Positions 1 to 64,000 of a stretch of 64,000 bases of DNA are shown here, one piece after another (position 1 is the first letter of the stretch; every line of letters begins with the position of its first letter). A program made the position numbers and the translations under genes. The stretch spans positions 434,001 through 498,000 of the forward strand of contig NZ_NFMB01000002.1 of NCBI RefSeq assembly GCF_002161215.1, written 5' to 3'. The notes under the pieces are model-generated. The model had not been told where the DNA came from, did no database searches, and saw nothing but the letters and a program-made list of their open reading frames with translations. This stretch comes from Flavonifractor sp. An10. Its GTDB lineage: Bacteria; Bacillota; Clostridia; Oscillospirales; Oscillospiraceae.

Positions 1-425
1 GCCGTAGAGGATTTGCCCCAGTAACGCCAGCAGCAGAAGTCTTTGGGAGAAACACCCTTCAACAAGCCGTTTTCATATAGGCCAGAGAAATATACGGCTC
101 CATCCTGAAAGAAAAACTCATTGTCCACCGGCTCTATGTTTGTGATCGGCTGCAGCAGTTCTTCGTGATGATCTGTTATGCTCAGTTCGATTTCGTCGTC
201 GCTATAAACTAAGTAGAGCCCATGAGGGGCCTTTCTATCGAAATGCAGTTCAATGTCATAATATTTGAGGATCAAAGGTTTCCCGTGGCTTCTCATGGTG
301 GAAACGGCATCGGGATTCCCGAAGATTTCTATGACCTCATCCTGCGATATTCCGAATTTCAGCGGTGAAATGTCCCGCGGATTCTGCAATATTTGATTGC
401 GCCAAATAGTAAAGTCCTGTTTCAT
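1..425 (-). CDS. Hypothetical protein, partial (cut by left edge), immunity-array member
   Basis: An open frame starts at ATG 425 and stays open to position 1, giving at least 141 residues with no stop. The N-terminus reads MKQDFTIWRNQI and is followed by KFGISQDEVIEIFGNPD, a pattern seen in small folds that recognise a partner protein. No signal peptide or membrane segment is visible. The start overlaps the stop of the SUKH-3-like gene upstream by four bases (ATGA), so the two are translationally coupled. I do not recognise the family. A role as an immunity-type protein is inferred only from its position in the array. Confidence 0.7.
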   Translation of the reverse strand, partial: MKQDFTIWRNQILQNPRDISPLKFGISQDEVIEIFGNPDAVSTMRSHGKPLILKYYDIELHFDRKAPHGLYLVYSDDEIELSITDHHEELLQPITNIEPVDNEFFFQDGAVYFSGLYENGLLKGVSPKDFCCWRYWGKSST

Positions 426-976
426 AGTTTTCCGTCCAGTGCCTCCACAGTTTTCATGGCAGCGGAATCAAATTTGCACTGCCGCAGATCCCGTTCAATC
501 AGGGCAAACACATCCGGGAAACACTCAATCTCATCCTGGTACTCATATTTCGCATACAGTTTCCCGTACTCGGAGATCCAGACCTCTGCCGGGTAGTAGT
601 AGCCGATATGACCGATGGGCTGGCATTTTTCACCGGCAGCCTGTTCGATCTCTGCCAGTTCACAGCCGGACATATCCCGAAAATAGGCTTCTTCCAAATG
701 GTTTTTGATTCCGTTGACCAGGTAAGGGAACAAAGCGAATTGGAAGTCAGCCGCCCAGTTCAGTTTTTTCTGCTCCAAGTACCACTCACAGCACAGGCCG
801 AAATACTTGCGGTAAAACCGCTGGGTGGTCTTCATCATTGGGATGCCATGAGCGGCGTAATACTTCTCCGCAATGGAGATGTCCACCTTTCGCCCTTCCT
901 GCCATCCGGCGTACTCCATCAGCTGCTTGACCTTACTTTTGAGATCGCCGGAGATGGAGATGCGTTCTTTGATCAT
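422..976 (-). CDS. SUKH-3-like immunity protein
   Basis: This 184-residue soluble protein is probably an immunity protein that binds and neutralises a contact-dependent toxin inside the cell. It has the SUKH-3 outline: AGWQEGRKVDI near residue 25, then an alpha-helical stretch, FFRKYFG-like residues (RFYRKYFG) near 60, and a C-terminal strand-helix unit (VWISEYGKLYAKY, then FALIERDL). The start at 976 is chosen because GGAGG lies nine bases upstream; an upstream in-frame ATG at 991 overlaps that site. It is the second gene from the left edge in a same-strand array. The family call rests on motif memory only. Confidence 0.6.
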   Translation of the reverse strand: MIKERISISGDLKSKVKQLMEYAGWQEGRKVDISIAEKYYAAHGIPMMKTTQRFYRKYFGLCCEWYLEQKKLNWAADFQFALFPYLVNGIKNHLEEAYFRDMSGCELAEIEQAAGEKCQPIGHIGYYYPAEVWISEYGKLYAKYEYQDEIECFPDVFALIERDLRQCKFDSAAMKTVEALDGKL

Positions 977-1008
977 GGTGGTTACCTCCATTACCAGATT
1001 TCAGATAT

Positions 1009-1446
1009 TTACAACTCTGCCACAAACTCATAGGAAACCGCAATGATGTTGTAAACATCATCGTATGTAAACAGCCGGTAGTGCCGATAGATGCCTTTGT
1101 CAAAGTCCTCCCGCACCGGCAGAGACTTCAGCCAGGTGCTGTCCTCAATTAAATCGAAGGAACTGCCATCTAGATACTCCGTCCCAGCCAGATTTTCATA
1201 GGTGTCCAATTCACAGGTAAAATAGGCCAGCACCTGCCGGAAGGTGAGTGTATAGGGAAACCAGTCTTTTTCGTCCCTGCGCTGGGAGATTAGATGGCCA
1301 TTGATGTCCCCCGTAAAGGTCAGATTGTTCAGAGCATCCTGTTTCACCTGATCCAGATAGATGCAGTCCCGTCCCTTCAAAACACCTAAGCAGGTATTAA
1401 CAGCAGTCGCTTTTTCCATAGGCAATTCTCTCGCATCAGCTTTCAT
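1009..1446 (-). CDS. Hypothetical protein, immunity-array member
   Basis: This 145-residue soluble protein has no signal or membrane segment. It is rich in aromatic residues, with LTFRQVLAYFTCELDTYE in the middle and RHYRLFTYDDVYNIIAVSYEF at the C-terminus. These look like conserved core strands of a small alpha/beta fold. The gene overlaps the end of its upstream neighbour by 11 bases. The start is uncertain because neither ATG 1446 nor ATG 1419 has a strong ribosome site at normal spacing. I do not recognise the family; a toxin-immunity role is suggested only by the array. Confidence 0.6.
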   Translation of the reverse strand: MKADARELPMEKATAVNTCLGVLKGRDCIYLDQVKQDALNNLTFTGDINGHLISQRRDEKDWFPYTLTFRQVLAYFTCELDTYENLAGTEYLDGSSFDLIEDSTWLKSLPVREDFDKGIYRHYRLFTYDDVYNIIAVSYEFVAEL

Positions 1447-1942
1447 GGGTAATACAGAAAATCTCCTGGTTTAAGTCAAAGTAGATTACCATCAACTCGT
1501 CGGTGATCTCCGGGTTGAAGGACAGATCCATAATGAAAACTTGTTGATCCATCTCATCATCCACCAGACTGCCGAACCGCTTGAGCTTCAGAAAGTCCAC
1601 CATCTCGGCAAAGGACAGTTTGGATGGGTCGGTTCCCGGAAAAAGTTCCGCCGCAATATCCGGGCCTACATCGTCCCGGTGGAACTCCATGAAAAATGTC
1701 ACAACGCTATGGTAGCGGCTGTCCTCGTCCGCCAGCGCCGCTTTGATGGCGGCTTTGGCCTTCTCCGCCAATTTCTCCGCCTCATCCAGCATTTCTCCCA
1801 CCGCATCCATGGCAGCAGGATCGCCGGTCAGTTCTTCCTCTACATCGAAGAGAAAGGGCAGTCCCGATTCCTCGGGAAAGGTGAAGATCTCCTCGCCGGG
1901 CGTGTATTCAAAATCAATGCGTTTACAGTTCAGCTTCATCAT
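1436..1942 (-). CDS. Hypothetical acidic protein, immunity-array member
   Basis: This 168-residue acidic protein starts MMKLNCKRIDFEYTPGEE. It has a central alanine- and glutamate-rich helix at roughly residues 50-70 and ends in FDLNQEIFCITHES. Proteins closing with a strand and HES-type ending occur among DUF2004/DUF6985-like families near toxin immunity genes, but I cannot assign it securely. An AAGGGG site precedes the double ATG at 1942/1939. It sits ten bases after the DUF2262 gene upstream and overlaps the downstream gene by 11 bases, which indicates one operon. Confidence 0.6.
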   Translation of the reverse strand: MMKLNCKRIDFEYTPGEEIFTFPEESGLPFLFDVEEELTGDPAAMDAVGEMLDEAEKLAEKAKAAIKAALADEDSRYHSVVTFFMEFHRDDVGPDIAAELFPGTDPSKLSFAEMVDFLKLKRFGSLVDDEMDQQVFIMDLSFNPEITDELMVIYFDLNQEIFCITHES

Positions 1943-1951
1943 ACTATCCCC

Positions 1952-2791
1952 TTACCCCTCAATGTTGGCAGCTTTGAGGCCCTTTTTCAGGGAGCCGCAG
2001 ACCGTCACCGCATGGTCGGTGAACATCTCGTCGCAGTCAAACCAGGCGGTGAAGCTGCCGCCGGAGGTGACGGAAAGGCTTGTCATGCTGATTCGCCGGG
2101 CAAACTCCTCCTCTGTGATGGGGGCGGTTTCCGAATTGCGGGGGTTTTCCTCGTCCTGGGAGAGCCAGTCGTTGGCCAGCCCAGTCAGGTTCTTTGCCGC
2201 AAGCTCCCGCATGGCCTTGTCCCAGGTCTCGCAGTCAGCCAGTAGTTTCTTGGCGGCGCCGCGGGCACGGGTCCAAGAGGGCTTGCTCTCCGCGTTGACC
2301 TCCAGAGAGAGGAGCACAGCCTTTCCCCGCCACTGGATCTCGCCCTCAAAGGTATCGTAGTCCTTGTCCATGGTCAGCTCCCCCAGCACCTGGTCCTGGA
2401 TCACCACCGGCTTGTGGTATTCGTCCAGAACGGCCTGAAGTTCCGGGCAGTCCTCATGGGCATTGACTATCTCGGAGATACACCAAGGGCGCACCACCAG
2501 ATCCTTTGCCCGTTCTTCTTTCATCCGGCGGATCTTCAGGCGGCAGATCTGCTCCTTGCCAAAGCGTCCCCAGCCCTTGTCGCTATTGCGTTCCTCCTCG
2601 GTGACCGGCCAATCCAGTCGTTCCTCTTTGGTGCTGACCTTGCCGGTGTCGCAGAACATGATGCCCAGCGTCACAACGGTCATTTCCCAAAAGTTGCCTT
2701 TCCAGTTAAATCCGCCCCCAATGCAGCGATTGATCAGAGCGACCACTTCCTGCTCCTCGGGCTCGTACATCTCATAGAATTCTTCAAACAT
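1952..2791 (-). CDS. DUF2262-family protein, copy 1
   Basis: This 279-residue protein carries the DUF2262 pattern in its C-terminal half: VLGELTMDKDYDTFEGEIQW near residue 140, a helical linker, then TSGGSFTAWFDCDEMFTDH near 250. DUF2262 proteins are soluble, of unknown biochemical activity, and recur in polymorphic-toxin immunity clusters. ATG 2791 is chosen as start because GGAGG lies seven bases upstream; the open frame extends further but without a site. A second, diverged copy of the family lies at 8578-9420. In that copy the FWGHVITVDGTLKKG segment matches the family better, whereas here it reads FTDHAVTVCGSLKKG. Confidence 0.7.
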   Translation of the reverse strand: MFEEFYEMYEPEEQEVVALINRCIGGGFNWKGNFWEMTVVTLGIMFCDTGKVSTKEERLDWPVTEEERNSDKGWGRFGKEQICRLKIRRMKEERAKDLVVRPWCISEIVNAHEDCPELQAVLDEYHKPVVIQDQVLGELTMDKDYDTFEGEIQWRGKAVLLSLEVNAESKPSWTRARGAAKKLLADCETWDKAMRELAAKNLTGLANDWLSQDEENPRNSETAPITEEEFARRISMTSLSVTSGGSFTAWFDCDEMFTDHAVTVCGSLKKGLKAANIEG

Positions 2792-2804
2792 CGGGTAGCC
2801 TCCT

Positions 2805-3395
2805 TTACAGCAGTTCCAGCACCTCGGCAGCGGGCTTGGCAAACTCTGCCGGGACTTGCTCCAATACATCCTGGTAGGCTTTCACTGCTTGCCAGGAGTA
2901 GTAATAGAAGCTGTAGAACAGGTCATCGGGGAAAACCTCGTCCTCCTCGTAGCGCATCTCATCTTCTTCCTCGTCGTATTCCTCCGACCACAGATATTCT
3001 TCCTTCAACAGATCGGAGAAGCAGGGGAGGGGAGAGGCGTGTTCCATCTCGTCTCCATCGTGGAAGCACTGGAGGATGCAGGAGAAGAAGTCCAGCAGCT
3101 CCCCGGCCAGGAAATGGGCTGCAGGGTTCTGCCCGCTGTCTGCGAGGGCCTTCTCCAGAATTCGGCTCAGGAACACCATGCCAAAGGGGGTGGCGTGCCA
3201 AAGGGTACTCTGGTGCTCCATGTTGGTGGTGAGCTCGTAGAGGGACTCTTTGACGGATGCCAAATCACGCATCTGCTCCAGCACTGTCAGGTGTGCGGGA
3301 AAATCCGTCCCCCGGCCATAGGCGGTGGTGAGTCGGTGCCACGGGACATCAGCGACCTTGAGATGTGTGATGTAGGTTCTGTTCTTCTCTATCAT
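2805..3395 (-). CDS. Hypothetical alpha-helical protein, immunity-array member
   Basis: This 196-residue protein opens with PWHRLTTAYGRGTDFPAHL followed by NMEHQSTLWHATPFGMVFL. That arrangement is found in a widespread family of HEAT-like bacterial proteins from immunity clusters, but the family name is not certain to me. A very acidic stretch (EEYDEEEDEMRYEEDE) at about residues 138-153 is followed by an aromatic run, SFYYYSW. A strong AAGGAGG site sits nine bases before ATG 3395. It lies 13 bases upstream of the DUF2262 gene in the same direction. Confidence 0.6.
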   Translation of the reverse strand: MIEKNRTYITHLKVADVPWHRLTTAYGRGTDFPAHLTVLEQMRDLASVKESLYELTTNMEHQSTLWHATPFGMVFLSRILEKALADSGQNPAAHFLAGELLDFFSCILQCFHDGDEMEHASPLPCFSDLLKEEYLWSEEYDEEEDEMRYEEDEVFPDDLFYSFYYYSWQAVKAYQDVLEQVPAEFAKPAAEVLELL

Positions 3396-3408
3396 GTTGC
3401 TGCCCTCC

Positions 3409-4029
3409 TTATCCCGCCGACTGGCTGAGGTACTCCTTCTCCAGTGCGGTGTACCATCGTTTCAGCATGGTTTCCAGACTGCTTTTCCCGCCTCGGTCTG
3501 TAAAAACAAGGAACTTCTGTATCAGTCTGGGGAAAAGATATTTGCCCGCTGTTGTCAGATCCTGATTGAGATAGACCATCCGTAGGATACGGCCCTGCCG
3601 GTCCAGAGGGTTCTTTTTCAACAGCTCCTTTTCAAAGCAGAAGCGCAGGAAGACTACATTCTCATCGTAAAAGTCCTCCACCACAGCCGCACCAATGCTG
3701 GTGTATGTGATGTCGTACACCAAACGGCTCCAGTCAAATTTCTCGGCATAGAGCAGTTTCAGCGCTTTTGCCCAGTGTTCCTCCGGGATCACCAGCATCC
3801 TGTGCTGGGCGGTGCTGGAGTATCCGCGATAGACGGGGTCCGGCTGCCCCAGCAGCTCGCTCACACTGTCGGTATAGACGAAGCACAGCTCCTCATCGAA
3901 CAGGCCGCCGATAAAGTTGCCGTTGCAGTACAACATATAATTCTTGGACTTGGCCGGAGAATAAGAGAGGTTATATTCCTGCGAGTCCAGGCTTTTATGT
4001 ACCTTGTTCAGAAAGTCTATTGATGTCAT
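3409..4029 (-). CDS. Hypothetical protein with TfoX-N-like N-terminus
   Basis: This is a 206-residue protein. Its first hundred residues resemble the TfoX N-terminal fold: FLNKVHKSL, then KNYMLYCNGNFIGGLFDEELCFVYTDS, then HRMLVIPEE. The C-terminal half (FDWSRLVYDITYTSIGAAVVEDFYDENVVFLRFCF and an adjoining helical tail) is unfamiliar. ATG 4029 has GAGGAG eight bases upstream and begins just past the stop of the ankyrin gene, so it is preferred over ATG 4044, which lies inside that gene. No membrane segment is seen. The function is unknown, and the TfoX resemblance is weak evidence. Confidence 0.55.
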   Translation of the reverse strand: MTSIDFLNKVHKSLDSQEYNLSYSPAKSKNYMLYCNGNFIGGLFDEELCFVYTDSVSELLGQPDPVYRGYSSTAQHRMLVIPEEHWAKALKLLYAEKFDWSRLVYDITYTSIGAAVVEDFYDENVVFLRFCFEKELLKKNPLDRQGRILRMVYLNQDLTTAGKYLFPRLIQKFLVFTDRGGKSSLETMLKRWYTALEKEYLSQSAG

Positions 4030-4033
4030 GGCT

Positions 4034-5113
4034 TTACTCCTCAAACTCGCCCTCGATCATCCCGTTCAGATACCGGCCGGGATCTGCGATGAAGTCATCC
4101 CATTTGGCCAGAGGGTGGAATTCCTCATGCTCGATGTCCAGATACCACAGCTTTTTGTCCCTGGGGCTCCACAGCAGCAGATAGTCGCTGTAGTTGTCCA
4201 TCTGCACCATCAGGGAGAGCAGCTTCTTCCGTTTCCAGGTCATCTCCTGCACATCCATGAAGGAGTAGAGTTCTGCCCACTTCACCCATTTTTGCTCCGG
4301 GAATTCCAGCCGCAGGGAACCGGTCTTCAAGTATTCCACCAGCTTGGCGGGCAACTTGTAGGGCATGAGCTGCCGGATCTTTTCCTGCTCGTTGTGCCAT
4401 TCCTCCGGTTCCAGCTCCTTCAGGTAGTCGGCCAGCTCCTGATTTTTGTTCTGCACCGCCACACTGTAGGGACGGTCGCCGTATTTGTCAACAAGGGTGA
4501 TATCCGCTCCCTGTTCCACCAGCCAGCGCACCATGGAGAAATTGTTGGAGCGGGCGGCCTCGGTGACAGGGGTGGAGGCGTAAGGGAACACCATGTCCGG
4601 CTTGTGGTAATTGATATCCGCCCCTTTTTCCAGCAGCAGTTTGGCAAGCTCGGCCTGTCCATCGGACACCGCCGCCCGGAATGCCTCGCTGCCAAACTTG
4701 TCCACAGTGATCCCGGCTTGCTCCAGCACCTGGATATTCTCCGGGCGCTTGCCCCAGCGCACTTCCTGGAAGGCCCGCTCTTTTTGCTTCGGGCTGAGTT
4801 TTGCGGCCTGTCCAGCAAAGAGGGAGACAACCTCCGGCCCGCAGCAGCGGGCGGCAGTGAGCAGCAGGGGCTGTTCCTCTGCCAGACCGGGATCAGCTCC
4901 ATGCTCCAGCAGGAAGTGGATCATGGGCACATCATTCCGAAAAACCGCGATCTCCAATGGCATCAGCTTGATGTATTCGCTGAGCTGGATGGGAACATCT
5001 AAATCCAGACCGCCCTGGAGCAGCGCCTCCAGCTTGGGAGTGTCATGGTCACAGATGGCGGCAGCCGTTTCCGGGAGGGTCTCCCAGCGGCCAATATATG
5101 CAATTTGGTACAT
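4034..5113 (-). CDS. Ankyrin-repeat protein with SUKH-like C-terminal domain
   Basis: This 359-residue protein has about four ankyrin repeats within residues 20-230. Visible repeats include MPLEIAVFRNDVPMIHFLLEHGADPG, AFRAAVSDGQAELAKLLLEKGADI and TEAARSNNFSMVRWLVEQGADI. The last 110 residues (LPAKLVEYLKTGSLRLEF, then LLLWSPRDKKLWYLDIE and WDDFIADPGRYL) resemble the SMI1/KNR4 (SUKH) fold. A recognition module joined to an immunity-type domain would fit a toxin-binding role, but that is inference. ATG 5113 has an AGGTG site. The first 10 residues of the longer frame were dropped because no ribosome site supports them. Confidence 0.65.
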   Translation of the reverse strand: MYQIAYIGRWETLPETAAAICDHDTPKLEALLQGGLDLDVPIQLSEYIKLMPLEIAVFRNDVPMIHFLLEHGADPGLAEEQPLLLTAARCCGPEVVSLFAGQAAKLSPKQKERAFQEVRWGKRPENIQVLEQAGITVDKFGSEAFRAAVSDGQAELAKLLLEKGADINYHKPDMVFPYASTPVTEAARSNNFSMVRWLVEQGADITLVDKYGDRPYSVAVQNKNQELADYLKELEPEEWHNEQEKIRQLMPYKLPAKLVEYLKTGSLRLEFPEQKWVKWAELYSFMDVQEMTWKRKKLLSLMVQMDNYSDYLLLWSPRDKKLWYLDIEHEEFHPLAKWDDFIADPGRYLNGMIEGEFEE

Positions 5114-5139
5114 AAGGCACCTGCTTTCTCGACTTGTAC

Positions 5140-6282
5140 TCATTCATCCCCGAACCGATCAGCAGCATCTTTGTAAACAGTAATACTTTCTTCCACTTTC
5201 ACTTTTTCGCTGCGAATACGGAAGTATTCCCGCAGAATGCGCTTCAGTTCCGGGTTTTCCACCTTGCGGGGCAGCAGGCTGATGAACATTTCGTCGTAGC
5301 TTCCATATAGCACACCGCCCCGATTGTAGGTCTGCCATGTCACCGTAGGTTTGCGGCCCTCCGGGTCCTTGGCCAGATCAAAGAGCCACCGCTCATCCAG
5401 ATCCACATAGCGTTCAATCATAAACCTTGTGTCATAGGTTCCATAGCTATAATCCCCCCAGAAAATCAGAGCGATCATTCCATCCGGGCCCAGGCGTTCA
5501 TAGGTCCAGCCTTCCGGATAACAGCGGTAATGGAGCATTCCCAGCGCATGGAACAAATAGCCTTTTAGCGGCGTATCCAGAAGGGGCGAATAAGTCTCGT
5601 ACACCTGCTCCTTGGGCTGGGTGATGATCGCCTTCATAAAGACCGGCATCAGCCAGCTGCCGCCGTAGCGTTCATTCAGCTCATCAGCCAATGCTTGCAG
5701 TCGCTCATCCGGGTTGCGGATCAGGGAGGCGGTCAGCACCACAGCGGGAATTTTCTCTTTTTCCTTGGGTGTGGCATCCCAAATGCGAAGCCCGTCCGTA
5801 ATCCACCAGGAGGTACAATCATCATCAGAATAAACAGGCGCGCGTTTCAGATGGGCGATCCGCTGGGAGTTTTCCGCCAGAAAGCGGTAGACCTCCAGCA
5901 TTTTAGGCGAGGCTTTCCCCAACATCAAATGGAAACAGAAGTTCAGTTGTTCGATATCCAGTGGCTTTGTGTCCCCCTCGTCCAACCGCTGGGTGAGAGT
6001 CTTCAGAATAACTGGGGCGATCTGCTCCGATACGCAGTCGGAGCAGGCATCCGACATGATATTGCTGCCCATCCACTTGCCCTTGACCAGCTTGGCCCAC
6101 AGTGGGGCAGCAGAGGCATACTCCAGCTGCGCCAAAGCCTTCTGAGCAGCCGTTTTGCATTTGCCCTTTTCTGTATTCACAAGCTGGAACAGCAGTTCGC
6201 CGTTTGCTTCATCCTTGCCCAGCTCCAAAATGGCCTGTTCTCGCTTTACGCCCTTGGGGGGCAGTTGTTCCAAAGTCATCAT
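5140..6282 (-). CDS. HEAT-repeat-like hypothetical protein
   Basis: This 380-residue protein has an N-terminal helical-repeat section (REQAILELGKDEANGELLFQLV and neighbouring helices, residues 14-90) that looks HEAT-like. A long aromatic-rich C-terminal part (residues 200-370) has no domain I recognise. Start 6282 is supported twice: AGGAG lies upstream, and the duplicated copy of this gene's 5' end at 7054-7119 keeps ATG only at this codon and not at the second Met. The duplication shows that the gene's front end was copied when the neighbouring cassette was inserted. It ends 26 bases before the ankyrin gene. Confidence 0.6.
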   Translation of the reverse strand: MMTLEQLPPKGVKREQAILELGKDEANGELLFQLVNTEKGKCKTAAQKALAQLEYASAAPLWAKLVKGKWMGSNIMSDACSDCVSEQIAPVILKTLTQRLDEGDTKPLDIEQLNFCFHLMLGKASPKMLEVYRFLAENSQRIAHLKRAPVYSDDDCTSWWITDGLRIWDATPKEKEKIPAVVLTASLIRNPDERLQALADELNERYGGSWLMPVFMKAIITQPKEQVYETYSPLLDTPLKGYLFHALGMLHYRCYPEGWTYERLGPDGMIALIFWGDYSYGTYDTRFMIERYVDLDERWLFDLAKDPEGRKPTVTWQTYNRGGVLYGSYDEMFISLLPRKVENPELKRILREYFRIRSEKVKVEESITVYKDAADRFGDE

Positions 6283-6367
6283 TCATTTTCTCCTATCCCA
6301 CAATGGTGGTTTCCTTGACTGCCAGATTGTCGTAATCCATGGCGATCAGCTTCTTGGCGGTCTCCGG
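6217..6367. repeat. 151-bp direct repeat, copy A
   Basis: This stretch matches 7054-7204 with about 138 of 151 bases identical and no gaps (offset 837). It spans the first 22 codons of the HEAT-like gene, its ribosome site, and the last 22 codons plus stop of the gene normally upstream. Identity stops abruptly at about 6368, after which the sequence is unrelated. Together with copy B it brackets the gene at 6395-7039. Confidence 0.9.
6298..6367 (-). pseudogene. 3' remnant of the gene at 7130-7717
   Basis: Read on the minus strand, this fragment encodes AKKLIAMDYDNLAVKETTIVG followed by a stop. It matches the C-terminus of the intact gene at 7130-7717 (EKLIGMNYDNLAVKETTIVG). It has no start and no upstream body, so it is a duplicated tail left by the insertion event described for the flanking repeats. 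Confidence 0.8.
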
Positions 6368-6394
6368 CTCGGCCGAAGGAGCGGCCGCATATAC

Positions 6395-7039
6395 TTACTG
6401 CTTTTTCTGGCAAAACTCTTTCACATAATCGTATATGCTCTTTATCCCGCCATCCGTTACTGTATTAAACAGGCCATAAGGTTCGTTTTCCAGCTCCTTT
6501 TCTGCAAGGAGCATTGCCTGGCGGAAATTCCCTTCTGCGATTTCACACAGTACGACATTCAATCGTGCGGCCGGCGCAGTATCATGGAGAATCTCCGCTT
6601 TGAAGTCGGAGACTGTACTGCATCGGCTATGATGGTCTTGAATGGACTTGTTAAACCGACAAAACGCCTCATTCATGACCAAGGTTGCTGCGTCCACCGT
6701 GGGGGCAGGTAGTTCCATTTCCTCGATGATATGAGCGGAAGGGGAATGTGCCGCTGTGATATGGAAACTAAATGGTTTCTTCCGGGCTACCTCACCCATT
6801 TCATATACATCCCAAAAGACATTGTCAATGACGCATGGCTTTACGGAAACGACTGCTCTTATGGCAGTACCACACCTGACAGGTGGCGCAGATAGAAACA
6901 CTTCATATAAAAAATCGCCCAGGACCTTATAGGCGCAGTCTGAAACCACTTTGAAACCATGCTCTCCGGCAACTACTTTTAGGTTTTTGGAAATCATCGC
7001 GCTTAATTCCTTGACTGCCTTCTGCTCCTGCCGTGTCAT
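6395..7039 (-). CDS. Hypothetical protein, inserted immunity-array cassette
   Basis: This 214-residue soluble protein is of unknown family. The N-terminal third is helical (MTRQEQKAVKELSAMISKNLKVV), followed by strands around residues 45-100 and a helical C-terminus with an EGNFRQAMLLAEKELENE segment like a single TPR helix pair. It differs from its neighbours by lying between two 151-bp direct repeats. Its ATG overlaps the stop of a 27-codon remnant frame (7036-7119), so it may be translated by coupling; a GAGGTG site also precedes it. An acquired immunity gene is the simplest reading. Confidence 0.6.
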   Translation of the reverse strand: MTRQEQKAVKELSAMISKNLKVVAGEHGFKVVSDCAYKVLGDFLYEVFLSAPPVRCGTAIRAVVSVKPCVIDNVFWDVYEMGEVARKKPFSFHITAAHSPSAHIIEEMELPAPTVDAATLVMNEAFCRFNKSIQDHHSRCSTVSDFKAEILHDTAPAARLNVVLCEIAEGNFRQAMLLAEKELENEPYGLFNTVTDGGIKSIYDYVKEFCQKKQ

Positions 7040-7119
7040 GCTATTTCCACCTCGCCCAGCTCCAAAATGGCCTGTTCACGCTTTGCGCCCTTGGGAGGCA
7101 GTTGTTCCAAAGCTACCAT
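7036..7119 (-). pseudogene. 5' remnant of the HEAT-like gene, 27 codons
   Basis: The minus strand reads MVALEQLPPKGAKREQAILEL and then GEVEIA before a stop. The first 22 residues match the N-terminus of the HEAT-like protein at 5140-6282. The frame then runs into new sequence and ends in TGA overlapping the ATG of the 214-residue gene. It keeps the ribosome site of the parent gene, so it could act as a short leader peptide that feeds ribosomes to the inserted gene. Confidence 0.7.
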
Positions 7120-7204
7120 TCATTTTCTCCTATCCCACAATGGTGGTCTCCTTGACGGCCAGATTGTCGTAATTCATGCCGATCAGCTTCTCGGCGGCCT
7201 CTGG
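7054..7204. repeat. 151-bp direct repeat, copy B
   Basis: This is the partner of 6217-6367, about 91 percent identical. It includes the true 3' end of the gene at 7130-7717 and the truncated 5' end of the HEAT-like gene. The differences are scattered single bases, so the duplication is not brand new or the incoming copy came from a diverged relative. Confidence 0.9.
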
Positions 7205-7717
7205 GGTACACATGAACCAGGTACTCACGCCCCAGGCGTCCATCCTTGTAACGGTGAAAAAGTCGGTTTCGGCAGGAGAGGGATTTCTGGCGTCAAGATA
7301 GCGGTCGGAATAGAGGTAGACCAGATCCACCTCCCGGTCCGGCAGCCACTTGGCCCGGCGCGCACGCGGTTTACCATTTTTCAGAGTCTTTTCTCTGGGG
7401 TTCTCAAACCACGCCAGTTCCTTGATCCTCAGACCGGTGAAGGTATCCATGAGCCGCTGGGCAATCTCCCGGTGGGTAAATACTCCACAGTCCCAGGAGC
7501 CCATCAGCCATGTCTGTATAAAGTCGCCCACCTTGCTGCCAGGAGCAGGCGGCCCATAGACGCTCTCGTCCGCCCACATGACCTCCATCTTTTCACATTG
7601 ATCTGGCCGGGGACAGGACTTCTTGTTGCCGTATCGGTACATGATATTCACATAACCGAAGTCCTTGCCGGTTCGGTCATGACCGATGGCTTCCACTTTA
7701 TAGGCAGTTATGGACAT
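7130..7717 (-). CDS. Hypothetical protein, immunity-array member
   Basis: This 195-residue protein is of no family I can name. It begins MSITAYKVEAIGHD and contains a basic stretch (REKTLKNGKPRARRAKW) near residue 110. It also has many aromatic residues, for example QTWLMGSWDCGVFTHREIAQRL, and ends NLAVKETTIVG. Start 7717 is chosen because AGGAGG lies about nine bases upstream; a longer frame to 7753 lacks a site. It overlaps the end of the next gene upstream by ten bases. Its last 22 codons exist in a second diverged copy at 6298-6367. Confidence 0.6.
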   Translation of the reverse strand: MSITAYKVEAIGHDRTGKDFGYVNIMYRYGNKKSCPRPDQCEKMEVMWADESVYGPPAPGSKVGDFIQTWLMGSWDCGVFTHREIAQRLMDTFTGLRIKELAWFENPREKTLKNGKPRARRAKWLPDREVDLVYLYSDRYLDARNPSPAETDFFTVTRMDAWGVSTWFMCTPEAAEKLIGMNYDNLAVKETTIVG

Positions 7718-8103
7718 TGCAGTTCCACCTCCTGAGCCAGTACAAATCCGCACAGCCCAAGGGAAGAGTCGATGACAAACACCCGGATGTGCTCCCGGTC
7801 CATGCGTTTCCGCAGTTCCTCGATGCTGCAGCAGGCGGGAAAGCCGTAAGAGATGGTCCTGCCCAGCAGGTCTTTGTACTGTTCAAAAAAACCGTCCACA
7901 GTGATCTCATCTATGCCAAAGAGGATGTTGTCCTGGATCACATTCTCAAACCAGTGGGCCAGCAGGCCGGTGAAATGAACGGATACCTTCTCTCCGGCCT
8001 CGGTCTGGGTATCCATGTGCAGGGTGTGGGCTTCAAAGTCAGCGCAGTAGCGCAGGACTCGGTTGTCGTGCAGGCCATCAAAAGAGCAAATCAGCGTACT
8101 CAC
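7708..8103 (-). CDS. Hypothetical protein, immunity-array member
   Basis: This 131-residue protein begins at GTG 8103, chosen because GGAGGA lies seven bases upstream and the GTG overlaps the stop of the preceding gene (GTGA). The sequence shows a beta-rich core, including EKVSVHFTGLLAHWFENVIQDNILFGIDE, and a C-terminal strand VFVIDSSLGLCGFVLAQEV. There is no signal peptide. The 70-residue gene directly upstream is coupled to it, so the two probably work together. The family is unknown to me. Confidence 0.6.
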   Translation of the reverse strand: MSTLICSFDGLHDNRVLRYCADFEAHTLHMDTQTEAGEKVSVHFTGLLAHWFENVIQDNILFGIDEITVDGFFEQYKDLLGRTISYGFPACCSIEELRKRMDREHIRVFVIDSSLGLCGFVLAQEVELQCP

Positions 8104-8312
8104 AGGGATTCCTCCTCGTCCATGAGCTGCTCCTGGACCTCTTTGGGCAGGTCGTTCCATAAAATGTCGTATGTAAAATCCCGAATCTCCGGGTAACACT
8201 CCCGCGCAGTCTTTTCCGCCGTTTCCCGATCCAGGTAGTGCATCTCTTGGTGGAAAAACCAGTTGAGCTTTTCCATCAGCCGATAGAGGCGGATCTGTTC
8301 TTCTTGGGTCAT
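8100..8312 (-). CDS. Small helical protein, immunity-array member
   Basis: This 70-residue, acidic, almost wholly helical protein starts MTQEEQIRLYRLMEKLNWFFHQ and ends KEVQEQLMDEEESL. An AAGGAG site precedes ATG 8312. It overlaps the next gene by four bases. Its size and coupling suggest that it forms a complex with the 131-residue neighbour, which is inference. I do not recognise a named family. Confidence 0.55.
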   Translation of the reverse strand: MTQEEQIRLYRLMEKLNWFFHQEMHYLDRETAEKTARECYPEIRDFTYDILWNDLPKEVQEQLMDEEESL

Positions 8313-8325
8313 GGGATCGCTCCTT

Positions 8326-8559
8326 TTATTGCAATTTCAGCACGAATCCCCAGATGCTCACCACGATCAGAAGGACACCCAGCAGGAAGAAGATCACCCG
8401 CCGGGAGCCGCGTCCATAGCGGTGAGAATCCGGCTTGCCGGTAGGGTCGCAGAGCCAGTTCCAGTTGCGGATTGCTCCAATCAAAATCACGACCCCAATG
8501 ATCACTGAGGCAATATACCAATGCTCCTGTAAAAAAGCCGTGATCTGCTCGCTGTTCAT
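8326..8559 (-). CDS. Imm17-like two-transmembrane immunity protein
   Basis: This 77-residue membrane protein has two hydrophobic segments at about residues 14-30 and 55-73. Between them is a polar loop containing NWNWLCDPTGKPDSHRYGRGSRR. Imm17 proteins share this plan: two helices, a W-rich turn after helix 1, and a basic patch before helix 2. They guard the membrane against imported toxins. GAGGAAA lies just upstream of ATG 8559. It stands 13 bases before the 70-residue gene. The assignment is by pattern, not by search. Confidence 0.55.
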   Translation of the reverse strand: MNSEQITAFLQEHWYIASVIIGVVILIGAIRNWNWLCDPTGKPDSHRYGRGSRRVIFFLLGVLLIVVSIWGFVLKLQ

Positions 8560-8577
8560 TTAGGTTTCCTCCTCTGC

Positions 8578-9420
8578 TTATCCCTGTATATCAGCGTCAA
8601 CGGGGCCTTTTTTCAGTGTTCCATCCACAGTGATCACATGGCCCCAGAACATATCGTCGTCTTCATACCAGGCGGTAAAACGGCCGCCGGGAGATACTGT
8701 AAACTCGGTGAGGAAGATGCGCCGGGCAAACTCATCCTCGGTGATGGGGTCTTTCTCCGGGTCCCTGTCGGTCTGGTCATTGTCCGCCAGCCACTCGTTG
8801 GCCTGAGCGGTGAGCTTTTGGGCAGCCATCGCTCGAAGGGACTTGTCCCAGACTTCCTGATCTGCCACCAGTTTCTTCATCACATTGGTGACACGGGTCC
8901 AGGACGCTTTCTTTTCAATCTCCACATCCAACGAGATCCGGACTTCTTTTCCCATCCACTTACAGGTCCCCTCGAATATGCTCATCTCACGATCCAGCGT
9001 GAGGGTCCCCAGCACTTCGTCCTCCAGAAGAATCGGCTTTGTGTACTCCGCCCAGATATCCTCCAGTGCTGGACAGGGTACGCCTTCCTCCAGTACCTCC
9101 GTGACATACCACTGAGGTTCGTAGAGGGCATCACCTTTCCAGCCGCGGGCTTTGATCCGGTAGATCTGGCCCTTGGTAAACCGCTTGGAATAGTCGCCGG
9201 CATCCCGTTCCTTGTCCGTCAGCGGCCAGCTCAGGTAGCATCGACCGGAGATCGCCTGTCCGGTCTGGACATCCGCCATGGCGAGGGCATGGGTATGCGC
9301 CGCCCAGTAGGTATCCAGAAAGGTTTTGTCCGCGCTGACACCGTCCTGAATCAGTACCAGTTTTTCCTCATCTTCTGGGGCGTACAGGGCAACAAAATCC
9401 TTGACCGTTCTCTTTTTCAT
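8578..9420 (-). CDS. DUF2262-family protein, copy 2
   Basis: This 280-residue paralogue of the protein at 1952-2791 has the family motifs well kept: VLGTLTLDREMSIFEGTCKW near residue 140 and SPGGRFTAWYEDDDMFWGH near 250. The last of these matches the canonical DUF2262 ending (GHxI, then GTLKKG). Start 9420 has AAGGAG seven bases upstream, which rules out the longer ATG at 9438 that overlaps the site. The presence of two diverged copies in one array fits acquisition of separate specificities rather than tandem duplication, since unrelated genes lie between them. Confidence 0.7.
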   Translation of the reverse strand: MKKRTVKDFVALYAPEDEEKLVLIQDGVSADKTFLDTYWAAHTHALAMADVQTGQAISGRCYLSWPLTDKERDAGDYSKRFTKGQIYRIKARGWKGDALYEPQWYVTEVLEEGVPCPALEDIWAEYTKPILLEDEVLGTLTLDREMSIFEGTCKWMGKEVRISLDVEIEKKASWTRVTNVMKKLVADQEVWDKSLRAMAAQKLTAQANEWLADNDQTDRDPEKDPITEDEFARRIFLTEFTVSPGGRFTAWYEDDDMFWGHVITVDGTLKKGPVDADIQG

Positions 9421-9430
9421 GGCGTTCTCC

Positions 9431-10813
9431 TTACGCAAATACTTGCTGGTATTTCTCTTTCAGTTCCTTCGGCGCCGACTTGATAACCTTGCTGCCGCCG
9501 TTTTCAGAGGCTGTGCCCCAGATGGCCCAGAGCACATCACGCCACAGGTAGGCCAGCGCCCTTTTGTCATTGCCGGATTCTTCCGGCAGGTAATATTCCA
9601 GATGCCCTTTGATCTCCAGCAGAGCATCCAGGCTCTCCTCATTGGCGATCAGGGTGCGGAACTCCTTTGCGGGCTTCAGATTCTGCATGGACTGGACACC
9701 GTGGACCAGCACCGGCAGGGACTGGGCGGTAAAGCCATATTTTTTGAAAAATGCGTGGATGAACTTTTCTTGGAGCGAAGAGTGCTCATCGTCACAGCGG
9801 TCCAGGTAGTCGCACACCAGCCCCCACCACTTCGGCCCCTCCAGCCCCAGGGCAAACACCGCAAAGGTGCCGGGCAGGGCGCAGATCTCATCGGAGAGGT
9901 TTTGGTACCACTCATCCTCCCGCATGGCAAGCCGGGCATAATTCTCCATCCGCACATGGAGGCGGGGGTACCGCACCGCGCAGGCAAACAGCTGGTTGAC
10001 ACCCTTCTTGGGCAGACCAGGGATGGGCAGGTAGATTTTCTCCGGCCCGCGGAACTCGATGGAGTAGCTGCGGGGGAACTCCGGCTGCTCCAGCACCTCC
10101 ACCAGATAGCTCAGCGCCTCGTCGCAACACCCCTCGGTGCAGTCCCTGGCGGTGATGCGGATGGTGGCAAAGGCATCGTTGGCCGAGGCAGTCAGGTGCT
10201 TCGTTTTCCGCTTTTGAATGTTAGGCGGCAGTTTGCCGGTGCCGCTGGTTTTCAGCTCCTTCACCATGTCGGGGCGGAGCTGGGAAACCAGGCCGAGGAT
10301 ATGCTCGGTGGTGAGGTACTCAAAACTCAGCCCATACACGGTATAACAGACTGCCACATAGCAGGCAAAGCGCAGCAGCCCTTCGTCTATATCCTCTGGG
10401 CGCAGTTCCGGCCACACAGCACAGGGAGGAAAGGGCGAAAAGTAATCCTCCTTCTCTCCGACCTCAAAATATCGCTCCTGTACCTGCTTTTCGATGTACT
10501 GCCGCAGTGTGTGATCGATCTCCTTCCAGCCCGCCAGCCGCCGCAGGGCATCGCAGAATATAACAACTTCCTCATAGGGAAATCCCTTCAAAGGCAGTTT
10601 GGACAGATACCGATCCAACAGCTGGCTGGGAAGAAAGGGTGTCCCGTTGTGATTTCGCACCACAGTCGGGTAGGCGGAGTGATTTTCACGGGCGGTGCCG
10701 TTCAGTACATCCTGAATGCAGAGATCCGCCTCCGCCAGCACCTCCGGGGAAGTATCCGGCTTATGGATCAGATAGTAGCGGTCATGCACGCCGTCACGCT
10801 TAGGCAAACTCAT
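9431..10813 (-). CDS. Large hypothetical protein, immunity-array member (possibly DUF6138)
   Basis: This 460-residue protein has no signal or transmembrane segment. The N-terminal part contains VLNGTARENHSAYPTVVRNHNGTPFLP. The middle is helical, with a repeated HEAT-like look (EGLLRFACYVAVCYTVYGLSFEYLT), and the C-terminus contains YLPEESGNDKRALAYLWRDVLWAIWG. I associate this architecture with DUF6138, but from memory only. A GAGAGGAG site precedes ATG 10813. It lies 11 bases before the DUF2262 copy 2 gene and is co-directional. Confidence 0.5.
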   Translation of the reverse strand: MSLPKRDGVHDRYYLIHKPDTSPEVLAEADLCIQDVLNGTARENHSAYPTVVRNHNGTPFLPSQLLDRYLSKLPLKGFPYEEVVIFCDALRRLAGWKEIDHTLRQYIEKQVQERYFEVGEKEDYFSPFPPCAVWPELRPEDIDEGLLRFACYVAVCYTVYGLSFEYLTTEHILGLVSQLRPDMVKELKTSGTGKLPPNIQKRKTKHLTASANDAFATIRITARDCTEGCCDEALSYLVEVLEQPEFPRSYSIEFRGPEKIYLPIPGLPKKGVNQLFACAVRYPRLHVRMENYARLAMREDEWYQNLSDEICALPGTFAVFALGLEGPKWWGLVCDYLDRCDDEHSSLQEKFIHAFFKKYGFTAQSLPVLVHGVQSMQNLKPAKEFRTLIANEESLDALLEIKGHLEYYLPEESGNDKRALAYLWRDVLWAIWGTASENGGSKVIKSAPKELKEKYQQVFA

Positions 10814-10827
10814 GGTAAGGTCTCCTC

Positions 10828-11943
10828 TCAGGTCTGCTGGTGCTGCATGGATACGATGTGGCAGTCTGGGCAGAACTCCACATAGAGCGTGCCCTCCGCA
10901 CAGTCAAACACCGTATCCCACTGGATCTGGGCCAGATATTTCATGGGCTTGCCGCAGTGGGGGCAGGTCGTATATTCCGCGTCCTGTACCCAGTTGGCAA
11001 AGCCACCCACCGTATTCACATCCTGGCAGGCCGCACCGTAAAACAGGGGCACCGGCGTCTTGCCCAGCACAAAGGGATTTTCGGTAAGGGCCTTGTAGTC
11101 CTCGGGCCGGACATAGCAATCCGCCTTCTCCGCTCCGTCAAAGAGTTCGGAGGGAAAGACCTCCACGCCGCCGTCCAGGGTAAAGCGGTTAAAGGCGGGG
11201 CCTTTTAGAAATCCCACGCAGCTGGGGCAGCAGGTGGCAGTCAGGATACCGTCCAGCCCCAGGAACCGGAGCCGCTCATCCCGGCCATCCAGCACCAGCA
11301 TGTCCACCATGCGTCCGCCGCAGTGAGGGCAGGTGTCCTCCCGCGCGCGGCCAATGCGGACGGGAGATTTTTCGCCAGCGGTTCCCTTGACCATAGGATA
11401 GCAGGTGTCAAAGTTGAGTTGGATTCTCTGGCCCTCCTTGTTGAAGGTCCAGCCGCCGATCTGCGCATAGCTGGATGGGTCCACATAGAGGCCCTTGCGC
11501 CAGGGCCGGGGATTTCGCTCCAGCTCCAGCAGGGTCTCCATTGCCTTGCCATCTCCCTGCATAGCAAGGCAGCTCATCAGGTTGGATGCCTCGCTGGAAT
11601 ATTCCGCGGACAACAGCGCGTGAATCAGACCATCCCGCACATCGGCGGGAGCGTGATAATAGATCTCACAGGGCCAGAACACCGCTGCGGCCAGTGCCGC
11701 CCGCTGGATCTCTGGAGCGATGGCATTATGGTAACCAAGCAGCTGCCAGAAGTCGGCGAACTCCGGGTCATCCATATCAGCCAGCCTCTGGATGTTCTGA
11801 ATCAGGTTTCTCTGCTTTTCTGTGATTTGTTCCGGTGTCCAGGCAAGAGCAGCCTTCCGCTCCTGTTCCGATTTGCATTTCCAGCACAATCCCTCATAGC
11901 CCAAGGGTGTCCCACAGCCAGGGCAGGTGTATTTCAGGCTCAT
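10828..11943 (-). CDS. Zinc-ribbon protein with YwqG/DUF1963-like domain
   Basis: This 371-residue protein opens with a CPGCGTPLGYEGLCWKC zinc ribbon at residues 9-25. It has two further CPHCG ribbons near residues 200 and 335. The final part (GGFANWVQDAEYTTCPHCGKPMKYLAQIQ) follows the YwqG/DUF1963 pattern, in which a GG-W-Q motif leads into a metal ribbon and a QI strand. DUF1963 proteins occur in immunity clusters. AAAGGAG precedes ATG 11943. It is the first full-length gene of the long array, close to the probable promoter at 12201-12229. Confidence 0.65.
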   Translation of the reverse strand: MSLKYTCPGCGTPLGYEGLCWKCKSEQERKAALAWTPEQITEKQRNLIQNIQRLADMDDPEFADFWQLLGYHNAIAPEIQRAALAAAVFWPCEIYYHAPADVRDGLIHALLSAEYSSEASNLMSCLAMQGDGKAMETLLELERNPRPWRKGLYVDPSSYAQIGGWTFNKEGQRIQLNFDTCYPMVKGTAGEKSPVRIGRAREDTCPHCGGRMVDMLVLDGRDERLRFLGLDGILTATCCPSCVGFLKGPAFNRFTLDGGVEVFPSELFDGAEKADCYVRPEDYKALTENPFVLGKTPVPLFYGAACQDVNTVGGFANWVQDAEYTTCPHCGKPMKYLAQIQWDTVFDCAEGTLYVEFCPDCHIVSMQHQQT

Positions 11944-11946
11944 ATT

Positions 11947-12135
11947 CTATGACTCCTTTCCAAAGATAGAAAAAACGCCCTGCGACACCCTGTCATATGA
12001 ACAGGCTGACGCAAGACGTGAAAAGGCCGCGAGAGAGGAGCCACATCTACTGCCAGATGTGGTTTCCTCCACAGACAAGATAATTTCCTCGTATATCAAA
12101 GATGCAGTGATTAACTGTTCTGGTTTTTCTTTCAT
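11947..12135 (-). CDS. Small open frame in the array leader, doubtful
   Basis: This 62-codon frame (MKEKPEQLITASLIYEEIILS at its start) follows a GAGG and ends four bases before the YwqG-like gene. It lies directly downstream of a good minus-strand promoter, so the RNA is probably made. A hairpin (CCACATCT, six-base loop, AGATGTGG) lies inside it at 12041-12062. It may therefore be a leader peptide or untranslated leader rather than a working protein. No family is recognised. Confidence 0.25.
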   Translation of the reverse strand: MKEKPEQLITASLIYEEIILSVEETTSGSRCGSSLAAFSRLASACSYDRVSQGVFSIFGKES

Positions 12136-12200
12136 CGCATAACCTCATGATTCGTAATCATGCCCAAATACACGACCTGATAAGGGCACAATTTGAATAA

Positions 12201-12229
12201 ATTATATCATATCGCTAAGCATTCTGAAA
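12201..12229 (-). promoter_or_regulatory. Probable promoter of the immunity array
   Basis: On the minus strand, TTTCAG (12229-12224) is separated by 17 bases from a perfect TATAAT (12206-12201). It points left into the 17-gene array and lies in the only sizeable gap upstream of it. Confidence 0.5.
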
Positions 12230-12329
12230 GATGTATTTATGGCGGAGTGACAAATTTACGCTTTGTTTACCGGGATGTCTTAATCTAAAAACTTCCTTTA
12301 GTTATAATTTGTTAATCCACTCTCTATGT

Positions 12330-12361
12330 ATTAGCGTTTCTGTATCAATGTGCCGCTAATC
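12330..12361. promoter_or_regulatory. Inverted-repeat operator before first XRE gene
   Basis: ATTAGCG (12330-12336) and CGCTAAT (12354-12360) form a perfect 7-bp inverted repeat about 17 bases apart. It lies between a TATAAT at 12302-12307 and the XRE gene at 12409. The same TTAGC/GCTAA core reappears before the SLOG gene, so it is probably the binding site of one of the XRE proteins. Confidence 0.5.
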
Positions 12362-12408
12362 CTTATACTAAATTGTATCAACACAGAAAGGAGCAGCGGA
12401 CTTTCGAG

Positions 12409-12741
12409 ATGATTGATAGACGGATTGGAGAGCGAATCAAGCGGCGCCGCGAAGAGCTGGGATTAACACAGGAGCAATTTGCGGAGCAGCTGGGCTTGAC
12501 CACAAATTACATTTCAACCATTGAGCGGGGTGCATCGTTTCCGCGATATGAGAAGTTAGTCGCCATTATCAATGGTCTGGAAACATCTGCAGACGCGATC
12601 TTCTGCGATGTCATTAAGCATACTACCGAATACCGGGCAACATGGCTTTCAGAAAAGATTGCGGAACTTCCCCCAGAAGAGCAGCAGCGGATTTTGGAAA
12701 TCATTGAATTATTAATTGCTCAGGCCAAGAAAAAGAAATAG
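12409..12741 (+). CDS. XRE-family transcriptional regulator 1
   Basis: This 110-residue regulator has an N-terminal helix-turn-helix at about residues 5-60 (RIGERIKRRREELGLTQEQFAEQLGLTTNYISTIERG). Its C-terminal helix (LPPEEQQRILEIIELLIAQAKKKK) probably dimerises. It would bind DNA as a repressor of its own or neighbouring promoters. ATG 12409 is preferred to the longer frame from 12373, because the AAGGAG at about 12390 lies inside that longer frame. The spacing to 12409 is somewhat long. A hairpin terminator follows directly. Confidence 0.8.
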   Translation: MIDRRIGERIKRRREELGLTQEQFAEQLGLTTNYISTIERGASFPRYEKLVAIINGLETSADAIFCDVIKHTTEYRATWLSEKIAELPPEEQQRILEIIELLIAQAKKKK

Positions 12742-12747
12742 CATCGA

Positions 12748-12792
12748 ACACAAAGGCGGCAAATGATGATTTGCGGCCTTTGTTATTTTTTT
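12748..12792 (+). terminator. Rho-independent terminator after XRE 1
   Basis: A stem with ACAAAGGC and GGCAAAT on one side and ATTTGC and GGCCTTTGT on the other closes a GATG loop and is followed by a T run (TTATTTTTTT). It ends the first XRE transcript. Confidence 0.75.
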
Positions 12793-12823
12793 AGTGCAGT
12801 TCTCTCGTTGTATGCTATACTAT

Positions 12824-12854
12824 GGATTAGCATTATATATCATGCTGCTAATCC
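12824..12854. promoter_or_regulatory. Inverted-repeat operator before SLOG gene
   Basis: GGATTAGC (12824-12831) and GCTAATCC (12847-12854) form a perfect 8-bp inverted repeat with a 15-base spacer. It lies just downstream of a TATACT at about 12815 and directly upstream of the SLOG gene's ribosome site. A protein bound here would block transcription. The core matches the operator at 12330-12361. Confidence 0.6.
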
Positions 12855-12875
12855 ATATATATGGAGGAGAGTACA

Positions 12876-13436
12876 ATGTTTGAGAAGATACTGCCATTCA
12901 CCAGGAAGAGACATGTTGTTGGATTAAAATGTGCATTTACAGGACATAGACCACAAAACCTTCCATTCCGTTTCGATGAGACAGATGAACGGTGTTTGCG
13001 CTTAAAAGCAGAACTCCGTAAACTCATCGTGCAGATGATTGAACAGAAAAATGTCACACACTTTATTTCGGGCATGGCTCTTGGAATTGATACATACGCT
13101 GCTGAGATGGTGTTGGACCTAAAGACTGATTTTCCGTTCATTACTCTTGAATGTGCGCTTCCGTGTGAAACCCAGGCTGCAAAGTGGTCCGAGCGTTACC
13201 GAAATAGATATTTTAAAATCGTAGAGCAGTGTGATAAGGAGACGCTGCTTCAAACACACTATACACCTGACTGTATGCAAAAAAGAAATCGCTACATGGT
13301 TGAGCATGCCGATTTTGTCTTAGCGGTTTGGGACGGAAGCCCTGGTGGTACTGGCATGACAGTAAACTATGCGCATTTTCTAAATAAGGTGGTATGGACA
13401 TTGAATCCAAATACTTTTTCAATCTGTTTTGAATAG
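12876..13436 (+). CDS. SLOG-fold protein, YpsA/DUF1273-like
   Basis: This 186-residue protein has the SLOG (Rossmann-like nucleotide-binding) signature: AFTGHRPQNLPF at about residue 20, then THFISGMALGIDTYAAEMVL near 70 with the GxAxGxDxxAAE pattern. The C-terminal VLAVWDGSPGGTGMTVNYA forms the ligand-facing loop. SLOG proteins bind nucleotides or nucleotide-derived ligands, and some act in stress or phage response. ATG 12876 has GGAGGAGAG upstream, and the earlier ATG at 12861 is part of that ribosome site. Two XRE regulators flank it and an operator covers its promoter. Confidence 0.75.
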   Translation: MFEKILPFTRKRHVVGLKCAFTGHRPQNLPFRFDETDERCLRLKAELRKLIVQMIEQKNVTHFISGMALGIDTYAAEMVLDLKTDFPFITLECALPCETQAAKWSERYRNRYFKIVEQCDKETLLQTHYTPDCMQKRNRYMVEHADFVLAVWDGSPGGTGMTVNYAHFLNKVVWTLNPNTFSICFE

Positions 13437-13491
13437 CTTAAAGATTTGCTATATCGAAGTATATTTATTATTATATTATTTTTTTGCAAAC

Positions 13492-13514
13492 AATCAACTC
13501 TAATAGCGTTGATT
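13492..13514. promoter_or_regulatory. Inverted-repeat operator before second XRE gene
   Basis: AATCAAC (13492-13498) and GTTGATT (13508-13514) form a perfect 7-bp inverted repeat with a nine-base spacer containing TAATAGC. It lies in the AT-rich gap upstream of the second XRE gene and is a plausible autoregulatory site. Its half-site differs from the operators at 12330 and 12824. Confidence 0.45.
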
Positions 13515-13595
13515 AAATCCAAATAGATGGTGTATTGTTTTTCCGGCTCAACTTATACTATCAGTGATACTGCAATGCTTATAGGAGGTATCACG

Positions 13596-13928
13596 ATGGG
13601 ACTTGAGTCCATTGGAAAAAACATACGAAAGTTCCGTCATCATCGAGGACTGCGCCAAGAGGATCTGGCAGAGATTACCGGATTGAGTACAAATTATATT
13701 GGAGCGGTTGAACGAGGGGAAAAGATACCAGCTCTCGAAACATTCATAGATATCTGCAATGCTCTGTCTGTCACTTCAGATATGGTTCTGTGCGATGTGC
13801 TTCATGAAGGTTATCGGATCAAGGTTTCCAAACTGGAAGAACAGATGGAAAACGTATCTGTCGAAGATCGAAAGAAGATTATTGACGTTGTTGAGGTCTT
13901 GCTCAAACAATCGAACTATGTTGTTTAA
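13596..13928 (+). CDS. XRE-family transcriptional regulator 2
   Basis: This 110-residue regulator has a helix-turn-helix at about residues 5-60 (IGKNIRKFRHHRGLRQEDLAEITGLSTNYIGAVERGEK) and a C-terminal dimerisation helix (SVEDRKKIIDVVEVLLKQS). It has the same size and plan as the XRE protein at 12409, so the two are probably distant paralogues that cross-regulate. AGGAGG lies eight bases before ATG 13596, which sets the start; the frame extends upstream without a site. It is probably a repressor of the small SLOG operon, an inference from adjacency. Confidence 0.8.
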   Translation: MGLESIGKNIRKFRHHRGLRQEDLAEITGLSTNYIGAVERGEKIPALETFIDICNALSVTSDMVLCDVLHEGYRIKVSKLEEQMENVSVEDRKKIIDVVEVLLKQSNYVV

Positions 13929-13965
13929 AGGGACAGCGGTAGACTAACCGCTGTCCCTTTAAACT
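13927..13965 (+). terminator. Terminator after XRE 2
   Basis: AAAGGGACAGCGGT (13927-13940) pairs with ACCGCTGTCCCTTT (13947-13960). The hairpin is nearly symmetrical, with A and T runs on both sides, so it may stop transcription from either side. Confidence 0.75.
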
Positions 13966-14001
13966 GTTTTTGACCATACTTATAGATACAAGGATCTTAT
14001 A

Positions 14002-14202
14002 CTATTTTGCGGGCGGGAAGCGGTGGGGTTCAGCCACACACTGGTACAGTACAGCACCGCATTTCCGACAGATGAGATACTTCAAACGGTTACCAAGCAT
14101 TCCATGAAACTTGAAGGTTACCAGAGCCTCACCGTGCTGCCAGCCCTCACCGATATCTTCGGATCCACAGTACTGACACTTTGTAACAGGCAGTTGTGCC
14201 AT
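14002..14202 (-). CDS. Small zinc-ribbon protein of ICEs
   Basis: This 66-residue protein has two CxxC pairs, CQYCG at residues 9-13 and CRKCG near 46, forming a zinc ribbon. Similar small proteins in Clostridial conjugative elements are often mislabelled as transcription factor TFIIIB; their role is unknown. GGAAGGAG precedes ATG 14202. It is the last gene of the transfer region on this strand, and its 3' end faces the XRE 2 terminator. Confidence 0.65.
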   Translation of the reverse strand: MAQLPVTKCQYCGSEDIGEGWQHGEALVTFKFHGMLGNRLKYLICRKCGAVLYQCVAEPHRFPPAK

Positions 14203-14330
14203 GGCTTATTCTCCTTCCTGTGCTTATTATAGTTCCGCAAACATATGATACCGGAAAAAGCGTCTGAAGTCGAGAGAAATAGACATTTTAAATTGAATGC
14301 GAGCTGGGTGAATAGGGTAGAAGAGGCTGC

Positions 14331-14591
14331 TCATATGATTAATGAATACAGGTTAGATGTATTTCCGCCGTTTTCTCTGAACCTGGCCCGCTTCTCAATT
14401 TTCCCCCGCTGGATCAGTTCCCTCATTGCCCGCTTGATCGAGGAACGGGAAAGACACAATTCTTTGGCAATGGTGTTAATAGCGTACCAGCTTTCACCCT
14501 TCTTGTTGGCTCGGTCATGGAGATAAAGCAACACCATTTTTGCTTTACTGCTCAGTTCGGGGTCACCATAGATTTCATTGAAGTAACTCAT
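14331..14591 (-). CDS. Winged-helix/HTH ICE regulator
   Basis: This 86-residue protein begins MSYFNEIYGDPELSSKAKMVLLYL and carries a helix-turn-helix at about residues 35-65 (AINTIAKELCLSRSSIKRAMRELIQ), like the winged-helix domains of small ICE and replication regulators. ATG 14591 lies eight bases past the VirD4 stop with AAGGGA upstream. The longer frame overlapping VirD4 is not supported. It probably regulates transfer or replication genes, which is inferred from the fold and position. Confidence 0.65.
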   Translation of the reverse strand: MSYFNEIYGDPELSSKAKMVLLYLHDRANKKGESWYAINTIAKELCLSRSSIKRAMRELIQRGKIEKRARFRENGGNTSNLYSLII

Positions 14592-14598
14592 CGTTTCA

Positions 14599-16338
14599 TC
14601 AGTCCCTTCTTGGAGTGTGATAGCCTTTCTGCTGCAGGCTATTTGTAATAACCGGAAATTCCGGCAGAACTGCATGCAGAAATTCCTTTTTGTCTGCATA
14701 GTACACTTTCCGGGCAGCCTTCTCCGGCACCTGATACGGCTTTCCGAAGGTGATACCCCACTCCAGGAACAGCCGCAGCCGGGTGCGCATGGGGTGAGTG
14801 CCGGTTTTCATGACAATGAATTGACCCTTTGGTAATGATTTGAGCTCGTCCGGCGTCATGAGAGGACGCTGGATCATCTGCAGTGACTGCCCGGAATCGC
14901 TCTTGCCCCTGGTGATGGTTCCGCTCATAACCGTGCGGTTGCCCAGGGCCTTGGACAGGGCCTCAGCGGTTTTGCTGTTGGGTGCAAAGCCGCCGAAGAT
15001 GGTGTCCTGCACGTTGTCCTGAATGATCTCCGCACCCTCTTTCCCGTAGTTCTTCTCCAGTTGGGCCAGGGACTGAATGATGGGTACCAGGGTGAGCCGT
15101 CGGGAGCGGCCGGCGGAGAAGAGGGGCAGGATGTCAAAGGCGGGCATGGTGCCCAGCTCGTCGCAGAAAAACACCACCCGGTTCTGCAGCTTTCCGTCGT
15201 GCTCGTCCGCCACGGAGAAGAGCTCCCGGCTCAATGTCTGGATCATCAGCCCGGCCATGAAGTTCTTGGTGGTGTCCTCCTCGGGCAGGATCAGAAAAAT
15301 GGCGGATTTTTGGGAGGCGAAGCTCTCGGCGTCCATGGCGCTGTCAAAGCACAGCACCTGCTCCAGCTCGCTGTCCAGGAAGGTGTTGAGCCGGGCGAGA
15401 ACAGTGGACATGACGGAGGCCATGGACTGTTCCGCGGCGTTGAGGGCGGAGCCGGAGAACCACTTGGCCTTGTGCTCCTCCGGCAGGTGGTCCATGAGGA
15501 ATTGAAACTCGTTTCTCCCCGGCACCATGCTGGGAGCAAGCAGTTCCTGCACCAGCTTGAACACGGACACGATGTGCCTCCGCTCCCGGAGTGCTCCGTC
15601 GATCTCCTTGGGCGGAAGGTATTCGGCCAGCAGCAGGATGACTGCGGTGAGCACACCCTCGGCGGCGTCGTAGAAATACTGGTTCTGGGCAAAGCTCTCC
15701 CCCTCGGGATTGATGATGGTCTTGGATAAAATCTTGGCGTACTTCTCCGACCTGGCCCGGGCCGCCAGATTATCCGGCTTCTGCCGGCACACGTCCATGT
15801 AGTGGTTGATGAGGGTGAGCAGGTTGTAGCCGTCCGAGCGGGTGGGGTTGCGCAGATCCACCACCGCCACCTGGTAGCCGTAGTATTTGGTGGCAATGGC
15901 GCCGTAGTTTCTGGCCAGATCCCCCTTGGTATCCAGGGCCAGAAAGCTCATGCCGCTGGCACAGGCATATTCCATGTTGGGGTACAGAAAGTAAGCCGTC
16001 TTGCCCACACCGGAGGCGCCGATCATCAGGCAGTGGATGTCATCACAATCCACCAGAGCGGCCAACCTGTCCTTTTTCCCAACGCAGCCCAGCACCAGGC
16101 CCTGGGCCTCTGGGAGCTGCTCTCCCTTTCTCCATAGGGCCGGCCGGAAGGGTACCCGCCGGTAGCTCTTGCGGATCTCCTTCTCCGTGGCCCAGCGGGC
16201 AGTTCCGTACTGGCCGTCACCCACCGTCTTGTTCTTGATGCTGTTCAGGCTGCCCCGGTTGGAGAGGGCAGCTATCGCAACCAGAGCTCCAAATACCAGG
16301 GCCAGCAGTCCAATCAACATCCAGTTTTCGTCTATCAT
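14599..16338 (-). CDS. VirD4-like type IV coupling protein
   Basis: This 579-residue membrane-anchored ATPase brings the relaxase-DNA complex to the conjugation channel. One N-terminal hydrophobic segment (residues 5-24) is followed by a Walker A motif GASGVGKT near residue 115 and Walker B VVFFCDELG near 355. These identify the VirD4 family of Gram-positive ICEs. ATG 16338 has AAAGGAG eight bases upstream; the longer frame to 16464 crosses the intergenic space and was rejected. It lies between the TOPRIM gene and a winged-helix gene, all on the minus strand. Confidence 0.9.
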   Translation of the reverse strand: MIDENWMLIGLLALVFGALVAIAALSNRGSLNSIKNKTVGDGQYGTARWATEKEIRKSYRRVPFRPALWRKGEQLPEAQGLVLGCVGKKDRLAALVDCDDIHCLMIGASGVGKTAYFLYPNMEYACASGMSFLALDTKGDLARNYGAIATKYYGYQVAVVDLRNPTRSDGYNLLTLINHYMDVCRQKPDNLAARARSEKYAKILSKTIINPEGESFAQNQYFYDAAEGVLTAVILLLAEYLPPKEIDGALRERRHIVSVFKLVQELLAPSMVPGRNEFQFLMDHLPEEHKAKWFSGSALNAAEQSMASVMSTVLARLNTFLDSELEQVLCFDSAMDAESFASQKSAIFLILPEEDTTKNFMAGLMIQTLSRELFSVADEHDGKLQNRVVFFCDELGTMPAFDILPLFSAGRSRRLTLVPIIQSLAQLEKNYGKEGAEIIQDNVQDTIFGGFAPNSKTAEALSKALGNRTVMSGTITRGKSDSGQSLQMIQRPLMTPDELKSLPKGQFIVMKTGTHPMRTRLRLFLEWGITFGKPYQVPEKAARKVYYADKKEFLHAVLPEFPVITNSLQQKGYHTPRRD

Positions 16339-16473
16339 GGTTCGGTCTCCTTTCTCGTTCTCTGTATTTGAGCCCTCTTCCAGTGTGACCTTCTGGGTGG
16401 TCCACGGTGAACCGACCCCCGGTCCAGGAAAAGGGCATACTTCTCCCTTGGCGGAGGCTGTCATGGTTCCGGC

Positions 16474-17385
16474 TCATAAGCTCTGGACCGCAGTCATGGA
16501 CGGGGATGCTGTAAGCGCACCAGCCACCAGGTCTTCGTTCCAGTCTTTATATACGGGAAGGAGGATACCACAGTGGTATCCTCCTTCCTGCAATTCTGTC
16601 TGGAGCCGTCTGGCGGCAGACTGTCCCGGCCCGTCGTTATCCAGGCAGAGCACCACATCCTGCAGGTTCTGATTCTGCTCCAGCATCCAGTGCATGGCCT
16701 GCCCTCCGGTGCCGCACAGGGCCACATAGCTGTGGGCCTGCCAGTCCTCCGGGTACAGGGTCAGAAACGACAGCATGTCGATGGGCGCCTCAAACACATA
16801 GAGCAGGTTATCTCTCCCCACATGGTGGAAGCTGTATTGGGGGCGGCTGCCCTCCACATTGACCTTGAAGGATTTGCCCCGGCTGTTGGTGCTCCGCTTG
16901 TGGGCGTGGCGGGGGACGCCGCCCTCGTCCGCGCCCACAAAGACACAGTTGTGGTACTGGGCGTCCTCATAGAGCAGTCCCTTCCGGACAAAGTGGGTGA
17001 TGATGGCGCCGTCGATCTGCCGCTGCTTCATGAGGTAGGCATACACCCGGCGCATATTCTGGTGGGGAGGGGGCAGTGCAAAGGGCTTGGGCGGCTCCGT
17101 TTCCCGGCTGCCGGCAACGGGATAGGCGCCATTCAGGAGAAACTCCATAGCCTCCTGATAGGACATGCCGTAGTAGTGCTGGACGAAGCTGACCGGATGC
17201 CCACCCTGGCGGCTGTCGTGGTCGTACCACTCGCAGCCCCGGACGGTAATGCTGTGGTCGTTCTCCAGGCGATACTCCCGCCCAGAGTGGAGCAGCTTTT
17301 CGCCGCGCTGCCGCAGCAGCTCCACCAGATCTACGGTGTTGGCCCGCTCCTTCTGCTCGTCGGTATAGTGGATGTAGGTTCCCAT
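16474..17385 (-). CDS. DUF3991/TOPRIM domain protein
   Basis: This 303-residue protein begins MGTYIHYTDEQKERANTVDLVELL. It has an N-terminal DUF3991 region including VRGCEWYDHDSRQGGHPVSF. A TOPRIM fold follows at about residues 195-285, with YVFEAPIDMLSFL supplying the conserved Glu and VVLCLDNDGPGQ supplying the DxD. Such proteins act like primases or DNA-processing nucleases in conjugative elements. AGGAGG precedes ATG 17385. There are 135 non-coding bases before VirD4 starts. It is probably needed for making the second strand after transfer, which is inference. Confidence 0.8.
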   Translation of the reverse strand: MGTYIHYTDEQKERANTVDLVELLRQRGEKLLHSGREYRLENDHSITVRGCEWYDHDSRQGGHPVSFVQHYYGMSYQEAMEFLLNGAYPVAGSRETEPPKPFALPPPHQNMRRVYAYLMKQRQIDGAIITHFVRKGLLYEDAQYHNCVFVGADEGGVPRHAHKRSTNSRGKSFKVNVEGSRPQYSFHHVGRDNLLYVFEAPIDMLSFLTLYPEDWQAHSYVALCGTGGQAMHWMLEQNQNLQDVVLCLDNDGPGQSAARRLQTELQEGGYHCGILLPVYKDWNEDLVAGALTASPSMTAVQSL

Positions 17386-17405
17386 ATTTTCCTCCTGAAA
17401 ACAGA

Positions 17406-17435
17406 GGACGCCGTGAGCATCTGCCCACGGCGTCC
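17406..17435 (-). terminator. Hairpin terminator between SRAP and TOPRIM genes
   Basis: GGACGCCGTG and CACGGCGTCC form a ten-pair stem with a ten-base loop, with T-rich flanks on the plus strand and shorter ones on the minus strand. It would separate the SRAP transcript from the TOPRIM-VirD4 transcript. Confidence 0.6.
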
Positions 17436-17450
17436 TTTTGTACCTGATAT

Positions 17451-18044
17451 TTAAAAGAGTGAGAGCTGTTGGGAGGCTTCCGCCTCCACATGGGTCAGCT
17501 CCGGCGGTATCTGGCGGAGCAGCTCTCCAGCGGCCTGGGGATTGTGTACCCATTCCTCCACCTGCTCCCGCCTCAGCACCAGCGGCATCCGGTCATGGAT
17601 CTCCGCCATGGAGCCATTGGCCGCCGTGGTGAGAATCACACACCGGTGCTGGCCGGCATAGTCGTTCCACAGCCCCGCCAGATAGAGGGCCCGATCCGGG
17701 CCCGGCATCTGGAACCGATACTTCCGCTTCTGCCCACCCCCATGTCCCCACTCATAAAAGCCTGTGGTGGGAAATACGCACCGCCGCCCCAGCACGGACT
17801 GACGGAACATGGGCCGCTCCAGGGCGGTCTCACTGCGGGCGTTGATGATGGCCCTGCCTTTTCCGCCCACCCCCGGATAACCCCACACCATAACCTCCGG
17901 AGCCAGCTCCGCCCCTGCCTCCATCAACACAGGCACCGGATCGGTAGGGAAGACCTCTCCGGTTTTGAACTTGTCCTGCACCTGCTGCAGGATATCCATG
18001 ATCTCCCGGCTCTCCTGGGGGGACAGGCTGTATCTACCGCACAT
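17451..18044 (-). CDS. SRAP-domain (YedK/HMCES-type) abasic-site protein
   Basis: This 197-residue protein crosslinks to abasic sites in single-stranded DNA and shields them. The start at 18044 is chosen because it places the catalytic cysteine at position 2 (MCGRYS), which the family requires; GAGGTGAG precedes it. NARSET (Asn), FYEWG (Glu) and EIHDRMP (His) complete the active site. The last five residues are QLSLF, a canonical beta-clamp binding motif, which is unusual at this place in the family. It is divergent from a Y-family polymerase across a LexA-like box, so it is probably SOS-induced. Confidence 0.9.
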   Translation of the reverse strand: MCGRYSLSPQESREIMDILQQVQDKFKTGEVFPTDPVPVLMEAGAELAPEVMVWGYPGVGGKGRAIINARSETALERPMFRQSVLGRRCVFPTTGFYEWGHGGGQKRKYRFQMPGPDRALYLAGLWNDYAGQHRCVILTTAANGSMAEIHDRMPLVLRREQVEEWVHNPQAAGELLRQIPPELTHVEAEASQQLSLF

Positions 18045-18119
18045 AGCACTCACCTCGCCACGTTATTCTACCACAAAACTGCCAAAACTTACTCGTGGAT
18101 ATTTGGGCCTGTGTCACAC

Positions 18120-18144
18120 TATACTGGTACTAGAACAAATGTAC
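18120..18144 (+). promoter_or_regulatory. Promoter with LexA-like SOS box
   Basis: TATACT (18120-18125) can serve as a -10 element for the polymerase gene. GAACAAATGTAC (18133-18144) differs from the Gram-positive LexA core GAAC-N4-GTTC at one base. The box lies in the 113-base gap between the divergent SRAP and polymerase genes, where it could control both. Confidence 0.6.
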
Positions 18145-18157
18145 GGGATGTGGTGCG

Positions 18158-19405
18158 GTGGAGCGGGTGATTCTGCACAGCGATTTGAACAACTTTTATG
18201 CCAGCGTGGAGTGCCTGGACAACGCCGCTCTGCGGGGGAAGCCGGTGGCGGTGTGCGGGGATCCCGCCCTGCGCCATGGTATCGTCCTGGCCAAGAGCTA
18301 TGAGGCCAAAGCCTTTGGCGTGGCCACCGGGCAGGCCATCTGGGAGGCCAGGAGCCGCTGTCCCGGCCTGGTGGTGGTGCCGCCCCGGTATGACCGCTAT
18401 CTGGAGCTCTCCCATCAGGTGCGGGAGCTTTACCTCCAGTACACTGACCAGGTGGAGCCCTTTGGATTGGACGAGAGCTGGCTGGACGTGGGCGGCAGCG
18501 CCGCTCTGTTCGGAGACGGGAAGCAAATCGCGGATACCCTGCGGAGGCGGGTCAGGGGAGAGCTTGGCCTGACGGTGTCGGTGGGAGTCTCCTTCAACAA
18601 GGTCTTTGCCAAGCTGGGTAGCGACTATCGAAAGCCGGACGCCACCACGGTGATTACCAGGGAGAACTACCGGGAGCTGGTGTGGGCCCTGCCGGTGAGC
18701 GACCTGCTGTATGTGGGCCCTGCCACCGCCCGGAAGCTGGGCCGGTACGGCGTCTATACCATTGGGGCGTTAGCCCGGTCCAGCCCTGAATTTCTCCATG
18801 CGGTTTTGGGCAAGGTGGGGGTGATGCTGTGGCAGTTCGCCAACGGCCTGGATCGCTCCGGGGTATCCCCCTATTACGCCATACCACCGGTAAAGTCGGT
18901 GGGCAACAGCACCACCGCCCCTCGGGATCTGGTCAGCGATGACGACGTGAAGATCACCCTCTACGCTCTGTGCGAAAGCGTGGCTGCCCGTCTGAGAGAA
19001 CAGCGGTGTCTGTGCTCCACCGTTCAGTTGGGGATCCGGGACAACACCCTACTGCGCTATGAGCGGCAGGAAAAGCTAAAAGCCCCGGCCAGCAACTCCA
19101 CCGACCTGTTTGACGCAGCCTTCCGTCTGTTCTGCACCAACCGCCCCTCCCGGCCGGTGCGCAGCCTGTCCGTCCGTGCCTGCGGACTGTCCCCAGCGGA
19201 GGAGGCACCTCAGCTCTCCCTCTTTCCCGAGGACGTCAAGCGCCGGAAGCGGGAGGACCTGGAGCAGGCGGTGGATCGCATTCGGGCCAAGTACGGCTAC
19301 ACCGGCATCCGGCGAGGCATCCAACTGCTGGACCCGGCGTTGGATCTGGACGCCAAGGGCAGCCATATCATTCACCCCATCGGGTTTCTGGGTACCCTTT
19401 CTTAA
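18158..19405 (+). CDS. dinB: Y-family DNA polymerase (Pol IV/DinB type)
   Basis: This 415-residue translesion polymerase begins at GTG 18158 (ERVILHSDLNNFYASVE), where the catalytic Asp and steric-gate region lie. The second catalytic pair is in EPFGLDESWLDV near residue 105. Later regions include a helix-hairpin-helix (SDLLYVGPATARKLGRYG) and a little-finger domain. The clamp-binding motif QLSLF is at about residue 348, followed by a basic tail. It copies past damage and, in this ICE, may help convert transferred single strands. The ribosome site is weak. Confidence 0.9.
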   Translation: MERVILHSDLNNFYASVECLDNAALRGKPVAVCGDPALRHGIVLAKSYEAKAFGVATGQAIWEARSRCPGLVVVPPRYDRYLELSHQVRELYLQYTDQVEPFGLDESWLDVGGSAALFGDGKQIADTLRRRVRGELGLTVSVGVSFNKVFAKLGSDYRKPDATTVITRENYRELVWALPVSDLLYVGPATARKLGRYGVYTIGALARSSPEFLHAVLGKVGVMLWQFANGLDRSGVSPYYAIPPVKSVGNSTTAPRDLVSDDDVKITLYALCESVAARLREQRCLCSTVQLGIRDNTLLRYERQEKLKAPASNSTDLFDAAFRLFCTNRPSRPVRSLSVRACGLSPAEEAPQLSLFPEDVKRRKREDLEQAVDRIRAKYGYTGIRRGIQLLDPALDLDAKGSHIIHPIGFLGTLS

Positions 19406-19407
19406 GG

Positions 19408-20847
19408 CTATTTCAGCCGCATAGCCACCTCGTGGTCGTCGGCCTTGTGGCCCAGTGCCATGCGCTTTTCCTGGAGCATCCGGCGGCGCTTCCTGTCTAT
19501 GTGCAGGCCCTGCTGGATGGCGTCATCCGAAGACTGCTCCCGGAAGATACGTCCCATGTTATGAAACAGGCTGAGCACACATCCGGCCACCTGGGGCCGC
19601 GTCAGGGGCTGCCGCTCTGCTGTGTGCGGACTGGAAGCAGCTGCGCTCTGCTCTCTGTGGTGCTCCGCCTGTCTGGGTGTCTGGGACGGCAAGCTGCTCT
19701 GCTGTGACACGTTATGTTGTGGAAGCTCATCCCGGCACAACTGGAGCACCTCCCGGATGACCATATTGCGCACGGATTTGAACTCCTTCTGCCGGGACAG
19801 CGGTACCCGCTGGGGCGGATGCTCCGTGTAGGTGCGGCACACCTCCTCCCGCATCTGGTTCCACAGGTCATAGGTGGAAGCAACCCGCTCATCCTTTGCC
19901 AGCTCATCCACGATGGCGTCCACCACCGCCTTGGTCTTAGGCGGCAGATAACCATACACCTTTTTCCCGGTGGTGTTCTGGAGCCGGTCTGCCAACTCCG
20001 TGACCAGCCGCTCCAACACCTTGTTTTCACACTGGCCGTGTTCCAGGTCTGCGGTCAGCTCCGCCATAGCCTGCTCTGCATCCCGGCCCAGGGTATTCCG
20101 GTACTCCGTTTTCTGTTCGTAGACGTGGAGCAGGTCCTGCTCAAAAATGCGCCGGCCGAAGGCTGACTTGACCTGTTCGATGCCCTGTTTGGTCAGGTAA
20201 CCCTCTTTGGGGTCAGTGGAGAAGAGCACCAGGTGGATGTGGGCGCTGTGCTCCTTCCGGTGGAAGGCTGCGTACCAGCGCAGGTGCTCCAGCGGGATCT
20301 TGTAGCCCCTGGCGATCTCCGGGAGGCAGGCGCACACCAGAGCGCGCCAGCTCTCAGCCGTGTCGTAGCCCAGCCGCTCCGCGTCCTCACGGCGGATCGC
20401 CACAACCGGTGTCCACACGTTGCCTGTATGCTCCGCCACCTCCCGAACTGCCTGCGAGAGATTGCGCACCTTGCCGTCACCGTTCCACAGTCCGTGCTCG
20501 CCATCCGTTTGCACACCAGGACGATGAGCCACGTAGTCCAGGTAGTTTTCCACCCGGCTCATAGGCTCCACGAAGTCCTCGCAGGCTTGCTGAATGAAGT
20601 GATCTGCATGGCCTCTGGTCGGCTCCCTCCGGTAATCTTCATACTCCAGCAGCTCCTCCGCACCGGGGAAGTCCCGGAGGATGCGCTGGATATAGGCTTC
20701 CTGCTTTTTGGTCGCCGGCAGATCTCTCTGCTCATCGGGCAGCACCTCTACGCCGGGACGGGCTGCGATGTACCGGACACGGTTGGACAGCTTGGCGGCA
20801 TTTTGTCCGCCTTTCAGGTAGGGGGACATGAAACGGACACGGCTCAT
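19408..20847 (-). CDS. MobP-type relaxase
   Basis: This 479-residue relaxase nicks the transfer origin and stays joined to the 5' end of the DNA. The metal-binding H-x-H motif is in KEHSAHIHLVLFS near residue 212. A conserved tyrosine in RVRYIAARPG (about residue 26) is the likely nucleophile. The C-terminal third is polar and low-complexity (QQSSLPSQTPRQAEHHREQS), as in MobP3-like relaxases of Clostridial ICEs. It overlaps its RHH partner by four bases (ATGA). The stop lies two bases from the end of the convergent polymerase gene. Confidence 0.85.
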   Translation of the reverse strand: MSRVRFMSPYLKGGQNAAKLSNRVRYIAARPGVEVLPDEQRDLPATKKQEAYIQRILRDFPGAEELLEYEDYRREPTRGHADHFIQQACEDFVEPMSRVENYLDYVAHRPGVQTDGEHGLWNGDGKVRNLSQAVREVAEHTGNVWTPVVAIRREDAERLGYDTAESWRALVCACLPEIARGYKIPLEHLRWYAAFHRKEHSAHIHLVLFSTDPKEGYLTKQGIEQVKSAFGRRIFEQDLLHVYEQKTEYRNTLGRDAEQAMAELTADLEHGQCENKVLERLVTELADRLQNTTGKKVYGYLPPKTKAVVDAIVDELAKDERVASTYDLWNQMREEVCRTYTEHPPQRVPLSRQKEFKSVRNMVIREVLQLCRDELPQHNVSQQSSLPSQTPRQAEHHREQSAAASSPHTAERQPLTRPQVAGCVLSLFHNMGRIFREQSSDDAIQQGLHIDRKRRRMLQEKRMALGHKADDHEVAMRLK

Positions 20848-21263
20848 TCGTCAGAGTCAATTTGCCGCTGGAGATCCAGGGCGTCATCAAAGCTGATCTG
20901 ACCATTGGTGCGCAGCACCTCGTCCACCGCATAGGCCCGCAGCTCCCGGCGATTGATGGGATCTGCGCGGAAGTGAGCGGCCACGGTGTGTCCCATCATG
21001 TTGATCTCCACGCACAGCTTGAACAGCAGGCTGCGCAGACGGTTTCCGTTGTCCGCCAGCATACCCCGCAGCGTATCTACCAGAGCGCGGGAGAGATACG
21101 CCGAGGTGTCCTCCGCGGCCAGGTAGCCCATGTAGAACCGCAGCGCTTTTTCAGCAAACTCCCCACGACTTTTACAGTTGTCCTCCTCCAGCCAGCCGTC
21201 CATCCGGCGGACAATTCCCGGCTTGAGCCAGAGGGTAATTTTTAGCCTGTTTTTATCGTCCAT
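20844..21263 (-). CDS. Relaxosome accessory protein, MobC-like RHH
   Basis: This 139-residue protein begins MDDKNRLKITLWLKPGIVRRMD, a ribbon-helix-helix DNA-binding start, followed by KSRGEFAEKALRFYMGYL and helical segments. It would bind beside the nick site and help the relaxase open the DNA. GAGGAGG lies before ATG 21263, which rules out the longer frame. Its direct upstream neighbour is the 358-base gap that probably contains oriT, the usual arrangement oriT-mobC-relaxase. Confidence 0.8.
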   Translation of the reverse strand: MDDKNRLKITLWLKPGIVRRMDGWLEEDNCKSRGEFAEKALRFYMGYLAAEDTSAYLSRALVDTLRGMLADNGNRLRSLLFKLCVEINMMGHTVAAHFRADPINRRELRAYAVDEVLRTNGQISFDDALDLQRQIDSDE

Positions 21264-21621
21264 AAGTCCTCCTCGTTTACCACGGCGGTGTAAAAGAGGC
21301 TTAACTCCTTGCAACACCGCGCTTTTTCAAAGAAACCACCGCTTTAAAACTTAGAAACAGTCAATACCGACGGCGGTACTCAAATCCGGGAAAAGCCCCG
21401 CACTGCGGGGCTTTGTGGGCGGACAGCCGGGGTTCACCACGGCGGTCCTTTATCCTAGTACTAAAATCGAACAGCCCGGAAGCGCACATCCGGGGTGAAA
21501 TCTGCCCCAGAAAACGGCCCGAAGCGGGAGCTGACAGCCTGGAGGGGCGGAGATACCCCTTGCGGTCGAAAGCGGGCACACAGCGCCTCACAGCGGCTCA
21601 CGCGCGGGTAACCAGCGGTGG
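21264..21621. other. Probable oriT region
   Basis: This 358-base gap without genes lies upstream of the MobC-like and relaxase genes. It holds three copies of ACGGCGGT (about 21281, 21369 and 21438), one of them inside the small dyad TACCG-ACGG-CGGTA, and several further short inverted repeats. That is the expected character of an origin of transfer for a MobP relaxase. The nick site cannot be placed from sequence alone. Confidence 0.45.
21392..21414 (-). terminator. Hairpin in the oriT gap
   Basis: AAAGCCCCGCA and TGCGGGGCTTT form a perfect 11-pair stem with a one-base centre. It could end the transcript from the 347-residue gene upstream, or be a relaxosome structure. Confidence 0.6.
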
Positions 21622-22665
21622 TTACATCTGAGGCGCAGCAGGCCCTTGCATTTCAGATAGGTAGTGTGCCCGGCAGTCCTCCAGATGCATGCCGGTCATC
21701 TTCACACAGATTGCGTCCATTCTTTTGCCCAGCACCAACTGTTCGTGGACGGTCAGCGGATACCGATACTCCAGTTCTCCCTCTGCACCCCGGTCATGAA
21801 ATACAGACAGGGCGCTGCACACCTTGCCCGTGTCCAGGTCATAGACAGCACAGGCTGTCAGGAAGTCGTCATTGTCAGCCTCTGCCACATGAAGCCCGAA
21901 CACAGCATCAGGATCATAGTTGGGAAGCAGATAGAATGTGAGGTGGTTGTCCAGCTCATTGATCTCATGCTCCAGAGTAAGCTCCTCCAGACGGAAGCGG
22001 CGGCTGCCGCACAACACCGGAGGCTCAGGATCCGACGTCAGCTCTTTTCCATCCAATTTGTTGAGTAGGCGTTCCCAGCGTTGATCTGTGGAGAGATCCT
22101 GTTTCCGGAATGCGTGGTAGGCCGCAATGCTCACATCGTGCATCCGATAGGTATGCCAGCCATCCATTGTGCTGACAGCGGAGAACAAGTTCTTATCAAA
22201 ATCCAAGTCAAAGACACCGGATACACAGCCGGTGTTCTCCAGCCTCTGTGACACCAGCTGGTCGAACTCTTCCTTGGTGATAGGCTGCCGGTTTTTGAAC
22301 CGCTCCGCAAAAGAAGCTGGTTGTGGATCCTGCTCCTCGGAGAGATAGGTGCGCAAGCGCAGACCGGTATGGAGCAGCTGATCCGCTGTGGCTGTTTTGA
22401 AGTACTGCTCCGCGCCATGACCGGTGACATGGTACGCGGCCCAAGTGGTGTTGGTCATTTGCCGGGCAAGCTGTTCCGCACGCTCGGTTTCGATGCGTTT
22501 TTGTATTACCTGCCGTTCCTCTAAGGGGACGCGGGCAGAATACAGTTCAGCCAGCATCTTCTGCATCACCTGCTCGGTATCTGTTCCCTCCACAGCAAGA
22601 TATTTTTCCAGTGCGCTGAGTTCATACTCATGAATCCAAGTTGCAATTTCGACGGAGCCGCTCAT
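21622..22665 (-). CDS. Hypothetical ICE protein
   Basis: This 347-residue soluble protein is of unknown family. The N-terminal third is helical (LSALEKYLAVEGTDTEQVMQKML). The centre carries ITKEEFDQLVSQRLENTGCVSGVFDLDF, and the C-terminus ends HYLSEMQGPAAPQM, which faintly recalls the Met-rich tails of leading-region proteins in this ICE. An AGGAGG site precedes ATG 22665. It lies upstream of the oriT gap and downstream of the DUF6103-like gene, so it belongs to the transfer operon. Confidence 0.65.
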   Translation of the reverse strand: MSGSVEIATWIHEYELSALEKYLAVEGTDTEQVMQKMLAELYSARVPLEERQVIQKRIETERAEQLARQMTNTTWAAYHVTGHGAEQYFKTATADQLLHTGLRLRTYLSEEQDPQPASFAERFKNRQPITKEEFDQLVSQRLENTGCVSGVFDLDFDKNLFSAVSTMDGWHTYRMHDVSIAAYHAFRKQDLSTDQRWERLLNKLDGKELTSDPEPPVLCGSRRFRLEELTLEHEINELDNHLTFYLLPNYDPDAVFGLHVAEADNDDFLTACAVYDLDTGKVCSALSVFHDRGAEGELEYRYPLTVHEQLVLGKRMDAICVKMTGMHLEDCRAHYLSEMQGPAAPQM

Positions 22666-22787
22666 TGTAACACCTCCTGTTCCGCCGCCTGATTGATTTT
22701 TGCTTGCTGTGCGTGCTGTGCCGGATGACTTTGCTCTGATGTGTATTCAGCGGTCGGTTGCATCGGTATGTGTTCTTGTTTGTGAAT

Positions 22788-23093
22788 TTATATTTCCTCA
22801 CCGGTTCCGCCTCCCATGTTCTGAAGTGCGCCATCATGTGCCCGCTCAGCTTGCGGCGAATGACACTCTTGATTTGGCTTCACACCCCGCCGGGGCCTGG
22901 GGCGGGAAGAGGTGGGTTTGCATTTGCTGTCCAGGTACTCCCGCATCTCCTCTGGAACACATTTCTCATAGAGCTGATCCAATGCACGCTGCAGCTCCTT
23001 CTCAGGTGTGCTCTTTTCCTTGGCAGACAAAAAATACCGAAGGGCATCCAGCCGCTCCGGTTCCATGGTTACTTTCAATTCAATCTTTTCCAT
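22788..23093 (-). CDS. DUF6103-like small ICE protein
   Basis: This 101-residue protein begins MEKIELKVTMEPERLDALRYFL, an RHH-like start, followed by the helical PEKELQRALDQLYEKCVPEEMREYL and a basic proline-rich tail (KPTSSRPRPRRGVK). Proteins of this shape are labelled DUF6103 in Clostridial conjugative elements; their role is unknown. GAGGTG precedes ATG 23093. The longer frame to 23360 is a shadow of the DUF3846 gene. It ends 122 bases before the 347-residue gene. Confidence 0.6.
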   Translation of the reverse strand: MEKIELKVTMEPERLDALRYFLSAKEKSTPEKELQRALDQLYEKCVPEEMREYLDSKCKPTSSRPRPRRGVKPNQECHSPQAERAHDGALQNMGGGTGEEI

Positions 23094-23103
23094 TGGGCAC
23101 ACC

Positions 23104-23469
23104 TCACATGGAGTAGAACTCAAAGCGGAAGGCATTTTCCACTTCGCCGGGCTGGAAGGTCTCCGGCTGTGCGAATCGCTGAGTGAAGTGCTCCATCTGC
23201 TCCGGGGTGAGGGAGCAGAAATCGCCGTCGTCCGTACACCCTGCCAGGAAAAAGGTACCGGTGATGATATCATTCCCCAGCCGGCGATTTCCCTCCAGCC
23301 CGTTGAGTTTGCCATCCTCATTGCACACCAGGCAGGCATTGTCCAGCGCGATGACCTCAATGTATCCGCCCACCATCTTCTGGGCAGCTTCCAGTGTATT
23401 GGGGATAGTCACAGTCTCCGGAACCTTTCCAGGCTCCACTTTCAGTATGGTGATCTGGTTGCTTTTCAT
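23104..23469 (-). CDS. DUF3846-domain protein
   Basis: This 121-residue protein has the DUF3846 pattern: ITILKVEPGKVPETVTIPNTLEAAQKMVGGYIEVI, then ACLVCNEDGKLNGLEGNR and DIITGTFFLAG. DUF3846 proteins are common in phages and conjugative elements and are of unknown function. GGAGG precedes ATG 23469. It stands 13 bases from the stop of the M23 hydrolase gene upstream and ten bases before the DUF6103-like gene. Confidence 0.8.
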   Translation of the reverse strand: MKSNQITILKVEPGKVPETVTIPNTLEAAQKMVGGYIEVIALDNACLVCNEDGKLNGLEGNRRLGNDIITGTFFLAGCTDDGDFCSLTPEQMEHFTQRFAQPETFQPGEVENAFRFEFYSM

Positions 23470-23482
23470 TTGAATTACCTCC

Positions 23483-24559
23483 TTAGCTCGTAGGCAGATA
23501 GGATCTTGGATTGACGCGCTGACCGTTGATGCGCACCTCGAAGTGCAGATGGGGCCCGGTGGAGCGCCCGGTGGAGCCGGACAGAGACACAATGTCGCCT
23601 GCCTCCACAGTGCTGCCCACTCTGGCCAGCAGCTTGGAGCAGTGGGCATACAGAGTCACCATGCCGTTGCCGTGGTCGATCATCACATAGTAGCCGTAGC
23701 CGCCGGCATTGTAGGTGGCGGTGGTGACCACGCCGGGCAGAGCCGCCCGGACCGGCGTGCCGGTGGGAACGGCAATGTCAATCCCGGTGTGGCCCCTGGT
23801 CTCGCCGGTGAAGGGATCCCTGCGGTAGCCGAACTCGGAGGTGACACGGCTCTCCCAGCCGGAGCCGATGGGAGAGCAGAACCCATCCGCACCAATGAAG
23901 GGCACCTCCGCGCCTGGGATCCAGTCCTCTGTTCCGGTGGAGGAGCCGTAGCGCACCAGGTTGTAGATGCTGTCGGCATTGCTGCGGTGCTCCTCTGTGA
24001 TGGTGAGCCCGGTGGCTGCCTGGATGTTTGCCCACACGGTTTCCAGGTCTGTGATGGGGATGGCCACGGTATAGCTCTCCTCGGTCTCCACCTCATTGCC
24101 CTCCTCGTCTGTGGTGGTCACAGTCCGGGTGCGCTCCTCATAGGTCACAAAGCAGTCCACAAATTGCCGGTGGGCCCGGCTGCTGGGTACCTCGTCGCCG
24201 AAGTACAGAGCATAAAAGATGGCCTTGACCCGTATGGAGTCAAGGCCAGTTTCACCCTCGGTCACATTGTTGACGGTCTCTATATACCCGTCCAGCAGCG
24301 CAAAGCTGTGCTGCATGTCCTCCACATAGACGCGGTACTCCGCCGGCATATTGGCTGGCAGAGCACCGCCGGAGAAGCACAGTTGGAGCACGCTGTTGTT
24401 GTGATCCGCCGAGCCGCCCAGGATGGAGCAGAAGGCAGCGACAAGCAGAATCACGGGAGCCAGAATCGCCACCAAAACCCATCCAACAGCCTTGCGTCCT
24501 CTTTTATCGGACAGAACTGCGGCAGCGACCTTGGCGATGGCCGCAATGGGAGCTGCCAT
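23483..24559 (-). CDS. M23-family cell-wall hydrolase of the conjugation machine
   Basis: This 358-residue protein has one N-terminal membrane segment (residues 25-48), a central region of about 180 residues, and a C-terminal M23 (LytM) peptidase domain. Zinc ligands are visible in HTGIDIAVP (HxxxD) and HLHFE (HxH). It opens the peptidoglycan locally so that the transfer channel can pass, like the hydrolases of other Gram-positive type IV systems. Its ATG overlaps the VirB4 stop by one base (TGATG), so the two are coupled. Confidence 0.9.
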   Translation of the reverse strand: MAAPIAAIAKVAAAVLSDKRGRKAVGWVLVAILAPVILLVAAFCSILGGSADHNNSVLQLCFSGGALPANMPAEYRVYVEDMQHSFALLDGYIETVNNVTEGETGLDSIRVKAIFYALYFGDEVPSSRAHRQFVDCFVTYEERTRTVTTTDEEGNEVETEESYTVAIPITDLETVWANIQAATGLTITEEHRSNADSIYNLVRYGSSTGTEDWIPGAEVPFIGADGFCSPIGSGWESRVTSEFGYRRDPFTGETRGHTGIDIAVPTGTPVRAALPGVVTTATYNAGGYGYYVMIDHGNGMVTLYAHCSKLLARVGSTVEAGDIVSLSGSTGRSTGPHLHFEVRINGQRVNPRSYLPTS

Positions 24560-26397
24560 CAGCGACCACCCGCCGATCCAAAAAGTTTCTCTTTATGGGG
24601 CGGAGCATGCACCGCCAACAGGTGCCGGTCGCTGCCGCACTTGTAGAGGCAGACGCCCTTCTGGGGCTGCCGCACCAGCTCGTACTCGTTTTCCTCCAGC
24701 TGGAGGTTCTCCATATAGAACCGCTTGTCGGTGGATCCGGCATAGAAGATGAACTGGTGGGTGGGGATGGCAAAGAGGGGGCGGGTCAGCTCCCGGATGC
24801 CCGACTGGTCAAAGTCCTCCAGGTTCTGACTGGCCAGAATCATGCTGGACTCCTTTTTGCGCACCCGCTTGAGACAGTTGCGGATGTAAGTGACTGCCAC
24901 CGGATTGGTGAGCCACAGGTACAGCTCGTCAATAGCGGCCACCGTGTTGCCGGCGGTGAGCAGTTGGTCGGACATATAGGCCAGCACGCTGAACAGCAGG
25001 GTGTCTCTCAGGTTCTGGGCCGCATTCTCCAGCCCCTTGATACAGAACACCAGGAACCTGGACGACGAGATGTTAGTGTACCCGTTGAAGAACCGAGCGT
25101 CTGCACCCTTGCACATGGAGTGGAGCCCCAACATGAGGTCCCGGAGCATTTCCCGCGGGTAGAGCTTCAAATCCTCCTCGTGCTCATAATTCTGATAGGC
25201 CTCCTCAATGGTGTCGTAGAGGTCTGACAGGACGGGGTAGTCGGTAGGAGTCATCCGGGAGAAGTCGGTGGCGTCGCTGATGCCCCACTTCCGATAGAGC
25301 CGCTCCACCATCAGCTCCAGGGTGTCGACGTGAGGGGTATCGAAGTCCTTGTAGACCCGGAAGATGTCCCGCAGAAAGGAGATGTGCTGGGCCAGCAGGG
25401 TGCCCCGGAAGGCGGCGGGCGCGTCAGGGTCATCCGGCTCACTGCCATCGTCCCAGTGCCTGGGCTCCAGCAGATTGATGCGGATCCTGCCGCTGAGCAG
25501 ATCCACAAAGCTGCCCCCCAGGTTGCCGCACAACTCCTCCATCTCATGCTCCGAATCCAGGGAGATAACGGACTTGCCGGACTCCAGCACATTACACAGC
25601 AGGAATTTCAGCAGGTAGCTCTTGCCCTGCCCGCTGTTGCCCAGGATCAGGGCGCTGGCGTTGGTCTTGTCGCCGGTTCTCCGATCCAGGTCCACGATGA
25701 TATTGGAGCCATATTTCTCATTGCCCAGATAGAAGCCGCAGGGATCCGTCTTGCCAGAGTAGCTCATGGGGTAGAGGTTTGCCACACTGGAGGCGGGCAG
25801 GACGCGCTCGGCAAAGGCACCAAAGACGTTATGGCCCGCCGGATTGGAGGAGAGGAAGCCATCCCTCTGCCGCAGGAACAGAGGGTCCGCCCCCAGCTTG
25901 GCACGGAGCAGCATGGCATTGACCTGATCCCGCAGGGTGCGCAGCTGTTCTGCTGAATTTGCGCTCAATTCAAGAAAGACGGAGCAGTGGAGCAGGGGCT
26001 CCTGTTCCCGGCGCAGGGTGTTGATGAGGGCGGCCACATCCTGGAGCTTGGCCTCCGCTGTGACGCTCTGCTTCATGTTGTTCAGGTTGCCACGTTCCAT
26101 CCGGCTCTTGTTGGTGGCTGTGTGGAGAATGGCATTTTCCTCCGCGGCTGTGACTTGCCGGGCGGTCAGGTGCAGCGTTACGCCCCCCAGCTCTCCCAGC
26201 TGACTCAGGAGAGCCAGCTGCTCCGTCGTGGGGGGATAGCTGCGCAGAACCATCACAGAGCGGTAGGTGCCGCCCAGGATAAAGGAATCTGTGTTGAACT
26301 GTACGGCGGCAGGCGCAATGAGATCCAGGAATTCTTTGGGGCGAGGGAGTGGTGGCTGCTTTGTGCCCACTTTTTTCTTCTGCTGTTTCTTAGCCAT
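24559..26397 (-). CDS. VirB4-like conjugation ATPase
   Basis: This 612-residue cytoplasmic ATPase powers assembly and function of the conjugation channel. Walker A is GNSGQGKSYLLKF near residue 255, and Walker B and the following motifs lie around VAAIDELYLWLTNP near 500. The N-terminal 200 residues are typical of the VirB4/TraE class. The basic N-terminus (MAKKQQKKKVGTKQPP) is normal for Gram-positive members. It overlaps its upstream neighbour by eight bases and the M23 gene by one. Confidence 0.9.
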   Translation of the reverse strand: MAKKQQKKKVGTKQPPLPRPKEFLDLIAPAAVQFNTDSFILGGTYRSVMVLRSYPPTTEQLALLSQLGELGGVTLHLTARQVTAAEENAILHTATNKSRMERGNLNNMKQSVTAEAKLQDVAALINTLRREQEPLLHCSVFLELSANSAEQLRTLRDQVNAMLLRAKLGADPLFLRQRDGFLSSNPAGHNVFGAFAERVLPASSVANLYPMSYSGKTDPCGFYLGNEKYGSNIIVDLDRRTGDKTNASALILGNSGQGKSYLLKFLLCNVLESGKSVISLDSEHEMEELCGNLGGSFVDLLSGRIRINLLEPRHWDDGSEPDDPDAPAAFRGTLLAQHISFLRDIFRVYKDFDTPHVDTLELMVERLYRKWGISDATDFSRMTPTDYPVLSDLYDTIEEAYQNYEHEEDLKLYPREMLRDLMLGLHSMCKGADARFFNGYTNISSSRFLVFCIKGLENAAQNLRDTLLFSVLAYMSDQLLTAGNTVAAIDELYLWLTNPVAVTYIRNCLKRVRKKESSMILASQNLEDFDQSGIRELTRPLFAIPTHQFIFYAGSTDKRFYMENLQLEENEYELVRQPQKGVCLYKCGSDRHLLAVHAPPHKEKLFGSAGGR

Positions 26398-26977
26398 TCC
26401 CGGTCACCGCCCTTTCGCCGTCCACGTCCTCAAAGTAATCTGTGGTCACTTCATGCTGGTAGTAGACTGCCAGCAGCCGCTTCACGTCCTGTTCTTCCAC
26501 CAGCTGGACACGGACCCCGTGGTCACACAGGGCCTTTTCCAGCTGCCGCAGCCCGCGCTCGTCCGCAGCTTCTTTTTCCTCCATCCGCATGACCAGCAGA
26601 AATTCCCGTGACGAGGCGGAGGCGGACTGGATCGTCTCCAGATGCCGGATATCCTGCTGCAGCAGAGTGCGCAGAGCCGGGATGGTCTCCTGCTCCAGTC
26701 TTGCCTGGTAGAATTCCTTGTTGCGCTGGAAGGACTCTCTGGAGTCCAGGGCCAGCAGTTCCACCGCCGATTCCGCCCGGAGCAGATTGGCCAGGGCTGT
26801 GACACGCACCCGGATGCCATCCTCCGAAAGGACGGTAAGGTTGTCCGGCCGAATGAGGAAGAACACCAGCTCACCGCGGGCTGTCGTCACTCCATGGGGC
26901 GTAATCCGCTGGATCCCCATGAGCTGCCGGGTGGACTGATGCTGGCGAATTGCCAGTTTTTCTTTTCGGTTCATCAT
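26390..26977 (-). CDS. Conserved conjugation-operon protein
   Basis: This 195-residue protein, beginning MMNRKEKLAIRQHQSTRQLMGI, lies between PrgI-like and VirB4 genes, as a protein of about this size does in Tn1549-like elements. The segment GVTTARGELVFFLIRPDNLTVLSE resembles the N-terminal domain of VirB4 proteins, so it may be a detached VirB4 N-domain partner; this is inference. The C-terminal half is helical with no membrane segment. It overlaps PrgI by four bases and VirB4 by eight. Confidence 0.7.
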   Translation of the reverse strand: MMNRKEKLAIRQHQSTRQLMGIQRITPHGVTTARGELVFFLIRPDNLTVLSEDGIRVRVTALANLLRAESAVELLALDSRESFQRNKEFYQARLEQETIPALRTLLQQDIRHLETIQSASASSREFLLVMRMEEKEAADERGLRQLEKALCDHGVRVQLVEEQDVKRLLAVYYQHEVTTDYFEDVDGERAVTGNG

Positions 26978-27237
26978 GGTTCAAGCCTCCAATCATAACG
27001 CTGCTGCTGCAAAAACAGAAAGCACGCTGCCCGGCGGAGAAAGTCCAATATGCTGGAGCCATCCAAACGGATGGAGAGGAAGGCATACAGAACCGTGATC
27101 ACCAGCGGAATCATGCCAATGCCCTGACTGAGCGCCAGAACAGAGAGCAGAAAACTCACGCCGATGATGCCGATATCCCGCAGCTCCCACAGCCAGAGCA
27201 TGGGCTTGGCTCTCAGGTTTTCAGGGTAGATAAACAT
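26974..27237 (-). CDS. PrgI/VirB3-like membrane protein
   Basis: This 87-residue protein has two closely spaced hydrophobic segments (about residues 22-37 and 42-58). It has the start MFIYPENLRAKPMLWLWELRD and an aromatic C-terminus. Small PrgI-type proteins of this size and position, next to the VirB4 gene, form part of the inner-membrane platform and are counterparts of VirB3. A GGAGG site precedes ATG 27237. It is coupled to the next gene by a four-base overlap. Confidence 0.75.
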   Translation of the reverse strand: MFIYPENLRAKPMLWLWELRDIGIIGVSFLLSVLALSQGIGMIPLVITVLYAFLSIRLDGSSILDFLRRAACFLFLQQQRYDWRLEP

Positions 27238-27259
27238 TTCATCACCTCCGCTGTTCAGA

Positions 27260-28213
27260 TCAACACGGTGGTTTCATGGTCAGCCCATCATTCGAGGACT
27301 GCTGACACGGTTCCTGGCCGGACAAGCATTCATACAGAACGGGCTCAGGCTGTATTTCTCCTGTCTGGATCGGAACTAGGAAATGGGTCACTTTTGCCAA
27401 CAGCTCCTTGTCCGGGCAAGAATAGATAATGCTTCCCCGCGTATCCAGAAGCAGCCGGTCCAACGTGTCGGTCAACACGATCTCGTCTGCGCAAGGGCGG
27501 CTTCCAATAAAATTGGCGATGTCGCGCGGTGTGTCCGGGAAGCGGTATTCCGCGCAGCTGCCATTCTGATAGACTGCGGCGTACACCACGTCGCGGATGG
27601 GAATAAAATAGTCGAATTTGTCTTCCATGGCGCGGAGCTCCGGCGAACGTGATGTCATTCGCTCCCAGATATTTGGAAATTGAGCGGAGTAGTCCAGCAG
27701 GAGCTGGCCGCTGGAGATGTCGGGATGCTGAGGTAACTCACGCTGGAGTTCATTGAGGCTCTGGTCGGTCAATTTATGGTGGTTTAATGCATTGTACAGT
27801 CTGCGCCTCTCTTCCTCATCTGCAAGCGAGAGCTTTTCTGCGTATGCGTCAACGGCACAATCCGCAAAGCTCGGGAAGCTCATTTCTGCCCCAATATGAG
27901 GGTCCTTAGCCAGCGTGTCCGGGTTGTCAATGGCTGCCAAGTAGATCTCTTTCCCTTGGGCAACTAGCCAGGTCCGGAAATCAAGAAACCCATCAGAGGT
28001 AGCAGGGACACCCAGTGCGGTGCTGGCAGCCTGGAGGTCATTGCGGCATGCTGCATCGCGGTATTCATAGAAGTATAGGTTCCAGTCCAGAATGTCCTCC
28101 GGCGGTTTCTGCAACAGCTCACGATAAATTTGTTCTGCCATCATGGATTGGCTCCCGTCAGGAACAGCTTGGCGGGCGGTTTCAATGGTGCTCCAGAACT
28201 CTTCCTTGGTCAT
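27260..28213 (-). CDS. DUF4240-domain protein within the transfer operon
   Basis: This 317-residue soluble protein begins MTKEEFWSTIETARQAVPDGS, the DUF4240 start pattern, with SDGFLDFRTWLVAQGKEIYLAAIDNPDTL at about residues 85-115. DUF4240 proteins often occur near toxin immunity genes. ATG 28213 has GAGGAGG eight bases upstream, whereas ATG 28255 has none. It interrupts the order of conserved transfer genes and ends with DGLTMKPPC, a weaker version of the Met-containing tails seen at 37-45 kb. It is likely cargo rather than a machine part. Confidence 0.7.
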   Translation of the reverse strand: MTKEEFWSTIETARQAVPDGSQSMMAEQIYRELLQKPPEDILDWNLYFYEYRDAACRNDLQAASTALGVPATSDGFLDFRTWLVAQGKEIYLAAIDNPDTLAKDPHIGAEMSFPSFADCAVDAYAEKLSLADEEERRRLYNALNHHKLTDQSLNELQRELPQHPDISSGQLLLDYSAQFPNIWERMTSRSPELRAMEDKFDYFIPIRDVVYAAVYQNGSCAEYRFPDTPRDIANFIGSRPCADEIVLTDTLDRLLLDTRGSIIYSCPDKELLAKVTHFLVPIQTGEIQPEPVLYECLSGQEPCQQSSNDGLTMKPPC

Positions 28214-28258
28214 TTCAGATCCTCCTCTCGTAGAATAGATGTAACCTGATACCAACTA

Positions 28259-28298
28259 GAATGCCCCCGCCGCACAGTACAGCGGCGGGGGCATTCCC
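28259..28298 (-). terminator. Strong GC hairpin after RHH gene
   Basis: AATGCCCCCGCCGC pairs with GCGGCGGGGGCATT around a short loop. It lies between the RHH gene and the DUF4240 gene and would reduce read-through into downstream transfer genes. Confidence 0.65.
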
Positions 28299-28302
28299 AT
28301 AT

Positions 28303-28461
28303 TTACGCTTCCGGTTTTTGCTCGGCATCTTCTGCCAGCGCCCGGTGGATGCAGTCCAGAAAGAATGCCTTTTGTGTCATGTTGTATTTCTCAAGATACG
28401 CCTTGAGCTGATCCATCAGCTCCGTCGGGATTTGGAAAGCCACCGTTTTTACATTTGCCAT
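28303..28461 (-). CDS. Nested second product of the RHH gene
   Basis: ATG 28461 is preceded by AAAGGAGG with a ten-base gap and opens the same reading frame as the longer RHH protein. It gives a 52-residue product that is a complete single RHH unit (MANVKTVAFQIPTEL onward). The codons forming the site encode EKGGA in the longer protein. Either two overlapping genes fused, or the cell makes both forms. Confidence 0.45.
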   Translation of the reverse strand: MANVKTVAFQIPTELMDQLKAYLEKYNMTQKAFFLDCIHRALAEDAEQKPEA

Positions 28462-28617
28462 ATTGCAGGCGCCTCCTTTTTCATATTCGTAGTAGGCTGT
28501 GATGAGCTCTGTCATATACTGGCCCAGTGTCTTACCGGACGCCTCTTGCAACTTACGCACCTGGGCATGCAGGCTTGCCGGAATCTGGGCACAGAGGTTT
28601 TTGGTCCCTTCCGCCAT
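28303..28617 (-). CDS. Tandem ribbon-helix-helix protein with an internal start
   Basis: This 104-residue protein has two RHH-like halves: residues 1-50 (GTKNLCAQIPASLHAQVRKLQEASGKTLGQYM) and 53-104 (ANVKTVAFQIPTELMDQLKAYLEKYNM). Each has the strand-helix-helix pattern of a DNA-binding monomer. AAAGGAGG precedes ATG 28617. A second AAAGGAGG lies inside the gene just before Met 53, so the C-terminal half can probably also be made alone. It is probably a regulator of transfer genes. Confidence 0.7.
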   Translation of the reverse strand: MAEGTKNLCAQIPASLHAQVRKLQEASGKTLGQYMTELITAYYEYEKGGACNMANVKTVAFQIPTELMDQLKAYLEKYNMTQKAFFLDCIHRALAEDAEQKPEA

Positions 28618-28738
28618 TTTCTGACCTCCTTTCTCTGTCATTGCAAAGCAAGCATACCCAAATGCAAGGCATAAAGCCATTCACAAAACCCGACAAAGAA
28701 GATGCAGGCAATGCAAGCATAATATCCATAGATTTTTT

Positions 28739-29626
28739 CTACTTTGCCACCGCCTGTACAATAGTCCTAGTTGTATTGACGGCTGCTTGGGCAGTGTAGA
28801 CCGCAGACATGATGTTGGCTCTGGTAGTGGTATCCAAGCCAAAGGTACCAGCAATCCTGGGCACCTCTCCCGCGGAGAGCATCAATCCCAGCCCAAGCAG
28901 GGGATGTTCGCTGAATACCATTAGCCCGGCCACCAATATGGTCGCTTGGAGAAAGGCGGTCAGGCACAGGCCAATGACCTGCTTCATCCACTGGGTGAAG
29001 CCATCCGTGTAGCCACGTGGGATGGAGAACATGTACAGGCTCCCCACAGCGATCTGGATGAGCAGGATGCCGCCCCGCTTGAGGTTGGCGAAGAACACCT
29101 TGATCACGGCGTATGCCATCAGGATCATGCAGAAGAGAATCATAATGGGGTTTGTGCCGATCCCCCAGTTCGTCTCCGCGGCCAGATCCATCAGCGAATC
29201 AATATCCATCCCCTCCAGGACGGAGGCGCCCAGCTCACCGATTCCCAGGTGGGAAATCCCGGTGGTGAAGGTGCCTTGCAGGGATACTGATAGGGTATAA
29301 AGTCGAACCGGGACGATGGTAAACAGGCTGACCGCCAGAAATCCTTTGATGGCATTCAGAGCCACCTGTTGGAAATTCCCTCGTCCTCCGGAAGCATACT
29401 CGATCCCGCATTCAAAGCCGGCCACCACCAGGCTCACCCCATACAAGGCCCAGCCCAGTTGGGAGAAAAACTGAACCACGGCCTGAACCCACTCCAGTTC
29501 AAACAGCTCCACCCCCATATTGCCCATCTGGGCGAAGAACGCCCCTAGGAAGCCTACAACCTGGCTGTAAAACCAATCCACCAGTGCGTCCATAACAGGA
29601 TTGGCCACAAAGTCCCAGATAAACAC
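28739..29626 (-). CDS. VirB6/TrbL-like multispanning conjugation protein
   Basis: This 295-residue membrane protein has about six hydrophobic helices, at roughly residues 20-35, 50-72, 90-110, 160-180, 190-205 and 222-245. Its glycine-rich loops are typical of TrbL/VirB6 channel proteins in Gram-positive ICEs. The start is GTG 29626 with GGAGGTGAG upstream. It lies 36 bases past the VirB2-like gene stop. Its C-terminus (TTRANIMSAVYTAQAAVNTTRTIVQAVAK) is amphipathic. It forms the membrane pore part of the transfer channel. Confidence 0.8.
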   Translation of the reverse strand: MFIWDFVANPVMDALVDWFYSQVVGFLGAFFAQMGNMGVELFELEWVQAVVQFFSQLGWALYGVSLVVAGFECGIEYASGGRGNFQQVALNAIKGFLAVSLFTIVPVRLYTLSVSLQGTFTTGISHLGIGELGASVLEGMDIDSLMDLAAETNWGIGTNPIMILFCMILMAYAVIKVFFANLKRGGILLIQIAVGSLYMFSIPRGYTDGFTQWMKQVIGLCLTAFLQATILVAGLMVFSEHPLLGLGLMLSAGEVPRIAGTFGLDTTTRANIMSAVYTAQAAVNTTRTIVQAVAK

Positions 29627-29662
29627 GCTTTTGTCTCACCTCCATCTTCGTTTCCGGGGCGA

Positions 29663-30001
29663 TCAGATGCCCACAATGCCCCAAATGTACTTGGGGGCAA
29701 GAAGCACGAAGATAAGACAGACGAACAGAATGGCCGGACCCGTCCACTCAAACTGGCCGTGCTTGCGGAACTCAAAGTAGCTCAGCCCTAATTTAACAAA
29801 GAATGCGATAGCCAGGATCATGGTCAGGGCCGGAAAGACAACACTGTCCACCACGGTCTTGATTTGGGTAGCGGCATCCTTCCAGGTCTGCTGCACCGCG
29901 CCGGCCACATTGCCACTGGTGGCCATGGCCGGGATGGTGAAGAGCAGCACCAGCAGAAGCACGATAAGCATGGGCCTGGCGTACCGTTTGATAGCTTTCA
30001 T
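29663..30001 (-). CDS. VirB2-like pilin or channel subunit (DUF3852-like)
   Basis: This 112-residue protein has an N-terminal signal-like hydrophobic stretch (residues 10-28, ending AMATSG). It is followed by a polar helix and two hydrophobic segments (about residues 55-70 and 88-108), the plan of VirB2/TrbC-type subunits. GGAGGTG precedes ATG 30001. It comes directly before the VirB6-like gene. A strong hairpin separates it from the adhesin gene upstream, so it may start its own transcript. Confidence 0.65.
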   Translation of the reverse strand: MKAIKRYARPMLIVLLLVLLFTIPAMATSGNVAGAVQQTWKDAATQIKTVVDSVVFPALTMILAIAFFVKLGLSYFEFRKHGQFEWTGPAILFVCLIFVLLAPKYIWGIVGI

Positions 30002-30024
30002 TCACAACACCTCCAAAAAGTGGT

Positions 30025-30048
30025 GGGGCCATCCTTGCGGATGGCCCC
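30025..30048 (-). terminator. Hairpin after adhesin gene
   Basis: GGGGCCATCC, loop TTGC, GGATGGCCCC: a perfect ten-pair stem just after the adhesin stop. It probably weakens read-through from the surface-protein genes into the transfer genes. Confidence 0.7.
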
Positions 30049-30059
30049 TGGGTGGGTTC

Positions 30060-33000
30060 TCAATATCCGGTTCGGGGCAGAGGCTGGGAAGGCTTGTAGA
30101 CCCTGGTGACCCACCGGCTGGTGGCCATGATCCACTGTCCGTCATAGACGCCGCCCACATCCGCCTGATTGGTGAACTGAGTTCCACTGGCGAGCTGGGA
30201 GACGACAGTGCAGTAGACCTGCGGGGCCTCCACCTGCCGGAAGTTGGCGGGCACCACACCGAAGGACACCATGAACGCCGTCACATACTCGTTGGAGGCC
30301 AGCCCCAGTGCGGCGGGAGAGGCATCCAGCGTGTAGTTCTGTCTGGTGAGTAGGTTATCGTACATGGTGCGCCAGGTGCCGCCGCTCAGGTTGGTCTGGT
30401 AGACCACCTTGTAACTGCCGTTTACATTGTAGGTGCCGGTGATGATCTTATCCAGCCGTATCGCCTGAGTGGGCAGGGTATCCCGCCAATAGAAGGAGGT
30501 CAGGCTGGTGGTGGAGTTGTTGGCGATCCCGCTGAAGTCATAGCGGATAGATTGGCCGGGCATAACCTCCACGTACCCTGTCTTCTTGATGCTGACATTG
30601 GTATAGAGGCTCTTGTTGGTCATGGCAGTCTTGACGATCTGACCGGCAAACTCCAGCTCCACCTGGATAGGGGTCTTGTCCAGTCCATAAAACTCCGCTG
30701 CCTGGGCTTCCACGATTTTGTACCGGCCCAGGGGCAGGGGCTTGGAGACCGCCACACCGTTCCGGTCCGTTTTGATGGTATCTACCAGCTTCCCGGTCCG
30801 GTCATTGTAGATCTCAAAAACGGTGTTGGGAATGGGCGTCCCTGCGGGCCAGCCATTCATGCTGTTGTAATCCGCAGAAGTCTTGGTGATCTGAATCTGT
30901 CCGGTAATGGGCGTGTTTTCCCATTCCACCTCGGTGGTTTCCCCGGACTTGACATAGACGGTTTTCTTCTGGGTATCCGGGACATAGCCCTCGTTCTCCA
31001 GCTCCCGCAAATAATAGCGGCCCGCCTCCAGATCCTCGATATAGACATAGCCCCGATCGTCCGAGGTGTACTGGCCTATGGGGGTGTTGCTGCTGTCGTA
31101 GAGCAGGAAACTCACCCCGTAGATGCCTTCTCCTGTGCTTTCGTCTGTCTTATGGATGAGGATACCTGAAAGTGCCCGGTTGGTGATCGTCAGTTTGCTG
31201 GTCTTACCGTCCTTCACCTCGAAGTAGTGAGGGGTATCATCCAGCTTATAGCCCTCCGGAGCTGTGACCTCCAACGCATAATAAGCGCCATCCTCCAGGG
31301 GAAGGAACGCTCGGCCATTCTGATCGACAGTCACGGTATCCACCAAGGCATCATCCATTTTGCGGATCTCAAAGGTTGCGTTAGCCAGCCGCTGGGTCTT
31401 GTCCGCCTCATCCACCTTGATGATCTCCACGCCGCCCACAGCATTGTTATAAAATCGGATCGTCTGGGTGTCATTGGGGTTAATAGTGACGGTCTGGCTC
31501 TGGCTATCCGGGTTGACGGTGTACCCAGGCACACTCTCAAGTTCAGTCACTACTACAGTTCCAGAGATCCCGGACAGGATGACCTTTCCTGTGGAGTCAG
31601 AATAATAGATACCATTGCTGGACAACGTGCCTCCTGCGGCGTCCACATACTGCCCATTGGCGTACTTAATCTCAAATTTGACGCCCTCCAGGGGGACTTC
31701 CGTAGAGCCGTTCCGTCCCCACTTTTCAATTACCAGATTGCCCATCGGTTTGTTCCGAAATTCCAATGTCGTGGTCTGGCCGGCCTTGATCTGGGCGGTC
31801 TGGGGGGTGTCATCCAGGAGGAAGCCCTCTTTTGCTTTGACCTCCTTTGCGACCAGTGTGGTGCCGGGATCGATGTTATCAATGAGGATGGTGCCTGCCG
31901 AATCGGTGGTGAAGTAGCCATTGCTGTTGCCGACCACAGTGCCATCACTCTCGGTCACGAAGAACTGCACATCGGAAATGGGGCTATTGTCCGCACTGGA
32001 AACCTTTTTGATGAGCAAGGAGCCCTTGGGGCTATTGCCGAAATAAACCTGTACGACCTCCTGCTCCTCGCCGGACAGATAGACTGTCTGGGGCGGAGTG
32101 TCGATGACGTGGGTGCCATCGCTGGAGAGTTCCTCGATGATATAAGTGCCCGGTTTACAGCCCGTGACGGTGAAGGAGCCGTTGGCCGAGGTGCGGTAGG
32201 TGCCGATGACCGTGCCGCCGGTGCCGCTGGTGTTACCCGAGAGATACCGCACCTGGAACACCGCGCCCTCAATGGCCTGCTCCGGGTGGACACTGTCATA
32301 CTTCCACACGACGATAGCGGAGTTGGGCCGGTTGTAGATGCGGAAGGTGTGTCCCTCGCCGGCCGCGATGAATGCCTCCTGCTTGCTGGATTCCGTCAGG
32401 CTGAACCCCTTCGGCGCCTCCAGTTCCTCGATCCGGAACCAGCCGTCCCGGAGGGAAATGTCCGGATCACTGAGCACGATGCGTCCCTCTTCATCCGTGT
32501 AGAACACGCCAAGGTCGTTGTACTCTCCGGTGGATGTGTTGTTGCTGGCGTACCAGACCTGCACGGGGACATTGGAGAGCGGATCATGGGTGATCTCGTT
32601 TTCCTTGATGATCTCGATGGTGGGCCGCTTATGATTCTCAAAGTATACGTCCCGATCCCTGTTGGGATAGAGCGTAACCAGCTGGGATTCCTCCGCCAGC
32701 AGATAGGGCTCCGGCACCGACTTTTCGACGACCTCTACCACGCCGGGCAGCAGATTTTCCACCACTGCGATGCCGTTTTCATCGGTTTCCGCCTCGGCAA
32801 TGGAATGACCATCTGCACCCTTCACGAGAAAGACGGTATGGGGGACCGGCTGTCCGCTGTCCGCGTCCCGCTTATGGATGATCAAATTGGGGCGTTTTTC
32901 ATTGGTCAGGGTGATCGTGCTGGTCCGCCCGGGGAACAGTTCCACATGATACTCCTTGGGATCCAAAATGTGGTTTTCCAAAGTGGACTGCTCTTTTACG

Positions 33001-35264
33001 GAGTATACCCCAGGCTCCAGGTCCGAGATTAAGACCTCACCCCGATCGTTGGTGGTGCGGTCAAGGTAATGGCTGCCATCTTCAATCTTTGCGATGCGGA
33101 AGGTAACACCCGCCAGCCGAGAACCGTCTGCGCTGAGCTTGATCAGCTGAAGGGAGGGCCTGACCGTATTGGTGAAAATGAACTGCGCATCCTCATTGGG
33201 CTTCAGATTGATGATGCGCTGGGCATCGTCGATGACGTATCCCTCACATGCCTTCTCAGTTACCTGGAAGACCCCGGCAGGCAAATGAGACAGGTCGATT
33301 TCTCCGCTTTCATTGGTGGTAAATTCCTCCGGCCCAAAGCTCCCATCTACTGCCTCGATTTCAAAGACTGCGTTGGAAATCACTTTGGAGGGGTCGGCGG
33401 AGTCCACCTTAATCAACCGCATCCCCGGTTTCATGTCATTGAAAAAGACCAGCTCCCTAATGCCGTCACCCGCCTTCAGCTCCACCTCCTGGGGCGTGGT
33501 GTCCAGGATATAGCCCTCGTTTCCGGTGTCCACCTCAAACGCCCGGTAGGTGCCGGGCTCCAGATCGGTAAGCAGGATTTCCCCGAATTCATTGGTCTTG
33601 AAGTTGCCCAGGTAGTCGCCGTCCCGGTAGATGGCGAAATAGACATCGGCCATGACCATATAGTTTTTGCGGTCATACTTTACGATGCGCAGGCCCGGGA
33701 GCTCCTTGTTGATAATGGGAAGGGTAGTTGTCTCCCCGGCCACCACGGTGGCAGTGTAGATGGTGTCATCCTTCAGCCACCCTTCGGGGGCGGTCTGCTC
33801 CTGGATTCGGTATGCGCCCAAGGGAATCTCTCCAAACACTGCTACACCGGCGGGGCCAGTCTCCTGAGTGAAGGTCAGGCCAGACTCAATGTGCTCAATG
33901 GTAATGACCGCGCCGGGCAGATACTCGCCGGTGTCAGACCGCTTCTCAATGCGGAGGGAGCCATACGGATCATTAAAAAATGCCACCTCGGCTACTTCAT
34001 TGTAGACCACGGTGACATTCTGGGCAGGCTGCTCGCTGATGATATGGTTTGCCGGCGCGTCCCGTTCAATGACGGTGTAATTGCCGCAAATGGTCAGGGG
34101 GATTTCAATGCGTCCGTCATCCTGGGTAATAAATACGCCAAGGGAATCGCCGTCCGGGCCAATGACCTCAAAACGGGCGCCGCTGAGGGGGATCTCCGTC
34201 CCGGTCTCGTACTTCAGGATGCGGAGGCCCGTATCCGGAGGATCTTTCTCCGGCGTATCCGCATAGCTGCTGATGGCGTTGAAGTTCAGCGTTGTGGTGG
34301 GGTCGGTATCCACCACATAGTTCTGCAGGTTGCCGTACTCGTCTTTCTCCAGGCAGCTGGCAAAGAACACAGCGTATGCATACACCTCGCAGTTCAGGGA
34401 GAGCTGGACGCTGCCTGCCTGGCCCTGGATGCTCTCCACCGGATACAGTACCTTGAAGATCCCGCCGTGGCCGTTGTTCATCCACTCCGCCTTGATAGAC
34501 GTGATGTCCTGGTTATTTTCGTCTACAATGCGGGTGCCGGCGGGGACGCTTGCGGGGTCAGTGAAGGCGATGTTGATGGCATAGTTGTTCACCCAGGTCT
34601 TGGACCAAACAGTGAACTCCTGCTGCTTGTACTGCTTGCCGTCAATGGTGACCTCGTAGGCGGTGTCACGATCCGGCGTGCAGGTTACCTCCGGGCTTTT
34701 CGTGTCGTTCCAGGCGGTACCCTGGGCATAGATGTCCTTGGCTGCCGCCAGGATCTTCTTTGCCCGCTCTGCCTCATCCCCGGACAGGTTGGGATTTACC
34801 GTGAGCTTGTTGATATCCCAGTCGCTGATGAGATAGCTCCACAGCGCCATTTTGGTGGCGTAAAAGCCCTGGTATTTGTTTTCCAGGCCCAGTTCGGACA
34901 AGGGGCGGGTGGGGTAGCCGCTGGCCACAATGCCCACCACCTTGGGATCGCTGCTTTTTTCCTCTGCCAGGTAGCGGATGCTTTCGCCTTCCTCCACAAC
35001 CTTCTGGACACCAGGCTGATTGGGCGTCACACAGTATGCCGGGATTTCCTTGGTGCCGCTGCCGGTGTCAAACAGGTAATAGACATAATTCTGAGACTGT
35101 ACCTGGCCATTCATCGCCAGATAGTTCATGCGGTAGCCGCCGTTGAAGATGTTGATCTCACCCAAAGCTTCTTCCTCCGATGAGGCGGCAAAGGCGCCGG
35201 CCGGCAGCAGGCCCAGGGCAAGCACCAGGGCCAAAAGCATAGAAAGCAGTCGTTTCATTTCCAT
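30060..35264 (-). CDS. Giant Cna-B/SpaA-repeat surface adhesin with truncated sorting signal
   Basis: This 1734-residue secreted protein has a signal peptide (MKRLLSMLLALVLALGLLPAGAFA within the first 27 residues). It then has a thioester-domain-like region (AYCVTPNQPG near residue 77, YATKMALWSYL near 135). About 13 Cna-B/SpaA repeats of around 90 residues follow, each opening with a strand such as LRILKYETG, LVIEKWG or VEIIKVDEAD. A DUF11-like domain of about 150 residues is last. The end is LPRTGY and a stop, so the sortase motif is present but the hydrophobic helix and basic tail are missing. A sortase gene lies directly upstream. Confidence 0.85.
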   Translation of the reverse strand: MEMKRLLSMLLALVLALGLLPAGAFAASSEEEALGEINIFNGGYRMNYLAMNGQVQSQNYVYYLFDTGSGTKEIPAYCVTPNQPGVQKVVEEGESIRYLAEEKSSDPKVVGIVASGYPTRPLSELGLENKYQGFYATKMALWSYLISDWDINKLTVNPNLSGDEAERAKKILAAAKDIYAQGTAWNDTKSPEVTCTPDRDTAYEVTIDGKQYKQQEFTVWSKTWVNNYAINIAFTDPASVPAGTRIVDENNQDITSIKAEWMNNGHGGIFKVLYPVESIQGQAGSVQLSLNCEVYAYAVFFASCLEKDEYGNLQNYVVDTDPTTTLNFNAISSYADTPEKDPPDTGLRILKYETGTEIPLSGARFEVIGPDGDSLGVFITQDDGRIEIPLTICGNYTVIERDAPANHIISEQPAQNVTVVYNEVAEVAFFNDPYGSLRIEKRSDTGEYLPGAVITIEHIESGLTFTQETGPAGVAVFGEIPLGAYRIQEQTAPEGWLKDDTIYTATVVAGETTTLPIINKELPGLRIVKYDRKNYMVMADVYFAIYRDGDYLGNFKTNEFGEILLTDLEPGTYRAFEVDTGNEGYILDTTPQEVELKAGDGIRELVFFNDMKPGMRLIKVDSADPSKVISNAVFEIEAVDGSFGPEEFTTNESGEIDLSHLPAGVFQVTEKACEGYVIDDAQRIINLKPNEDAQFIFTNTVRPSLQLIKLSADGSRLAGVTFRIAKIEDGSHYLDRTTNDRGEVLISDLEPGVYSVKEQSTLENHILDPKEYHVELFPGRTSTITLTNEKRPNLIIHKRDADSGQPVPHTVFLVKGADGHSIAEAETDENGIAVVENLLPGVVEVVEKSVPEPYLLAEESQLVTLYPNRDRDVYFENHKRPTIEIIKENEITHDPLSNVPVQVWYASNNTSTGEYNDLGVFYTDEEGRIVLSDPDISLRDGWFRIEELEAPKGFSLTESSKQEAFIAAGEGHTFRIYNRPNSAIVVWKYDSVHPEQAIEGAVFQVRYLSGNTSGTGGTVIGTYRTSANGSFTVTGCKPGTYIIEELSSDGTHVIDTPPQTVYLSGEEQEVVQVYFGNSPKGSLLIKKVSSADNSPISDVQFFVTESDGTVVGNSNGYFTTDSAGTILIDNIDPGTTLVAKEVKAKEGFLLDDTPQTAQIKAGQTTTLEFRNKPMGNLVIEKWGRNGSTEVPLEGVKFEIKYANGQYVDAAGGTLSSNGIYYSDSTGKVILSGISGTVVVTELESVPGYTVNPDSQSQTVTINPNDTQTIRFYNNAVGGVEIIKVDEADKTQRLANATFEIRKMDDALVDTVTVDQNGRAFLPLEDGAYYALEVTAPEGYKLDDTPHYFEVKDGKTSKLTITNRALSGILIHKTDESTGEGIYGVSFLLYDSSNTPIGQYTSDDRGYVYIEDLEAGRYYLRELENEGYVPDTQKKTVYVKSGETTEVEWENTPITGQIQITKTSADYNSMNGWPAGTPIPNTVFEIYNDRTGKLVDTIKTDRNGVAVSKPLPLGRYKIVEAQAAEFYGLDKTPIQVELEFAGQIVKTAMTNKSLYTNVSIKKTGYVEVMPGQSIRYDFSGIANNSTTSLTSFYWRDTLPTQAIRLDKIITGTYNVNGSYKVVYQTNLSGGTWRTMYDNLLTRQNYTLDASPAALGLASNEYVTAFMVSFGVVPANFRQVEAPQVYCTVVSQLASGTQFTNQADVGGVYDGQWIMATSRWVTRVYKPSQPLPRTGY

Positions 35265-35269
35265 CCCTC

Positions 35270-36055
35270 CTAGATTTCTACTGCCCGCACCATCCAGCGG
35301 TAGGCGGGCTGGTTTGCGACACAGGTGTACAGGGTGATCTGGTTCCCTGTGGTAGCGGTCAAGCCGCTGGTATCCGTCTCCAGGATCTTGCTGACACTGG
35401 TCACTTCGTAGGTGCGGGTGCCCAGCTTAGTGGTCAGAGTCACTCTGTCACCAGCGGAGAGCGTGTGGATCTTCCCAAACTGCGCGTGTGCGCCGCGGTT
35501 GTGGGCCGCAATACACACGTTGCCATCCCAGATGCTGGTATCCGTAAAATGCCCGGCGCCCTTGGCCAGAGGTGTGGTGCCGGTACCCTCGTATACCTTC
35601 ACATTCACCCCGATGGAGGGGATCTTCAGCGTGGCCAGATAGCCGCCGGAATAGTAGAGGTCATCGGTCACATAGGTATACCCAACGGTGGTGCTGGCTT
35701 CCCCGGAACTGCCGCTTGCTGCATCTGAGGCAGGCGGGAAGATAACGGGCATATTGCCGCCGGTGATCGTCCCAACAGCCATGCCGCCGGGGGCCAGATC
35801 GGGGGTCAGATAGGTGCCCGTCCCAAGGGCGTCCGCACTGAGACTGCCGAAGGTGGGCGGGATCAGCGCCGCGTTTTTGCTCACATCCTCATTCTTCATC
35901 GCTCCACCGTCCGCCGTGTAGATCACTTCGATAGAGGTGGGAGAACCATAGTCCGGGTCTCCGGGGGCATCAATACTGTAATCCAAGGCACTGGCGGGCA
36001 GGGCCAGGGCCGCGGACAGGCAGATGGTCAGGCAGGTGGTTATCAGCTTTTTCAT
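35270..36055 (-). CDS. Sortase (class C/D-like), secreted
   Basis: This 261-residue protein has an N-terminal signal (MKKLITTCLTICLSAALALPASA). After a linker of about 110 residues comes a sortase domain from about residue 145. Catalytic His is in CIAAHNRGAHAQF, Cys in LYTCVANQ, and Arg follows in YRWMVRA. It would cut LPxTG-type signals and join the protein to the wall or to pilin subunits. Its natural substrate is the adhesin gene immediately downstream. It overlaps its upstream gene by four bases. There is no C-terminal helix. Confidence 0.85.
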   Translation of the reverse strand: MKKLITTCLTICLSAALALPASALDYSIDAPGDPDYGSPTSIEVIYTADGGAMKNEDVSKNAALIPPTFGSLSADALGTGTYLTPDLAPGGMAVGTITGGNMPVIFPPASDAASGSSGEASTTVGYTYVTDDLYYSGGYLATLKIPSIGVNVKVYEGTGTTPLAKGAGHFTDTSIWDGNVCIAAHNRGAHAQFGKIHTLSAGDRVTLTTKLGTRTYEVTSVSKILETDTSGLTATTGNQITLYTCVANQPAYRWMVRAVEI

Positions 36056-36969
36056 TGGTCATCCTCCTCTGTCGTCTCCTGGCGGCGTCTCATAAACAGA
36101 GCTGCCCCGATCCCTACGCCGGCCAGGGCCACGACGCCAAAGGGCACCGCAATGGGCAGCCAGTTGAACTGGGCAGGCGCGGAGTCCTCCGTTTCTGCCG
36201 GCAGGATGGGTTCCAGTGGCGTTCCCTCAAAGATGGCCACATAGCGCACTTTGTTCAGGGCGATCCGGCTGACCGTGCCAGTGTAGTCTGCCGTCACCGT
36301 ATAGCCCTTCACATAGCTGCTGGTGGCGGTACCGGTGTAGGTGGCCACAGCGGTAAATCGATCCCCCAGAGCGTAGCCGTCCATACTGGCCGTGTTGTCC
36401 GTCTGCCAGTTGATGGTCTGGAGGGTCAGGGTGCGCCCGTCCTCTTGGATGCTCTTGGGGATGTACTGGGTGTCCTGGTTGGCCAGGTTGGGGTAGGTTC
36501 TGGTGGCAGAGACCTCTTTGGTGGAGCTGCCGTAACCGGCCACCTCTACCCGGACGGTGGACAGGTCCAGGCTGAGGGTGCCGGACAGGCCGTCGTCGGT
36601 AATAAATTCCTTCTCTGTGGGCAGCAGCGCCAGCACGGATTCCATATCCTTGTTCTTGCTGGGCAGGGAGACGGTCTCCGTATGCTGGCGGCTTTCGTTT
36701 TCCGGGAGCTCCTGCTTCAGCAGGTCGGTCAGGGTATAGTGAAAGCCATCCTGCTCAAAGTCAGAGCGGGGGATGCCCGCCGGGTCATCCTCCGGCCCCA
36801 GGTCGTAGATCTTTTTCAGCTCCGTGCCGTCCTCGTTGCGGGTGATGGAGGTGGGATAGCACACCTGGGCAGAGGCGCCGGCACCCACCGGTTCCGCTGC
36901 CAGGGCCGCGGGGCACAGCATCGTTGCCAACGTAAGAGCCAGAATGGAAAGGGATAGAGCTCGTTTCAT
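36052..36969 (-). CDS. Membrane-anchored surface protein of the sortase operon
   Basis: This 305-residue protein has a signal peptide (MKRALSLSILALTLATMLCPAALA), an extracellular region rich in Thr, and a C-terminal membrane helix (about residues 268-292) followed by MRRRQETTEEDDQ. Repeated beta-type segments occur (TRTYPNLANQDTQYIPKSI, YTVTADYTGTVS). It lies between SpoVG-like and sortase genes and overlaps the sortase by four bases. It may act as a membrane partner or anchor for the adhesin, which is inference. No family is recognised. Confidence 0.65.
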   Translation of the reverse strand: MKRALSLSILALTLATMLCPAALAAEPVGAGASAQVCYPTSITRNEDGTELKKIYDLGPEDDPAGIPRSDFEQDGFHYTLTDLLKQELPENESRQHTETVSLPSKNKDMESVLALLPTEKEFITDDGLSGTLSLDLSTVRVEVAGYGSSTKEVSATRTYPNLANQDTQYIPKSIQEDGRTLTLQTINWQTDNTASMDGYALGDRFTAVATYTGTATSSYVKGYTVTADYTGTVSRIALNKVRYVAIFEGTPLEPILPAETEDSAPAQFNWLPIAVPFGVVALAGVGIGAALFMRRRQETTEEDDQ

Positions 36970-36982
36970 CTTGTGTTCCTCC

Positions 36983-37309
36983 TTACATCGTCATGGCAGG
37001 GCCATTGTTTTCCTGCGTCTTCTGCATGTTCTGAGCTTGGGTCTGGGTGTAGGCATCCAGCACCTGCCGGTCAAACTGCTGCTTGAATTCCTTGGTGCAG
37101 GGAAAGCAGACATCCCGGTATTCTCCCTGCACCTTTCTGCTGGGCATTGAGACGAAGAGCCCGTTTTTGCTCTCCATGATCCGCACATCCCGGATGGCAA
37201 AGCAGTTGTTCAGGGTCACAGATGCGGTGGCCACGGTGGGGCCTTCCCCGCGATAGGGGTAGATCCTCACATCCAGCTCCATGGGGGTTGCTGCGCTGTT
37301 GGCACTCAT
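36983..37309 (-). CDS. SpoVG-like protein with GPAMTM tail
   Basis: This 108-residue protein has the SpoVG domain: DVRIYPYRGEGPTVATASVTLNNCFAIRDVRI, then NGLFVSMPSRK and EYRDVCFP. SpoVG binds nucleic acid and regulates many genes. Compared with chromosomal SpoVG it carries an extra polar tail (TQTQAQNMQKTQENNG) ending GPAMTM, the same six residues that end the ArdA-like protein at 40469. GGAGGAA precedes ATG 37309. It overlaps the upstream gene by four bases. Confidence 0.8.
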   Translation of the reverse strand: MSANSAATPMELDVRIYPYRGEGPTVATASVTLNNCFAIRDVRIMESKNGLFVSMPSRKVQGEYRDVCFPCTKEFKQQFDRQVLDAYTQTQAQNMQKTQENNGPAMTM

Positions 37310-37962
37310 TTCTTTCTTCCTCCTGTCGTTGATGTATTTTGGTCAAGCCGCTCCAGGGTGCGGCGAACCAACAGATCGTACTCCCAGGGCTCGATCTCCA
37401 GATAACAATAATCGCCGCGCTCTGTCAGCCCATCTGCCCGGAATTTGAGTACCAGGGGATGGCTGGAGGCGCGGCGTTTCCATTCCTCTAAGGAGACCCA
37501 GCCCGTACCGGCAATGTAGACCCAGCGAATGGCGGAACCCGGGTCGTGGTTGATGCTCAGCCACAAATACTTGTCCCGTAGGTGCTTGGGAAGCCGGTTC
37601 GAGCGTGAGAGCGGCATGATGGCGTCAGAACAGAATTGATATCGCAGGTTGAACTGTTTGATACAGTCCTGTGTGGCAGACTTTGCTTCCGGCAGATCCG
37701 CCCAGAGAGGGTACTGCCGGTAGTCGGAGGCCAGGATATCTTCACCCGCTGTATCAAAGGAAAAGAGCGGTACACACCGGACAAGCTCCAGGACATGCAT
37801 ACTGTCCGTCAGCCCAAGTCGCTTGTCCTTCGAAAGGGGAATCTTTCGATAAGAGCGGATTGCCTCCTCCAGGGTGTCAAAATGCTGAATGGTCCATCCC
37901 TTGCGGAGCAGACCTTTCCGCGACAGGGACATATCGTCAATGGTGTAATAAAAAACCTTCAC
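37306..37962 (-). CDS. Hypothetical leading-region protein
   Basis: This 218-residue protein begins with GTG 37962 (KVFYYTIDDMSLSRKGLLRKGW), with GGAGGG upstream. It contains TLEEAIRSYRKIPLSKDKRLGLTDSMHVLELVRCVPLF and ends in a basic tail (TSTTGGRKK), without the Met-rich ending of its neighbours. It has no signal or membrane segment. It is coupled to the SpoVG-like gene by a four-base overlap. The family is unknown to me; similar proteins occur in the leading region of Clostridial ICEs. Confidence 0.65.
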   Translation of the reverse strand: MKVFYYTIDDMSLSRKGLLRKGWTIQHFDTLEEAIRSYRKIPLSKDKRLGLTDSMHVLELVRCVPLFSFDTAGEDILASDYRQYPLWADLPEAKSATQDCIKQFNLRYQFCSDAIMPLSRSNRLPKHLRDKYLWLSINHDPGSAIRWVYIAGTGWVSLEEWKRRASSHPLVLKFRADGLTERGDYCYLEIEPWEYDLLVRRTLERLDQNTSTTGGRKK

Positions 37963-37963
37963 A

Positions 37964-38716
37964 TTATCCCTCCATGTTCATCCCATTCATGCCGGATATA
38001 TGTTGCTGCGATTGGTGTGCCAAGAGCTGCTCCAACTTCGCACTGGCCCAATCCGGCAGGAATTTTTCATCCAGCACCCCCACAAACTCGGTGCGGTTCC
38101 ACCGTGTTGTCTCACCGTCGCCCAGGCAGGTACAGCGGATGGAGCGCCCAATGGCATGGGGGCTGCAGCCAAACCCGTCATGGGCGTACCAAAGTTGGTT
38201 TTCTTGAGACCAGCAGGCCTCCCGCAGAGTGTCAGGACTCAGTACCAGTACCTTTCCCTGATAATCCAGCTCAGACCAGGAATTGGACAGACAGTGCTCC
38301 GGGCCAAAGAGGTTCAGCTCCTGATAGGCCCTGCGGAACTGGGTCACAAATCCATCCAGCACGGCAGGGTGTGACTCCACAATGAAGTCCACTTTGTGGC
38401 CCGTATCGTCAGGGATAAAGGTGCGCTGCGCCCAACTTTTGTTGTCTGGTCTGAAACGGCCATCCCAGCTCTTTTCCTGGATGGTATTGGCCAGCACCCA
38501 GTTCACCCGTTTGAAACCGAACTCCTCCACCACTTCTTTGGCACAGTCTGCTTTGAGGTGCATTCCGTCAAAGCCCTGCCGGATACTCTCCTCAATGGCC
38601 TTTTTGCAGGCAATGTTGGCCTGATAGCTGGCCCGCCAGAGGGCGATATCGCCTTCCCGCCGGGCGGTATCCAGGCCTTGGGTGTAGAGATAGGTATCAT
38701 TCTTCAATTTCTTCAT
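37964..38716 (-). CDS. DUF3849-domain protein with Met-rich tail
   Basis: This is a protein of about 250 residues. Its N-terminal half follows DUF3849: LYTQGLDTARREGDIALWRASYQANIACKKAI, then KADCAKEVVEEFGFKRVNWVLANTI and DGRFRPDNKSWA. The end is SGMNGMNMEG. The start is uncertain: ATG 38716 is immediately after GGAGG, while TTG 38707 has ideal nine-base spacing; both overlap the upstream gene. The function is unknown. It belongs to the group of leading-region proteins sharing a similar C-terminal end. Confidence 0.75.
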   Translation of the reverse strand: MKKLKNDTYLYTQGLDTARREGDIALWRASYQANIACKKAIEESIRQGFDGMHLKADCAKEVVEEFGFKRVNWVLANTIQEKSWDGRFRPDNKSWAQRTFIPDDTGHKVDFIVESHPAVLDGFVTQFRRAYQELNLFGPEHCLSNSWSELDYQGKVLVLSPDTLREACWSQENQLWYAHDGFGCSPHAIGRSIRCTCLGDGETTRWNRTEFVGVLDEKFLPDWASAKLEQLLAHQSQQHISGMNGMNMEG

Positions 38717-39065
38717 CCTCCATTGCCAGAAGCAAACGCAGGCCGTCCGGACTGGCGCCGCAGCCCAGAAGATCGTCCAGAACATCCCTGTCCACATGGT
38801 CCAGCGGATCCGGAACGTCCACGGTGTTCACAATTTCATTGCTGGCGTCCACCAACTGGAGCATCATGGAATCGATTTTTTCCTGGAATAGGTCAATCAT
38901 TTGTAGAGCTTCTTTCACCGAGAGTTTGTCTCGGCTGAGCAGGACGCAGCCCTTTTGGACATCACAAATCAGTTTTTCGCTTCCAACCAGGCCGGACAGC
39001 ACCTTGATAAGGGGGGAGAGTGTCAAGCCGGGTTTATCTAAGTCCGGATAGATTACAAACTGCAT
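38697..39065 (-). CDS. Hypothetical acidic leading-region protein
   Basis: This 122-residue protein begins MQFVIYPDLDKPGLTLSPLIKVLSG and has a helical middle (SVKEALQMIDLFQEKIDSMMLQLVDASNEIV). It ends in an acidic run, AMEDEEIEE. AGGAGG precedes ATG 39065. Its 3' end overlaps the DUF3849 gene by 20 bases, and the overlap contains that gene's ribosome site. The family is unknown; it has no Met-rich tail. Confidence 0.6.
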   Translation of the reverse strand: MQFVIYPDLDKPGLTLSPLIKVLSGLVGSEKLICDVQKGCVLLSRDKLSVKEALQMIDLFQEKIDSMMLQLVDASNEIVNTVDVPDPLDHVDRDVLDDLLGCGASPDGLRLLLAMEDEEIEE

Positions 39066-39092
39066 AGCAAATACCTCCTGTCTTAAAATCGT

Positions 39093-40034
39093 CTATGCCG
39101 CATCAGGTTCGTGGATCAGCTTATAATTCCGCTCCTCTCCCTCTGCCTCCCCAAAGGGGAACAGAGTAAATTGCTGACCATCACGCTTCCATTTGCGCGG
39201 GTCATAGTTGGTGATGATCAGTTCCTCATACACGCTGTCTGCCGTCTGGGACATACTGTTGGGGCGGGTGGTGTAGAAGATGTAGAACTCCTTGTAGAGA
39301 TTCAGAATGAACGGGCAGAAGTTGTAGGATACCATCACACGCCCTTTGCAGTTCACCAGTACATCGTGGAGCCGCTGGTGATCTTCCACCGGAAAATCCA
39401 CCGGGTAGCAGTCTTCCGCCTGGTAATAGGGCGGGTCACAGTAGAAAAATGCATTCTCCCGGTCATACTGCCGGATCAGGCTCTCAAAGTCCTTGTTCTC
39501 AACCACCACATTGGCCAGTCTGCGAGAGCACTCCCAGATCAGATGGAAGAAGCGGCGGATATCACATGGCTTTCCGGCAAAGGCCTTTCCTCCTCCGCTG
39601 AAGCTGTAGCGGATCAGCTTGAAGTAGTCCGCCGCCCGCCGGACGTCCCCCCGCGGGGAACGCTCCAGCAGCAGCTTCCGGATCATCTCCTGTTCCGGAG
39701 GTTTCAGATATACCTGGGTCAGCTCCAGCTCCTCCTCCAGGTAATCGTCGGTAAACTCATCCTTGGAGAAAAATTTATGAAGTACCTCGAAATCGTCCCT
39801 GGAGTTGAGGGGGAGAAAACCCAGTTCCTTCAGCAGGGCCATCGTCCGGTTCTTGACACAGCAGAACAGATTGGTCAGGTTGCTGTTGTAGTCGTTGTAG
39901 ACCTCCAGACAACCCTTGCGGATAGGGCGGTCAAGGGTTACTGTCCCGCTCCCGCCAAACACGTCGATGAAGCGGGGATACCAGGGCGGCGCCAGCTTTC
40001 GGATCAGCCAGAGGAGCTTGCCCTTTCCTCCCAC
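39093..40034 (-). CDS. D12-class DNA adenine methylase
   Basis: This is a protein of about 313 residues that methylates adenine N6 in DNA, possibly shielding the ICE from host restriction. SAM-binding FGGSGTV is at about residue 25 and catalytic DPPYY is near 200. The first usual start codon, GTG 40034, falls inside the conserved N-terminal motif (IPWVGGKGK). The frame reads on upstream as ARSFIPW to an ATT at 40058 with GGAGG at good spacing. True translation may therefore begin at ATT 40058. It follows the HTH gene by 30 bases or fewer. Confidence 0.85.
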   Translation of the reverse strand: MGGKGKLLWLIRKLAPPWYPRFIDVFGGSGTVTLDRPIRKGCLEVYNDYNSNLTNLFCCVKNRTMALLKELGFLPLNSRDDFEVLHKFFSKDEFTDDYLEEELELTQVYLKPPEQEMIRKLLLERSPRGDVRRAADYFKLIRYSFSGGGKAFAGKPCDIRRFFHLIWECSRRLANVVVENKDFESLIRQYDRENAFFYCDPPYYQAEDCYPVDFPVEDHQRLHDVLVNCKGRVMVSYNFCPFILNLYKEFYIFYTTRPNSMSQTADSVYEELIITNYDPRKWKRDGQQFTLFPFGEAEGEERNYKLIHEPDAA

Positions 40035-40064
40035 CCAGGGAATAAAGGACCTGGCAATACGCCC

Positions 40065-40367
40065 TCACCTCCTCGCTGGAAAACCGTCCAGAGCTTGCTC
40101 CAAGCCCTGAATCGCCGCATCCAGCCCGGCACGCATTTTCTTCAGATTTCGGATGGTAGCATAGACTTCCCCTGCGGTCTGGGCATAGAAGTAACCGTTC
40201 CGGTCACTGGCAATGGGCTCGCACTCCTGCCGCAGACGATTGACCGCTTTCCGCAGTTCTGTGCCGTTGAGATTCAGTGTCCGCCCCAGTTCTTTTCCTC
40301 CCATACAGCGGTCCCGTCCAAGGCAGGCCCCTTTCAGGTAGGCCAGCAGTCTCTCTTCCCGATTCAT
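40065..40367 (-). CDS. Small HTH protein upstream of the methylase
   Basis: This 100-residue protein begins MNREERLLAYLKGACLGRDRCM. It contains GGKELGRTLNLNGTELRKAVNRLRQ, a winged-helix-like unit, and the strand pair GYFYAQTAGEV. AAGGAGG precedes ATG 40367. It is probably a DNA-binding regulator or specificity helper for the adjacent methylase, which is inferred from adjacency only. Confidence 0.6.
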   Translation of the reverse strand: MNREERLLAYLKGACLGRDRCMGGKELGRTLNLNGTELRKAVNRLRQECEPIASDRNGYFYAQTAGEVYATIRNLKKMRAGLDAAIQGLEQALDGFPARR

Positions 40368-40415
40368 CGTTTCCCTCCTTTTCCGGGCCTGTTTTTCCAA
40401 AAGGGCACAAAAAAC

Positions 40416-40448
40416 GGGGCCGCTTGTCCCTATCGGAAAAACGGCCCC
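40416..40448 (-). terminator. Hairpin after ArdA-like gene
   Basis: GGGGCCG (40416-40422) pairs with CGGCCCC (40442-40448), with T runs beyond it in the minus-strand direction. It lies between the 342-residue gene and the HTH-methylase pair, which therefore may form a separate unit. Confidence 0.6.
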
Positions 40449-40468
40449 TGTGTGAGATATGAGATTGG

Positions 40469-41497
40469 TTACATGGTCATTGCCGGTCCATGCTCCGGCT
40501 TACTGTACTCATAGTTGAGTTCCTGCCCATTCCGGGCGACATAGCCGTGGTCTGTGGCAGACAGGCCAAACTTCGCCATATGATGCTGGGCGTAAGCCAC
40601 AGAGTCAAAGCACTGGTTGAGCAACGGATCCTGTCCGAGTATGCCTTCCTTTTGTGCCAGCTCCATGCCGTATTGGGCGAGGCCTGCGCCGCGAGGGATG
40701 AATTCATAGCAGTGGAGATTCTGGGAGAGATCCAGAGCCCGGTCCAGCCGGTGGCAGTCCTCCAACTCCAGCACTGCCTGCCATTTCTCCAACCAGTGGG
40801 CTTCCCCCTGGCCCTGCTCCGCCCAGACATAGCCGAAGTCAATGGCGTGCCGCACCAGTTCTCCGGCGGAGTCATACTGGGAGAGGATATTTGTGAGCTG
40901 GGGCAGGGCACAGTCCACATCCACCGCAATGCACTGCTCCAGGGTCTCCGCATCCAGGGCGTCCAGCCCCAGGAGCAGCTCATCCGGGTGAGCGGTGTCC
41001 ATGTATTCTCCCGTGTCAGGGAAGCCCACCCAGACACCTTCCAGGTTGCTCCGGCTGGCTAACTTGACCCGGATGGCGTAGTCGCCAGTCGTGGGCAGTA
41101 CGGCATCCGGTTCCAGTTCGGGGAGCGAGTGGCCGGGGCTGATGCGTTCCACATAGTGGCCCTCCAGAAAACATCCGTCTCCGCTTTCCCGATAGGCAGT
41201 CCCCACAATCTCCGGGTCAAGATAACCTCGTGCTGGGCGAGTAGGGATGTGAATATGCTCCATAACGAACCGCCCCAGGGCTACATCATCATCCGCACCA
41301 TAGAGGAGTCGGTATTGATCCAGTCCCCTCAGAACCCGGAGGGTCTCCTCAACGGTCTGCGGATGCTCCAGCTGCATAGCGCCCTGAAACAACAGTCTCT
41401 CTTTCGCGGTCATGCTTCCGAACCGCTGCTCCAACCAGTCATGCTCAGACTTGCCCATCTCCATACCATCCAGGGCATCGAAGAGGCTGTCCCTCAT
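40469..41497 (-). CDS. ArdA-like leading-region protein with GPAMTM tail
   Basis: This is a 342-residue acidic protein. The middle and C-terminal parts (DYAIRVKLASRSNLEGVWVGFPD, then LDLSQNLHCYEFIPRGAGLAQYGMELAQ) resemble ArdA antirestriction proteins, acidic DNA mimics that block type I restriction enzymes. The N-terminal 110 residues are unfamiliar. The last residues are EHGPAMTM, matching the SpoVG-like protein at protein level but with different codons. GGAGGTG precedes ATG 41497. It is coupled to the next ArdA-like gene by a four-base overlap. Confidence 0.6.
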   Translation of the reverse strand: MRDSLFDALDGMEMGKSEHDWLEQRFGSMTAKERLLFQGAMQLEHPQTVEETLRVLRGLDQYRLLYGADDDVALGRFVMEHIHIPTRPARGYLDPEIVGTAYRESGDGCFLEGHYVERISPGHSLPELEPDAVLPTTGDYAIRVKLASRSNLEGVWVGFPDTGEYMDTAHPDELLLGLDALDAETLEQCIAVDVDCALPQLTNILSQYDSAGELVRHAIDFGYVWAEQGQGEAHWLEKWQAVLELEDCHRLDRALDLSQNLHCYEFIPRGAGLAQYGMELAQKEGILGQDPLLNQCFDSVAYAQHHMAKFGLSATDHGYVARNGQELNYEYSKPEHGPAMTM

Positions 41498-42096
41498 AGT
41501 CCCACCTCCATGCTCGGACCGCCCTGGCTCTGGGAGTAACTCACATCCAGATCACTGTGCTGCACCACATAGCCCCCGGAGGTAAAAACGCCCCCTTCTT
41601 CTTGTCTGGCTTTCCGGCCGATGGCTCCATAATCCAGCAGCTCGTATACCTCCTCTGGCAGTCCGGCCGGCAGGACGGGGAAGTCGTTGTCCACATAGAA
41701 ATGGCCCAGCTGCTCATCATTCCCGGCCTCTGCCACCATATGGCAACAGTCCACACTGCTGGCCAGGTCGATCAAGCGGTTCAGCGGCAGCTCTGCCATA
41801 CCCTTGTCCAGATCCATGCGGACAAGGCCCTCAAAGGCGGCATCCTGCTGCGGGGACAGGTCTGCCAGTTTACAAGCCAGCAGATTCAGCTCTGTCAGCT
41901 TCATATCCTCCGGCAGATGCTCTGCCAGGTAGTCCCGGCCGCAGTATTCCGAGACCTCCACGTAGAGTGGCTGACCAGTATTCAGCTCCAGCAGGAGTCT
42001 GTTCAGCTTTTCCTGCTCTATGGGCAAGTCTATCAGTCGTCCCAGCGAGCTGTCCATTTCCAGCGGACTTACATATACAGAAAAGGTTTTCTTCAA
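41494..42096 (-). CDS. ArdA-like antirestriction protein
   Basis: This 200-residue acidic protein begins KKTFSVYVSPLEMDSSLGRLIDLP. It continues with EVSEYCGRDYLAEHLPEDMKLTELNLLACKLADL, an ArdA-type helical pattern. The tail is QGGPSMEVGL. The start is TTG 42096, eight bases after GAGGAG; GTG 42105 overlaps that site and is less likely. It would protect incoming DNA from host type I restriction. The family call is by pattern, and DNA mimicry is inferred from acidity. Confidence 0.55.
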   Translation of the reverse strand: MKKTFSVYVSPLEMDSSLGRLIDLPIEQEKLNRLLLELNTGQPLYVEVSEYCGRDYLAEHLPEDMKLTELNLLACKLADLSPQQDAAFEGLVRMDLDKGMAELPLNRLIDLASSVDCCHMVAEAGNDEQLGHFYVDNDFPVLPAGLPEEVYELLDYGAIGRKARQEEGGVFTSGGYVVQHSDLDVSYSQSQGGPSMEVGL

Positions 42097-42138
42097 AGCA
42101 ATCACTCCTCGCTCTGATAAAGTAATAGGACGGAATAA

Positions 42139-42612
42139 TCACTGCATGGTCATTCCGTCCTGGGTGTGTTCCGCAGGATCAAAGTTCTCTTCGGCGCTGA
42201 GCCGCTCCTCAACCGCCTTCATGTATGCGTCATAACACCGGGAATACTCGGCGTAGTTTTCACCTCCAATCTCCTCCAGGAATTCCTGTTTGAAGGTCCA
42301 GAGCGGATATTCGCAGAAGCCGCTACTTTTCCGCAGCCCGGTATCCTCTACGATTCCTTGGTTCAGAAGCTGCTGCGCAAAGCGACAGTTGTTGGTATCG
42401 ATGTAGGCACTGTTTTTCAGCCCGATGAATTCCCCGAAGGAGACCGTGAGGGTCGCATAAGGTTCTACGCCATGGTGCTCGTCCACAATCTCATCCAGAG
42501 CAATAGCAAGACCGGGCATTTCCTGGCCCATGAAGTCGTGGACGGAGTAGAGTTCCACTCTTGGATGCAGTTCCACACGGCTGCCAAAGATATCGGTAAT
42601 CTCAAGTGTCAT
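42139..42612 (-). CDS. DUF4313-domain protein with Met-rich tail
   Basis: This 157-residue protein begins MTLEITDIFGSRVELHPRVELY. It has EPYATLTVSFGEFIGLKNSAYIDTNNC and GFCEYPLWTFKQEFLEEIGG, the DUF4313 arrangement of Clostridial conjugative elements. It ends TQDGMTMQ. The function is unknown. AAGGAG precedes ATG 42612. It lies 18 bases past the DUF4314 gene in the same direction. Confidence 0.7.
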   Translation of the reverse strand: MTLEITDIFGSRVELHPRVELYSVHDFMGQEMPGLAIALDEIVDEHHGVEPYATLTVSFGEFIGLKNSAYIDTNNCRFAQQLLNQGIVEDTGLRKSSGFCEYPLWTFKQEFLEEIGGENYAEYSRCYDAYMKAVEERLSAEENFDPAEHTQDGMTMQ

Positions 42613-42630
42613 GTTGGTTCCATCTCCTTT

Positions 42631-43605
42631 TCAGCTGATGGTCATTCCACCATGCTGCTGTGATTTGTACCATTGGGGGTCTGCTCCTGGTACATTCCAT
42701 CCACACATACTTCCAGTGAGCATGGCTTGCTCCTGGGCAGGCGTAATGCCCCGCCTTTCGTTGTTGTAATCGGCCAGGCAGCGATTTTGCTCCGGGTTGT
42801 CCGTATTCCAGTCGCTCACGTAGTATCCGCTCTCGCCCCGTTTGATACAGATCAGGGTTCCGTCGCTGGGCAGCACCGACCAGCACAGATCTGGCAGGCG
42901 TGTTTGTGCGTCCGGCGAGAATCTCTCATCCTCTGTCTGGATACTCCAGTCGCCCGCATTCCAGAGGCTGACATAGAGCTCTCCCTCGTCCAGTTCGATG
43001 GGGCGCTGCTCGAAGCCCTCGCCCCAGCCATCTGAGGCTTGGCCTGAAATGTATTCGGCCAGGGTTTCCTTTTCCTCCGGCAGAAGCTCCCCAATTACCT
43101 TACACTCTGCCACGCCCCAGAGCTGCCCATCGCGGTCTTCCACCTCAAATACCACCGACTGGACCTTTGCCTCTACACCATCCTGCTTATCATACCAGTG
43201 CATCAGCCCGCGGGCTGCCTCCTGCGGCATCCTGTTCTCCACCAGGGTTTCCTGGATGCTGCCCTTATATCTGCGGAGATCCCGCCCATCCATCTCTTCA
43301 CCCTGATCGCTGGGGTCGCCCCAACTATCATAGCTGCGGTATGTTGCTGTGAGCGGCATGTAGAACTTTAACGTCTGAGGTTCCGGGGGAAGAACCTGAA
43401 ACCGATCTTTGCCGATGGCCAAGACCGTCTCCTTGCCATCCTCCCATCTGACATGGAACTGCCCTTCATCGTCAATATGCTCCAGTGTCCCTCTGCTGCC
43501 TGGTTGAACAGGGGAGAGGGCGTCCGTCTGTTCGCTCAGCCGGATACCACTTCCCTTGGGATACTGATCTCGCAGAAAATCCAGCCACTCTTTTTCCACA
43601 GTCAC
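42631..43605 (-). CDS. DUF4314-domain protein with Met-rich tail
   Basis: This 324-residue protein has an N-terminal DUF4314 domain (residues 20-70: SGIRLSEQTDALSPVQPGSRGTLEHIDDEGQFHVRWEDG), which resembles a small beta-barrel. A middle region contains LKFYMPLTATYRSYDSWGD, YISGQASDGWGEGFEQRPI and GELYVSLWNAGDW. The C-terminus is QQHGGMTIS. It has no signal or membrane segment. Its start follows the upstream gene's stop directly. Proteins of this type occur in the leading regions of Tn1549-like ICEs with no known role. Confidence 0.7.
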   Translation of the reverse strand: MTVEKEWLDFLRDQYPKGSGIRLSEQTDALSPVQPGSRGTLEHIDDEGQFHVRWEDGKETVLAIGKDRFQVLPPEPQTLKFYMPLTATYRSYDSWGDPSDQGEEMDGRDLRRYKGSIQETLVENRMPQEAARGLMHWYDKQDGVEAKVQSVVFEVEDRDGQLWGVAECKVIGELLPEEKETLAEYISGQASDGWGEGFEQRPIELDEGELYVSLWNAGDWSIQTEDERFSPDAQTRLPDLCWSVLPSDGTLICIKRGESGYYVSDWNTDNPEQNRCLADYNNERRGITPAQEQAMLTGSMCGWNVPGADPQWYKSQQHGGMTIS

Positions 43606-43606
43606 T

Positions 43607-44653
43607 TCACATGCCTCCCATACTCATATTTTGTGCGGAGCTGTTCTGTATCAGTTCTTGGTGCAGCCGTCTCACCGCCTCGTAAATGACCGGATCAGCC
43701 TTGAAGCTTTCCAGCTTTTGATAATCAGGAAAGAATCGCTGTTTTCCGCCTGCCATGTGGACGATATCCACAGTTGCAATGGAATCCTTGGTGACGCCGA
43801 GGCGTTTCTCCGGAGCATCGCTGCCCTGGTAGAGCTGGATTGCCTCCTCCAATGTCAGTTCCCCGAAAAACTGCTCCTGGGTGGTGTTGCACTCCGTCAA
43901 TACAAACCAGGCATAGGTATGGGGAAGGGAGGGATCTGCTGCATTCCGGAGCCTCTGCATACCTTTCTCCGTCAGGCCATAGTCACATACCCTCTTGGGA
44001 TTTTCCTCGCCAGCAAAGTCCAGGATGATGTCATCCACGGCCTTTTTGACCTGCGGATCGTCGGTGAGTGTTTCATGTCGGAAGCCTGTCGTATTGCGGT
44101 ACGGCAGTTCCTCTCTGATGGTTCGGAGATACTGCTGTGGGTCTGTAAACTCCTGCTCGGTGCCATCTGCAAAGGTCACCCGGCCTACCGGCTTTTCCTG
44201 ATACGCCAGCTCCTGCTGCCGCTTGTCGTAGCAATACAGGTACGCCTGGTAATCACCGGGACTGGGGGTGCAGCGCAGACAGTAGCGGTAACGGTCTGTC
44301 TCCACCACATAGCCGAAGCTGCGCCCGTCCTCGGAGATAGCCCCGCCGTTCTGGGCGCAGAAGCTACGCATCGACGTCAGATCCTTCAGTGGTCCATCCG
44401 CCCGGAGGGTATCCACGATGGTTTGAAGTTCATCTTTGAACTCCGGGATATTGAGCTGATTCTGGTTGTGGGGCCACCAGGTGTGCCAGAATTCCTTTCC
44501 GTGGTGACCGAAGTCCATTCGGACATGCCCCACGGTACCCAGTGCCTTGTCCTGTTCCACGTCCAGTTCCGAATAGAAAAGGCCCGCCTCCTCAAGGGAA
44601 GCGGGCCTCAACTGGACTCCGTTTTCACTTGTTCTTACAGCGCGTTGATTCAT
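43607..44653 (-). CDS. Hypothetical leading-region protein with Met-rich tail
   Basis: This 348-residue protein begins MNQRAVRTSENGVQLRPASLEEAGLFY. It contains VRMDFGHHGKEFWHTWWPHN, PVGRVTFADGTEQEFTDPQQYL and, near the end, FFPDYQKLESFKADPVIYEAVRRLHQEL. It ends AQNMSMGGM. The family is not known to me. AAAGGAGGTG precedes ATG 44653, so the longer frame from 44689 is rejected. A terminator-like hairpin (GGCCCGC, GCGGGCC, then TTTTC) lies inside its first 40 codons on the coding strand. It is co-directional with the DUF4314 gene, one base apart. Confidence 0.65.
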   Translation of the reverse strand: MNQRAVRTSENGVQLRPASLEEAGLFYSELDVEQDKALGTVGHVRMDFGHHGKEFWHTWWPHNQNQLNIPEFKDELQTIVDTLRADGPLKDLTSMRSFCAQNGGAISEDGRSFGYVVETDRYRYCLRCTPSPGDYQAYLYCYDKRQQELAYQEKPVGRVTFADGTEQEFTDPQQYLRTIREELPYRNTTGFRHETLTDDPQVKKAVDDIILDFAGEENPKRVCDYGLTEKGMQRLRNAADPSLPHTYAWFVLTECNTTQEQFFGELTLEEAIQLYQGSDAPEKRLGVTKDSIATVDIVHMAGGKQRFFPDYQKLESFKADPVIYEAVRRLHQELIQNSSAQNMSMGGM

Positions 44654-44762
44654 GGGTTTCACCTCCTTTCTTTGGTAAGCACACAACATACCACACCGTG
44701 CAGGAAATATCTACTGCATTTCCATCACCCCCGTATTTGTTCTGAATTTGCGGCCATCAACG

Positions 44763-45431
44763 TCACATCGTTGGTTCCAGTCCGGGGCTGTCATGCTCTT
44801 CCAGACTTTGAATAATCCGCTCCCTGCAATCCGGTACCAGGTCCTGAATTCTGTCCTGGATTTCCTGGATAACCTCCTCCTGTTCTCTGGATAGCGCACA
44901 GCTAAACGCCACATAAGAGCACTGCTGATAGATCTCGATGAGCTGCTCGGGAGTAAACTGCCGTTCATGGGGGACAAGCCCTGATCGGACTGCAAAGTCC
45001 TGCTTTGCTCCGGAATAATCTCCCTCATAGTAGTTGCCTTGGTTGAGACTGGTGTGGTTAAAGCTCCAGTCCCAGGTAACGAATTTAGCCCCGTGGTCTG
45101 TCTGTCGTCCAGCCAATACCGTACCGTTGAATTCGGCCAGCGCCCTGTAGGGCTCGTTTAACCCAGTCGCTTGAAGGACGGGCGCCCGCTCCAATAATGT
45201 CATGTATTCCTGGACAATAGTGGCCGAATCTGTGACTCTTCTGCAGGCCGCCTCCCGGTCCAGAGTATTCACATTATCCTGGTGATAGAAAACGCTGCCG
45301 GTTGCATCAACCCGACACAACGGCCGACCTTCATACTCCACCGGGAGGAAACCGTCCTGTTCCGGCAGCGCGGTGAATCCAGACCGACTCAGGACAATCC
45401 CCAGTTCTTTAAAATATAGTTCCTTGTTCAC
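44763..45431 (-). CDS. Conserved leading-region protein
   Basis: This 222-residue protein begins with GTG 45431 (NKELYFKELGIVLSRSGF), with AAGGAGG eight bases upstream. The frame extends to 45605 but through a hairpin-rich leader without a site. It contains REAACRRVTDSATIVQEYMTLLERAP, LAEFNGTVLAG and QGNYYEGDYSGAKQDFAVRSGLV, a combination I recall from Clostridial ICEs next to ArdA-like genes. The C-terminus is HDSPGLEPTM. It has no membrane segment. The role is unknown. Confidence 0.65.
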   Translation of the reverse strand: MNKELYFKELGIVLSRSGFTALPEQDGFLPVEYEGRPLCRVDATGSVFYHQDNVNTLDREAACRRVTDSATIVQEYMTLLERAPVLQATGLNEPYRALAEFNGTVLAGRQTDHGAKFVTWDWSFNHTSLNQGNYYEGDYSGAKQDFAVRSGLVPHERQFTPEQLIEIYQQCSYVAFSCALSREQEEVIQEIQDRIQDLVPDCRERIIQSLEEHDSPGLEPTM

Positions 45432-45450
45432 TTTACTTACCTCCTTGGGC

Positions 45451-45493
45451 TGGCGCCCTTTTTGATTTTGGGGAAAACAAAAGGGCGCCGCTT
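45451..45493 (-). promoter_or_regulatory. Long leader hairpin before the leading-region genes
   Basis: GGCGCCCTTTT (from about 45454) pairs with AAAAGGGCGCC (to about 45491) around a 14-base loop, just upstream of the ribosome site of the GTG-start gene. On the minus strand the arm GGCGCC-CTTTTG is followed by T-rich bases. It may act as a terminator or attenuator controlling entry into the genes at 45.4-37 kb. Confidence 0.45.
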
Positions 45494-45601
45494 TGATGGT
45501 CATCAAGACCAACAAAACGGCGCTGCTATTTATGCTAATTATTTTAGAAAGACGAGATAACGGGTGATAGAACGATATAAGTAAATTTATATCCTTTGCC
45601 A

Positions 45602-46156
45602 TCAAACTAACCTGTTTATGATAGTTGCTAATTTGTGCGAGAGTGTAGCTGGATGAGTATGTATGTAATCAGATATAAACTGAACGAGCCATTGCTTTGC
45701 CACCTTGCGTCCCTCCGGACAATATACACATTGAAGCCTTTTTGAATTTATCCATTGGTTGATTGTCTGTAAATTGTATCCGGTTAACCGTGAAATTTCC
45801 TTTGTAGTGAGTGCATCTGGTGCTCCCCTCCAACTTGTGTGCAGTTCTTTCTGAATCTCTTTATCGGAGATATGTGTAACTGCATGTGTTTTTTTCTCCT
45901 TGTTTGTACTGGTGAAGAGGCCAACAGGTGTTACAGGCTTTTGAGGATTGTTTTCTGAAGCTAACAAGTAGTTTATTACATCAACAGTACGAACTTGGAA
46001 GCGACGGGTTTTCTTCCCGGAATCCTTGCACGGAATTATTCCGTTTTCCAAGAGCCAAGTTGCCTTTCGCTTGCTGATGTGGCAGATGCGGTATACCTGC
46101 TCCTTGCTAATGATTTCAGGATACTCAATCAACAAAGCAGAATAATCTCTGTTCAT
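45602..46156 (-). CDS. Double helix-turn-helix protein near the attachment site
   Basis: This 184-residue protein has two excisionase-like winged-helix units: residues 15-62 (ISKEQVYRICHISKRKATWLLENGIIPCK onward) and 110-165 (LTTKEISRLTGYNLQTINQWINSKRLQCV onward). AGGAGG precedes ATG 46156. It is the outermost gene of the ICE at this end, about 515 bases from the tRNA-derived attachment site. It could act as the recombination directionality factor or as the regulator of the leading operon. This is inferred from position and fold. Confidence 0.65.
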   Translation of the reverse strand: MNRDYSALLIEYPEIISKEQVYRICHISKRKATWLLENGIIPCKDSGKKTRRFQVRTVDVINYLLASENNPQKPVTPVGLFTSTNKEKKTHAVTHISDKEIQKELHTSWRGAPDALTTKEISRLTGYNLQTINQWINSKRLQCVYCPEGRKVAKQWLVQFISDYIHTHPATLSHKLATIINRLV

Positions 46157-46671
46157 CTCGGACCTCCTATTTAATCAGTTGTGTTCTATCAGCTTTGCGT
46201 TTGTCAACAGCAGGCTCGCTATTCTAACATTTCACTCTTTTGTTGAGCAGAAACTATTGTGACTCAAATGCATAATCGCTTTACCCTCATCTACGCTTTT
46301 TCTTACACTTTGCTTGAAAACCGTAATTTAGGGTAGTGGTGGGTTGCAGGAAATTGATTGCGTAAGACAGCCAGAGTCTTTGGATTTGCTGGAGTTTTAA
46401 GATTCCAACTCAACCTAAAGTCATCCATCGACACTATGCTTACATAAATCGAAATCGTGTGGGGCAGCCTCCTGGCCGAATCCCTCAACCCCTTGATTTT
46501 ACTGTGTTTATCTGATATTCTTAAGAGAACATGGATCGGCGTTTCTACGGAATATCTACGCTTTTTTTGATGTTCCGATCGACGGTTTGGCGTGAGCGTG
46601 TGCGAGTGGTTTCAAGATCAGCGGGATCCTAAAGTCTCTCTACGGATTTCAGGTTCGTATTGCCCTTACGC
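46157..46671. other. Gene-free ICE end
   Basis: About 515 bases hold no convincing gene. The first part is AT-rich and would carry the promoter of the double-HTH gene. The last 200 bases lead into the tRNA-derived attachment sequence and probably include integrase arm sites, but no clear repeats are visible to me. Confidence 0.4.
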
Positions 46672-46728
46672 ACTCGAAATCAGTTTGGGAGCAATCCCAC
46701 GAGGGTTCGAATCCCTCCCGCTGCGCCA
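46672..46728 (+). other. ICE attachment site: 3' half of tRNA-Ser
   Basis: The sequence contains an anticodon loop of tRNA-Ser(CGA) type (CTCGAAA), a 3' stem (TCAGT), a long variable arm (TGGGA-GCAA-TCCCA), a T-arm (GAGGG-TTCGAAT-CCCTC) and the acceptor strand ending GCCA. The 5' half of the tRNA is absent; no matching stem precedes the loop. This is the fragment left at the distal end when an element integrates into a tRNA gene with crossover in the anticodon loop. The intact tRNA should lie beyond the left edge. Confidence 0.75.
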
Positions 46729-46767
46729 AAAAGAAAGACACGACGTAAGTCGTGCCTTTCTTTTTGG
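46728..46767 (+). terminator. Terminator of the tRNA-Ser locus
   Basis: AAAAAGAAAG, ACGAC and GTCGT, CTTTCTTTTT form a long hairpin directly after the tRNA CCA end, followed by further T residues. It fits the original tRNA-Ser terminator. Confidence 0.7.
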
Positions 46768-46850
46768 GTTGGTGGCGCCAAAGGCAACCCCCGGCTATGC
46801 CGGGGGTAAAAAATAGCTTATAGCGAGGAGAAAAGTAGAAAAAGAAAAAA

Positions 46851-46904
46851 CTCCCTGATAAGGTAGAAGTGGTTTGCCGACCACACAACTACGATAACAG
46901 GGAG
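46851..46904 (+). promoter_or_regulatory. Leader hairpin hiding the tnpA ribosome site, copy 1
   Basis: CTCCCTG (46851-46857) pairs with CAGGGAG (46898-46904), which contains the ribosome site of tnpA. An inner stem GTGGT/ACCAC extends it. IS200 elements are known to limit transposase translation in this way. Confidence 0.65.
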
Positions 46905-46913
46905 GTCTTCATC

Positions 46914-47390
46914 GTGAAAGACAAAGACATAAGTAGTTTAGAGCATACAAGTTGGAGGTGTCAATATCACATCGTATTTGCACCCAAATATCGAAGGATG
47001 GAGATATATAGTCAGATAAAACAAGATATAGGAGTAATATTAAGAAAACTGTGTCAGCAAAAGGGCATAGAGATTATAGAAGCCAGAGCGTGCCCAGACC
47101 ATATACATATGTTGATAAGTATCCCACCCAAGTACAGCGTATCACAGATTATGGGGTATTTGAAAGGGAAAAGTAGTCTGATGATATTTGATCGGCATGC
47201 AAATTTGAAGTATAAGTATGGAAATCGGCACTTTTGGGCCAGAGGATATTATGTGGATACAGTGGGACGGAATAAAAAGCAAATAGCAGAGTATATCCGA
47301 AACCAACTGGCATCGGATCAAATAGCAGACCAGATAGGCCTGAAAGAGTTTGTTGACCCGTTTACGGGTCGCGAGAACAGGAAGGCATAA
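46914..47390 (+). CDS. tnpA: IS200-family Y1 transposase, copy 1
   Basis: This 158-residue transposase moves single-stranded DNA. GTG 46914 is chosen as start because GGGAGG lies eight bases upstream. The HUH metal motif is in PDHIHMLISIPP near residue 63, and the catalytic tyrosine is in ARGYYVDTVG near 122. The usual start phrase SLEHTSWRCQYHIVFAPKYRR is intact. The length matches the family. The ribosome site is sequestered by the leader hairpin. It is 60 percent or so like copy 2 by eye, so they are distinct elements. Confidence 0.9.
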   Translation: MKDKDISSLEHTSWRCQYHIVFAPKYRRMEIYSQIKQDIGVILRKLCQQKGIEIIEARACPDHIHMLISIPPKYSVSQIMGYLKGKSSLMIFDRHANLKYKYGNRHFWARGYYVDTVGRNKKQIAEYIRNQLASDQIADQIGLKEFVDPFTGRENRKA

Positions 47391-47590
47391 AAGGAACCCC
47401 TTAAGGGGTAGCCCGAGAAAGAAATGCAGTCGGCAAACCTTTCGGGGCCCCTTAAGGGGCTTCGTCCGTATCAGGCCCTTATAGGGCCTACTCAAGCCTC
47501 CGGCTTAGCCGGAGGTTTTGACTGTATCCCAAAACCACTCGCTAGGCGAGTGGTACAAAAAAGCCTATGGCGATAAAGAAGATAGAAAAA

Positions 47591-47648
47591 CTCCCTTTGC
47601 TATAATGAAAGTGCGGTCTGCCAACTGCACAAAGAATAGCAAAGGGAG
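47591..47648 (+). promoter_or_regulatory. Leader hairpin hiding the tnpA ribosome site, copy 2
   Basis: CTCCCTTTGCTAT (47591-47603) pairs perfectly over 13 bases with ATAGCAAAGGGAG (47636-47648), which covers the tnpA ribosome site. The upstream arm also contains TATAAT (47600-47605), so initiation there would give a leader lacking one arm. Confidence 0.7.
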
Positions 47649-47657
47649 GGCATTCAG

Positions 47658-48119
47658 ATGGGACTGAATGACATCAATAGTTTATCTCATACGCGATGGA
47701 ATTGCAAATATCATATTGTATTTGCGCCGAAGTACCGTAGGAAAGTATTTTACAAAGAAAAGAAAGCAGCAATAGGGAAGATACTGCGGCGGCTGTGCGA
47801 GTGGAAAGGGGTAAGAATCATAGAGGCGGAAGCGTGCCCCAACCATATTCACTTGTTTGTAGAGATACCGCCGAAAATCTCGGTGTCGCACTTTATGGGG
47901 TATCTGAAAGGGAAGAGCAGCACAATGCTGTATGAGCAATTCGGCGAGTTGAAATACAAGTATCGAAACCGGGAATTTTGGTGTAGAGGGTACTACGTGG
48001 ATACGGTGGGGAAAAATGAGAGCCGAATTGCGGAGTATGTGAGGAACCAGCTAAAAGAGGACGAGATGGGAGAGCAACTGAGAATTCCATCTAGTGGCCC
48101 GTTTACGGGCGGCAAGTAG
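47658..48119 (+). CDS. tnpA: IS200-family Y1 transposase, copy 2
   Basis: This 153-residue transposase starts MGLNDINSLSHTRWNCKYHIVFAPKYRR. The HUH motif is in PNHIHLFVEIPP and the catalytic tyrosine in CRGYYVDTVGKN. The AGGGAGG site lies ten bases before ATG 47658, inside a hairpin. It is apparently intact. It differs from copy 1 at many residues, including the C-terminal tail (SSGPFTGGK against DPFTGRENRKA), so the pair did not arise by recent duplication. Confidence 0.9.
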   Translation: MGLNDINSLSHTRWNCKYHIVFAPKYRRKVFYKEKKAAIGKILRRLCEWKGVRIIEAEACPNHIHLFVEIPPKISVSHFMGYLKGKSSTMLYEQFGELKYKYRNREFWCRGYYVDTVGKNESRIAEYVRNQLKEDEMGEQLRIPSSGPFTGGK

Positions 48120-48419
48120 CAGTCCTCACGCAGCTGGCAGACCGTATTACGCGTTGCACGCGTCCGCGAGGAACAAAGGGCTATGCCCGCACAGTGACAA
48201 CCACCAGCTTCGCTGGTGGTTGTGTTCATTGCTTTGAGTTAACGGGCAGGCATATCGGTCGATAACTGTAGCGGAGGTGCCACAATATAATTCTTCCTTA
48301 CTTAAAAGTCCGCATAAAAACAGTTCCTGCCGTCAGGTTAAAAGATCGAAATGTGGAACATGCCATGCAGGGCCGCTGCCCGCTGCAGTTATCTTCATCA
48401 ACGTATCCGGCAAAAAAAG

Positions 48420-48448
48420 TTGACAACCCACGAATTATGTGGTATCAT
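48420..48448 (+). promoter_or_regulatory. Promoter of tRNA-Leu
   Basis: A perfect -35 TTGACA (48420-48425) is followed after 17 bases by TATCAT (48443-48448), about 29 bases before the mature tRNA start. The remaining stretch from 48222 to 48419 shows no gene. Confidence 0.75.
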
Positions 48449-48477
48449 AAATCCCGCACTGAAGAGAGTGCTCCGTT

Positions 48478-48565
48478 GCGCGAGTGGTGGAATTGGCAGA
48501 CTCGCTAGATTCAGGTTCTAGTGTGCATTACGCACGTGCGGGTTCAAGTCCCGCCTCGCGCACCA
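48478..48565 (+). tRNA. tRNA-Leu (anticodon CAG)
   Basis: This is a complete 88-base class II tRNA. Acceptor GCGCGAG pairs with CTCGCGC before A-CCA. The anticodon stem CTAGA/TCTAG encloses TTCAGGT with anticodon CAG at 48512-48514. A long variable arm (TGTGCATTACGCACG) and the T-arm GCGGG-TTCAAGT-CCCGC follow. The discriminator A and the variable arm support leucine. It has its own promoter and terminator. Confidence 0.95.
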
Positions 48566-48572
48566 AACCCAT

Positions 48573-48614
48573 ATAATCCGAACCCGTTTCCGATAGGCGA
48601 TGGGTTCGGATTAT
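48573..48614 (+). terminator. Terminator of tRNA-Leu
   Basis: ATAATCCGAACCC (48573-48585) pairs with GGGTTCGGATTAT (48602-48614) over 13 bases, followed by TGCTTTTCTTTG. Confidence 0.8.
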
Positions 48615-48756
48615 TGCTTTTCTTTGACCGCTGCGAGGCCACATACTTCCGCAACGGGGTACGGCGCAGGCCCACCTCCAAGCCGAGAGGCCCAAGGAAG
48701 AAAAAGACGGTTTAACGAAAATGCGGACGCACCAGAAAAGGTGTGTCCGCATTTCT

Positions 48757-48939
48757 TTATTGCCCTGTTGCCGTGGCCTTGCACTTTATGGCTTGTTGCT
48801 CCTCCTGCCACGCTGCAAACTCCCGCTTGCCCTCCTCGCTCTCGAAATATGCTTGTATCTCCGGGAACAAGCTCCGGGCCAGAGCCTCCAGCTCGTGGTC
48901 TGGTATCCAGCACTTGTGCGCTCCCATACATCGCCGCAC
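48757..48939 (-). CDS. Small hypothetical protein
   Basis: This 60-residue protein starts with GTG 48939 after GAGAGGGTAGGG. It has the helical, acidic segment CWIPDHELEALARSLFPEIQAYFESEEGKREFAAWQEEQ, a sequence style I recall from small proteins beside recombinases in Clostridia. The conserved look supports a real or recently real gene. It overlaps, in another frame, a longer open frame whose N-terminus resembles aldo/keto reductases, so the locus appears scrambled. The function is unknown. Confidence 0.4.
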   Translation of the reverse strand: MRRCMGAHKCWIPDHELEALARSLFPEIQAYFESEEGKREFAAWQEEQQAIKCKATATGQ

Positions 48940-49075
48940 AGTTTGCCCTACCCTCTCTGAAATCCAGTGTTGTGGGATTACATGGCTTTCTCGGTAGTTT
49001 TAGATAAAGTTGAACACGGACGTCATACCCATACTCTAAAAAATCAAGTAGGGGGTACAGTTCATTTAACACACG

Positions 49076-49168
49076 ATAGGCGGATACCATGCCCATGCAG
49101 CCAAGCCCCACCGCGGGCACGGCCAGGGGGCTCTTCCTCCCTAAAACGGTTGTTTTCACTGCCTGCAC
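49076..49168 (-). pseudogene. N-terminal fragment of an aldo/keto reductase
   Basis: The minus strand from ATG 49168 reads KTTVLGRKSPLAVPAVGLGCMGMVSAY, the first strand and loop of aldo/keto reductases of the GLGCMGMS type. The expected catalytic Asp-Tyr region does not follow; unrelated sequence takes over after about 31 codons. It is a broken copy, different in subfamily from the intact reductase at 49818. Confidence 0.5.
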
Positions 49169-49451
49169 GCCTTCTCCTGTGTACTGTCAGCATAGCACAA
49201 AAATACTCAGATGTTTAATACCTATTTTCTATCCTGAAACATAGAGAATGGGCATTTTTAAGCGGCGGGCCGGCAAGGCCGGGGACGCCGCTTCCCGGTG
49301 GATCAGATATGCAAAAAAGGCATTTATGTAGATACACCATAAGTATTTTACATTTATCTCCCGCCGCTTTAGAATGAAGGCGTCCTGACAGGGGCGTCTT
49401 CTTTTTCTGCCGGGCAGGACGGGGCTGATTTTGACGATTGGGAGTGAGGGC

Positions 49452-49811
49452 ATGACAATACAGGAGGCCAGCGAGCATTACCAGATTCCCATGAAAATTC
49501 TCAGGGAGTATGAGAGCTGGGGGCTGTGCGGCGTGGTAAAAAAGGTCATGGGGGCGTGGCAGTATGATGACACCGATCTGGAACGGCTGAGCATGGTGAT
49601 GACGCTGCACGACGTCGGCTTCACCTCGGAGGAGGTGGAGGCCTATATGCGCCTGCTGCTGGAGGCGGAGGACTCCGGTCTGACGCGGCTGAACATGCTC
49701 AACCGAAAGCGGAAGGCCGCCCTGGACGACATCCACTTCCGGGAGCGCCAGCTGGAGCGGCTGGACTACCTGCGGCATGAGCTGCAGAAGAAGACCGAGG
49801 GGCAGGAGTGA
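49452..49811 (+). CDS. MerR-family regulator of the aldo/keto reductase
   Basis: This 119-residue regulator has a MerR winged helix at residues 1-70 (MTIQEASEHYQIPMKILREYESWGL onward) and a coiled C-terminal dimerisation helix (RKRKAALDDIHFRERQLERLDYLRHEL). It has no large ligand-binding domain. ATG 49452 has GGGAGTGAGG upstream; TTG 49431 would be earlier but without a site. It ends six bases before the aldo/keto reductase start, so the two form an operon and it probably controls it. Confidence 0.8.
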   Translation: MTIQEASEHYQIPMKILREYESWGLCGVVKKVMGAWQYDDTDLERLSMVMTLHDVGFTSEEVEAYMRLLLEAEDSGLTRLNMLNRKRKAALDDIHFRERQLERLDYLRHELQKKTEGQE

Positions 49812-49817
49812 AAGAGC

Positions 49818-50669
49818 ATGGAAATGATTCGGCTGAACAACGGCGTGGAGATGCCGCAGCAGGGGCTGGGCGTCTTTCAGGTGACCGACCAGTCCGTCTG
49901 CAAAGAGAGCGTCCTGACCGCCCTGGAGACGGGGTACCGGCTGCTCGACACGGCGGCCTGCTATGGCAACGAGCGGGCGGTGGGCGAGGCGGTTCGGGAG
50001 AGCGGCCTTGCCCGGGAGGAGGTGTTCCTCACCTCCAAGGTCTGGATCCAGGACGCGGGATATGACAGAACCCTGCGCTCTTTCGGCAAGACGCTGGAGA
50101 ACCTGGGGACGGACTACCTGGATCTCTACCTGATCCACATGCCCTACGGGGACTACCACGGGAGCTGGCGGGCCATGGAGGAGCTGCTCCGGGCCGGGAA
50201 GGTGCGGGCCATCGGGGTGTGCAACTTCCTGCCCGACCGGCTCTGCGACCTGATCCTCAGCCATGAGGTGGTTCCGGCGGTGAACCAGATCGAGCTGCAC
50301 CCCTTCTGCCAGCAGCGGGCGCTGCGGCGGCTGATGGAGCAGTACCAGATCCGCCCCATGGCATGGGCGCCCTTTGCGGAGGGCATGAACGGCGTGTTCC
50401 GGCATCCGGTTCTCTCCGCCATCGGGGCGCAGTACGGCAAGACGCCCGCCCAGGCGGTGCTGCGGTGGCTGCGGCAGGAGGGGGTCATCGCCATTCCCAA
50501 GTCCGTCCACGCCCAGCGCATCCGGGAGAATTCTGCGGTGGACGACTTCCGGCTCTCCCCGGCGGACATGGTGCAGATCCAGGCCCTGGATCTGGGACAC
50601 AGCCTCATTCTGGATGTGTCCAGCGTCAACGAGGTGTACCGGCTCCACGGCATCCGGTTTGAACAGTAA
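49818..50669 (+). CDS. Aldo/keto reductase (2,5-diketogluconate reductase-like)
   Basis: This 283-residue NADPH-dependent reductase converts aldehydes or ketones to alcohols. The catalytic tetrad is visible: Asp and Tyr in LLDTAACYGNE near residue 45, Lys in LTSKVW near 74, and His in YLIHMPYG near 108. The cofactor-binding end has IAIPKSVHAQRIREN. Its length fits the AKR5-type group. GGAGTG precedes ATG 49818. Together with the MerR gene it looks like a stress-inducible carbonyl detoxification operon, which is inference. Confidence 0.85.
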   Translation: MEMIRLNNGVEMPQQGLGVFQVTDQSVCKESVLTALETGYRLLDTAACYGNERAVGEAVRESGLAREEVFLTSKVWIQDAGYDRTLRSFGKTLENLGTDYLDLYLIHMPYGDYHGSWRAMEELLRAGKVRAIGVCNFLPDRLCDLILSHEVVPAVNQIELHPFCQQRALRRLMEQYQIRPMAWAPFAEGMNGVFRHPVLSAIGAQYGKTPAQAVLRWLRQEGVIAIPKSVHAQRIRENSAVDDFRLSPADMVQIQALDLGHSLILDVSSVNEVYRLHGIRFEQ

Positions 50670-50688
50670 AAAAGGAGGGGTTTGACCC

Positions 50689-51036
50689 GTGAAAAAATGG
50701 CTCTCTCTGCTTCTGGCCCTGGCAATGGCCCTGTCCCTGGCCGCCTGCGGCAGCGCCGGGAATCAAGAAAACACCTCAGAGCCGCCGGCATCCGTCAGCG
50801 GCTCCACAGGGGAAGAAACGCCTGCTCCCACAGATGCGGAAACACCCGCGGAAGAACCGGCTGAGGAGCCGGCGGAAAGCGAAACGCCCGCCGCAGAGGA
50901 TTCCGGTTCCGTGCTGATTGCCTATTTCTCCGCCACCGGGAACACGGAAAACGCCCGGCCGGGAACCGCCCCGTGCCGATGCCTGCCCTGCAGGCATCCT
51001 GATATGCCCCGCACCGGATATTCCGGGGTCAGCTGA
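50689..51036 (+). pseudogene. Truncated flavodoxin-type lipoprotein
   Basis: This 115-codon frame starts with a lipoprotein signal (LSLLLALAMALSLAACGS; Cys about residue 21). A linker rich in Thr, Pro and Glu follows, then the first flavodoxin strand and phosphate loop SVLIAYFSATGNTENA. After that the frame switches to unrelated PGTAPCRCLPCRHPD and stops. Flavodoxin needs about 130 further residues, so a deletion has removed most of the domain. A ribosome site AAAGGAGG is intact. It was probably the third gene of the reductase operon. Confidence 0.7.
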
Positions 51037-51041
51037 CAAAG

Positions 51042-51073
51042 CAGCCTGCCGAAAAAGTCTTTTCGACAGGCTG
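51042..51073 (+). terminator. Terminator after the reductase operon
   Basis: CAGCCTGCCGAAAAAG pairs with CTTTTCGACAGGCTG with one mismatch, giving a stable hairpin followed by TGAACTTTTTGAG. Confidence 0.65.
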
Positions 51074-51156
51074 CTGAACTTTTTGAGATTTGAAAAAAGT
51101 TTCAAAAAGATGCTTGATTCGACGTGAAAGGTCTGGGATCGGGGATTCTTCCGGAT

Positions 51157-51846
51157 TCAACACTCCGTCTCCTCCCATTTTTTCAGCGCGGCCAGCTGCT
51201 CCGGGGTGTGGAACCAGTGCTCCCCGCCCTCCAGTACCGTGAGCCGGACGCCCTGCCGCCGGGCATAGGCCTCCACGGCCTCCCGGGGCGTCATATTGTC
51301 CCCGCTCCCCCAGAGGATGCGGACGGGACAGGCCCAGCGGTACACCGGGTGTTCCCGTACCCAGCAAAGGTATTTCCAGGACAGGGGCTGGCCGAGAGCG
51401 TCGGCAATCTCCCCCCGCTCCCGCAGCTGGGCCTCCGACACCCCGGCCCGGTTCATCATGGTGAGAATCAGCCCCTCCATGTCCAGCACGGGGGAGAGCA
51501 GCAGGGCGCGGGCCGGATTGGCAAAGGCCAGCATGGCAAAATAGGCCCCGATGCTGGCGGCCCGGAGGGAGATGCTCTCCCAGCGGCGCTCCGCCCAGTC
51601 CAGCGCGGCCCGGATATCCGGCACCGCCGTCCACGGGGCCAGCTCCTCGCCCCGGCCCTGGCGCACCCCGTGGCCGGGCAGGTCGATGGACAGCACCTGA
51701 TGCCTCCTGGGGCAGGCCGCCCGGGCAAAGGCCTCCGCCTCCTCCTTGCGGCCCATCTGCCCATGGAGGAACAGATAGCCCCGCTCCGCGGGATCACCGT
51801 ACAGGATGGCGGGAATCCCGCCGATGGAAACCTGTTCTGCTCTCAT
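51157..51846 (-). CDS. Alpha/beta hydrolase
   Basis: This 229-residue protein has the alpha/beta-hydrolase plan. The oxyanion region is FLHGQMG near residue 28, and a nucleophile elbow AASIGAY lies near 98 (Ala replaces the usual first Gly of GxSxG). Asp is in LWGSGDNMTP near 178 and the catalytic His in EGGEHWFHTPEQL near 208. There is no signal peptide. The substrate cannot be told from sequence. It is transcribed with the deformylase-like gene upstream after an 87-base gap. Confidence 0.8.
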   Translation of the reverse strand: MRAEQVSIGGIPAILYGDPAERGYLFLHGQMGRKEEAEAFARAACPRRHQVLSIDLPGHGVRQGRGEELAPWTAVPDIRAALDWAERRWESISLRAASIGAYFAMLAFANPARALLLSPVLDMEGLILTMMNRAGVSEAQLRERGEIADALGQPLSWKYLCWVREHPVYRWACPVRILWGSGDNMTPREAVEAYARRQGVRLTVLEGGEHWFHTPEQLAALKKWEETEC

Positions 51847-51933
51847 GCGTTCTCCCCTCGTATCTCTCCCGCGGCGCCCGGCTGCCGGCGTCCCGCGTGC
51901 CGCCCCGGACGGCGGCTTTCATGGCAGTCCTCC

Positions 51934-52344
51934 TCAGATGATGATGCCGTCGCAGTGGTCGATCTCGTGCTGGATGATCTGGGCCGTCCAGCCGGTGAAG
52001 GTCTTGATGCGCTCCTGAAACTGCTCGTTCTGCCAGCGAACCTTGATGGACCTCCACCGCCGGGCCCGGCGGGTGCCGGTGAGGGAGAGGCAGCCCTCCT
52101 CCGCCTCATAGGGGCCGGATTTTTTGATGATCTCCGGGTTGAACATGACCATGCGGGCGCCCTCGTTGTCAAAGGCGATGATGCGCTTGTTCACCCCGAT
52201 CATGTTGGCCGCCATGCCCACGCAGCCATCGCGGTGGTGCTCCAGCGTGTCCAGCAGATCCGCCGCCGTCTGCCTGTCCTCCGGCGCGGCAGGCTCCGCC
52301 CTCCGGGCCAGGAACGCCTCGTCTCTGCAAATCTCACGAATCAT
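51934..52344 (-). CDS. Peptide deformylase-like protein lacking the motif-1 Gln
   Basis: This 136-residue protein has the deformylase motifs EEGCLSL (metal Cys, residue about 84) and QHEIDHCDG (HExxH, near 126). Motif 1 reads GMAANMIG, where the usual Gln that holds the oxyanion is Met. The metal site is complete, so it may still act on formyl-methionine or on another small formyl substrate. It is shorter than typical deformylases at the C-terminus. It is a second-type, possibly accessory deformylase of Clostridia. The -10 TATAAT of its likely promoter is at 52402-52397. Confidence 0.75.
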   Translation of the reverse strand: MIREICRDEAFLARRAEPAAPEDRQTAADLLDTLEHHRDGCVGMAANMIGVNKRIIAFDNEGARMVMFNPEIIKKSGPYEAEEGCLSLTGTRRARRWRSIKVRWQNEQFQERIKTFTGWTAQIIQHEIDHCDGIII

Positions 52345-52584
52345 GGCTGACTCTCCTTTTGGGCCCGAATGGGCCGCCGCTTCCCGCGGTCAGAACATTA
52401 TAACACACAGGCGTGGAAAACGCCATGGCCGGGCCGCCTCTGCACCGTATCATAGCACATTTTCCCGCCCCATTGTTAAACGGGAATTAAATTATCCGGG
52501 CCGCGGGGACACGCCGGCTCCGGCCGGAGTATGCACAGTCTGTGAACAAAACCTGTCTTTCCTATGAAGAATGGCGGAACCTGG

Positions 52585-52613
52585 TTGACAGAATACCGGG
52601 GCGATGCTATAAC
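52585..52613 (+). promoter_or_regulatory. Consensus promoter of the lipoprotein gene
   Basis: TTGACA (52585-52590) and TATAAC (52608-52613) are 17 bases apart, 85 bases before the lipoprotein ATG. The gap from 52345 to 52697 has no other gene. Confidence 0.8.
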
Positions 52614-52697
52614 AGGGCATCATTGAGGCCGCGCCCATCCGGGCCGCCCCGATGAATACCGAAGAAAGCTGGGCAAAACCAGACGAGGTGATTTGCA

Positions 52698-53393
52698 ATG
52701 ATAAAATCCAGATATCTGACGGGCCTTCTGGGCCTGTCCCTCTCCCTGACCGTGCTGCTGGCCGCCTGCGGCCCCGGCGGCGCCGGCACCCCCACGCCGT
52801 CGGCCTCCCCCTCCGCTTCGCCGGAGGACACGGCGGCGCCCTCCGCCTCTCCCGCCCCCTCGGAAGAGCCGGCCCTTTTTACCCCCGGAACCTGGCTCTC
52901 CGACGGCGGACAGTACTACTTTATCGACGAGGGCGGCGCCACAGGCCGCACCGCCAGCCTGGAGGACGGAACCGGCGTGGGCTTCTCCTACACCCTGAAC
53001 GGGGCGGAGGCGGATTTTGCCATGGGGGCCGCGGACAGCTCCTCACCCTGTACGGTCAGCCGTGACGGCGATACCATCACCCTGGAGTGGGAGGACGGCA
53101 CCACCGAGCACCTCACCTATGTCTCCGCGCAGGGCTCCGATGCCTTCCGGTTCTACAGCAATCAGGAGCTGGCCGATCTGGCCCTGGCCTACTACAAGGA
53201 GCAGAGCGGCGTCCAGGATATCGGCAATCTGACCGCGGCCGCCCAGGCCAACGAGGACGGCAGCGTCACCATCCAGGTATATGAGAACCTGGGCGACCAC
53301 AACAGCACCGCGGCCTGGTACACGGTAGACCGCACAACCGGGGCCGGGACGGATGAGTCCGGCGGCGAGGTGGCCCTGGCGCAGGGACAGTGA
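52698..53393 (+). CDS. Hypothetical lipoprotein
   Basis: This 231-residue protein has a lipoprotein signal peptide (GLSLSLTVLLAACG, Cys about residue 24). A Pro/Ser/Ala linker follows to residue 60, then a beta-rich domain (FTPGTWLSDGGQYYFIDEGG, GDTITLEWEDGTTEHLTYVS). A helical segment and a last strand group follow (SVTIQVYENLGDHNSTAAWYTVDR). It would be anchored on the outer face of the membrane. It stands alone between a strong promoter and a terminator. The function is unknown. Confidence 0.8.
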   Translation: MIKSRYLTGLLGLSLSLTVLLAACGPGGAGTPTPSASPSASPEDTAAPSASPAPSEEPALFTPGTWLSDGGQYYFIDEGGATGRTASLEDGTGVGFSYTLNGAEADFAMGAADSSSPCTVSRDGDTITLEWEDGTTEHLTYVSAQGSDAFRFYSNQELADLALAYYKEQSGVQDIGNLTAAAQANEDGSVTIQVYENLGDHNSTAAWYTVDRTTGAGTDESGGEVALAQGQ

Positions 53394-53467
53394 CATTGGG
53401 GGACATCCCCTTTTTGTAATCAACACCTCCGGCAAGGCCGTAATCCCATTAAGATAAGGAACAGACC

Positions 53468-53498
53468 AGACCAGACTGTCTTGTGTGCAGTCTGGTCT
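53468..53498 (+). terminator. Terminator after the lipoprotein gene
   Basis: AGACCAGACTG and CAGTCTGGTCT form a perfect 11-pair stem with a nine-base loop, followed by GTTTTGC. Confidence 0.75.
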
Positions 53499-53751
53499 GT
53501 TTTGCAAATATTTGAAAAAGTCACAAAATCTTAGACATCGGATTTTTGCGCCCGATATGTCCCCAATACGCCGGAAGCGATGGGGGCTGCGCCCTGCACC
53601 CGGCGTTGATTTCTGCCTGAAATTTTTTGGAAAACCCCGGCAGAGCTTGTGAAAAACGCCTCTATGCACGGAGGGCGAACCTCGCTATAATAATCCGTTG
53701 TTTGGCGCGGCGGAAGTTCGGCCGCGCCGGGCAGGAAGCGAGGTGCTCTTT

Positions 53752-55197
53752 ATGATGAAGGATCTGACGACCGGCAGCCCTATGCGGCTGATTCTCGGCT
53801 TTGGGCTGCCCACACTGCTGGGCATGCTGTTCCAGCAGTTCTATAACCTGATGGACACCATGATCGTGGGCAAGCTGCTGGGCGCGGGCGCCCTGGCGGC
53901 GGTGGGCTCCACCAGCTCCATCAGCTTTCTGGTGATCGGCTTCTGCATGGGGGTGTGCAACGGCTTTGCCATCCCGGTGGCGCAGCGGGTGGGGGCCAAC
54001 GACCCAGTCCGCATGCGCCGCTACGTGGCCAACGCCGCCTATCTCTCCGCCCTGTTCGCCCTGGTGCTCACGGTGGCCACGGGCCTGCTGTGCCGGGCCA
54101 TCCTCACGGTGATGCAGACGCCGGCGGACATCTTCGCCGGCGCATACATCTATATCTTCATCATCTTTATGGGTATCCCCACCACCTTTCTCTACAACCT
54201 GTTGGCGGGGATCATCCGCTCCCTGGGGGACAGCCGGGCGCCGGTGTACTTCCTGGCCCTGTCCTCGGTGCTGAACATTTTCCTGGACTTTGCCTTCATC
54301 CTGTGGTTCCACACGGGGGTGGCGGGGGCGGCCATCGCCACGGTGGTGTCCCAGGGGATCTCCGGCGTGGCCTGCCTGGCCTATATGGGGAAGAAGTACC
54401 CCATCCTCCGGATGACCCGGGAGGAGCGGCGGCTGGATCCGGATACCTGCCGCCACCTGTGCATCATGGGGGTGCCCATGGGGCTTCAGTACTCCATCAC
54501 CGCCATCGGCTCCATCGTGCTCCAGGCCGCGGTCAACGGCCTGGGCAGCACCTATGTGGCGGCGGTGGCGGCGGGAAGCAAGCTGTTTCAGCTGCTCTGC
54601 TGCCCCTTTGACGCCATGGGGGCCACCATGGCCACCTACTGCGGCCAGAACGTGGGGGCCCTGAAGCTGGGGCGGCTGGGCCAGGGGATCCGCTCCTGCG
54701 CCCTGCTGGGGGTGATCTGCTCCGGAGCCATCCTGCTCTCCATGGTGCTCTTCTCCGGCCAGTGCGCCATGCTGTTCCTGGATCCCAAGGAGCCGCAGCT
54801 GGAACTGCTGCGTTCCCTGACCAGCCAGTACATCCTGATCAACAGCGCCTTCTGCATCCCCCTGTCCCTGGTGAATATCGTCCGCTTCTCCATCCAGGGG
54901 ATGGGCTACAGCGTCTTCGCCATCCTGGCCGGTGTGCTGGAGATGGCGGCCCGCGTGGGCGTGGCCTATTTCCTCGTCCCTGCCCTGGGCTATGCCGCGG
55001 CCTGCTTCGCCTCTCCCGCCGCCTGGATCAGCGCCGATGCCTTCCTGATTCCGGCCTGCATGCTCTGCATCGCGCGCCTGCGCCGGCGCTACCCGGACGA
55101 GGACGGGACGCCCCAGCAGGTTCCTGCCCCGATCGGGCAGCCTTGTGGGGGAGAGGCCGGCGCCGGTGTAAGCAAAATGCCCCATATGACAAAATAA
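53752..55197 (+). CDS. MATE-family efflux transporter 1
   Basis: This 481-residue integral membrane protein has about 12 hydrophobic helices. It has the MATE start pattern MRLILGFGLPTLLGMLFQQFYNLMDTMIVGKLLG and the matching second-half repeat starting near residue 240 (GVPMGLQYSITAIGSIVLQ). It exports cationic drugs or metabolites using a proton or sodium gradient. GAGGTG lies before ATG 53752; the longer frame is not supported. It ends 40 bases before the phosphatase gene, so the two may be co-transcribed. Confidence 0.9.
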   Translation: MMKDLTTGSPMRLILGFGLPTLLGMLFQQFYNLMDTMIVGKLLGAGALAAVGSTSSISFLVIGFCMGVCNGFAIPVAQRVGANDPVRMRRYVANAAYLSALFALVLTVATGLLCRAILTVMQTPADIFAGAYIYIFIIFMGIPTTFLYNLLAGIIRSLGDSRAPVYFLALSSVLNIFLDFAFILWFHTGVAGAAIATVVSQGISGVACLAYMGKKYPILRMTREERRLDPDTCRHLCIMGVPMGLQYSITAIGSIVLQAAVNGLGSTYVAAVAAGSKLFQLLCCPFDAMGATMATYCGQNVGALKLGRLGQGIRSCALLGVICSGAILLSMVLFSGQCAMLFLDPKEPQLELLRSLTSQYILINSAFCIPLSLVNIVRFSIQGMGYSVFAILAGVLEMAARVGVAYFLVPALGYAAACFASPAAWISADAFLIPACMLCIARLRRRYPDEDGTPQQVPAPIGQPCGGEAGAGVSKMPHMTK

Positions 55198-55237
55198 GTC
55201 ACACAGCGTTTTGGAAATAGGGAGGGACGTGAGAACG

Positions 55238-55693
55238 ATGGTAAAAATCCTGTTTGTCTGCCACGGCAATATTTGCCGGAGCCCGATGGCCGAGTATGTG
55301 ATGAGGGATTTGGTGAAAAAGGCGGGGCTGGAGGACCAGTTCCAGATCGCCTCGGCGGCCACCAGCCGGGAGGAGATCGGCAACCCGGTCTATCCGCCGG
55401 CCCGCCGGAAGCTGGCGGAGCACGGCATCTCCTGCGGCGGCCATGCCGCCCGGCAGCTCCGCAGCGCTGATTATGGGGAGTACGACTTGCTTGTCGGGAT
55501 GGATCAGGCCAATCTGCGCAACATGCGCCGCATCTGCGGCGGCGATCCCGACGGCAAGCTGCACCTTCTGCTGGAGTATGCCGGCCGCCCGGGCCAGGAG
55601 GTGGCAGACCCCTGGTATACCGGGGACTTTGAGGCCACGTGGAGGGATGTGCTGGCAGGCTGCCAGGGGCTCCTGGAGGAAATACAGCGCTGA
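55238..55693 (+). CDS. Low-molecular-weight protein-tyrosine phosphatase
   Basis: This 151-residue enzyme has the phosphate loop CHGNICRS (C-x5-R-S) at residues 8-15 and the general acid in VADPWYTGDF near residue 126. It removes phosphate from tyrosine residues in proteins. Bacterial members often control capsule or wall kinases. The start MVKILFVCHGN at 55238 gives the normal N-terminus; the GGGAGG site is somewhat far. The frame begins earlier at 55211 without a better site. Confidence 0.85.
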   Translation: MVKILFVCHGNICRSPMAEYVMRDLVKKAGLEDQFQIASAATSREEIGNPVYPPARRKLAEHGISCGGHAARQLRSADYGEYDLLVGMDQANLRNMRRICGGDPDGKLHLLLEYAGRPGQEVADPWYTGDFEATWRDVLAGCQGLLEEIQR

Positions 55694-55733
55694 GGGCAGA
55701 GGATGGGCAGGCACGCCTGTACAGAATAAAAGC

Positions 55734-55782
55734 GCCGGAGGGGCCGGTGCCTGGAAATGCTCCAGGCACCGGCCCCTCCGGC
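55734..55782. terminator. Very long bidirectional terminator hairpin
   Basis: A perfect 22-base stem starts GCCGGAGGGG and closes with CCCCTCCGGC around the loop AATGC. It lies between the convergent phosphatase and MerR genes and could stop both transcripts. Confidence 0.7.
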
Positions 55783-55802
55783 TTTCCGGTGTGCCTCGGC
55801 GG

Positions 55803-56621
55803 CTAAGAGCCGGCCTGTGCCGGCTCCACCCGCATCTGCAGCTCGGTGACGTACTCCTCCTCCAGGTTGGTGTCGTGGGCGTCCACCCGATAGAGCTCCA
55901 GCGGCGGGCCGGCCGGGCGGCGGCCGGCCGCCTCTGCTCCGGCCAGAAGCGCGCGGTAGTGCTCCTCCAGCCGGTCGTAGGAGCCGCGGTAGTAGAGGCG
56001 GACGTATTCCCCGGCGGGGAGCACATCGTCGTAGGGGAGGCCGGGCTCGGTAAAGAAGAACACCCGGGAGAAGTGGTTATAGACGCCCCGGGACAGGCTG
56101 TCCTCGTCCACCGCCGCCCCCATACACTGGCTTCCGATCACCTTCAGATAGTCCTGGTGCCGCTGCTCCAGCTTTTTGAGCAGGAAGTCGATCTCCTTCT
56201 CCAGAATGATATCCTTTTCCAGGAATACATAGGGGCGCTCCGCCTCCTGCACCAGCTCCACCCGGCCGGCGGCCGCGTTCCGGTACTGCTCCAGCCGGGA
56301 GCGGCGGTTCTGCGCCTCCTTCAGAGCCGCCTCCAGCTCCGCCATGCGGCGGCGGAGCAGTTCCTCCTCCCGATCCAGCAGGGTGAGGGTCTCGCCCACC
56401 GACCGCCGCTCCAGATAGGCCCGGATGGAGCGGGTGGGAATGCCCAGCTCCCGGAGGGAGCGGATGATGTTGAGGGTGCACACGTCCTGGATGCCGTACA
56501 TGCGGTAGCGGTTCTCCCCCCGAACCGGGTGGAGCAGCCCCTTCTCCTCATAGTAGCGCAGCGTGTCGGGGCAGAGGTCGAAAAGCTTGGCCAGCTCGTG
56601 GATCTGATAAAACTGTTTCAA
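55803..56621 (-). CDS. MerR-family regulator with effector domain (BmrR-like)
   Basis: This 272-residue regulator has a MerR DNA-binding domain at residues 1-70 (YQIHELAKLFDLCPDTLRYYEEKGLLHPVR onward). A long coiled linker (GETLTLLDREEELLRRRMAELEAALKEA) and a GyrI-like ligand-binding domain of about 150 residues follow. The start is TTG 56621 with GGAGGG upstream. It is divergent from MATE exporter 2, with a promoter of 19-bp spacing between them. It would therefore twist that promoter open when a drug-like ligand binds. Confidence 0.85.
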   Translation of the reverse strand: MKQFYQIHELAKLFDLCPDTLRYYEEKGLLHPVRGENRYRMYGIQDVCTLNIIRSLRELGIPTRSIRAYLERRSVGETLTLLDREEELLRRRMAELEAALKEAQNRRSRLEQYRNAAAGRVELVQEAERPYVFLEKDIILEKEIDFLLKKLEQRHQDYLKVIGSQCMGAAVDEDSLSRGVYNHFSRVFFFTEPGLPYDDVLPAGEYVRLYYRGSYDRLEEHYRALLAGAEAAGRRPAGPPLELYRVDAHDTNLEEEYVTELQMRVEPAQAGS

Positions 56622-56639
56622 AAATTTTCCCTCCAGCTC

Positions 56640-56670
56640 TTGACTTTCGGATATTACGAGGGTTTAAGAT
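56640..56670 (+). promoter_or_regulatory. MerR-type promoter with 19-bp spacer
   Basis: TTGACT (56640-56645) and TAAGAT (56665-56670) are separated by 19 bases instead of 17. The spacer holds an imperfect dyad CTTTCG/CGAGGG. This over-long spacing is the mark of promoters activated by MerR proteins. It drives the MATE gene at 56696 and faces the MerR gene. Confidence 0.75.
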
Positions 56671-56695
56671 AGAGGCAGCAGAGGAGGTTTTACCC

Positions 56696-58045
56696 TTGAA
56701 TCTAGTCAAGAAGTTTTTCAAGTTCACCATCCCGTCCATTGTCTCCATGTGGATCTTCTCCCTCTACTCCATGGTAGACGGCATCTTCGTCTCCTGGGGC
56801 GTGGGAGAGCACGCCCTGACGGCGGTCAACCTGTCCCTGCCCTTTGTGTCGCTGATCTTCACTCTGGGCATCCTGCTGGCCACCGGCACCTCCACCATCC
56901 TGTCCATCGCCCTGGGGCAGGGGGATGTGGAGAAGGCGCGCAACTATTTCAACCAGAACCTGTTTGTAGTCATCGTCACCACCGTGATCCTGTCGGTCAT
57001 CGTCCTGCTCAATCTGGACTGGGTGGCACATTTCCTGGGCTCCGCCCCGGAGAACCACCACCTGGTGAAGGAGTATGTGGGTGTCATCGCCGCCTTCTCC
57101 GTGTTTTTCACGGTGTCCTATAACCTGGAGGTACAGGTCAAGGCCGACGGCGCCCCCCATGTGAGCATCATCGGCGTCACCTCCTGCGGCCTGATGAACG
57201 TGCTGCTGGACTATATTTTCGTCATGCACTTCCACTGGGGGGTGTGGGGCGCGGCCCTGGCCACCGGCCTGTCCCAGGCCACGTCCACCCTGGTGTTTGT
57301 GGTCTACTTCCTGACCCACCGCTACCCCCTGCGGTTCGGTAGATTCAAGCCCGACTTCGGGGCCTACCGCCGCATCATCCCCCTGGGCACCGCCGACGGC
57401 CTGAGCGAGCTGTCCAACGGCTTTGTCATGTTCCTGTTCAACCACATCATCCAGCGGGTCATCGGCCTGGACGCCCTGGTGTCCTACACCATCATCGGCT
57501 ACGTGAACACCCTGGTGATCAACTGCATGATCGGCATTGCCCACGGCATTCAGCCCCTGTCCAGCTTCCATCTGGGGGCCGGGGAGCGGCACATGTGCCA
57601 CAAGTTCCTCGCCTTCGGCGTGCGCACCGCCGCCGTGTTCGCGGTGATCTTCTTCGCGGGCTGCCAGCTGCTGGCCGCTCCGATTGTGGGCATGTTCCTG
57701 GAGCATGACAGCGCCCTCTTCGCCAGCTCGGTGTCCGCCCTGCGGCTCTATTCCTTCGCATTCCTGCTGGTGGGCTTCAACGTGGTGGTGTCCGGATTCT
57801 TCACCGCCATGGAGCATCCGTTCCCCTCCCTGACCATCTCCTTCGGCCGGGGCCTGGTGCTCATCGCCGGGTGCCTGCTGGTGCTCTCCTCCCTCTTCGG
57901 TGCTACCGGTATCTGGCTCTCCCCCCTGGCGTCCGAGGCCATCTGCCTGGTGTCCACGGTCTTCTTCCTGGTGCGGTATTTCCGCCGCGTCCGGCAGGAG
58001 GACGTGGTAAAGGAGCAAACCCCGGAGACGGAACCGCTGGCATAA
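56696..58045 (+). CDS. MATE-family efflux transporter 2
   Basis: This 449-residue integral membrane protein has about 12 helices and the MATE opening FFKFTIPSIVSMWIFSLYSMVDGIFVSWGVG. The start is TTG 56696 with AGGAGG at eight bases. It is likely induced by the divergent MerR regulator when its ligand, perhaps also the exported compound, accumulates. It is only distantly similar to MATE 1. Its end abuts a bidirectional terminator. Confidence 0.9.
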   Translation: MNLVKKFFKFTIPSIVSMWIFSLYSMVDGIFVSWGVGEHALTAVNLSLPFVSLIFTLGILLATGTSTILSIALGQGDVEKARNYFNQNLFVVIVTTVILSVIVLLNLDWVAHFLGSAPENHHLVKEYVGVIAAFSVFFTVSYNLEVQVKADGAPHVSIIGVTSCGLMNVLLDYIFVMHFHWGVWGAALATGLSQATSTLVFVVYFLTHRYPLRFGRFKPDFGAYRRIIPLGTADGLSELSNGFVMFLFNHIIQRVIGLDALVSYTIIGYVNTLVINCMIGIAHGIQPLSSFHLGAGERHMCHKFLAFGVRTAAVFAVIFFAGCQLLAAPIVGMFLEHDSALFASSVSALRLYSFAFLLVGFNVVVSGFFTAMEHPFPSLTISFGRGLVLIAGCLLVLSSLFGATGIWLSPLASEAICLVSTVFFLVRYFRRVRQEDVVKEQTPETEPLA

Positions 58046-58058
58046 CCCTCCCCCTGTG

Positions 58059-58092
58059 AAAACGGCGCATGGCTGAGGCCATGCGCCGTTTT
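58059..58092. terminator. Bidirectional terminator
   Basis: AAAACGGCGCATGGC, loop TGAG, GCCATGCGCCGTTTT: a 15-pair stem with A and T ends serving the convergent MATE 2 and HAD genes. Confidence 0.9.
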
Positions 58093-58098
58093 GTTGTG

Positions 58099-58926
58099 TC
58101 AGGTATCCAGGAAGTACCGCTCCACCGCCATGGCCACGCCGGCCTGGGTATTGGAGCCGGTGACATAGCGCGCGGCGGCCTTGGCCTGGTCTGTGGCGTT
58201 GGCCATGGCAAAAGACCAGCCCGCCCAGGAGAGCAGCTCCAGATCGTTGCCCGCGTCGCCGAAGGCCATGACCTGCTCCGCCGACCAGCCCCGCCGGGCG
58301 CACAGACCCTGCACCGCCGCCCCCTTGTTGACGCCGGGGGCGTTGAGCTCCAGATTGCCGGGAAAGGCGGTTACCGCGGTCAGAGGGCCGCAGGAGAGAA
58401 TCCGTTCCACCACGGCGGCCCTGCGCGCCTCCGGGATGCGGTAGACGTGGATCTTTTCCACAGCCCGGCCCGCCAGCCCGGACGGCAGATCTTCCGCCAG
58501 GGTGGTGCGGCGGCACAGCATATCCTGAAACCGGGGGGAGAGGGCGCACGCCAGCACGGAGGGAAACCGATCCCGCTGGATCACATTTTCCCCCTCGCAG
58601 TAGACCTCGAAGGGAAGCTGTTCCTCCAGCAGCACCCGCACCAGAGGCTGCCAGGTGGCCGCCTCCAGGCAGCTGCGGTAGAGCCACTCGCCGGTCTCCA
58701 GATCCAGCACGGCGGCGCCGCTGGACATCACGGCATAGCGCACCGTACCCAGCTGATCGGCCGCATCCCGCAGCAGGCTCCACCCCCGGCCGCTGGCCAG
58801 AGCCACGGCGGCCCCCCGCTCCGACGCCGCCCGCAGGGCGCGGATGTTGCGCGCCGGCACGGTGGCGTGGTCGGCGTCCAGCAGGGTGCCGTCCATGTCC
58901 AGGCAGATGAGCCTGATATCCGTCAC
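58099..58926 (-). CDS. HAD-superfamily (Cof-type) phosphatase
   Basis: This 275-residue phosphatase of the Cof type has motif I DMDGTLLD at residue 10, motif II around ALASGRG near 45, and Lys with FGDAGND near 222 as motifs III and IV. Members act on sugar phosphates or other small phosphorylated metabolites. It begins inside the end of the transketolase C-half gene (four-base ATGA overlap), so it is made with transketolase. That supports a sugar-phosphate substrate, which is inference. Confidence 0.85.
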   Translation of the reverse strand: MTDIRLICLDMDGTLLDADHATVPARNIRALRAASERGAAVALASGRGWSLLRDAADQLGTVRYAVMSSGAAVLDLETGEWLYRSCLEAATWQPLVRVLLEEQLPFEVYCEGENVIQRDRFPSVLACALSPRFQDMLCRRTTLAEDLPSGLAGRAVEKIHVYRIPEARRAAVVERILSCGPLTAVTAFPGNLELNAPGVNKGAAVQGLCARRGWSAEQVMAFGDAGNDLELLSWAGWSFAMANATDQAKAAARYVTGSNTQAGVAMAVERYFLDT

Positions 58927-59870
58927 TTTTTCAGCTTCAGGGCGTGGCGCACCTTGTCCGCGATGCCGGCGGGGGTGAGGCCGTAGGCCGCCAGCACATC
59001 CTGGGCCTTGCCGGAGCGGCCGAACACGTCCTCCACGCCGTGGCGCACCACGGGCACCGGATGGTGCTCCGCCAGGAACTCCGCCACCGCGGAACCCAGG
59101 CCGCCCACGGTGGTGGCCTCCTCGGTGGTGACGATGCAGCCCGTCTCCAGGGCGGCCTTGAGCACCAGCTCCCCGTCCAGGGGCTTGATGGTGTGCATGT
59201 CCAGCACCCGCACGTCGATGCCCTCGGCGGCCAGGGCCTCCGCCGCCTGGAGTGCCATCTGCACCATCATGCCGGTGGCGATCACCGTCGCGTCGGCGCC
59301 GGGCCGCAGGGCGACGCCCTGGCCCAGGTGGAAGGAATAGCCGGGGATGGCGTCGGTGACGCTCTCCACCGCCAGGCGGCCCAGCCGGAGATAGGCGGGG
59401 CCGTCGTAGTCCAGCAGGGCCTTTACCGCCTGGCGCATCTCCGGGGCGTCACAGGGGGAGACCACCAGCATGCCGGGGATGGCCCGCATGATGGCGTAGT
59501 CCTCGATGCACTGATGGGTGGCGCCGTCCTCGCCCACGGACAGGCCGCCGTGGGAGCCCACCACCTTCACGTTGAGACGGGGGTAGGCGATGGAGTTGCG
59601 CACCTGCTCCCAGGCACGGCCGGTGGCGAACATGGCGAAGCTGTTGGCAAAGGGCATCTTGCCGCAGGTGGCCAGGCCGGCGGCCACGCCCATCATGTTG
59701 GCCTCGGCGATGCCCATATTGTAAAAGCGCTCCGGGTGGGCCTTGGCAAAGCCCTTGGTCATGGTGGAGCCGGACAGGTCGGCGTCCAGCACCACCAGCT
59801 GGGGGTACTCCTCCGCCAGTGCCGCCAGGGCCTCGCCGTAGGCGGCGCGGGTTGCGATTTTCTCTGCCAT
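58923..59870 (-). CDS. Transketolase, C-terminal subunit
   Basis: This 315-residue protein matches the pyrimidine-binding and C-terminal domains of transketolase. MAEKIATRAAYGEALAALAEEYPQLVVLDADL opens the pyrimidine domain; VKVVGSHGGLSVGEDGATHQCIED and LAAEGIDVRVLDMHTIKPLD follow. It works only with the N-terminal subunit encoded directly upstream (two-base gap), together forming one thiamine-diphosphate enzyme that moves two-carbon units between sugar phosphates. Split transketolases are common in Firmicutes. Confidence 0.9.
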   Translation of the reverse strand: MAEKIATRAAYGEALAALAEEYPQLVVLDADLSGSTMTKGFAKAHPERFYNMGIAEANMMGVAAGLATCGKMPFANSFAMFATGRAWEQVRNSIAYPRLNVKVVGSHGGLSVGEDGATHQCIEDYAIMRAIPGMLVVSPCDAPEMRQAVKALLDYDGPAYLRLGRLAVESVTDAIPGYSFHLGQGVALRPGADATVIATGMMVQMALQAAEALAAEGIDVRVLDMHTIKPLDGELVLKAALETGCIVTTEEATTVGGLGSAVAEFLAEHHPVPVVRHGVEDVFGRSGKAQDVLAAYGLTPAGIADKVRHALKLKK

Positions 59871-59872
59871 GC

Positions 59873-60718
59873 TTACTTCCCCTCCAGTTCCGCGATTCTG
59901 GCGGCCAGCTCCGCCCGGGCCTTCTCAAACTGCTCGTCGTTGGGGGCCTTGCCGTGCCAGCCGTAGTCCCCCTCCATGAAGGACACGCCCCTGCCCTTCA
60001 CCGTCCTGGCCAGGAGCACGGTGGGCATACCCTTGCAGGCCGCCGCGGCGGCAAAGGCGTCCTCCAGGGCCTGGAAGTCGTGGCCGTCCACGGGGATCAC
60101 GTTCCAGTTGAAGGCCGCGAACTTCTTGTCCAAAGGCTCGGAGGGCATTACGTCCGCCGTGGCCCCGTCGATCTGCAGGCCGTTCACGTCCACGATGGCG
60201 CACAGGTTGTCCAGGCGGTACTTGGCCGCCGCCATGGCGGCCTCCCACACCTGGCCCTCCTCGATCTCGCCGTCGCCCAGCAGGGTGTACACCCGGTAAT
60301 CCCGGCCGTCGGCCTTGCCCGCCAGGGCCATGCCCACGGCGGCGGAGATGCCCTGGCCCAGGCTGCCGGTGGACATGTCCACGCCGGGCACGTGGTGCAT
60401 CTCCGCGTGGCCGGACATCTGCCCGTCAATGCGGCGGAACTCCTTCAGCCGCTCCACGGGGAAGAAGCCCCGCTGGGCCAGCGTGGGGTAGAGGGCGGGG
60501 GTGCAGTGGCCCTTGGAGAGCACAAAGCGATCCCGGGCGGGGTCGCGGGGCTGCTCCGGGTTCACCCGCATCACCCGGAAGTAGAGCTCTGTCAGGATGT
60601 CCATGGCGGACAGGGAGCCGCCGATGTGGCCCGACGCCGCCCGATGTACCATCTCCATCGCCAGCAGCCGGCTCCTGGCCGCGGTCAGGGCCAGGTCGTG
60701 CATGTTCGTCTGTTCCAT
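59873..60718 (-). CDS. Transketolase, N-terminal (TPP-binding) subunit
   Basis: This is a 281-residue protein. The start at 60718 (MEQTNMHDLALTAARSRL) has AAAGGTG upstream. The TPP-binding motif LLGDGEIEEGQ, then VDVN, spans about residues 140-170. HIGGSLSAMDIL near 32 and SKGHCTPALYP near 67 provide the conserved His and substrate-binding residues. It pairs with the C-subunit gene two bases downstream. The operon ends with the HAD phosphatase. Confidence 0.9.
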   Translation of the reverse strand: MEQTNMHDLALTAARSRLLAMEMVHRAASGHIGGSLSAMDILTELYFRVMRVNPEQPRDPARDRFVLSKGHCTPALYPTLAQRGFFPVERLKEFRRIDGQMSGHAEMHHVPGVDMSTGSLGQGISAAVGMALAGKADGRDYRVYTLLGDGEIEEGQVWEAAMAAAKYRLDNLCAIVDVNGLQIDGATADVMPSEPLDKKFAAFNWNVIPVDGHDFQALEDAFAAAAACKGMPTVLLARTVKGRGVSFMEGDYGWHGKAPNDEQFEKARAELAARIAELEGK

Positions 60719-60894
60719 CCGATTCACCTTTCCGTTTTTTCCGGCCCGGGGGCCGGACATTTTCCCGAACTCTAGTATATCCTACCAAACCCGCCGTTTC
60801 AACTGTTGGCCGAGAAAAAATCCCACGAAAAAAGGCCCGCGCCGCCGACCGGATGCCGCAGAGTGCCAAAGGGGCCGGGCCAGGGGACAAAGAA

Positions 60895-60931
60895 AGCCCT
60901 CCGGAAAGCCTGTAGGCATTTTCGGAGGGCT
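60895..60931 (-). terminator. Terminator after the SEDS-like gene
   Basis: AGCCCTCCG pairs with CGGAGGGCT around an 18-base loop just past the stop at 60939, separating it from the transketolase operon. Confidence 0.6.
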
Positions 60932-60938
60932 GCCGGGT

Positions 60939-62297
60939 CTATGCCTTTTTCCGGTACTCGATGTGCAGGGAGCCGCGGCCCAGGGGGATGTTCAGGGCCT
61001 CGGGCAGGGAGACGGGGCGGGCGGAGGCCGCCACGGCGTCCCGCACCAGGGCGTCCATGCGGAACACCGACAGGAGCACCCCGGCCAGGGCCGCGTCCAC
61101 CAGCAGGAAGGTGACGCCGTAGGACAGAAAGGGGAGGGAGAGGGCGCCGGACGGCCACCAGCCCAGGTTGTAGAGCCAGTAGATGGCGGCCTGGAACAGC
61201 AGGGGGCAGAGGGCCGCCAGGGCCGTCAGCTTCCCGGTGCGGCTGCGCAGGCGGAAAATCCGCCGGAGCAGGAGGGCGGCAAGCAGGATGATGCCGGCCG
61301 CGGCCGCCCAGAACACCCACCGGCCCAGCCCCTGGGAGACCTCGGCCAGAAGCAGGTCGGGAGAGGTATAGGTGACCTCGCCGGCGCGCAGATGGGCATA
61401 CCACCAGCCGTAACCGAAGGGATCCAGCGCCGGGTTCCAGAACGCAGCCATGCGCATCTGGGCGTAGTCGCTTCGCGCCAGCTGGTATCCCATCCCCAGC
61501 GCCGCCGTCAGGGCGGGCCCCAGGGCGGCCAGGGCGTTCCACCGGCGCTTTCCCCGGAACCAGCCCAGCCGGACGGCGGTCAGCAGCACTACCAGCATAC
61601 TGCCCGCGCTCACCAGCCAGGCGGTGAGGTGGGGGGCCAGCAGGGCGGTGAAGGGGAGCGCCAGCGCGGCAATTCCGCAGAGGAGCACAGCCAGGGGGCC
61701 CTTTCCGCGCAGGGTAACCAGCAGAGCGGCAAAAGGTACAGGCAGGAGCAGGACGGGGTAGACAAGAAGATAGTAGACGGGCAGAGTCCACCAATCCCTC
61801 AGCCAAGTGGACGGTATCAAAAGAAAGCTCAGACAGAGGACGGCCATTGCCGCTGTCGGCACCCACCTGCGGCGGAAGAGAAGGGTGTAGTCAGAAAACC
61901 AGAGGCACACCAGCACCCCCACGGCCAGCACCAGCCCCACGGCCTGCCGCCGGAAATAGTAGTCGGATGCACTATCCCCGGTAACCTGGCAGGCCAGCAG
62001 CTGAAGCGTCAGCCCAACGCCCAGCAGCACCGCCACCGTCAGCGCCAGCCGCCAGCAGCTCCGGGGCCGGTGGAGCCGATCCAGCTCCCGTCCCACCGCC
62101 TCCGGCTCCCCCATCTCGGCCACGGCGGCGGCCAGGGCCTCGCCGGGGCTCTGCCCCTCCGCCTCGAAGGCGGCGGCCTGGTCGGCGATGTGGTCGGACA
62201 GCTCCCGCAGCAGGGGCCGCCTCGCCCGCTTCCAGCGGATCTGGGCCCCCACCGCCTCCAGGTATTCGTTCAGCTGCTCACGCGCCACAGCAGTCAC
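60939..62297 (-). CDS. Permease-prefix/HAAS-like domain fused to a SEDS (FtsW/RodA-like) protein
   Basis: This is a 452-residue protein. Residues 1-80 form the cytoplasmic helical domain (LNEYLEAVGAQIRWKRARRPLLRELSDHI onward) typical of proteins controlled by PadR. About ten membrane helices follow. The last part has SEDS-like signatures: YTSPDLLLAEVSQGLG, comparable to the HTDFIFA region, and SGALSLPFLSYG, comparable to LPFVSYG of FtsW/RodA. The catalytic Asp region is altered, so glycosyltransferase activity is doubtful. It overlaps the PadR gene by 20 bases. Confidence 0.7.
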   Translation of the reverse strand: MTAVAREQLNEYLEAVGAQIRWKRARRPLLRELSDHIADQAAAFEAEGQSPGEALAAAVAEMGEPEAVGRELDRLHRPRSCWRLALTVAVLLGVGLTLQLLACQVTGDSASDYYFRRQAVGLVLAVGVLVCLWFSDYTLLFRRRWVPTAAMAVLCLSFLLIPSTWLRDWWTLPVYYLLVYPVLLLPVPFAALLVTLRGKGPLAVLLCGIAALALPFTALLAPHLTAWLVSAGSMLVVLLTAVRLGWFRGKRRWNALAALGPALTAALGMGYQLARSDYAQMRMAAFWNPALDPFGYGWWYAHLRAGEVTYTSPDLLLAEVSQGLGRWVFWAAAAGIILLAALLLRRIFRLRSRTGKLTALAALCPLLFQAAIYWLYNLGWWPSGALSLPFLSYGVTFLLVDAALAGVLLSVFRMDALVRDAVAASARPVSLPEALNIPLGRGSLHIEYRKKA

Positions 62298-62622
62298 CCC
62301 CCTCCAGCACGCCCCGCACCGCGTCAGCGTAGGCGTACCACTCCGCCCGCTGTCCGGCCAGGGCCTCCCGGCCCTCCCGGGTGATGGAATAGGTGCGCCG
62401 GGTGCGGCCGTTGACCGTGCCGTCGCTGGAGGTCACCCAGCCCTGGGCCTCCAGCGTGTGAAGCAGGGGATAGAGGGTGCCCGCCTTCAGGTGGAAGATC
62501 TCCCTGGACTGGGCCCGCAGGGCCTCCACCATCTCATAGCCGTACATGTCCCTGCGCTCCAGCAGGGCCAGCAGCAGCATGCCCGTGCCGCCGGGGGCGC
62601 CCCGCCCATCGGATTTTGCCAT
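62278..62622 (-). CDS. PadR-family transcriptional regulator
   Basis: This 114-residue winged-helix repressor contains LLLALLERRDMYGYEMVEALRAQS and HLKAGTLYPLLHTLEAQGWV, then RTRRTYSITREGREAL, the PadR recognition and wing elements. ATG 62622 has GAGGTGAGG upstream. It is coupled to the SEDS-like gene, which carries the domain usual for PadR-controlled membrane proteins. Two near-identical palindromic sites lie directly upstream, so it is probably autorepressed. Confidence 0.85.
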   Translation of the reverse strand: MAKSDGRGAPGGTGMLLLALLERRDMYGYEMVEALRAQSREIFHLKAGTLYPLLHTLEAQGWVTSSDGTVNGRTRRTYSITREGREALAGQRAEWYAYADAVRGVLEGGDCCGA

Positions 62623-62635
62623 AGTCCTCACCTCG

Positions 62636-62681
62636 ATAGATAGATGATCTATGTATCATTATAGATAGATGATCTATCTAT
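62636..62681 (-). promoter_or_regulatory. Double palindromic operator of the PadR operon
   Basis: ATAGATAGAT-G-ATCTATCTAT (62661-62681) is a perfect 21-base palindrome. The same ATAGATAGATGATCTAT occurs at 62636-62652. Both lie between the PadR start and the divergent end of the XRE gene, where the promoter must be. Confidence 0.75.
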
Positions 62682-62701
62682 GTCAAGAGGCAGTTTGACC
62701 G

Positions 62702-63679
62702 TCAGCTCCGGCGGGCGGCCCGCCGCTCCCAGACCGCGCCCGCCCAGGCCGCGGCCAGATAGAACAGCAGCAGGAACAGGGGCCAATAGTAGAACAGGAA
62801 AACCGGGAACATGTGGTCGGGGGAGAGGAAGAATACCAGTCTGTCCAGCCCGAAGGAGAGGAGCCAGGCGGCCAGCACCACAAAGGGACGGCGGCGGTAC
62901 CCGCCCCAGGGCAGGGGGAACAGGGCGGCCAGCAAGACGAGCTCCTCTGATTGATAGGGCTTTGGATAGTAGAAGCCGGGGCTCACATCTATGGAGATTA
63001 GAGCCGGAATCCGCAGAAGGTGCAATACAATGGTTGCGGTGGCAAACAGCCCAACCGTCAGACCCAGCCGCAGGAGGGCGGGCCGGTCAAACTGCCTCCA
63101 GGCGGCCCTGACTGCCAAACCGAGGAACAGGAGCAGCGGGAGAAAGAGCAGCCAGTCCAAAAATATCTGAAAAGGGGTGGAAAAGCGGTAGACAGCGGGA
63201 ATCAGAACATTCCACGGGGAAAGAATCGAGGTGATTTGGAAATAGACCACCAGGAACATCCAGAAGCTCAGGCCCAGACAGAGCCCCAGGTGTTCCTGCA
63301 CATACCAGCACAGCAGCCCGGCCAGCACCAGCCACAGGGTGAGGTAGATCAGCAGGGTGGTGCAGAACAGAAGGGAGCCCACCCCGCCGCACACCAGCAG
63401 CACGATGGCGGCGATTCTCCGCCCTCCTGCGGGGCCGGAGGCCGGGCGGGGCCGCTCCAGCCGGCCCGCCGGGGCGGGGGCGGCCTCCCCCTTCACCAGC
63501 TCGTCCAGGGTGAGTCCGAAGAGCTCCCCCAGCTTCACCAGCTTGTCCAGCTCCGGCACGCTGGTGTTGTTCTCCCACTTGGACACCGACTGCCGGGACA
63601 CCCCCAGCGCGTCGGCCACCTCCCCCTGGGAGAGATTGCGCGCCTTGCGGAGCTGATAGAGCCGCTCACCCAGATCCAT
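62702..63679 (-). CDS. XRE-family DNA-binding domain fused to a membrane domain
   Basis: This 325-residue protein has an N-terminal Cro/C1 helix-turn-helix (residues 1-65: MDLGERLYQLRKARNLSQGEVADALGVSRQSVSKWENN onward). A polar linker and about seven hydrophobic helices follow. Such one-component membrane regulators tie DNA binding to a signal sensed in the membrane. GGAAGGTG precedes ATG 63679. It lies upstream of the PadR operon on the same strand. The signal and targets are unknown. Confidence 0.8.
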   Translation of the reverse strand: MDLGERLYQLRKARNLSQGEVADALGVSRQSVSKWENNTSVPELDKLVKLGELFGLTLDELVKGEAAPAPAGRLERPRPASGPAGGRRIAAIVLLVCGGVGSLLFCTTLLIYLTLWLVLAGLLCWYVQEHLGLCLGLSFWMFLVVYFQITSILSPWNVLIPAVYRFSTPFQIFLDWLLFLPLLLFLGLAVRAAWRQFDRPALLRLGLTVGLFATATIVLHLLRIPALISIDVSPGFYYPKPYQSEELVLLAALFPLPWGGYRRRPFVVLAAWLLSFGLDRLVFFLSPDHMFPVFLFYYWPLFLLLFYLAAAWAGAVWERRAARRS

Positions 63680-63793
63680 GGCGAAACCACCTTCCTTTCC
63701 TCACCAGTGTACCAGAAAGCGGGGAAACTGTCGAGCAACCGGCCTTGAAAATGGCGCAACCGCCGGTTGCACCAGGAACTGTGGGCAAAAAGG

Positions 63794-63820
63794 GGGCGGC
63801 GGACTTTAAGTCCGCCGCCC
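63794..63820 (-). terminator. Terminator after the SDR gene
   Basis: GGGCGGCGGACTT and AAGTCCGCCGCCC form a perfect 13-pair stem just past the stop of the SDR gene. Confidence 0.75.
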
Positions 63821-63844
63821 GGTGGATAGGAGAGAGAAGGAGGA

Positions 63845-64000
63845 TTACATAGAGGTATAGCCGCCGTCCACGGGTACCATGACGCCGTTGACGTAGCTGG
63901 AGGAGGGGGAGGCCAGGAAGATGGCGGTGGTGTCCAGCTCGCCCTCTCTGCCGTAGCGCTCCATGGGAATGGCGCCCTTGGCGTACTCCTTGAACCAGTC
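63845..64000 (-). CDS. Short-chain dehydrogenase/reductase, C-terminal part (cut by right edge)
   Basis: The frame is open to the right edge. The 51 residues visible read DWFKEYAKGAIPMERYGRE, then LDTTAIFLASPSSSYVNG and the ending VPVDGGYTSM. This is the C-terminus of classical SDR oxidoreductases (xxFLAS-SxYVxGxxxxVDGG). The enzyme would use NAD(P)H on an alcohol or ketone; the catalytic Ser-Tyr-Lys lies outside the window. Confidence 0.9.
   Translation of the reverse strand, partial: DWFKEYAKGAIPMERYGREGELDTTAIFLASPSSSYVNGVMVPVDGGYTSM

Follow-up and report, generated by a model that had tools for sequence, protein, structure and literature searches.

The window, that is, the whole 64,000-nucleotide stretch of DNA that was analysed, carries on its minus strand a set of genes whose products end in a short Met-containing tail. 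The SpoVG-family protein (36983..37309; PF04026, 1.7e-28) ends in ENNGPAMTM, with the tail codons at 36986-37003, and the DUF3849 protein (37964..38797; PF12960, 2.7e-51) ends in MNGMNMEG. An ArdA-like protein with a weak PF07275 match (40469..41497; 0.00067) ends in HGPAMTM, and the adjoining ArdA protein (41494..42105; PF07275, 4.1e-09) in GPSMEVGL. The DUF4313 protein (42139..42612; PF14190, 7.4e-11) and the DUF4314 protein (42631..43605; PF14192, 4.4e-19) close with DGMTMQ and GGMTIS, respectively. They are accompanied by g43607 (43607..44689), a two-domain protein ending in QNMSMGGM, and by the product of 44763..45605, which has no family match above the cut-off and carries the loose form SPGLEPTM. 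A weak tail, DGLTMKPPC, lies on the DUF4240 protein of the transfer part (27260..28255, minus strand; PF14024, 2.3e-26). All of these tails had been quoted in a preliminary description of this DNA, and each was read, on the minus strand, where it had been placed; the neighbours named there as tail-less (the Dam methylase at 39093, the HTH proteins at 40065 and 45602, and the 37306 and 38697 products) are so. The term "leading region" for this part of the window is the label of that description, and the relaxase gene lies ~16 kb away from it.

The transfer part, also on the minus strand, holds the VirD4/T4CP coupling protein (14599..16464; PF02534, 1.7e-39), which is untailed and is the putative receptor discussed below. 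Looser tails, absent from the preliminary description, were seen on a protein without family assignment (21622..22665; GPAAPQM), on a DUF3991/Toprim primase-like protein (16474..17553; PF13154 and PF13155; SPSMTAVQSL) and perhaps on the MobL relaxase (19408..20847; PF18555, 1.2e-25), whose end, DDHEVAMRLK, is at most a weak tail (EVAMRLK).

No Pfam or NCBIfam family above the cut-off was found for g43607, and its AlphaFold model (moderate confidence; pLDDT 76, pTM 0.44) matched no PDB fold at E <= 0.001; the tail residues 353-360 have a pLDDT below 50. NCBIfam named SpoVG alone, and below the cut-off, and a megablast search of 36000-48000 against phage records returned a single short match.

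Enrichment, codons and family distribution of the tail

We counted a protein as strictly tailed when its last 8 residues held at least 2 Met. By this measure, which is blind to loose forms such as GPVLTM, EPQIDM and VQSM, 5 of the 12 called genes in 36980-46200 are tailed, the other window tails being looser. Among 1096 distinct proteins from 84 related element loci (the plus-strand genes of these loci, with duplicates removed by their last 40 residues; some genes from outside the elements are included), 345 were tailed, compared with 1 of the 251 proteins taken as controls from the window's own genome; these controls came from 16 stretches and part of the window and may include mobile elements, two stretches (L117 and L118) containing parts of mobilizable ones. 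Genes were called by a script trained on the window genes, of which it recovered 42 of 43, and few were called in G141, G176, G948 and G1007. Internal 8-mers of the same element proteins reached at least 2 Met in 333 of 28892 cases. The preliminary description had proposed shuffled C-termini as a yardstick, and 1000 rounds of shuffling the last 30 residues yielded 67.6 tailed proteins on average and 92 at most, against the 345 observed. The tails are genuine, and their pattern extends far outside the window. Furthermore, in tailed families, Met makes up 14-42% of residues at each position from -1 to -7 and 3% at -8, so the signal spans about 7 residues with a sharp boundary.

Exact motifs are rarer. 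The pattern GGNNCNNNNATGACNATGTRR occurs in the window's own genome only in the two GPAMTM genes (36983 and 40469), and GGNCCNNCNATGACNATGTRR in 3 of the 391 genomes from the class; of these, one is the window's own and another has no stop after the pattern. A census by exact motif is thus too strict (GPxMTM in 3/391 genomes, MxMGGM in 6/398).

Could the tails be a by-product at the level of the DNA, with the Gly-Gly-Met ends being either the Shine-Dalgarno sequence (GGAGG) of the gene that follows or 3' ends that were copied? Codon usage lends this some colour, since GGA makes up 44% of Gly codons in tails versus 17% in gene bodies, and 33 of 39 MGGM ends use GGAGG-type codons. On the other hand, the GGA share is much alike (43%) where over 80 nt lie before the next called gene, the ends of untailed genes lean to GGA as well (31%), and tails precede gaps of 60 nt or more at about the overall rate (103/371). 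The two GPAMTM ends of the window contain no Shine-Dalgarno sequence, and, as the preliminary description held, all four of their non-Met codons differ (GGC CCT GCC ATG ACG ATG versus GGA CCG GCA ATG ACC ATG); in MTM ends, each of the four Thr codons occurs. Nor does a Shine-Dalgarno origin give a reason for in-frame Met codons. The codon and gap counts therefore largely reject this origin, which we regard as very improbable, and leave the GGA preference only partly explained.

The tail is nearly all-or-none by family. Of the 32 families with at least 5 members, 20 are never tailed, one is intermediate and 11 are at least 50% tailed, with the motif at the extreme C-terminus (-1 to -7) of otherwise unrelated proteins. 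These 11 are the SpoVG (31/33 distinct element members), DUF3849 (43/49), ArdA (122/180, a single cluster that includes both 40469 and 41494), DUF4314 (34/67), g43607 (43/52) and DUF4240 families (6/9, with ends such as NMNMEGM, MKMGGM and DIKMEGM in the relatives), together with five further families. The 44763 family is tailed in 10 of 40 members by the strict count. Relatives of g43607 range from 140 to 623 aa, and the tail persists through changes in domain make-up; in one locus (L009), the gene is split and both ORFs are tailed. The looser tails of the transfer part recur irregularly. Homologues of 21622 end in DGQSM, TQPLM, ETPQM, TQPTM or TGPTM, four others having no such end, and those of the primase-like 16474 protein in GPAMTME, GGMSLAL, AEPVMA or QQEMG, others being without. 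Sortase (PF04203) and TrbL/VirB6-like (PF19511) families are untailed, and no tail was found on the VirD4, VirB4-like and M23-peptidase homologues of 10 ICE regions.

Whether homologues elsewhere share the tails was a check raised in the preliminary description, and those examined lack them. None of 30 SpoVG proteins (the best 30 of the matches in 155 genomes, presumed chromosomal) was tailed, and neither was any of 19 distinct ends on viral contigs (DUF4313, 0/3; DUF4314, 0/16). A phage-wide tag was also considered and rejected: the viral contigs held 37 stretches with MxMGGM before a stop, and the hit genes showed no many-family pattern within one contig. The frames over 60 aa among them were partly recurrent ends of a few families and partly element contigs (L194 and L199).

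VirD4 lineage and MobL relaxases

The window VirD4 is 61-81% identical to that of ten tailed ICE regions and 26-27% identical to that of four tail-less regions belonging to another ICE type, in which 0 of 91 genes were tailed. All six regions of that type, picked via ArdA genes and mostly for differently typed ends, gave 1/126, the two regions without a VirD4 match accounting for 1/35. ICEs with a VirD4 47-60% identical were mixed (strictly tailed, G929 9/46, G1033 3/35, G958 1/43, G1050 1/36 and G981 1/34). The tie between tail and VirD4 lineage is therefore a loose one.

Besides soluble proteins of conjugative elements, the tail also marks mobilizable-element relaxases. In a MobL sample unselected for the tail (295 genomes of the order, 78 matches, 70 read, 64 with a stop and one of these empty and dropped), 63 ends were readable. 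Of the 35 MobL relaxases that had no VirD4 gene within 15 kb, 19 were tailed; this class takes in relaxases near contig ends (e.g., G936, G876, G896:C46 and G990:C171) and one with VirD4 pieces ~15.9 kb away (G959:C3). Of the 28 with a VirD4 gene in that range, none was tailed. Some of the mobilizable-element relaxases counted are related to one another. Their ends carry, for example, GGMVMGGM at the position of the window's EVAMRLK. Among 16 loci picked mainly for tailed relaxases, 13 relaxases were tailed, a rate biased by that choice. In 13 of 13 loci picked for a tailed or near-tailed relaxase, tblastn found no VirD4, VirB4-like or TrbL homologue, and Pfam confirmed MobL and tyrosine recombinases in the elements tested. 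Of the remaining genes at the tailed-relaxase loci, 12 of 347 reached the strict count and none, on visual inspection, shared the linker and motif; three of the 16 loci were omitted here, one (G909_C3) having a T4SS and two (G948 and G1007) few called genes. In the ICE regions surveyed, on the other hand, 0 of 10 MobL relaxases were strictly tailed: some have loose ends (NGPSM, GGPEMR, HEPEMQL and EEPTITM), others are bare, and in G929, where many proteins are tailed, the relaxase ends in AHGLKQ. The split between MobL relaxases with and without a nearby VirD4 suggests that the tail marks those that must dock on a foreign T4SS.

Two other functions have to be weighed against this distribution. 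The tail might pass early-acting element proteins and mobilizable relaxases to a protease of the host or the element and so shorten their life. Short, unstructured tails at the C-terminus are typical of protease tags, the tail is disordered in the one model made (g43607), and its carriers are plausibly required only for a brief time. However, the 40065 HTH family (0/50) and the methylase family (0/51) are never tailed, though turnover could matter there, and a degradation tag leaves unexplained why only relaxases without a nearby VirD4 are tagged; we consider it unlikely. Alternatively, the tail might dock proteins on an element-encoded hub in the same cell (a relaxosome, T-strand complex or replication site) and involve no export. 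Such docking would also suit the primase-like protein, SpoVG, which binds nucleic acids, and the mobilizable-element relaxases, but ArdA has no obvious reason to sit at a transfer or replication site. Moreover, mobilizable elements are tagged, yet ICE genes were not observed next to them, so that the hub would have to come from a resident ICE, which again indicates its T4SS/T4CP. Docking without export thus appears quite improbable.

A candidate type IV secretion tag

From the distribution of the tails, we think it probable that they act as a C-terminal type IV secretion tag, a portable and short export tag used by a single lineage of conjugation systems in Gram-positive bacteria. A disordered linker rich in Q, P and E would present about 7 Met-containing residues (MxMGGM, GGMxMx and GPxMxM forms) on soluble proteins; either VirD4 itself or an adaptor attached to it would bind the tag, and the T4SS would carry the protein into the recipient, together with the T-strand or alongside it. 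Once inside, SpoVG, ArdA, several DUF proteins and the primase-like protein could act early, blunting restriction and helping establishment. Mobilizable elements without a T4SS would tag their own relaxase and so gain access to the T4SS of a resident ICE, whereas the ICE's own relaxase would be recognised by other means and would not need the tag. The preliminary description had suggested that the anti-defence proteins of the leading region may be delivered through VirD4 or, as an alternative, that they share a chaperone or protease tag. The MobL split (19/35 versus 0/28) favours VirD4-dependent delivery over such a tag, as we infer. Tails also occur outside the leading region, and some carriers are not known anti-defence proteins.

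Several observations speak against an export tag, the loose tie to VirD4 lineage and the partial relatedness of the mobilizable-element relaxases among them. The relaxases of the conjugative elements themselves are without the strict tail, although a general T4SS signal would be expected there, and another contact must be assumed for them. The tail region is also acidic: the last 25 residues have a mean net charge of -2.58, with +2 or more in 2% of the 345 tailed proteins, and so lack the net positive charge of a VirB/VirD4-type signal. According to the available parts of two papers, F-plasmid T4SSs translocate plasmid proteins, some via C-terminal signals, and VirD4 is the substrate receptor (PMC8406263, PMC11288057). 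As far as the accessible text describes them, the signals of conjugative and VirB/VirD4 T4SSs (VirD2, MobA, VirE2/VirF and the F-plasmid conjutome) are likewise C-terminal and shared by relaxases and unrelated co-transferred proteins, but they are positively charged, hydrophobic or internal, and widely varied. The tail described here, from Gram-positive elements, is a near-uniform 7-residue Met motif that follows an acidic linker rich in Q, P and E.

The C-terminal signal of the Legionella Dot/Icm system, with its E-block, bears some resemblance to the tail, being short and having hydrophobic residues close to the terminus that follow an acidic stretch; E[DE] occurs at -20 to -6 in only 33% of tailed proteins versus 15-16% of controls. 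Unlike the E-block signal, the tail is Met-specific and belongs to a conjugation system. BID and XVIPCD secretion domains are folded C-terminal domains of roughly 100 residues or longer; no domain of this type was among the Pfam matches of the window proteins, and the tail is ~7 residues long and disordered in one model. GroEL resembles the tail in its Gly-Gly-Met wording, but its C-terminal GGM repeats are confined to one chaperone family and face the cavity, and we know of no link between them and mobile elements; on this general description, we set them apart. Polyvalent proteins of phages and conjugative elements, including ArdA, are the same kind of early-acting element proteins as the tail carriers, and their delivery with the DNA has been predicted; a shared C-terminal tail is not described in the available part of that paper, and the tail here is also found on relaxases (PMC5512222).

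Our searches, which covered open-access papers, brought up no account of a tail of this kind. If the export reading holds, the tag would tell which element proteins reach the recipient, account for how T4SS-less mobilizable elements obtain access to a helper, and make the function of many DUF families guessable as action in the recipient just after entry. A wider scheme is conceivable, though we hold it only tentatively: Gram-positive conjugation may use lineage-specific C-terminal export codes, the MobL/VirD4 lineage reading the Met tail and the other ICE lineage another, so that the tail would list the injected proteins and mobilizable elements would copy the cargo code, not that of the relaxase, to hijack the matching machine. 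In the other ICE lineage, the candidate tail would be a basic linker with endings such as KEDISL, KPREETL, KNHDLEV and KPPEHDL, and the relaxases end loosely in NNELE or NQIE.

The Met-containing tail in the window and in close relatives

We found in place, on the minus strand, all of the tails listed in the preliminary description, i.e., short Met-containing C-terminal motifs that follow a polar linker. According to family searches, the carriers belong to unrelated families, namely SpoVG (36983), DUF3849 (37964), two ArdA-type proteins (40469 and 41494), DUF4313 (42139), DUF4314 (42631) and DUF4240 (27260); two further carriers matched no family over the cut-off. As had been noted, the two GPAMTM copies use different, synonymous codons at all four non-Met positions. 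By Pfam, the element, carried in a 3.9 Mb genome, encodes a VirD4 coupling protein, a MobL relaxase, a DUF3991/Toprim primase-like protein, a VirB4-like TraG P-loop ATPase, a TrbL protein, an M23 peptidase and a sortase. The tails had been described mainly for the leading region; they are present there, but some soluble proteins of the transfer part are also tailed, so the tag is not restricted to that region.

In sister elements on IMG/VR contigs, the tails are kept despite divergence of the surrounding sequence. SpoVG of a second ICE (conjugative element) in the same genome ends in QDGSMGGMSM, and a 60% identical relative of the 40469 ArdA in EPTMSM. At one locus (L008), the match to the 43607 protein stops at residue 237, yet the relative ends in QNMNMGGM; at another (L009), the gene is split into two ORFs, both tailed. 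Tail-less neighbors in the window are likewise untailed where matched in sister elements. Homologues off ICEs, a proposed comparison, lack the tail: it occurs in 0/30 presumed chromosomal SpoVG proteins from other genomes of the class, whose ends are mostly acidic residues, and, on viral contigs, in 0/3 distinct DUF4313 ends and 0/16 distinct DUF4314 ends. For compact ArdA proteins belonging to another type, the ending is ...HGIFEIVY. Met tails (...KFGGM, ...MGGMKFE) are found on ArdA proteins of some other families of the class, and the tag is therefore not confined to one family.

Other features of the window were also recorded. A SRAP protein at 17451–18053 (PF02586, 1.4e-40) ends in QQLSLF, an ending that the genome's second ICE retains and that resembles a sliding-clamp-binding motif. 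Beyond the transfer genes, about 15 same-strand genes without known function (422–11943) are probably element cargo; several have ends that recur near-identically in the ICEs of A. colihominis and CE91-St43. Beside the element end, two ORFs at 46869–48119 look by eye like short IS200/IS605-type transposases (...HIVFAPKYRRK...), near a tRNA-Leu at 48478.

Enrichment and family distribution of the tail

Genome contigs were scanned with the DUF4314 family alignment, and the best 80 of 268 loci, judging by record titles mainly from Oscillospiraceae and other Clostridia, were kept together with four viral-collection loci. A strict tail (at least two Met in the last eight residues) ends 345 of the 1096 distinct plus-strand proteins of these loci, compared with 1/107 minus-strand genes of the same loci, 1/251 genes of the window's own genome and 333/28,892 internal 8-mers (Fisher tests, with nominal p-values because the sequences are related). 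Shuffling the last 30 residues, as had been suggested, never produced more than 92 tailed proteins over 1000 rounds. Across the 465 members of the tailed families, Met makes up 14–42% of each position from −1 to −7 and 3% at −8 (2.3% in protein bodies), and Q, P and E are abundant in the linker between −20 and −9. These results confirm the tail and show that its extent is much larger than first noted.

Could the pattern arise at the DNA level? GGA-rich glycines in the tails could hint at Shine-Dalgarno use, as GGA accounts for 44% of tail Gly codons versus 17% in bodies. However, this preference is nearly the same however far away the next called gene lies, the ends of untailed genes show the same lean more weakly, and no Shine-Dalgarno sequence is present in tails like GPAMTM.

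When proteins were clustered without their last 15 residues, the distribution among families was near all-or-none: of the 32 families with at least five members, 11 carry the tail on half or more of their proteins, 20 have no tailed member, and one (44763) lies between. The tail is carried by 31/33 SpoVG, 43/49 DUF3849, 43/52 members of the 43607 family and 122/180 of the ArdA cluster, and by none of the Dam (0/51), 40065 HTH (0/50), 38697 (0/43), 35270 sortase (0/35) or 28739 TrbL (0/9) families. VirD4, VirB4-like and M23-peptidase homologues, read in ten ICE regions, lack it as well.

MobL relaxases and a possible export function

In a search for MxMGGM before a stop, three further matches in the window's own genome proved to be MobL relaxases ending in GGMVMGGM or GGMGMGGM. 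Among 295 genomes of the order, 78 MobL matches were found and 70 ends read; a stop is present in 64, and 19 of these are strictly tailed. After one empty end was dropped and VirD4 positions in the same genomes were compared, the strict tail was present in 0/28 relaxases with VirD4 within 15 kb and in 19/35 without, the latter not being a count of independent events because many of the tailed relaxases, though from several families of the order, are related. Of the 16 untailed relaxases without VirD4, some have loose tails (GGITMG, QGPNLIM, EPTMNL, QGPAVSM) and some sit at contig ends. Thirteen loci, selected mainly by their tails, were examined closely: MobL lies alongside tyrosine recombinases (Pfam, those tested), with no VirD4, VirB4-like or TrbL homologue in 16–60 kb, and, given that selection, 13/16 relaxases versus 12/347 other genes are tailed. 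In the window's genome, contigs C3, C11 and C13 have no Pfam VirD4, and on C1 the VirD4 genes lie about 100 kb or more from the MobL loci. These four contigs hold six MobL loci without nearby VirD4, and several VirD4-bearing elements are present in the genome; the one relaxase checked among the six has Sel1 repeats.

A mobilizable element must offer its relaxase to a foreign T4SS, and a docking or export tag is therefore expected on that relaxase. From these sequence patterns, we think it likely that the tail serves as a C-terminal T4SS export tag common to early-acting proteins of conjugative elements and to relaxases of hitch-hiking elements. A docking tag without export, or a degradation tag, would fit part of the pattern. 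There is also evidence against export. The conjugative elements' own relaxases are weakly tailed or untailed (strict tail in 0/28 near VirD4 and 0/10 in ICE regions), with loose ends such as NGPSM, GGPEMR and HEPEMQL, or, in four genomes (G929, G958, G902 and G1033), ending directly after AHGLK or AHGLR. Furthermore, the tail region has a net negative charge, unlike known VirB/VirD4-type signals. An ICE relaxase encounters its own coupling protein and may rely on other contacts; if untailed, it would need another kind of contact, such as a signal lying inside the relaxase or help from an accessory protein.

A paper on polyvalent proteins predicts that such proteins are delivered together with the DNA and, in the sections available to us, names no shared tail (PMC5512222). 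For the F-plasmid, protein transfer and C-terminal or internal signals have been shown, according to the excerpts consulted (PMC8406263, PMC11288057). No such motif appears in the accessible portions of the MOBL paper (PMC5313138), a T4SS review (PMC12857230) or a study of other mobilizable elements (PMC12904643), and literature searches showed nothing closer to the Met tail among the matches listed.

VirD4 lineage and a possible second tail code

Among the ten tailed ICE regions, VirD4 is 61–81% identical to that of the window. In regions of another ICE type, selected via ArdA genes, four have VirD4 at 26–27% identity and 0/91 tailed genes (including 0/29 in one ICE of the window's own genome), and two more without a VirD4 match have 1/35. 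ICEs with 47–60% identity are mixed (strictly tailed genes in G929, 9/46; G1033, 3/35; G958, 1/43; G1050, 1/36; G981, 1/34), so the tie between tail and VirD4 lineage is suggestive only.

In this other ICE type (loci L391–L405, in the window's genome on contig C10 at about 145–172 kb and in G076, G048, G078 and G150), proteins were seen by eye to end in a basic stretch followed by KEDISL, KEDILL, KPREETL, KNHDLEV, KNHELEV, KPPEHDL or KSDREI, and relaxase-like proteins in NNELE, NQIE or DREPEL. These ends may possibly represent a second tail code.
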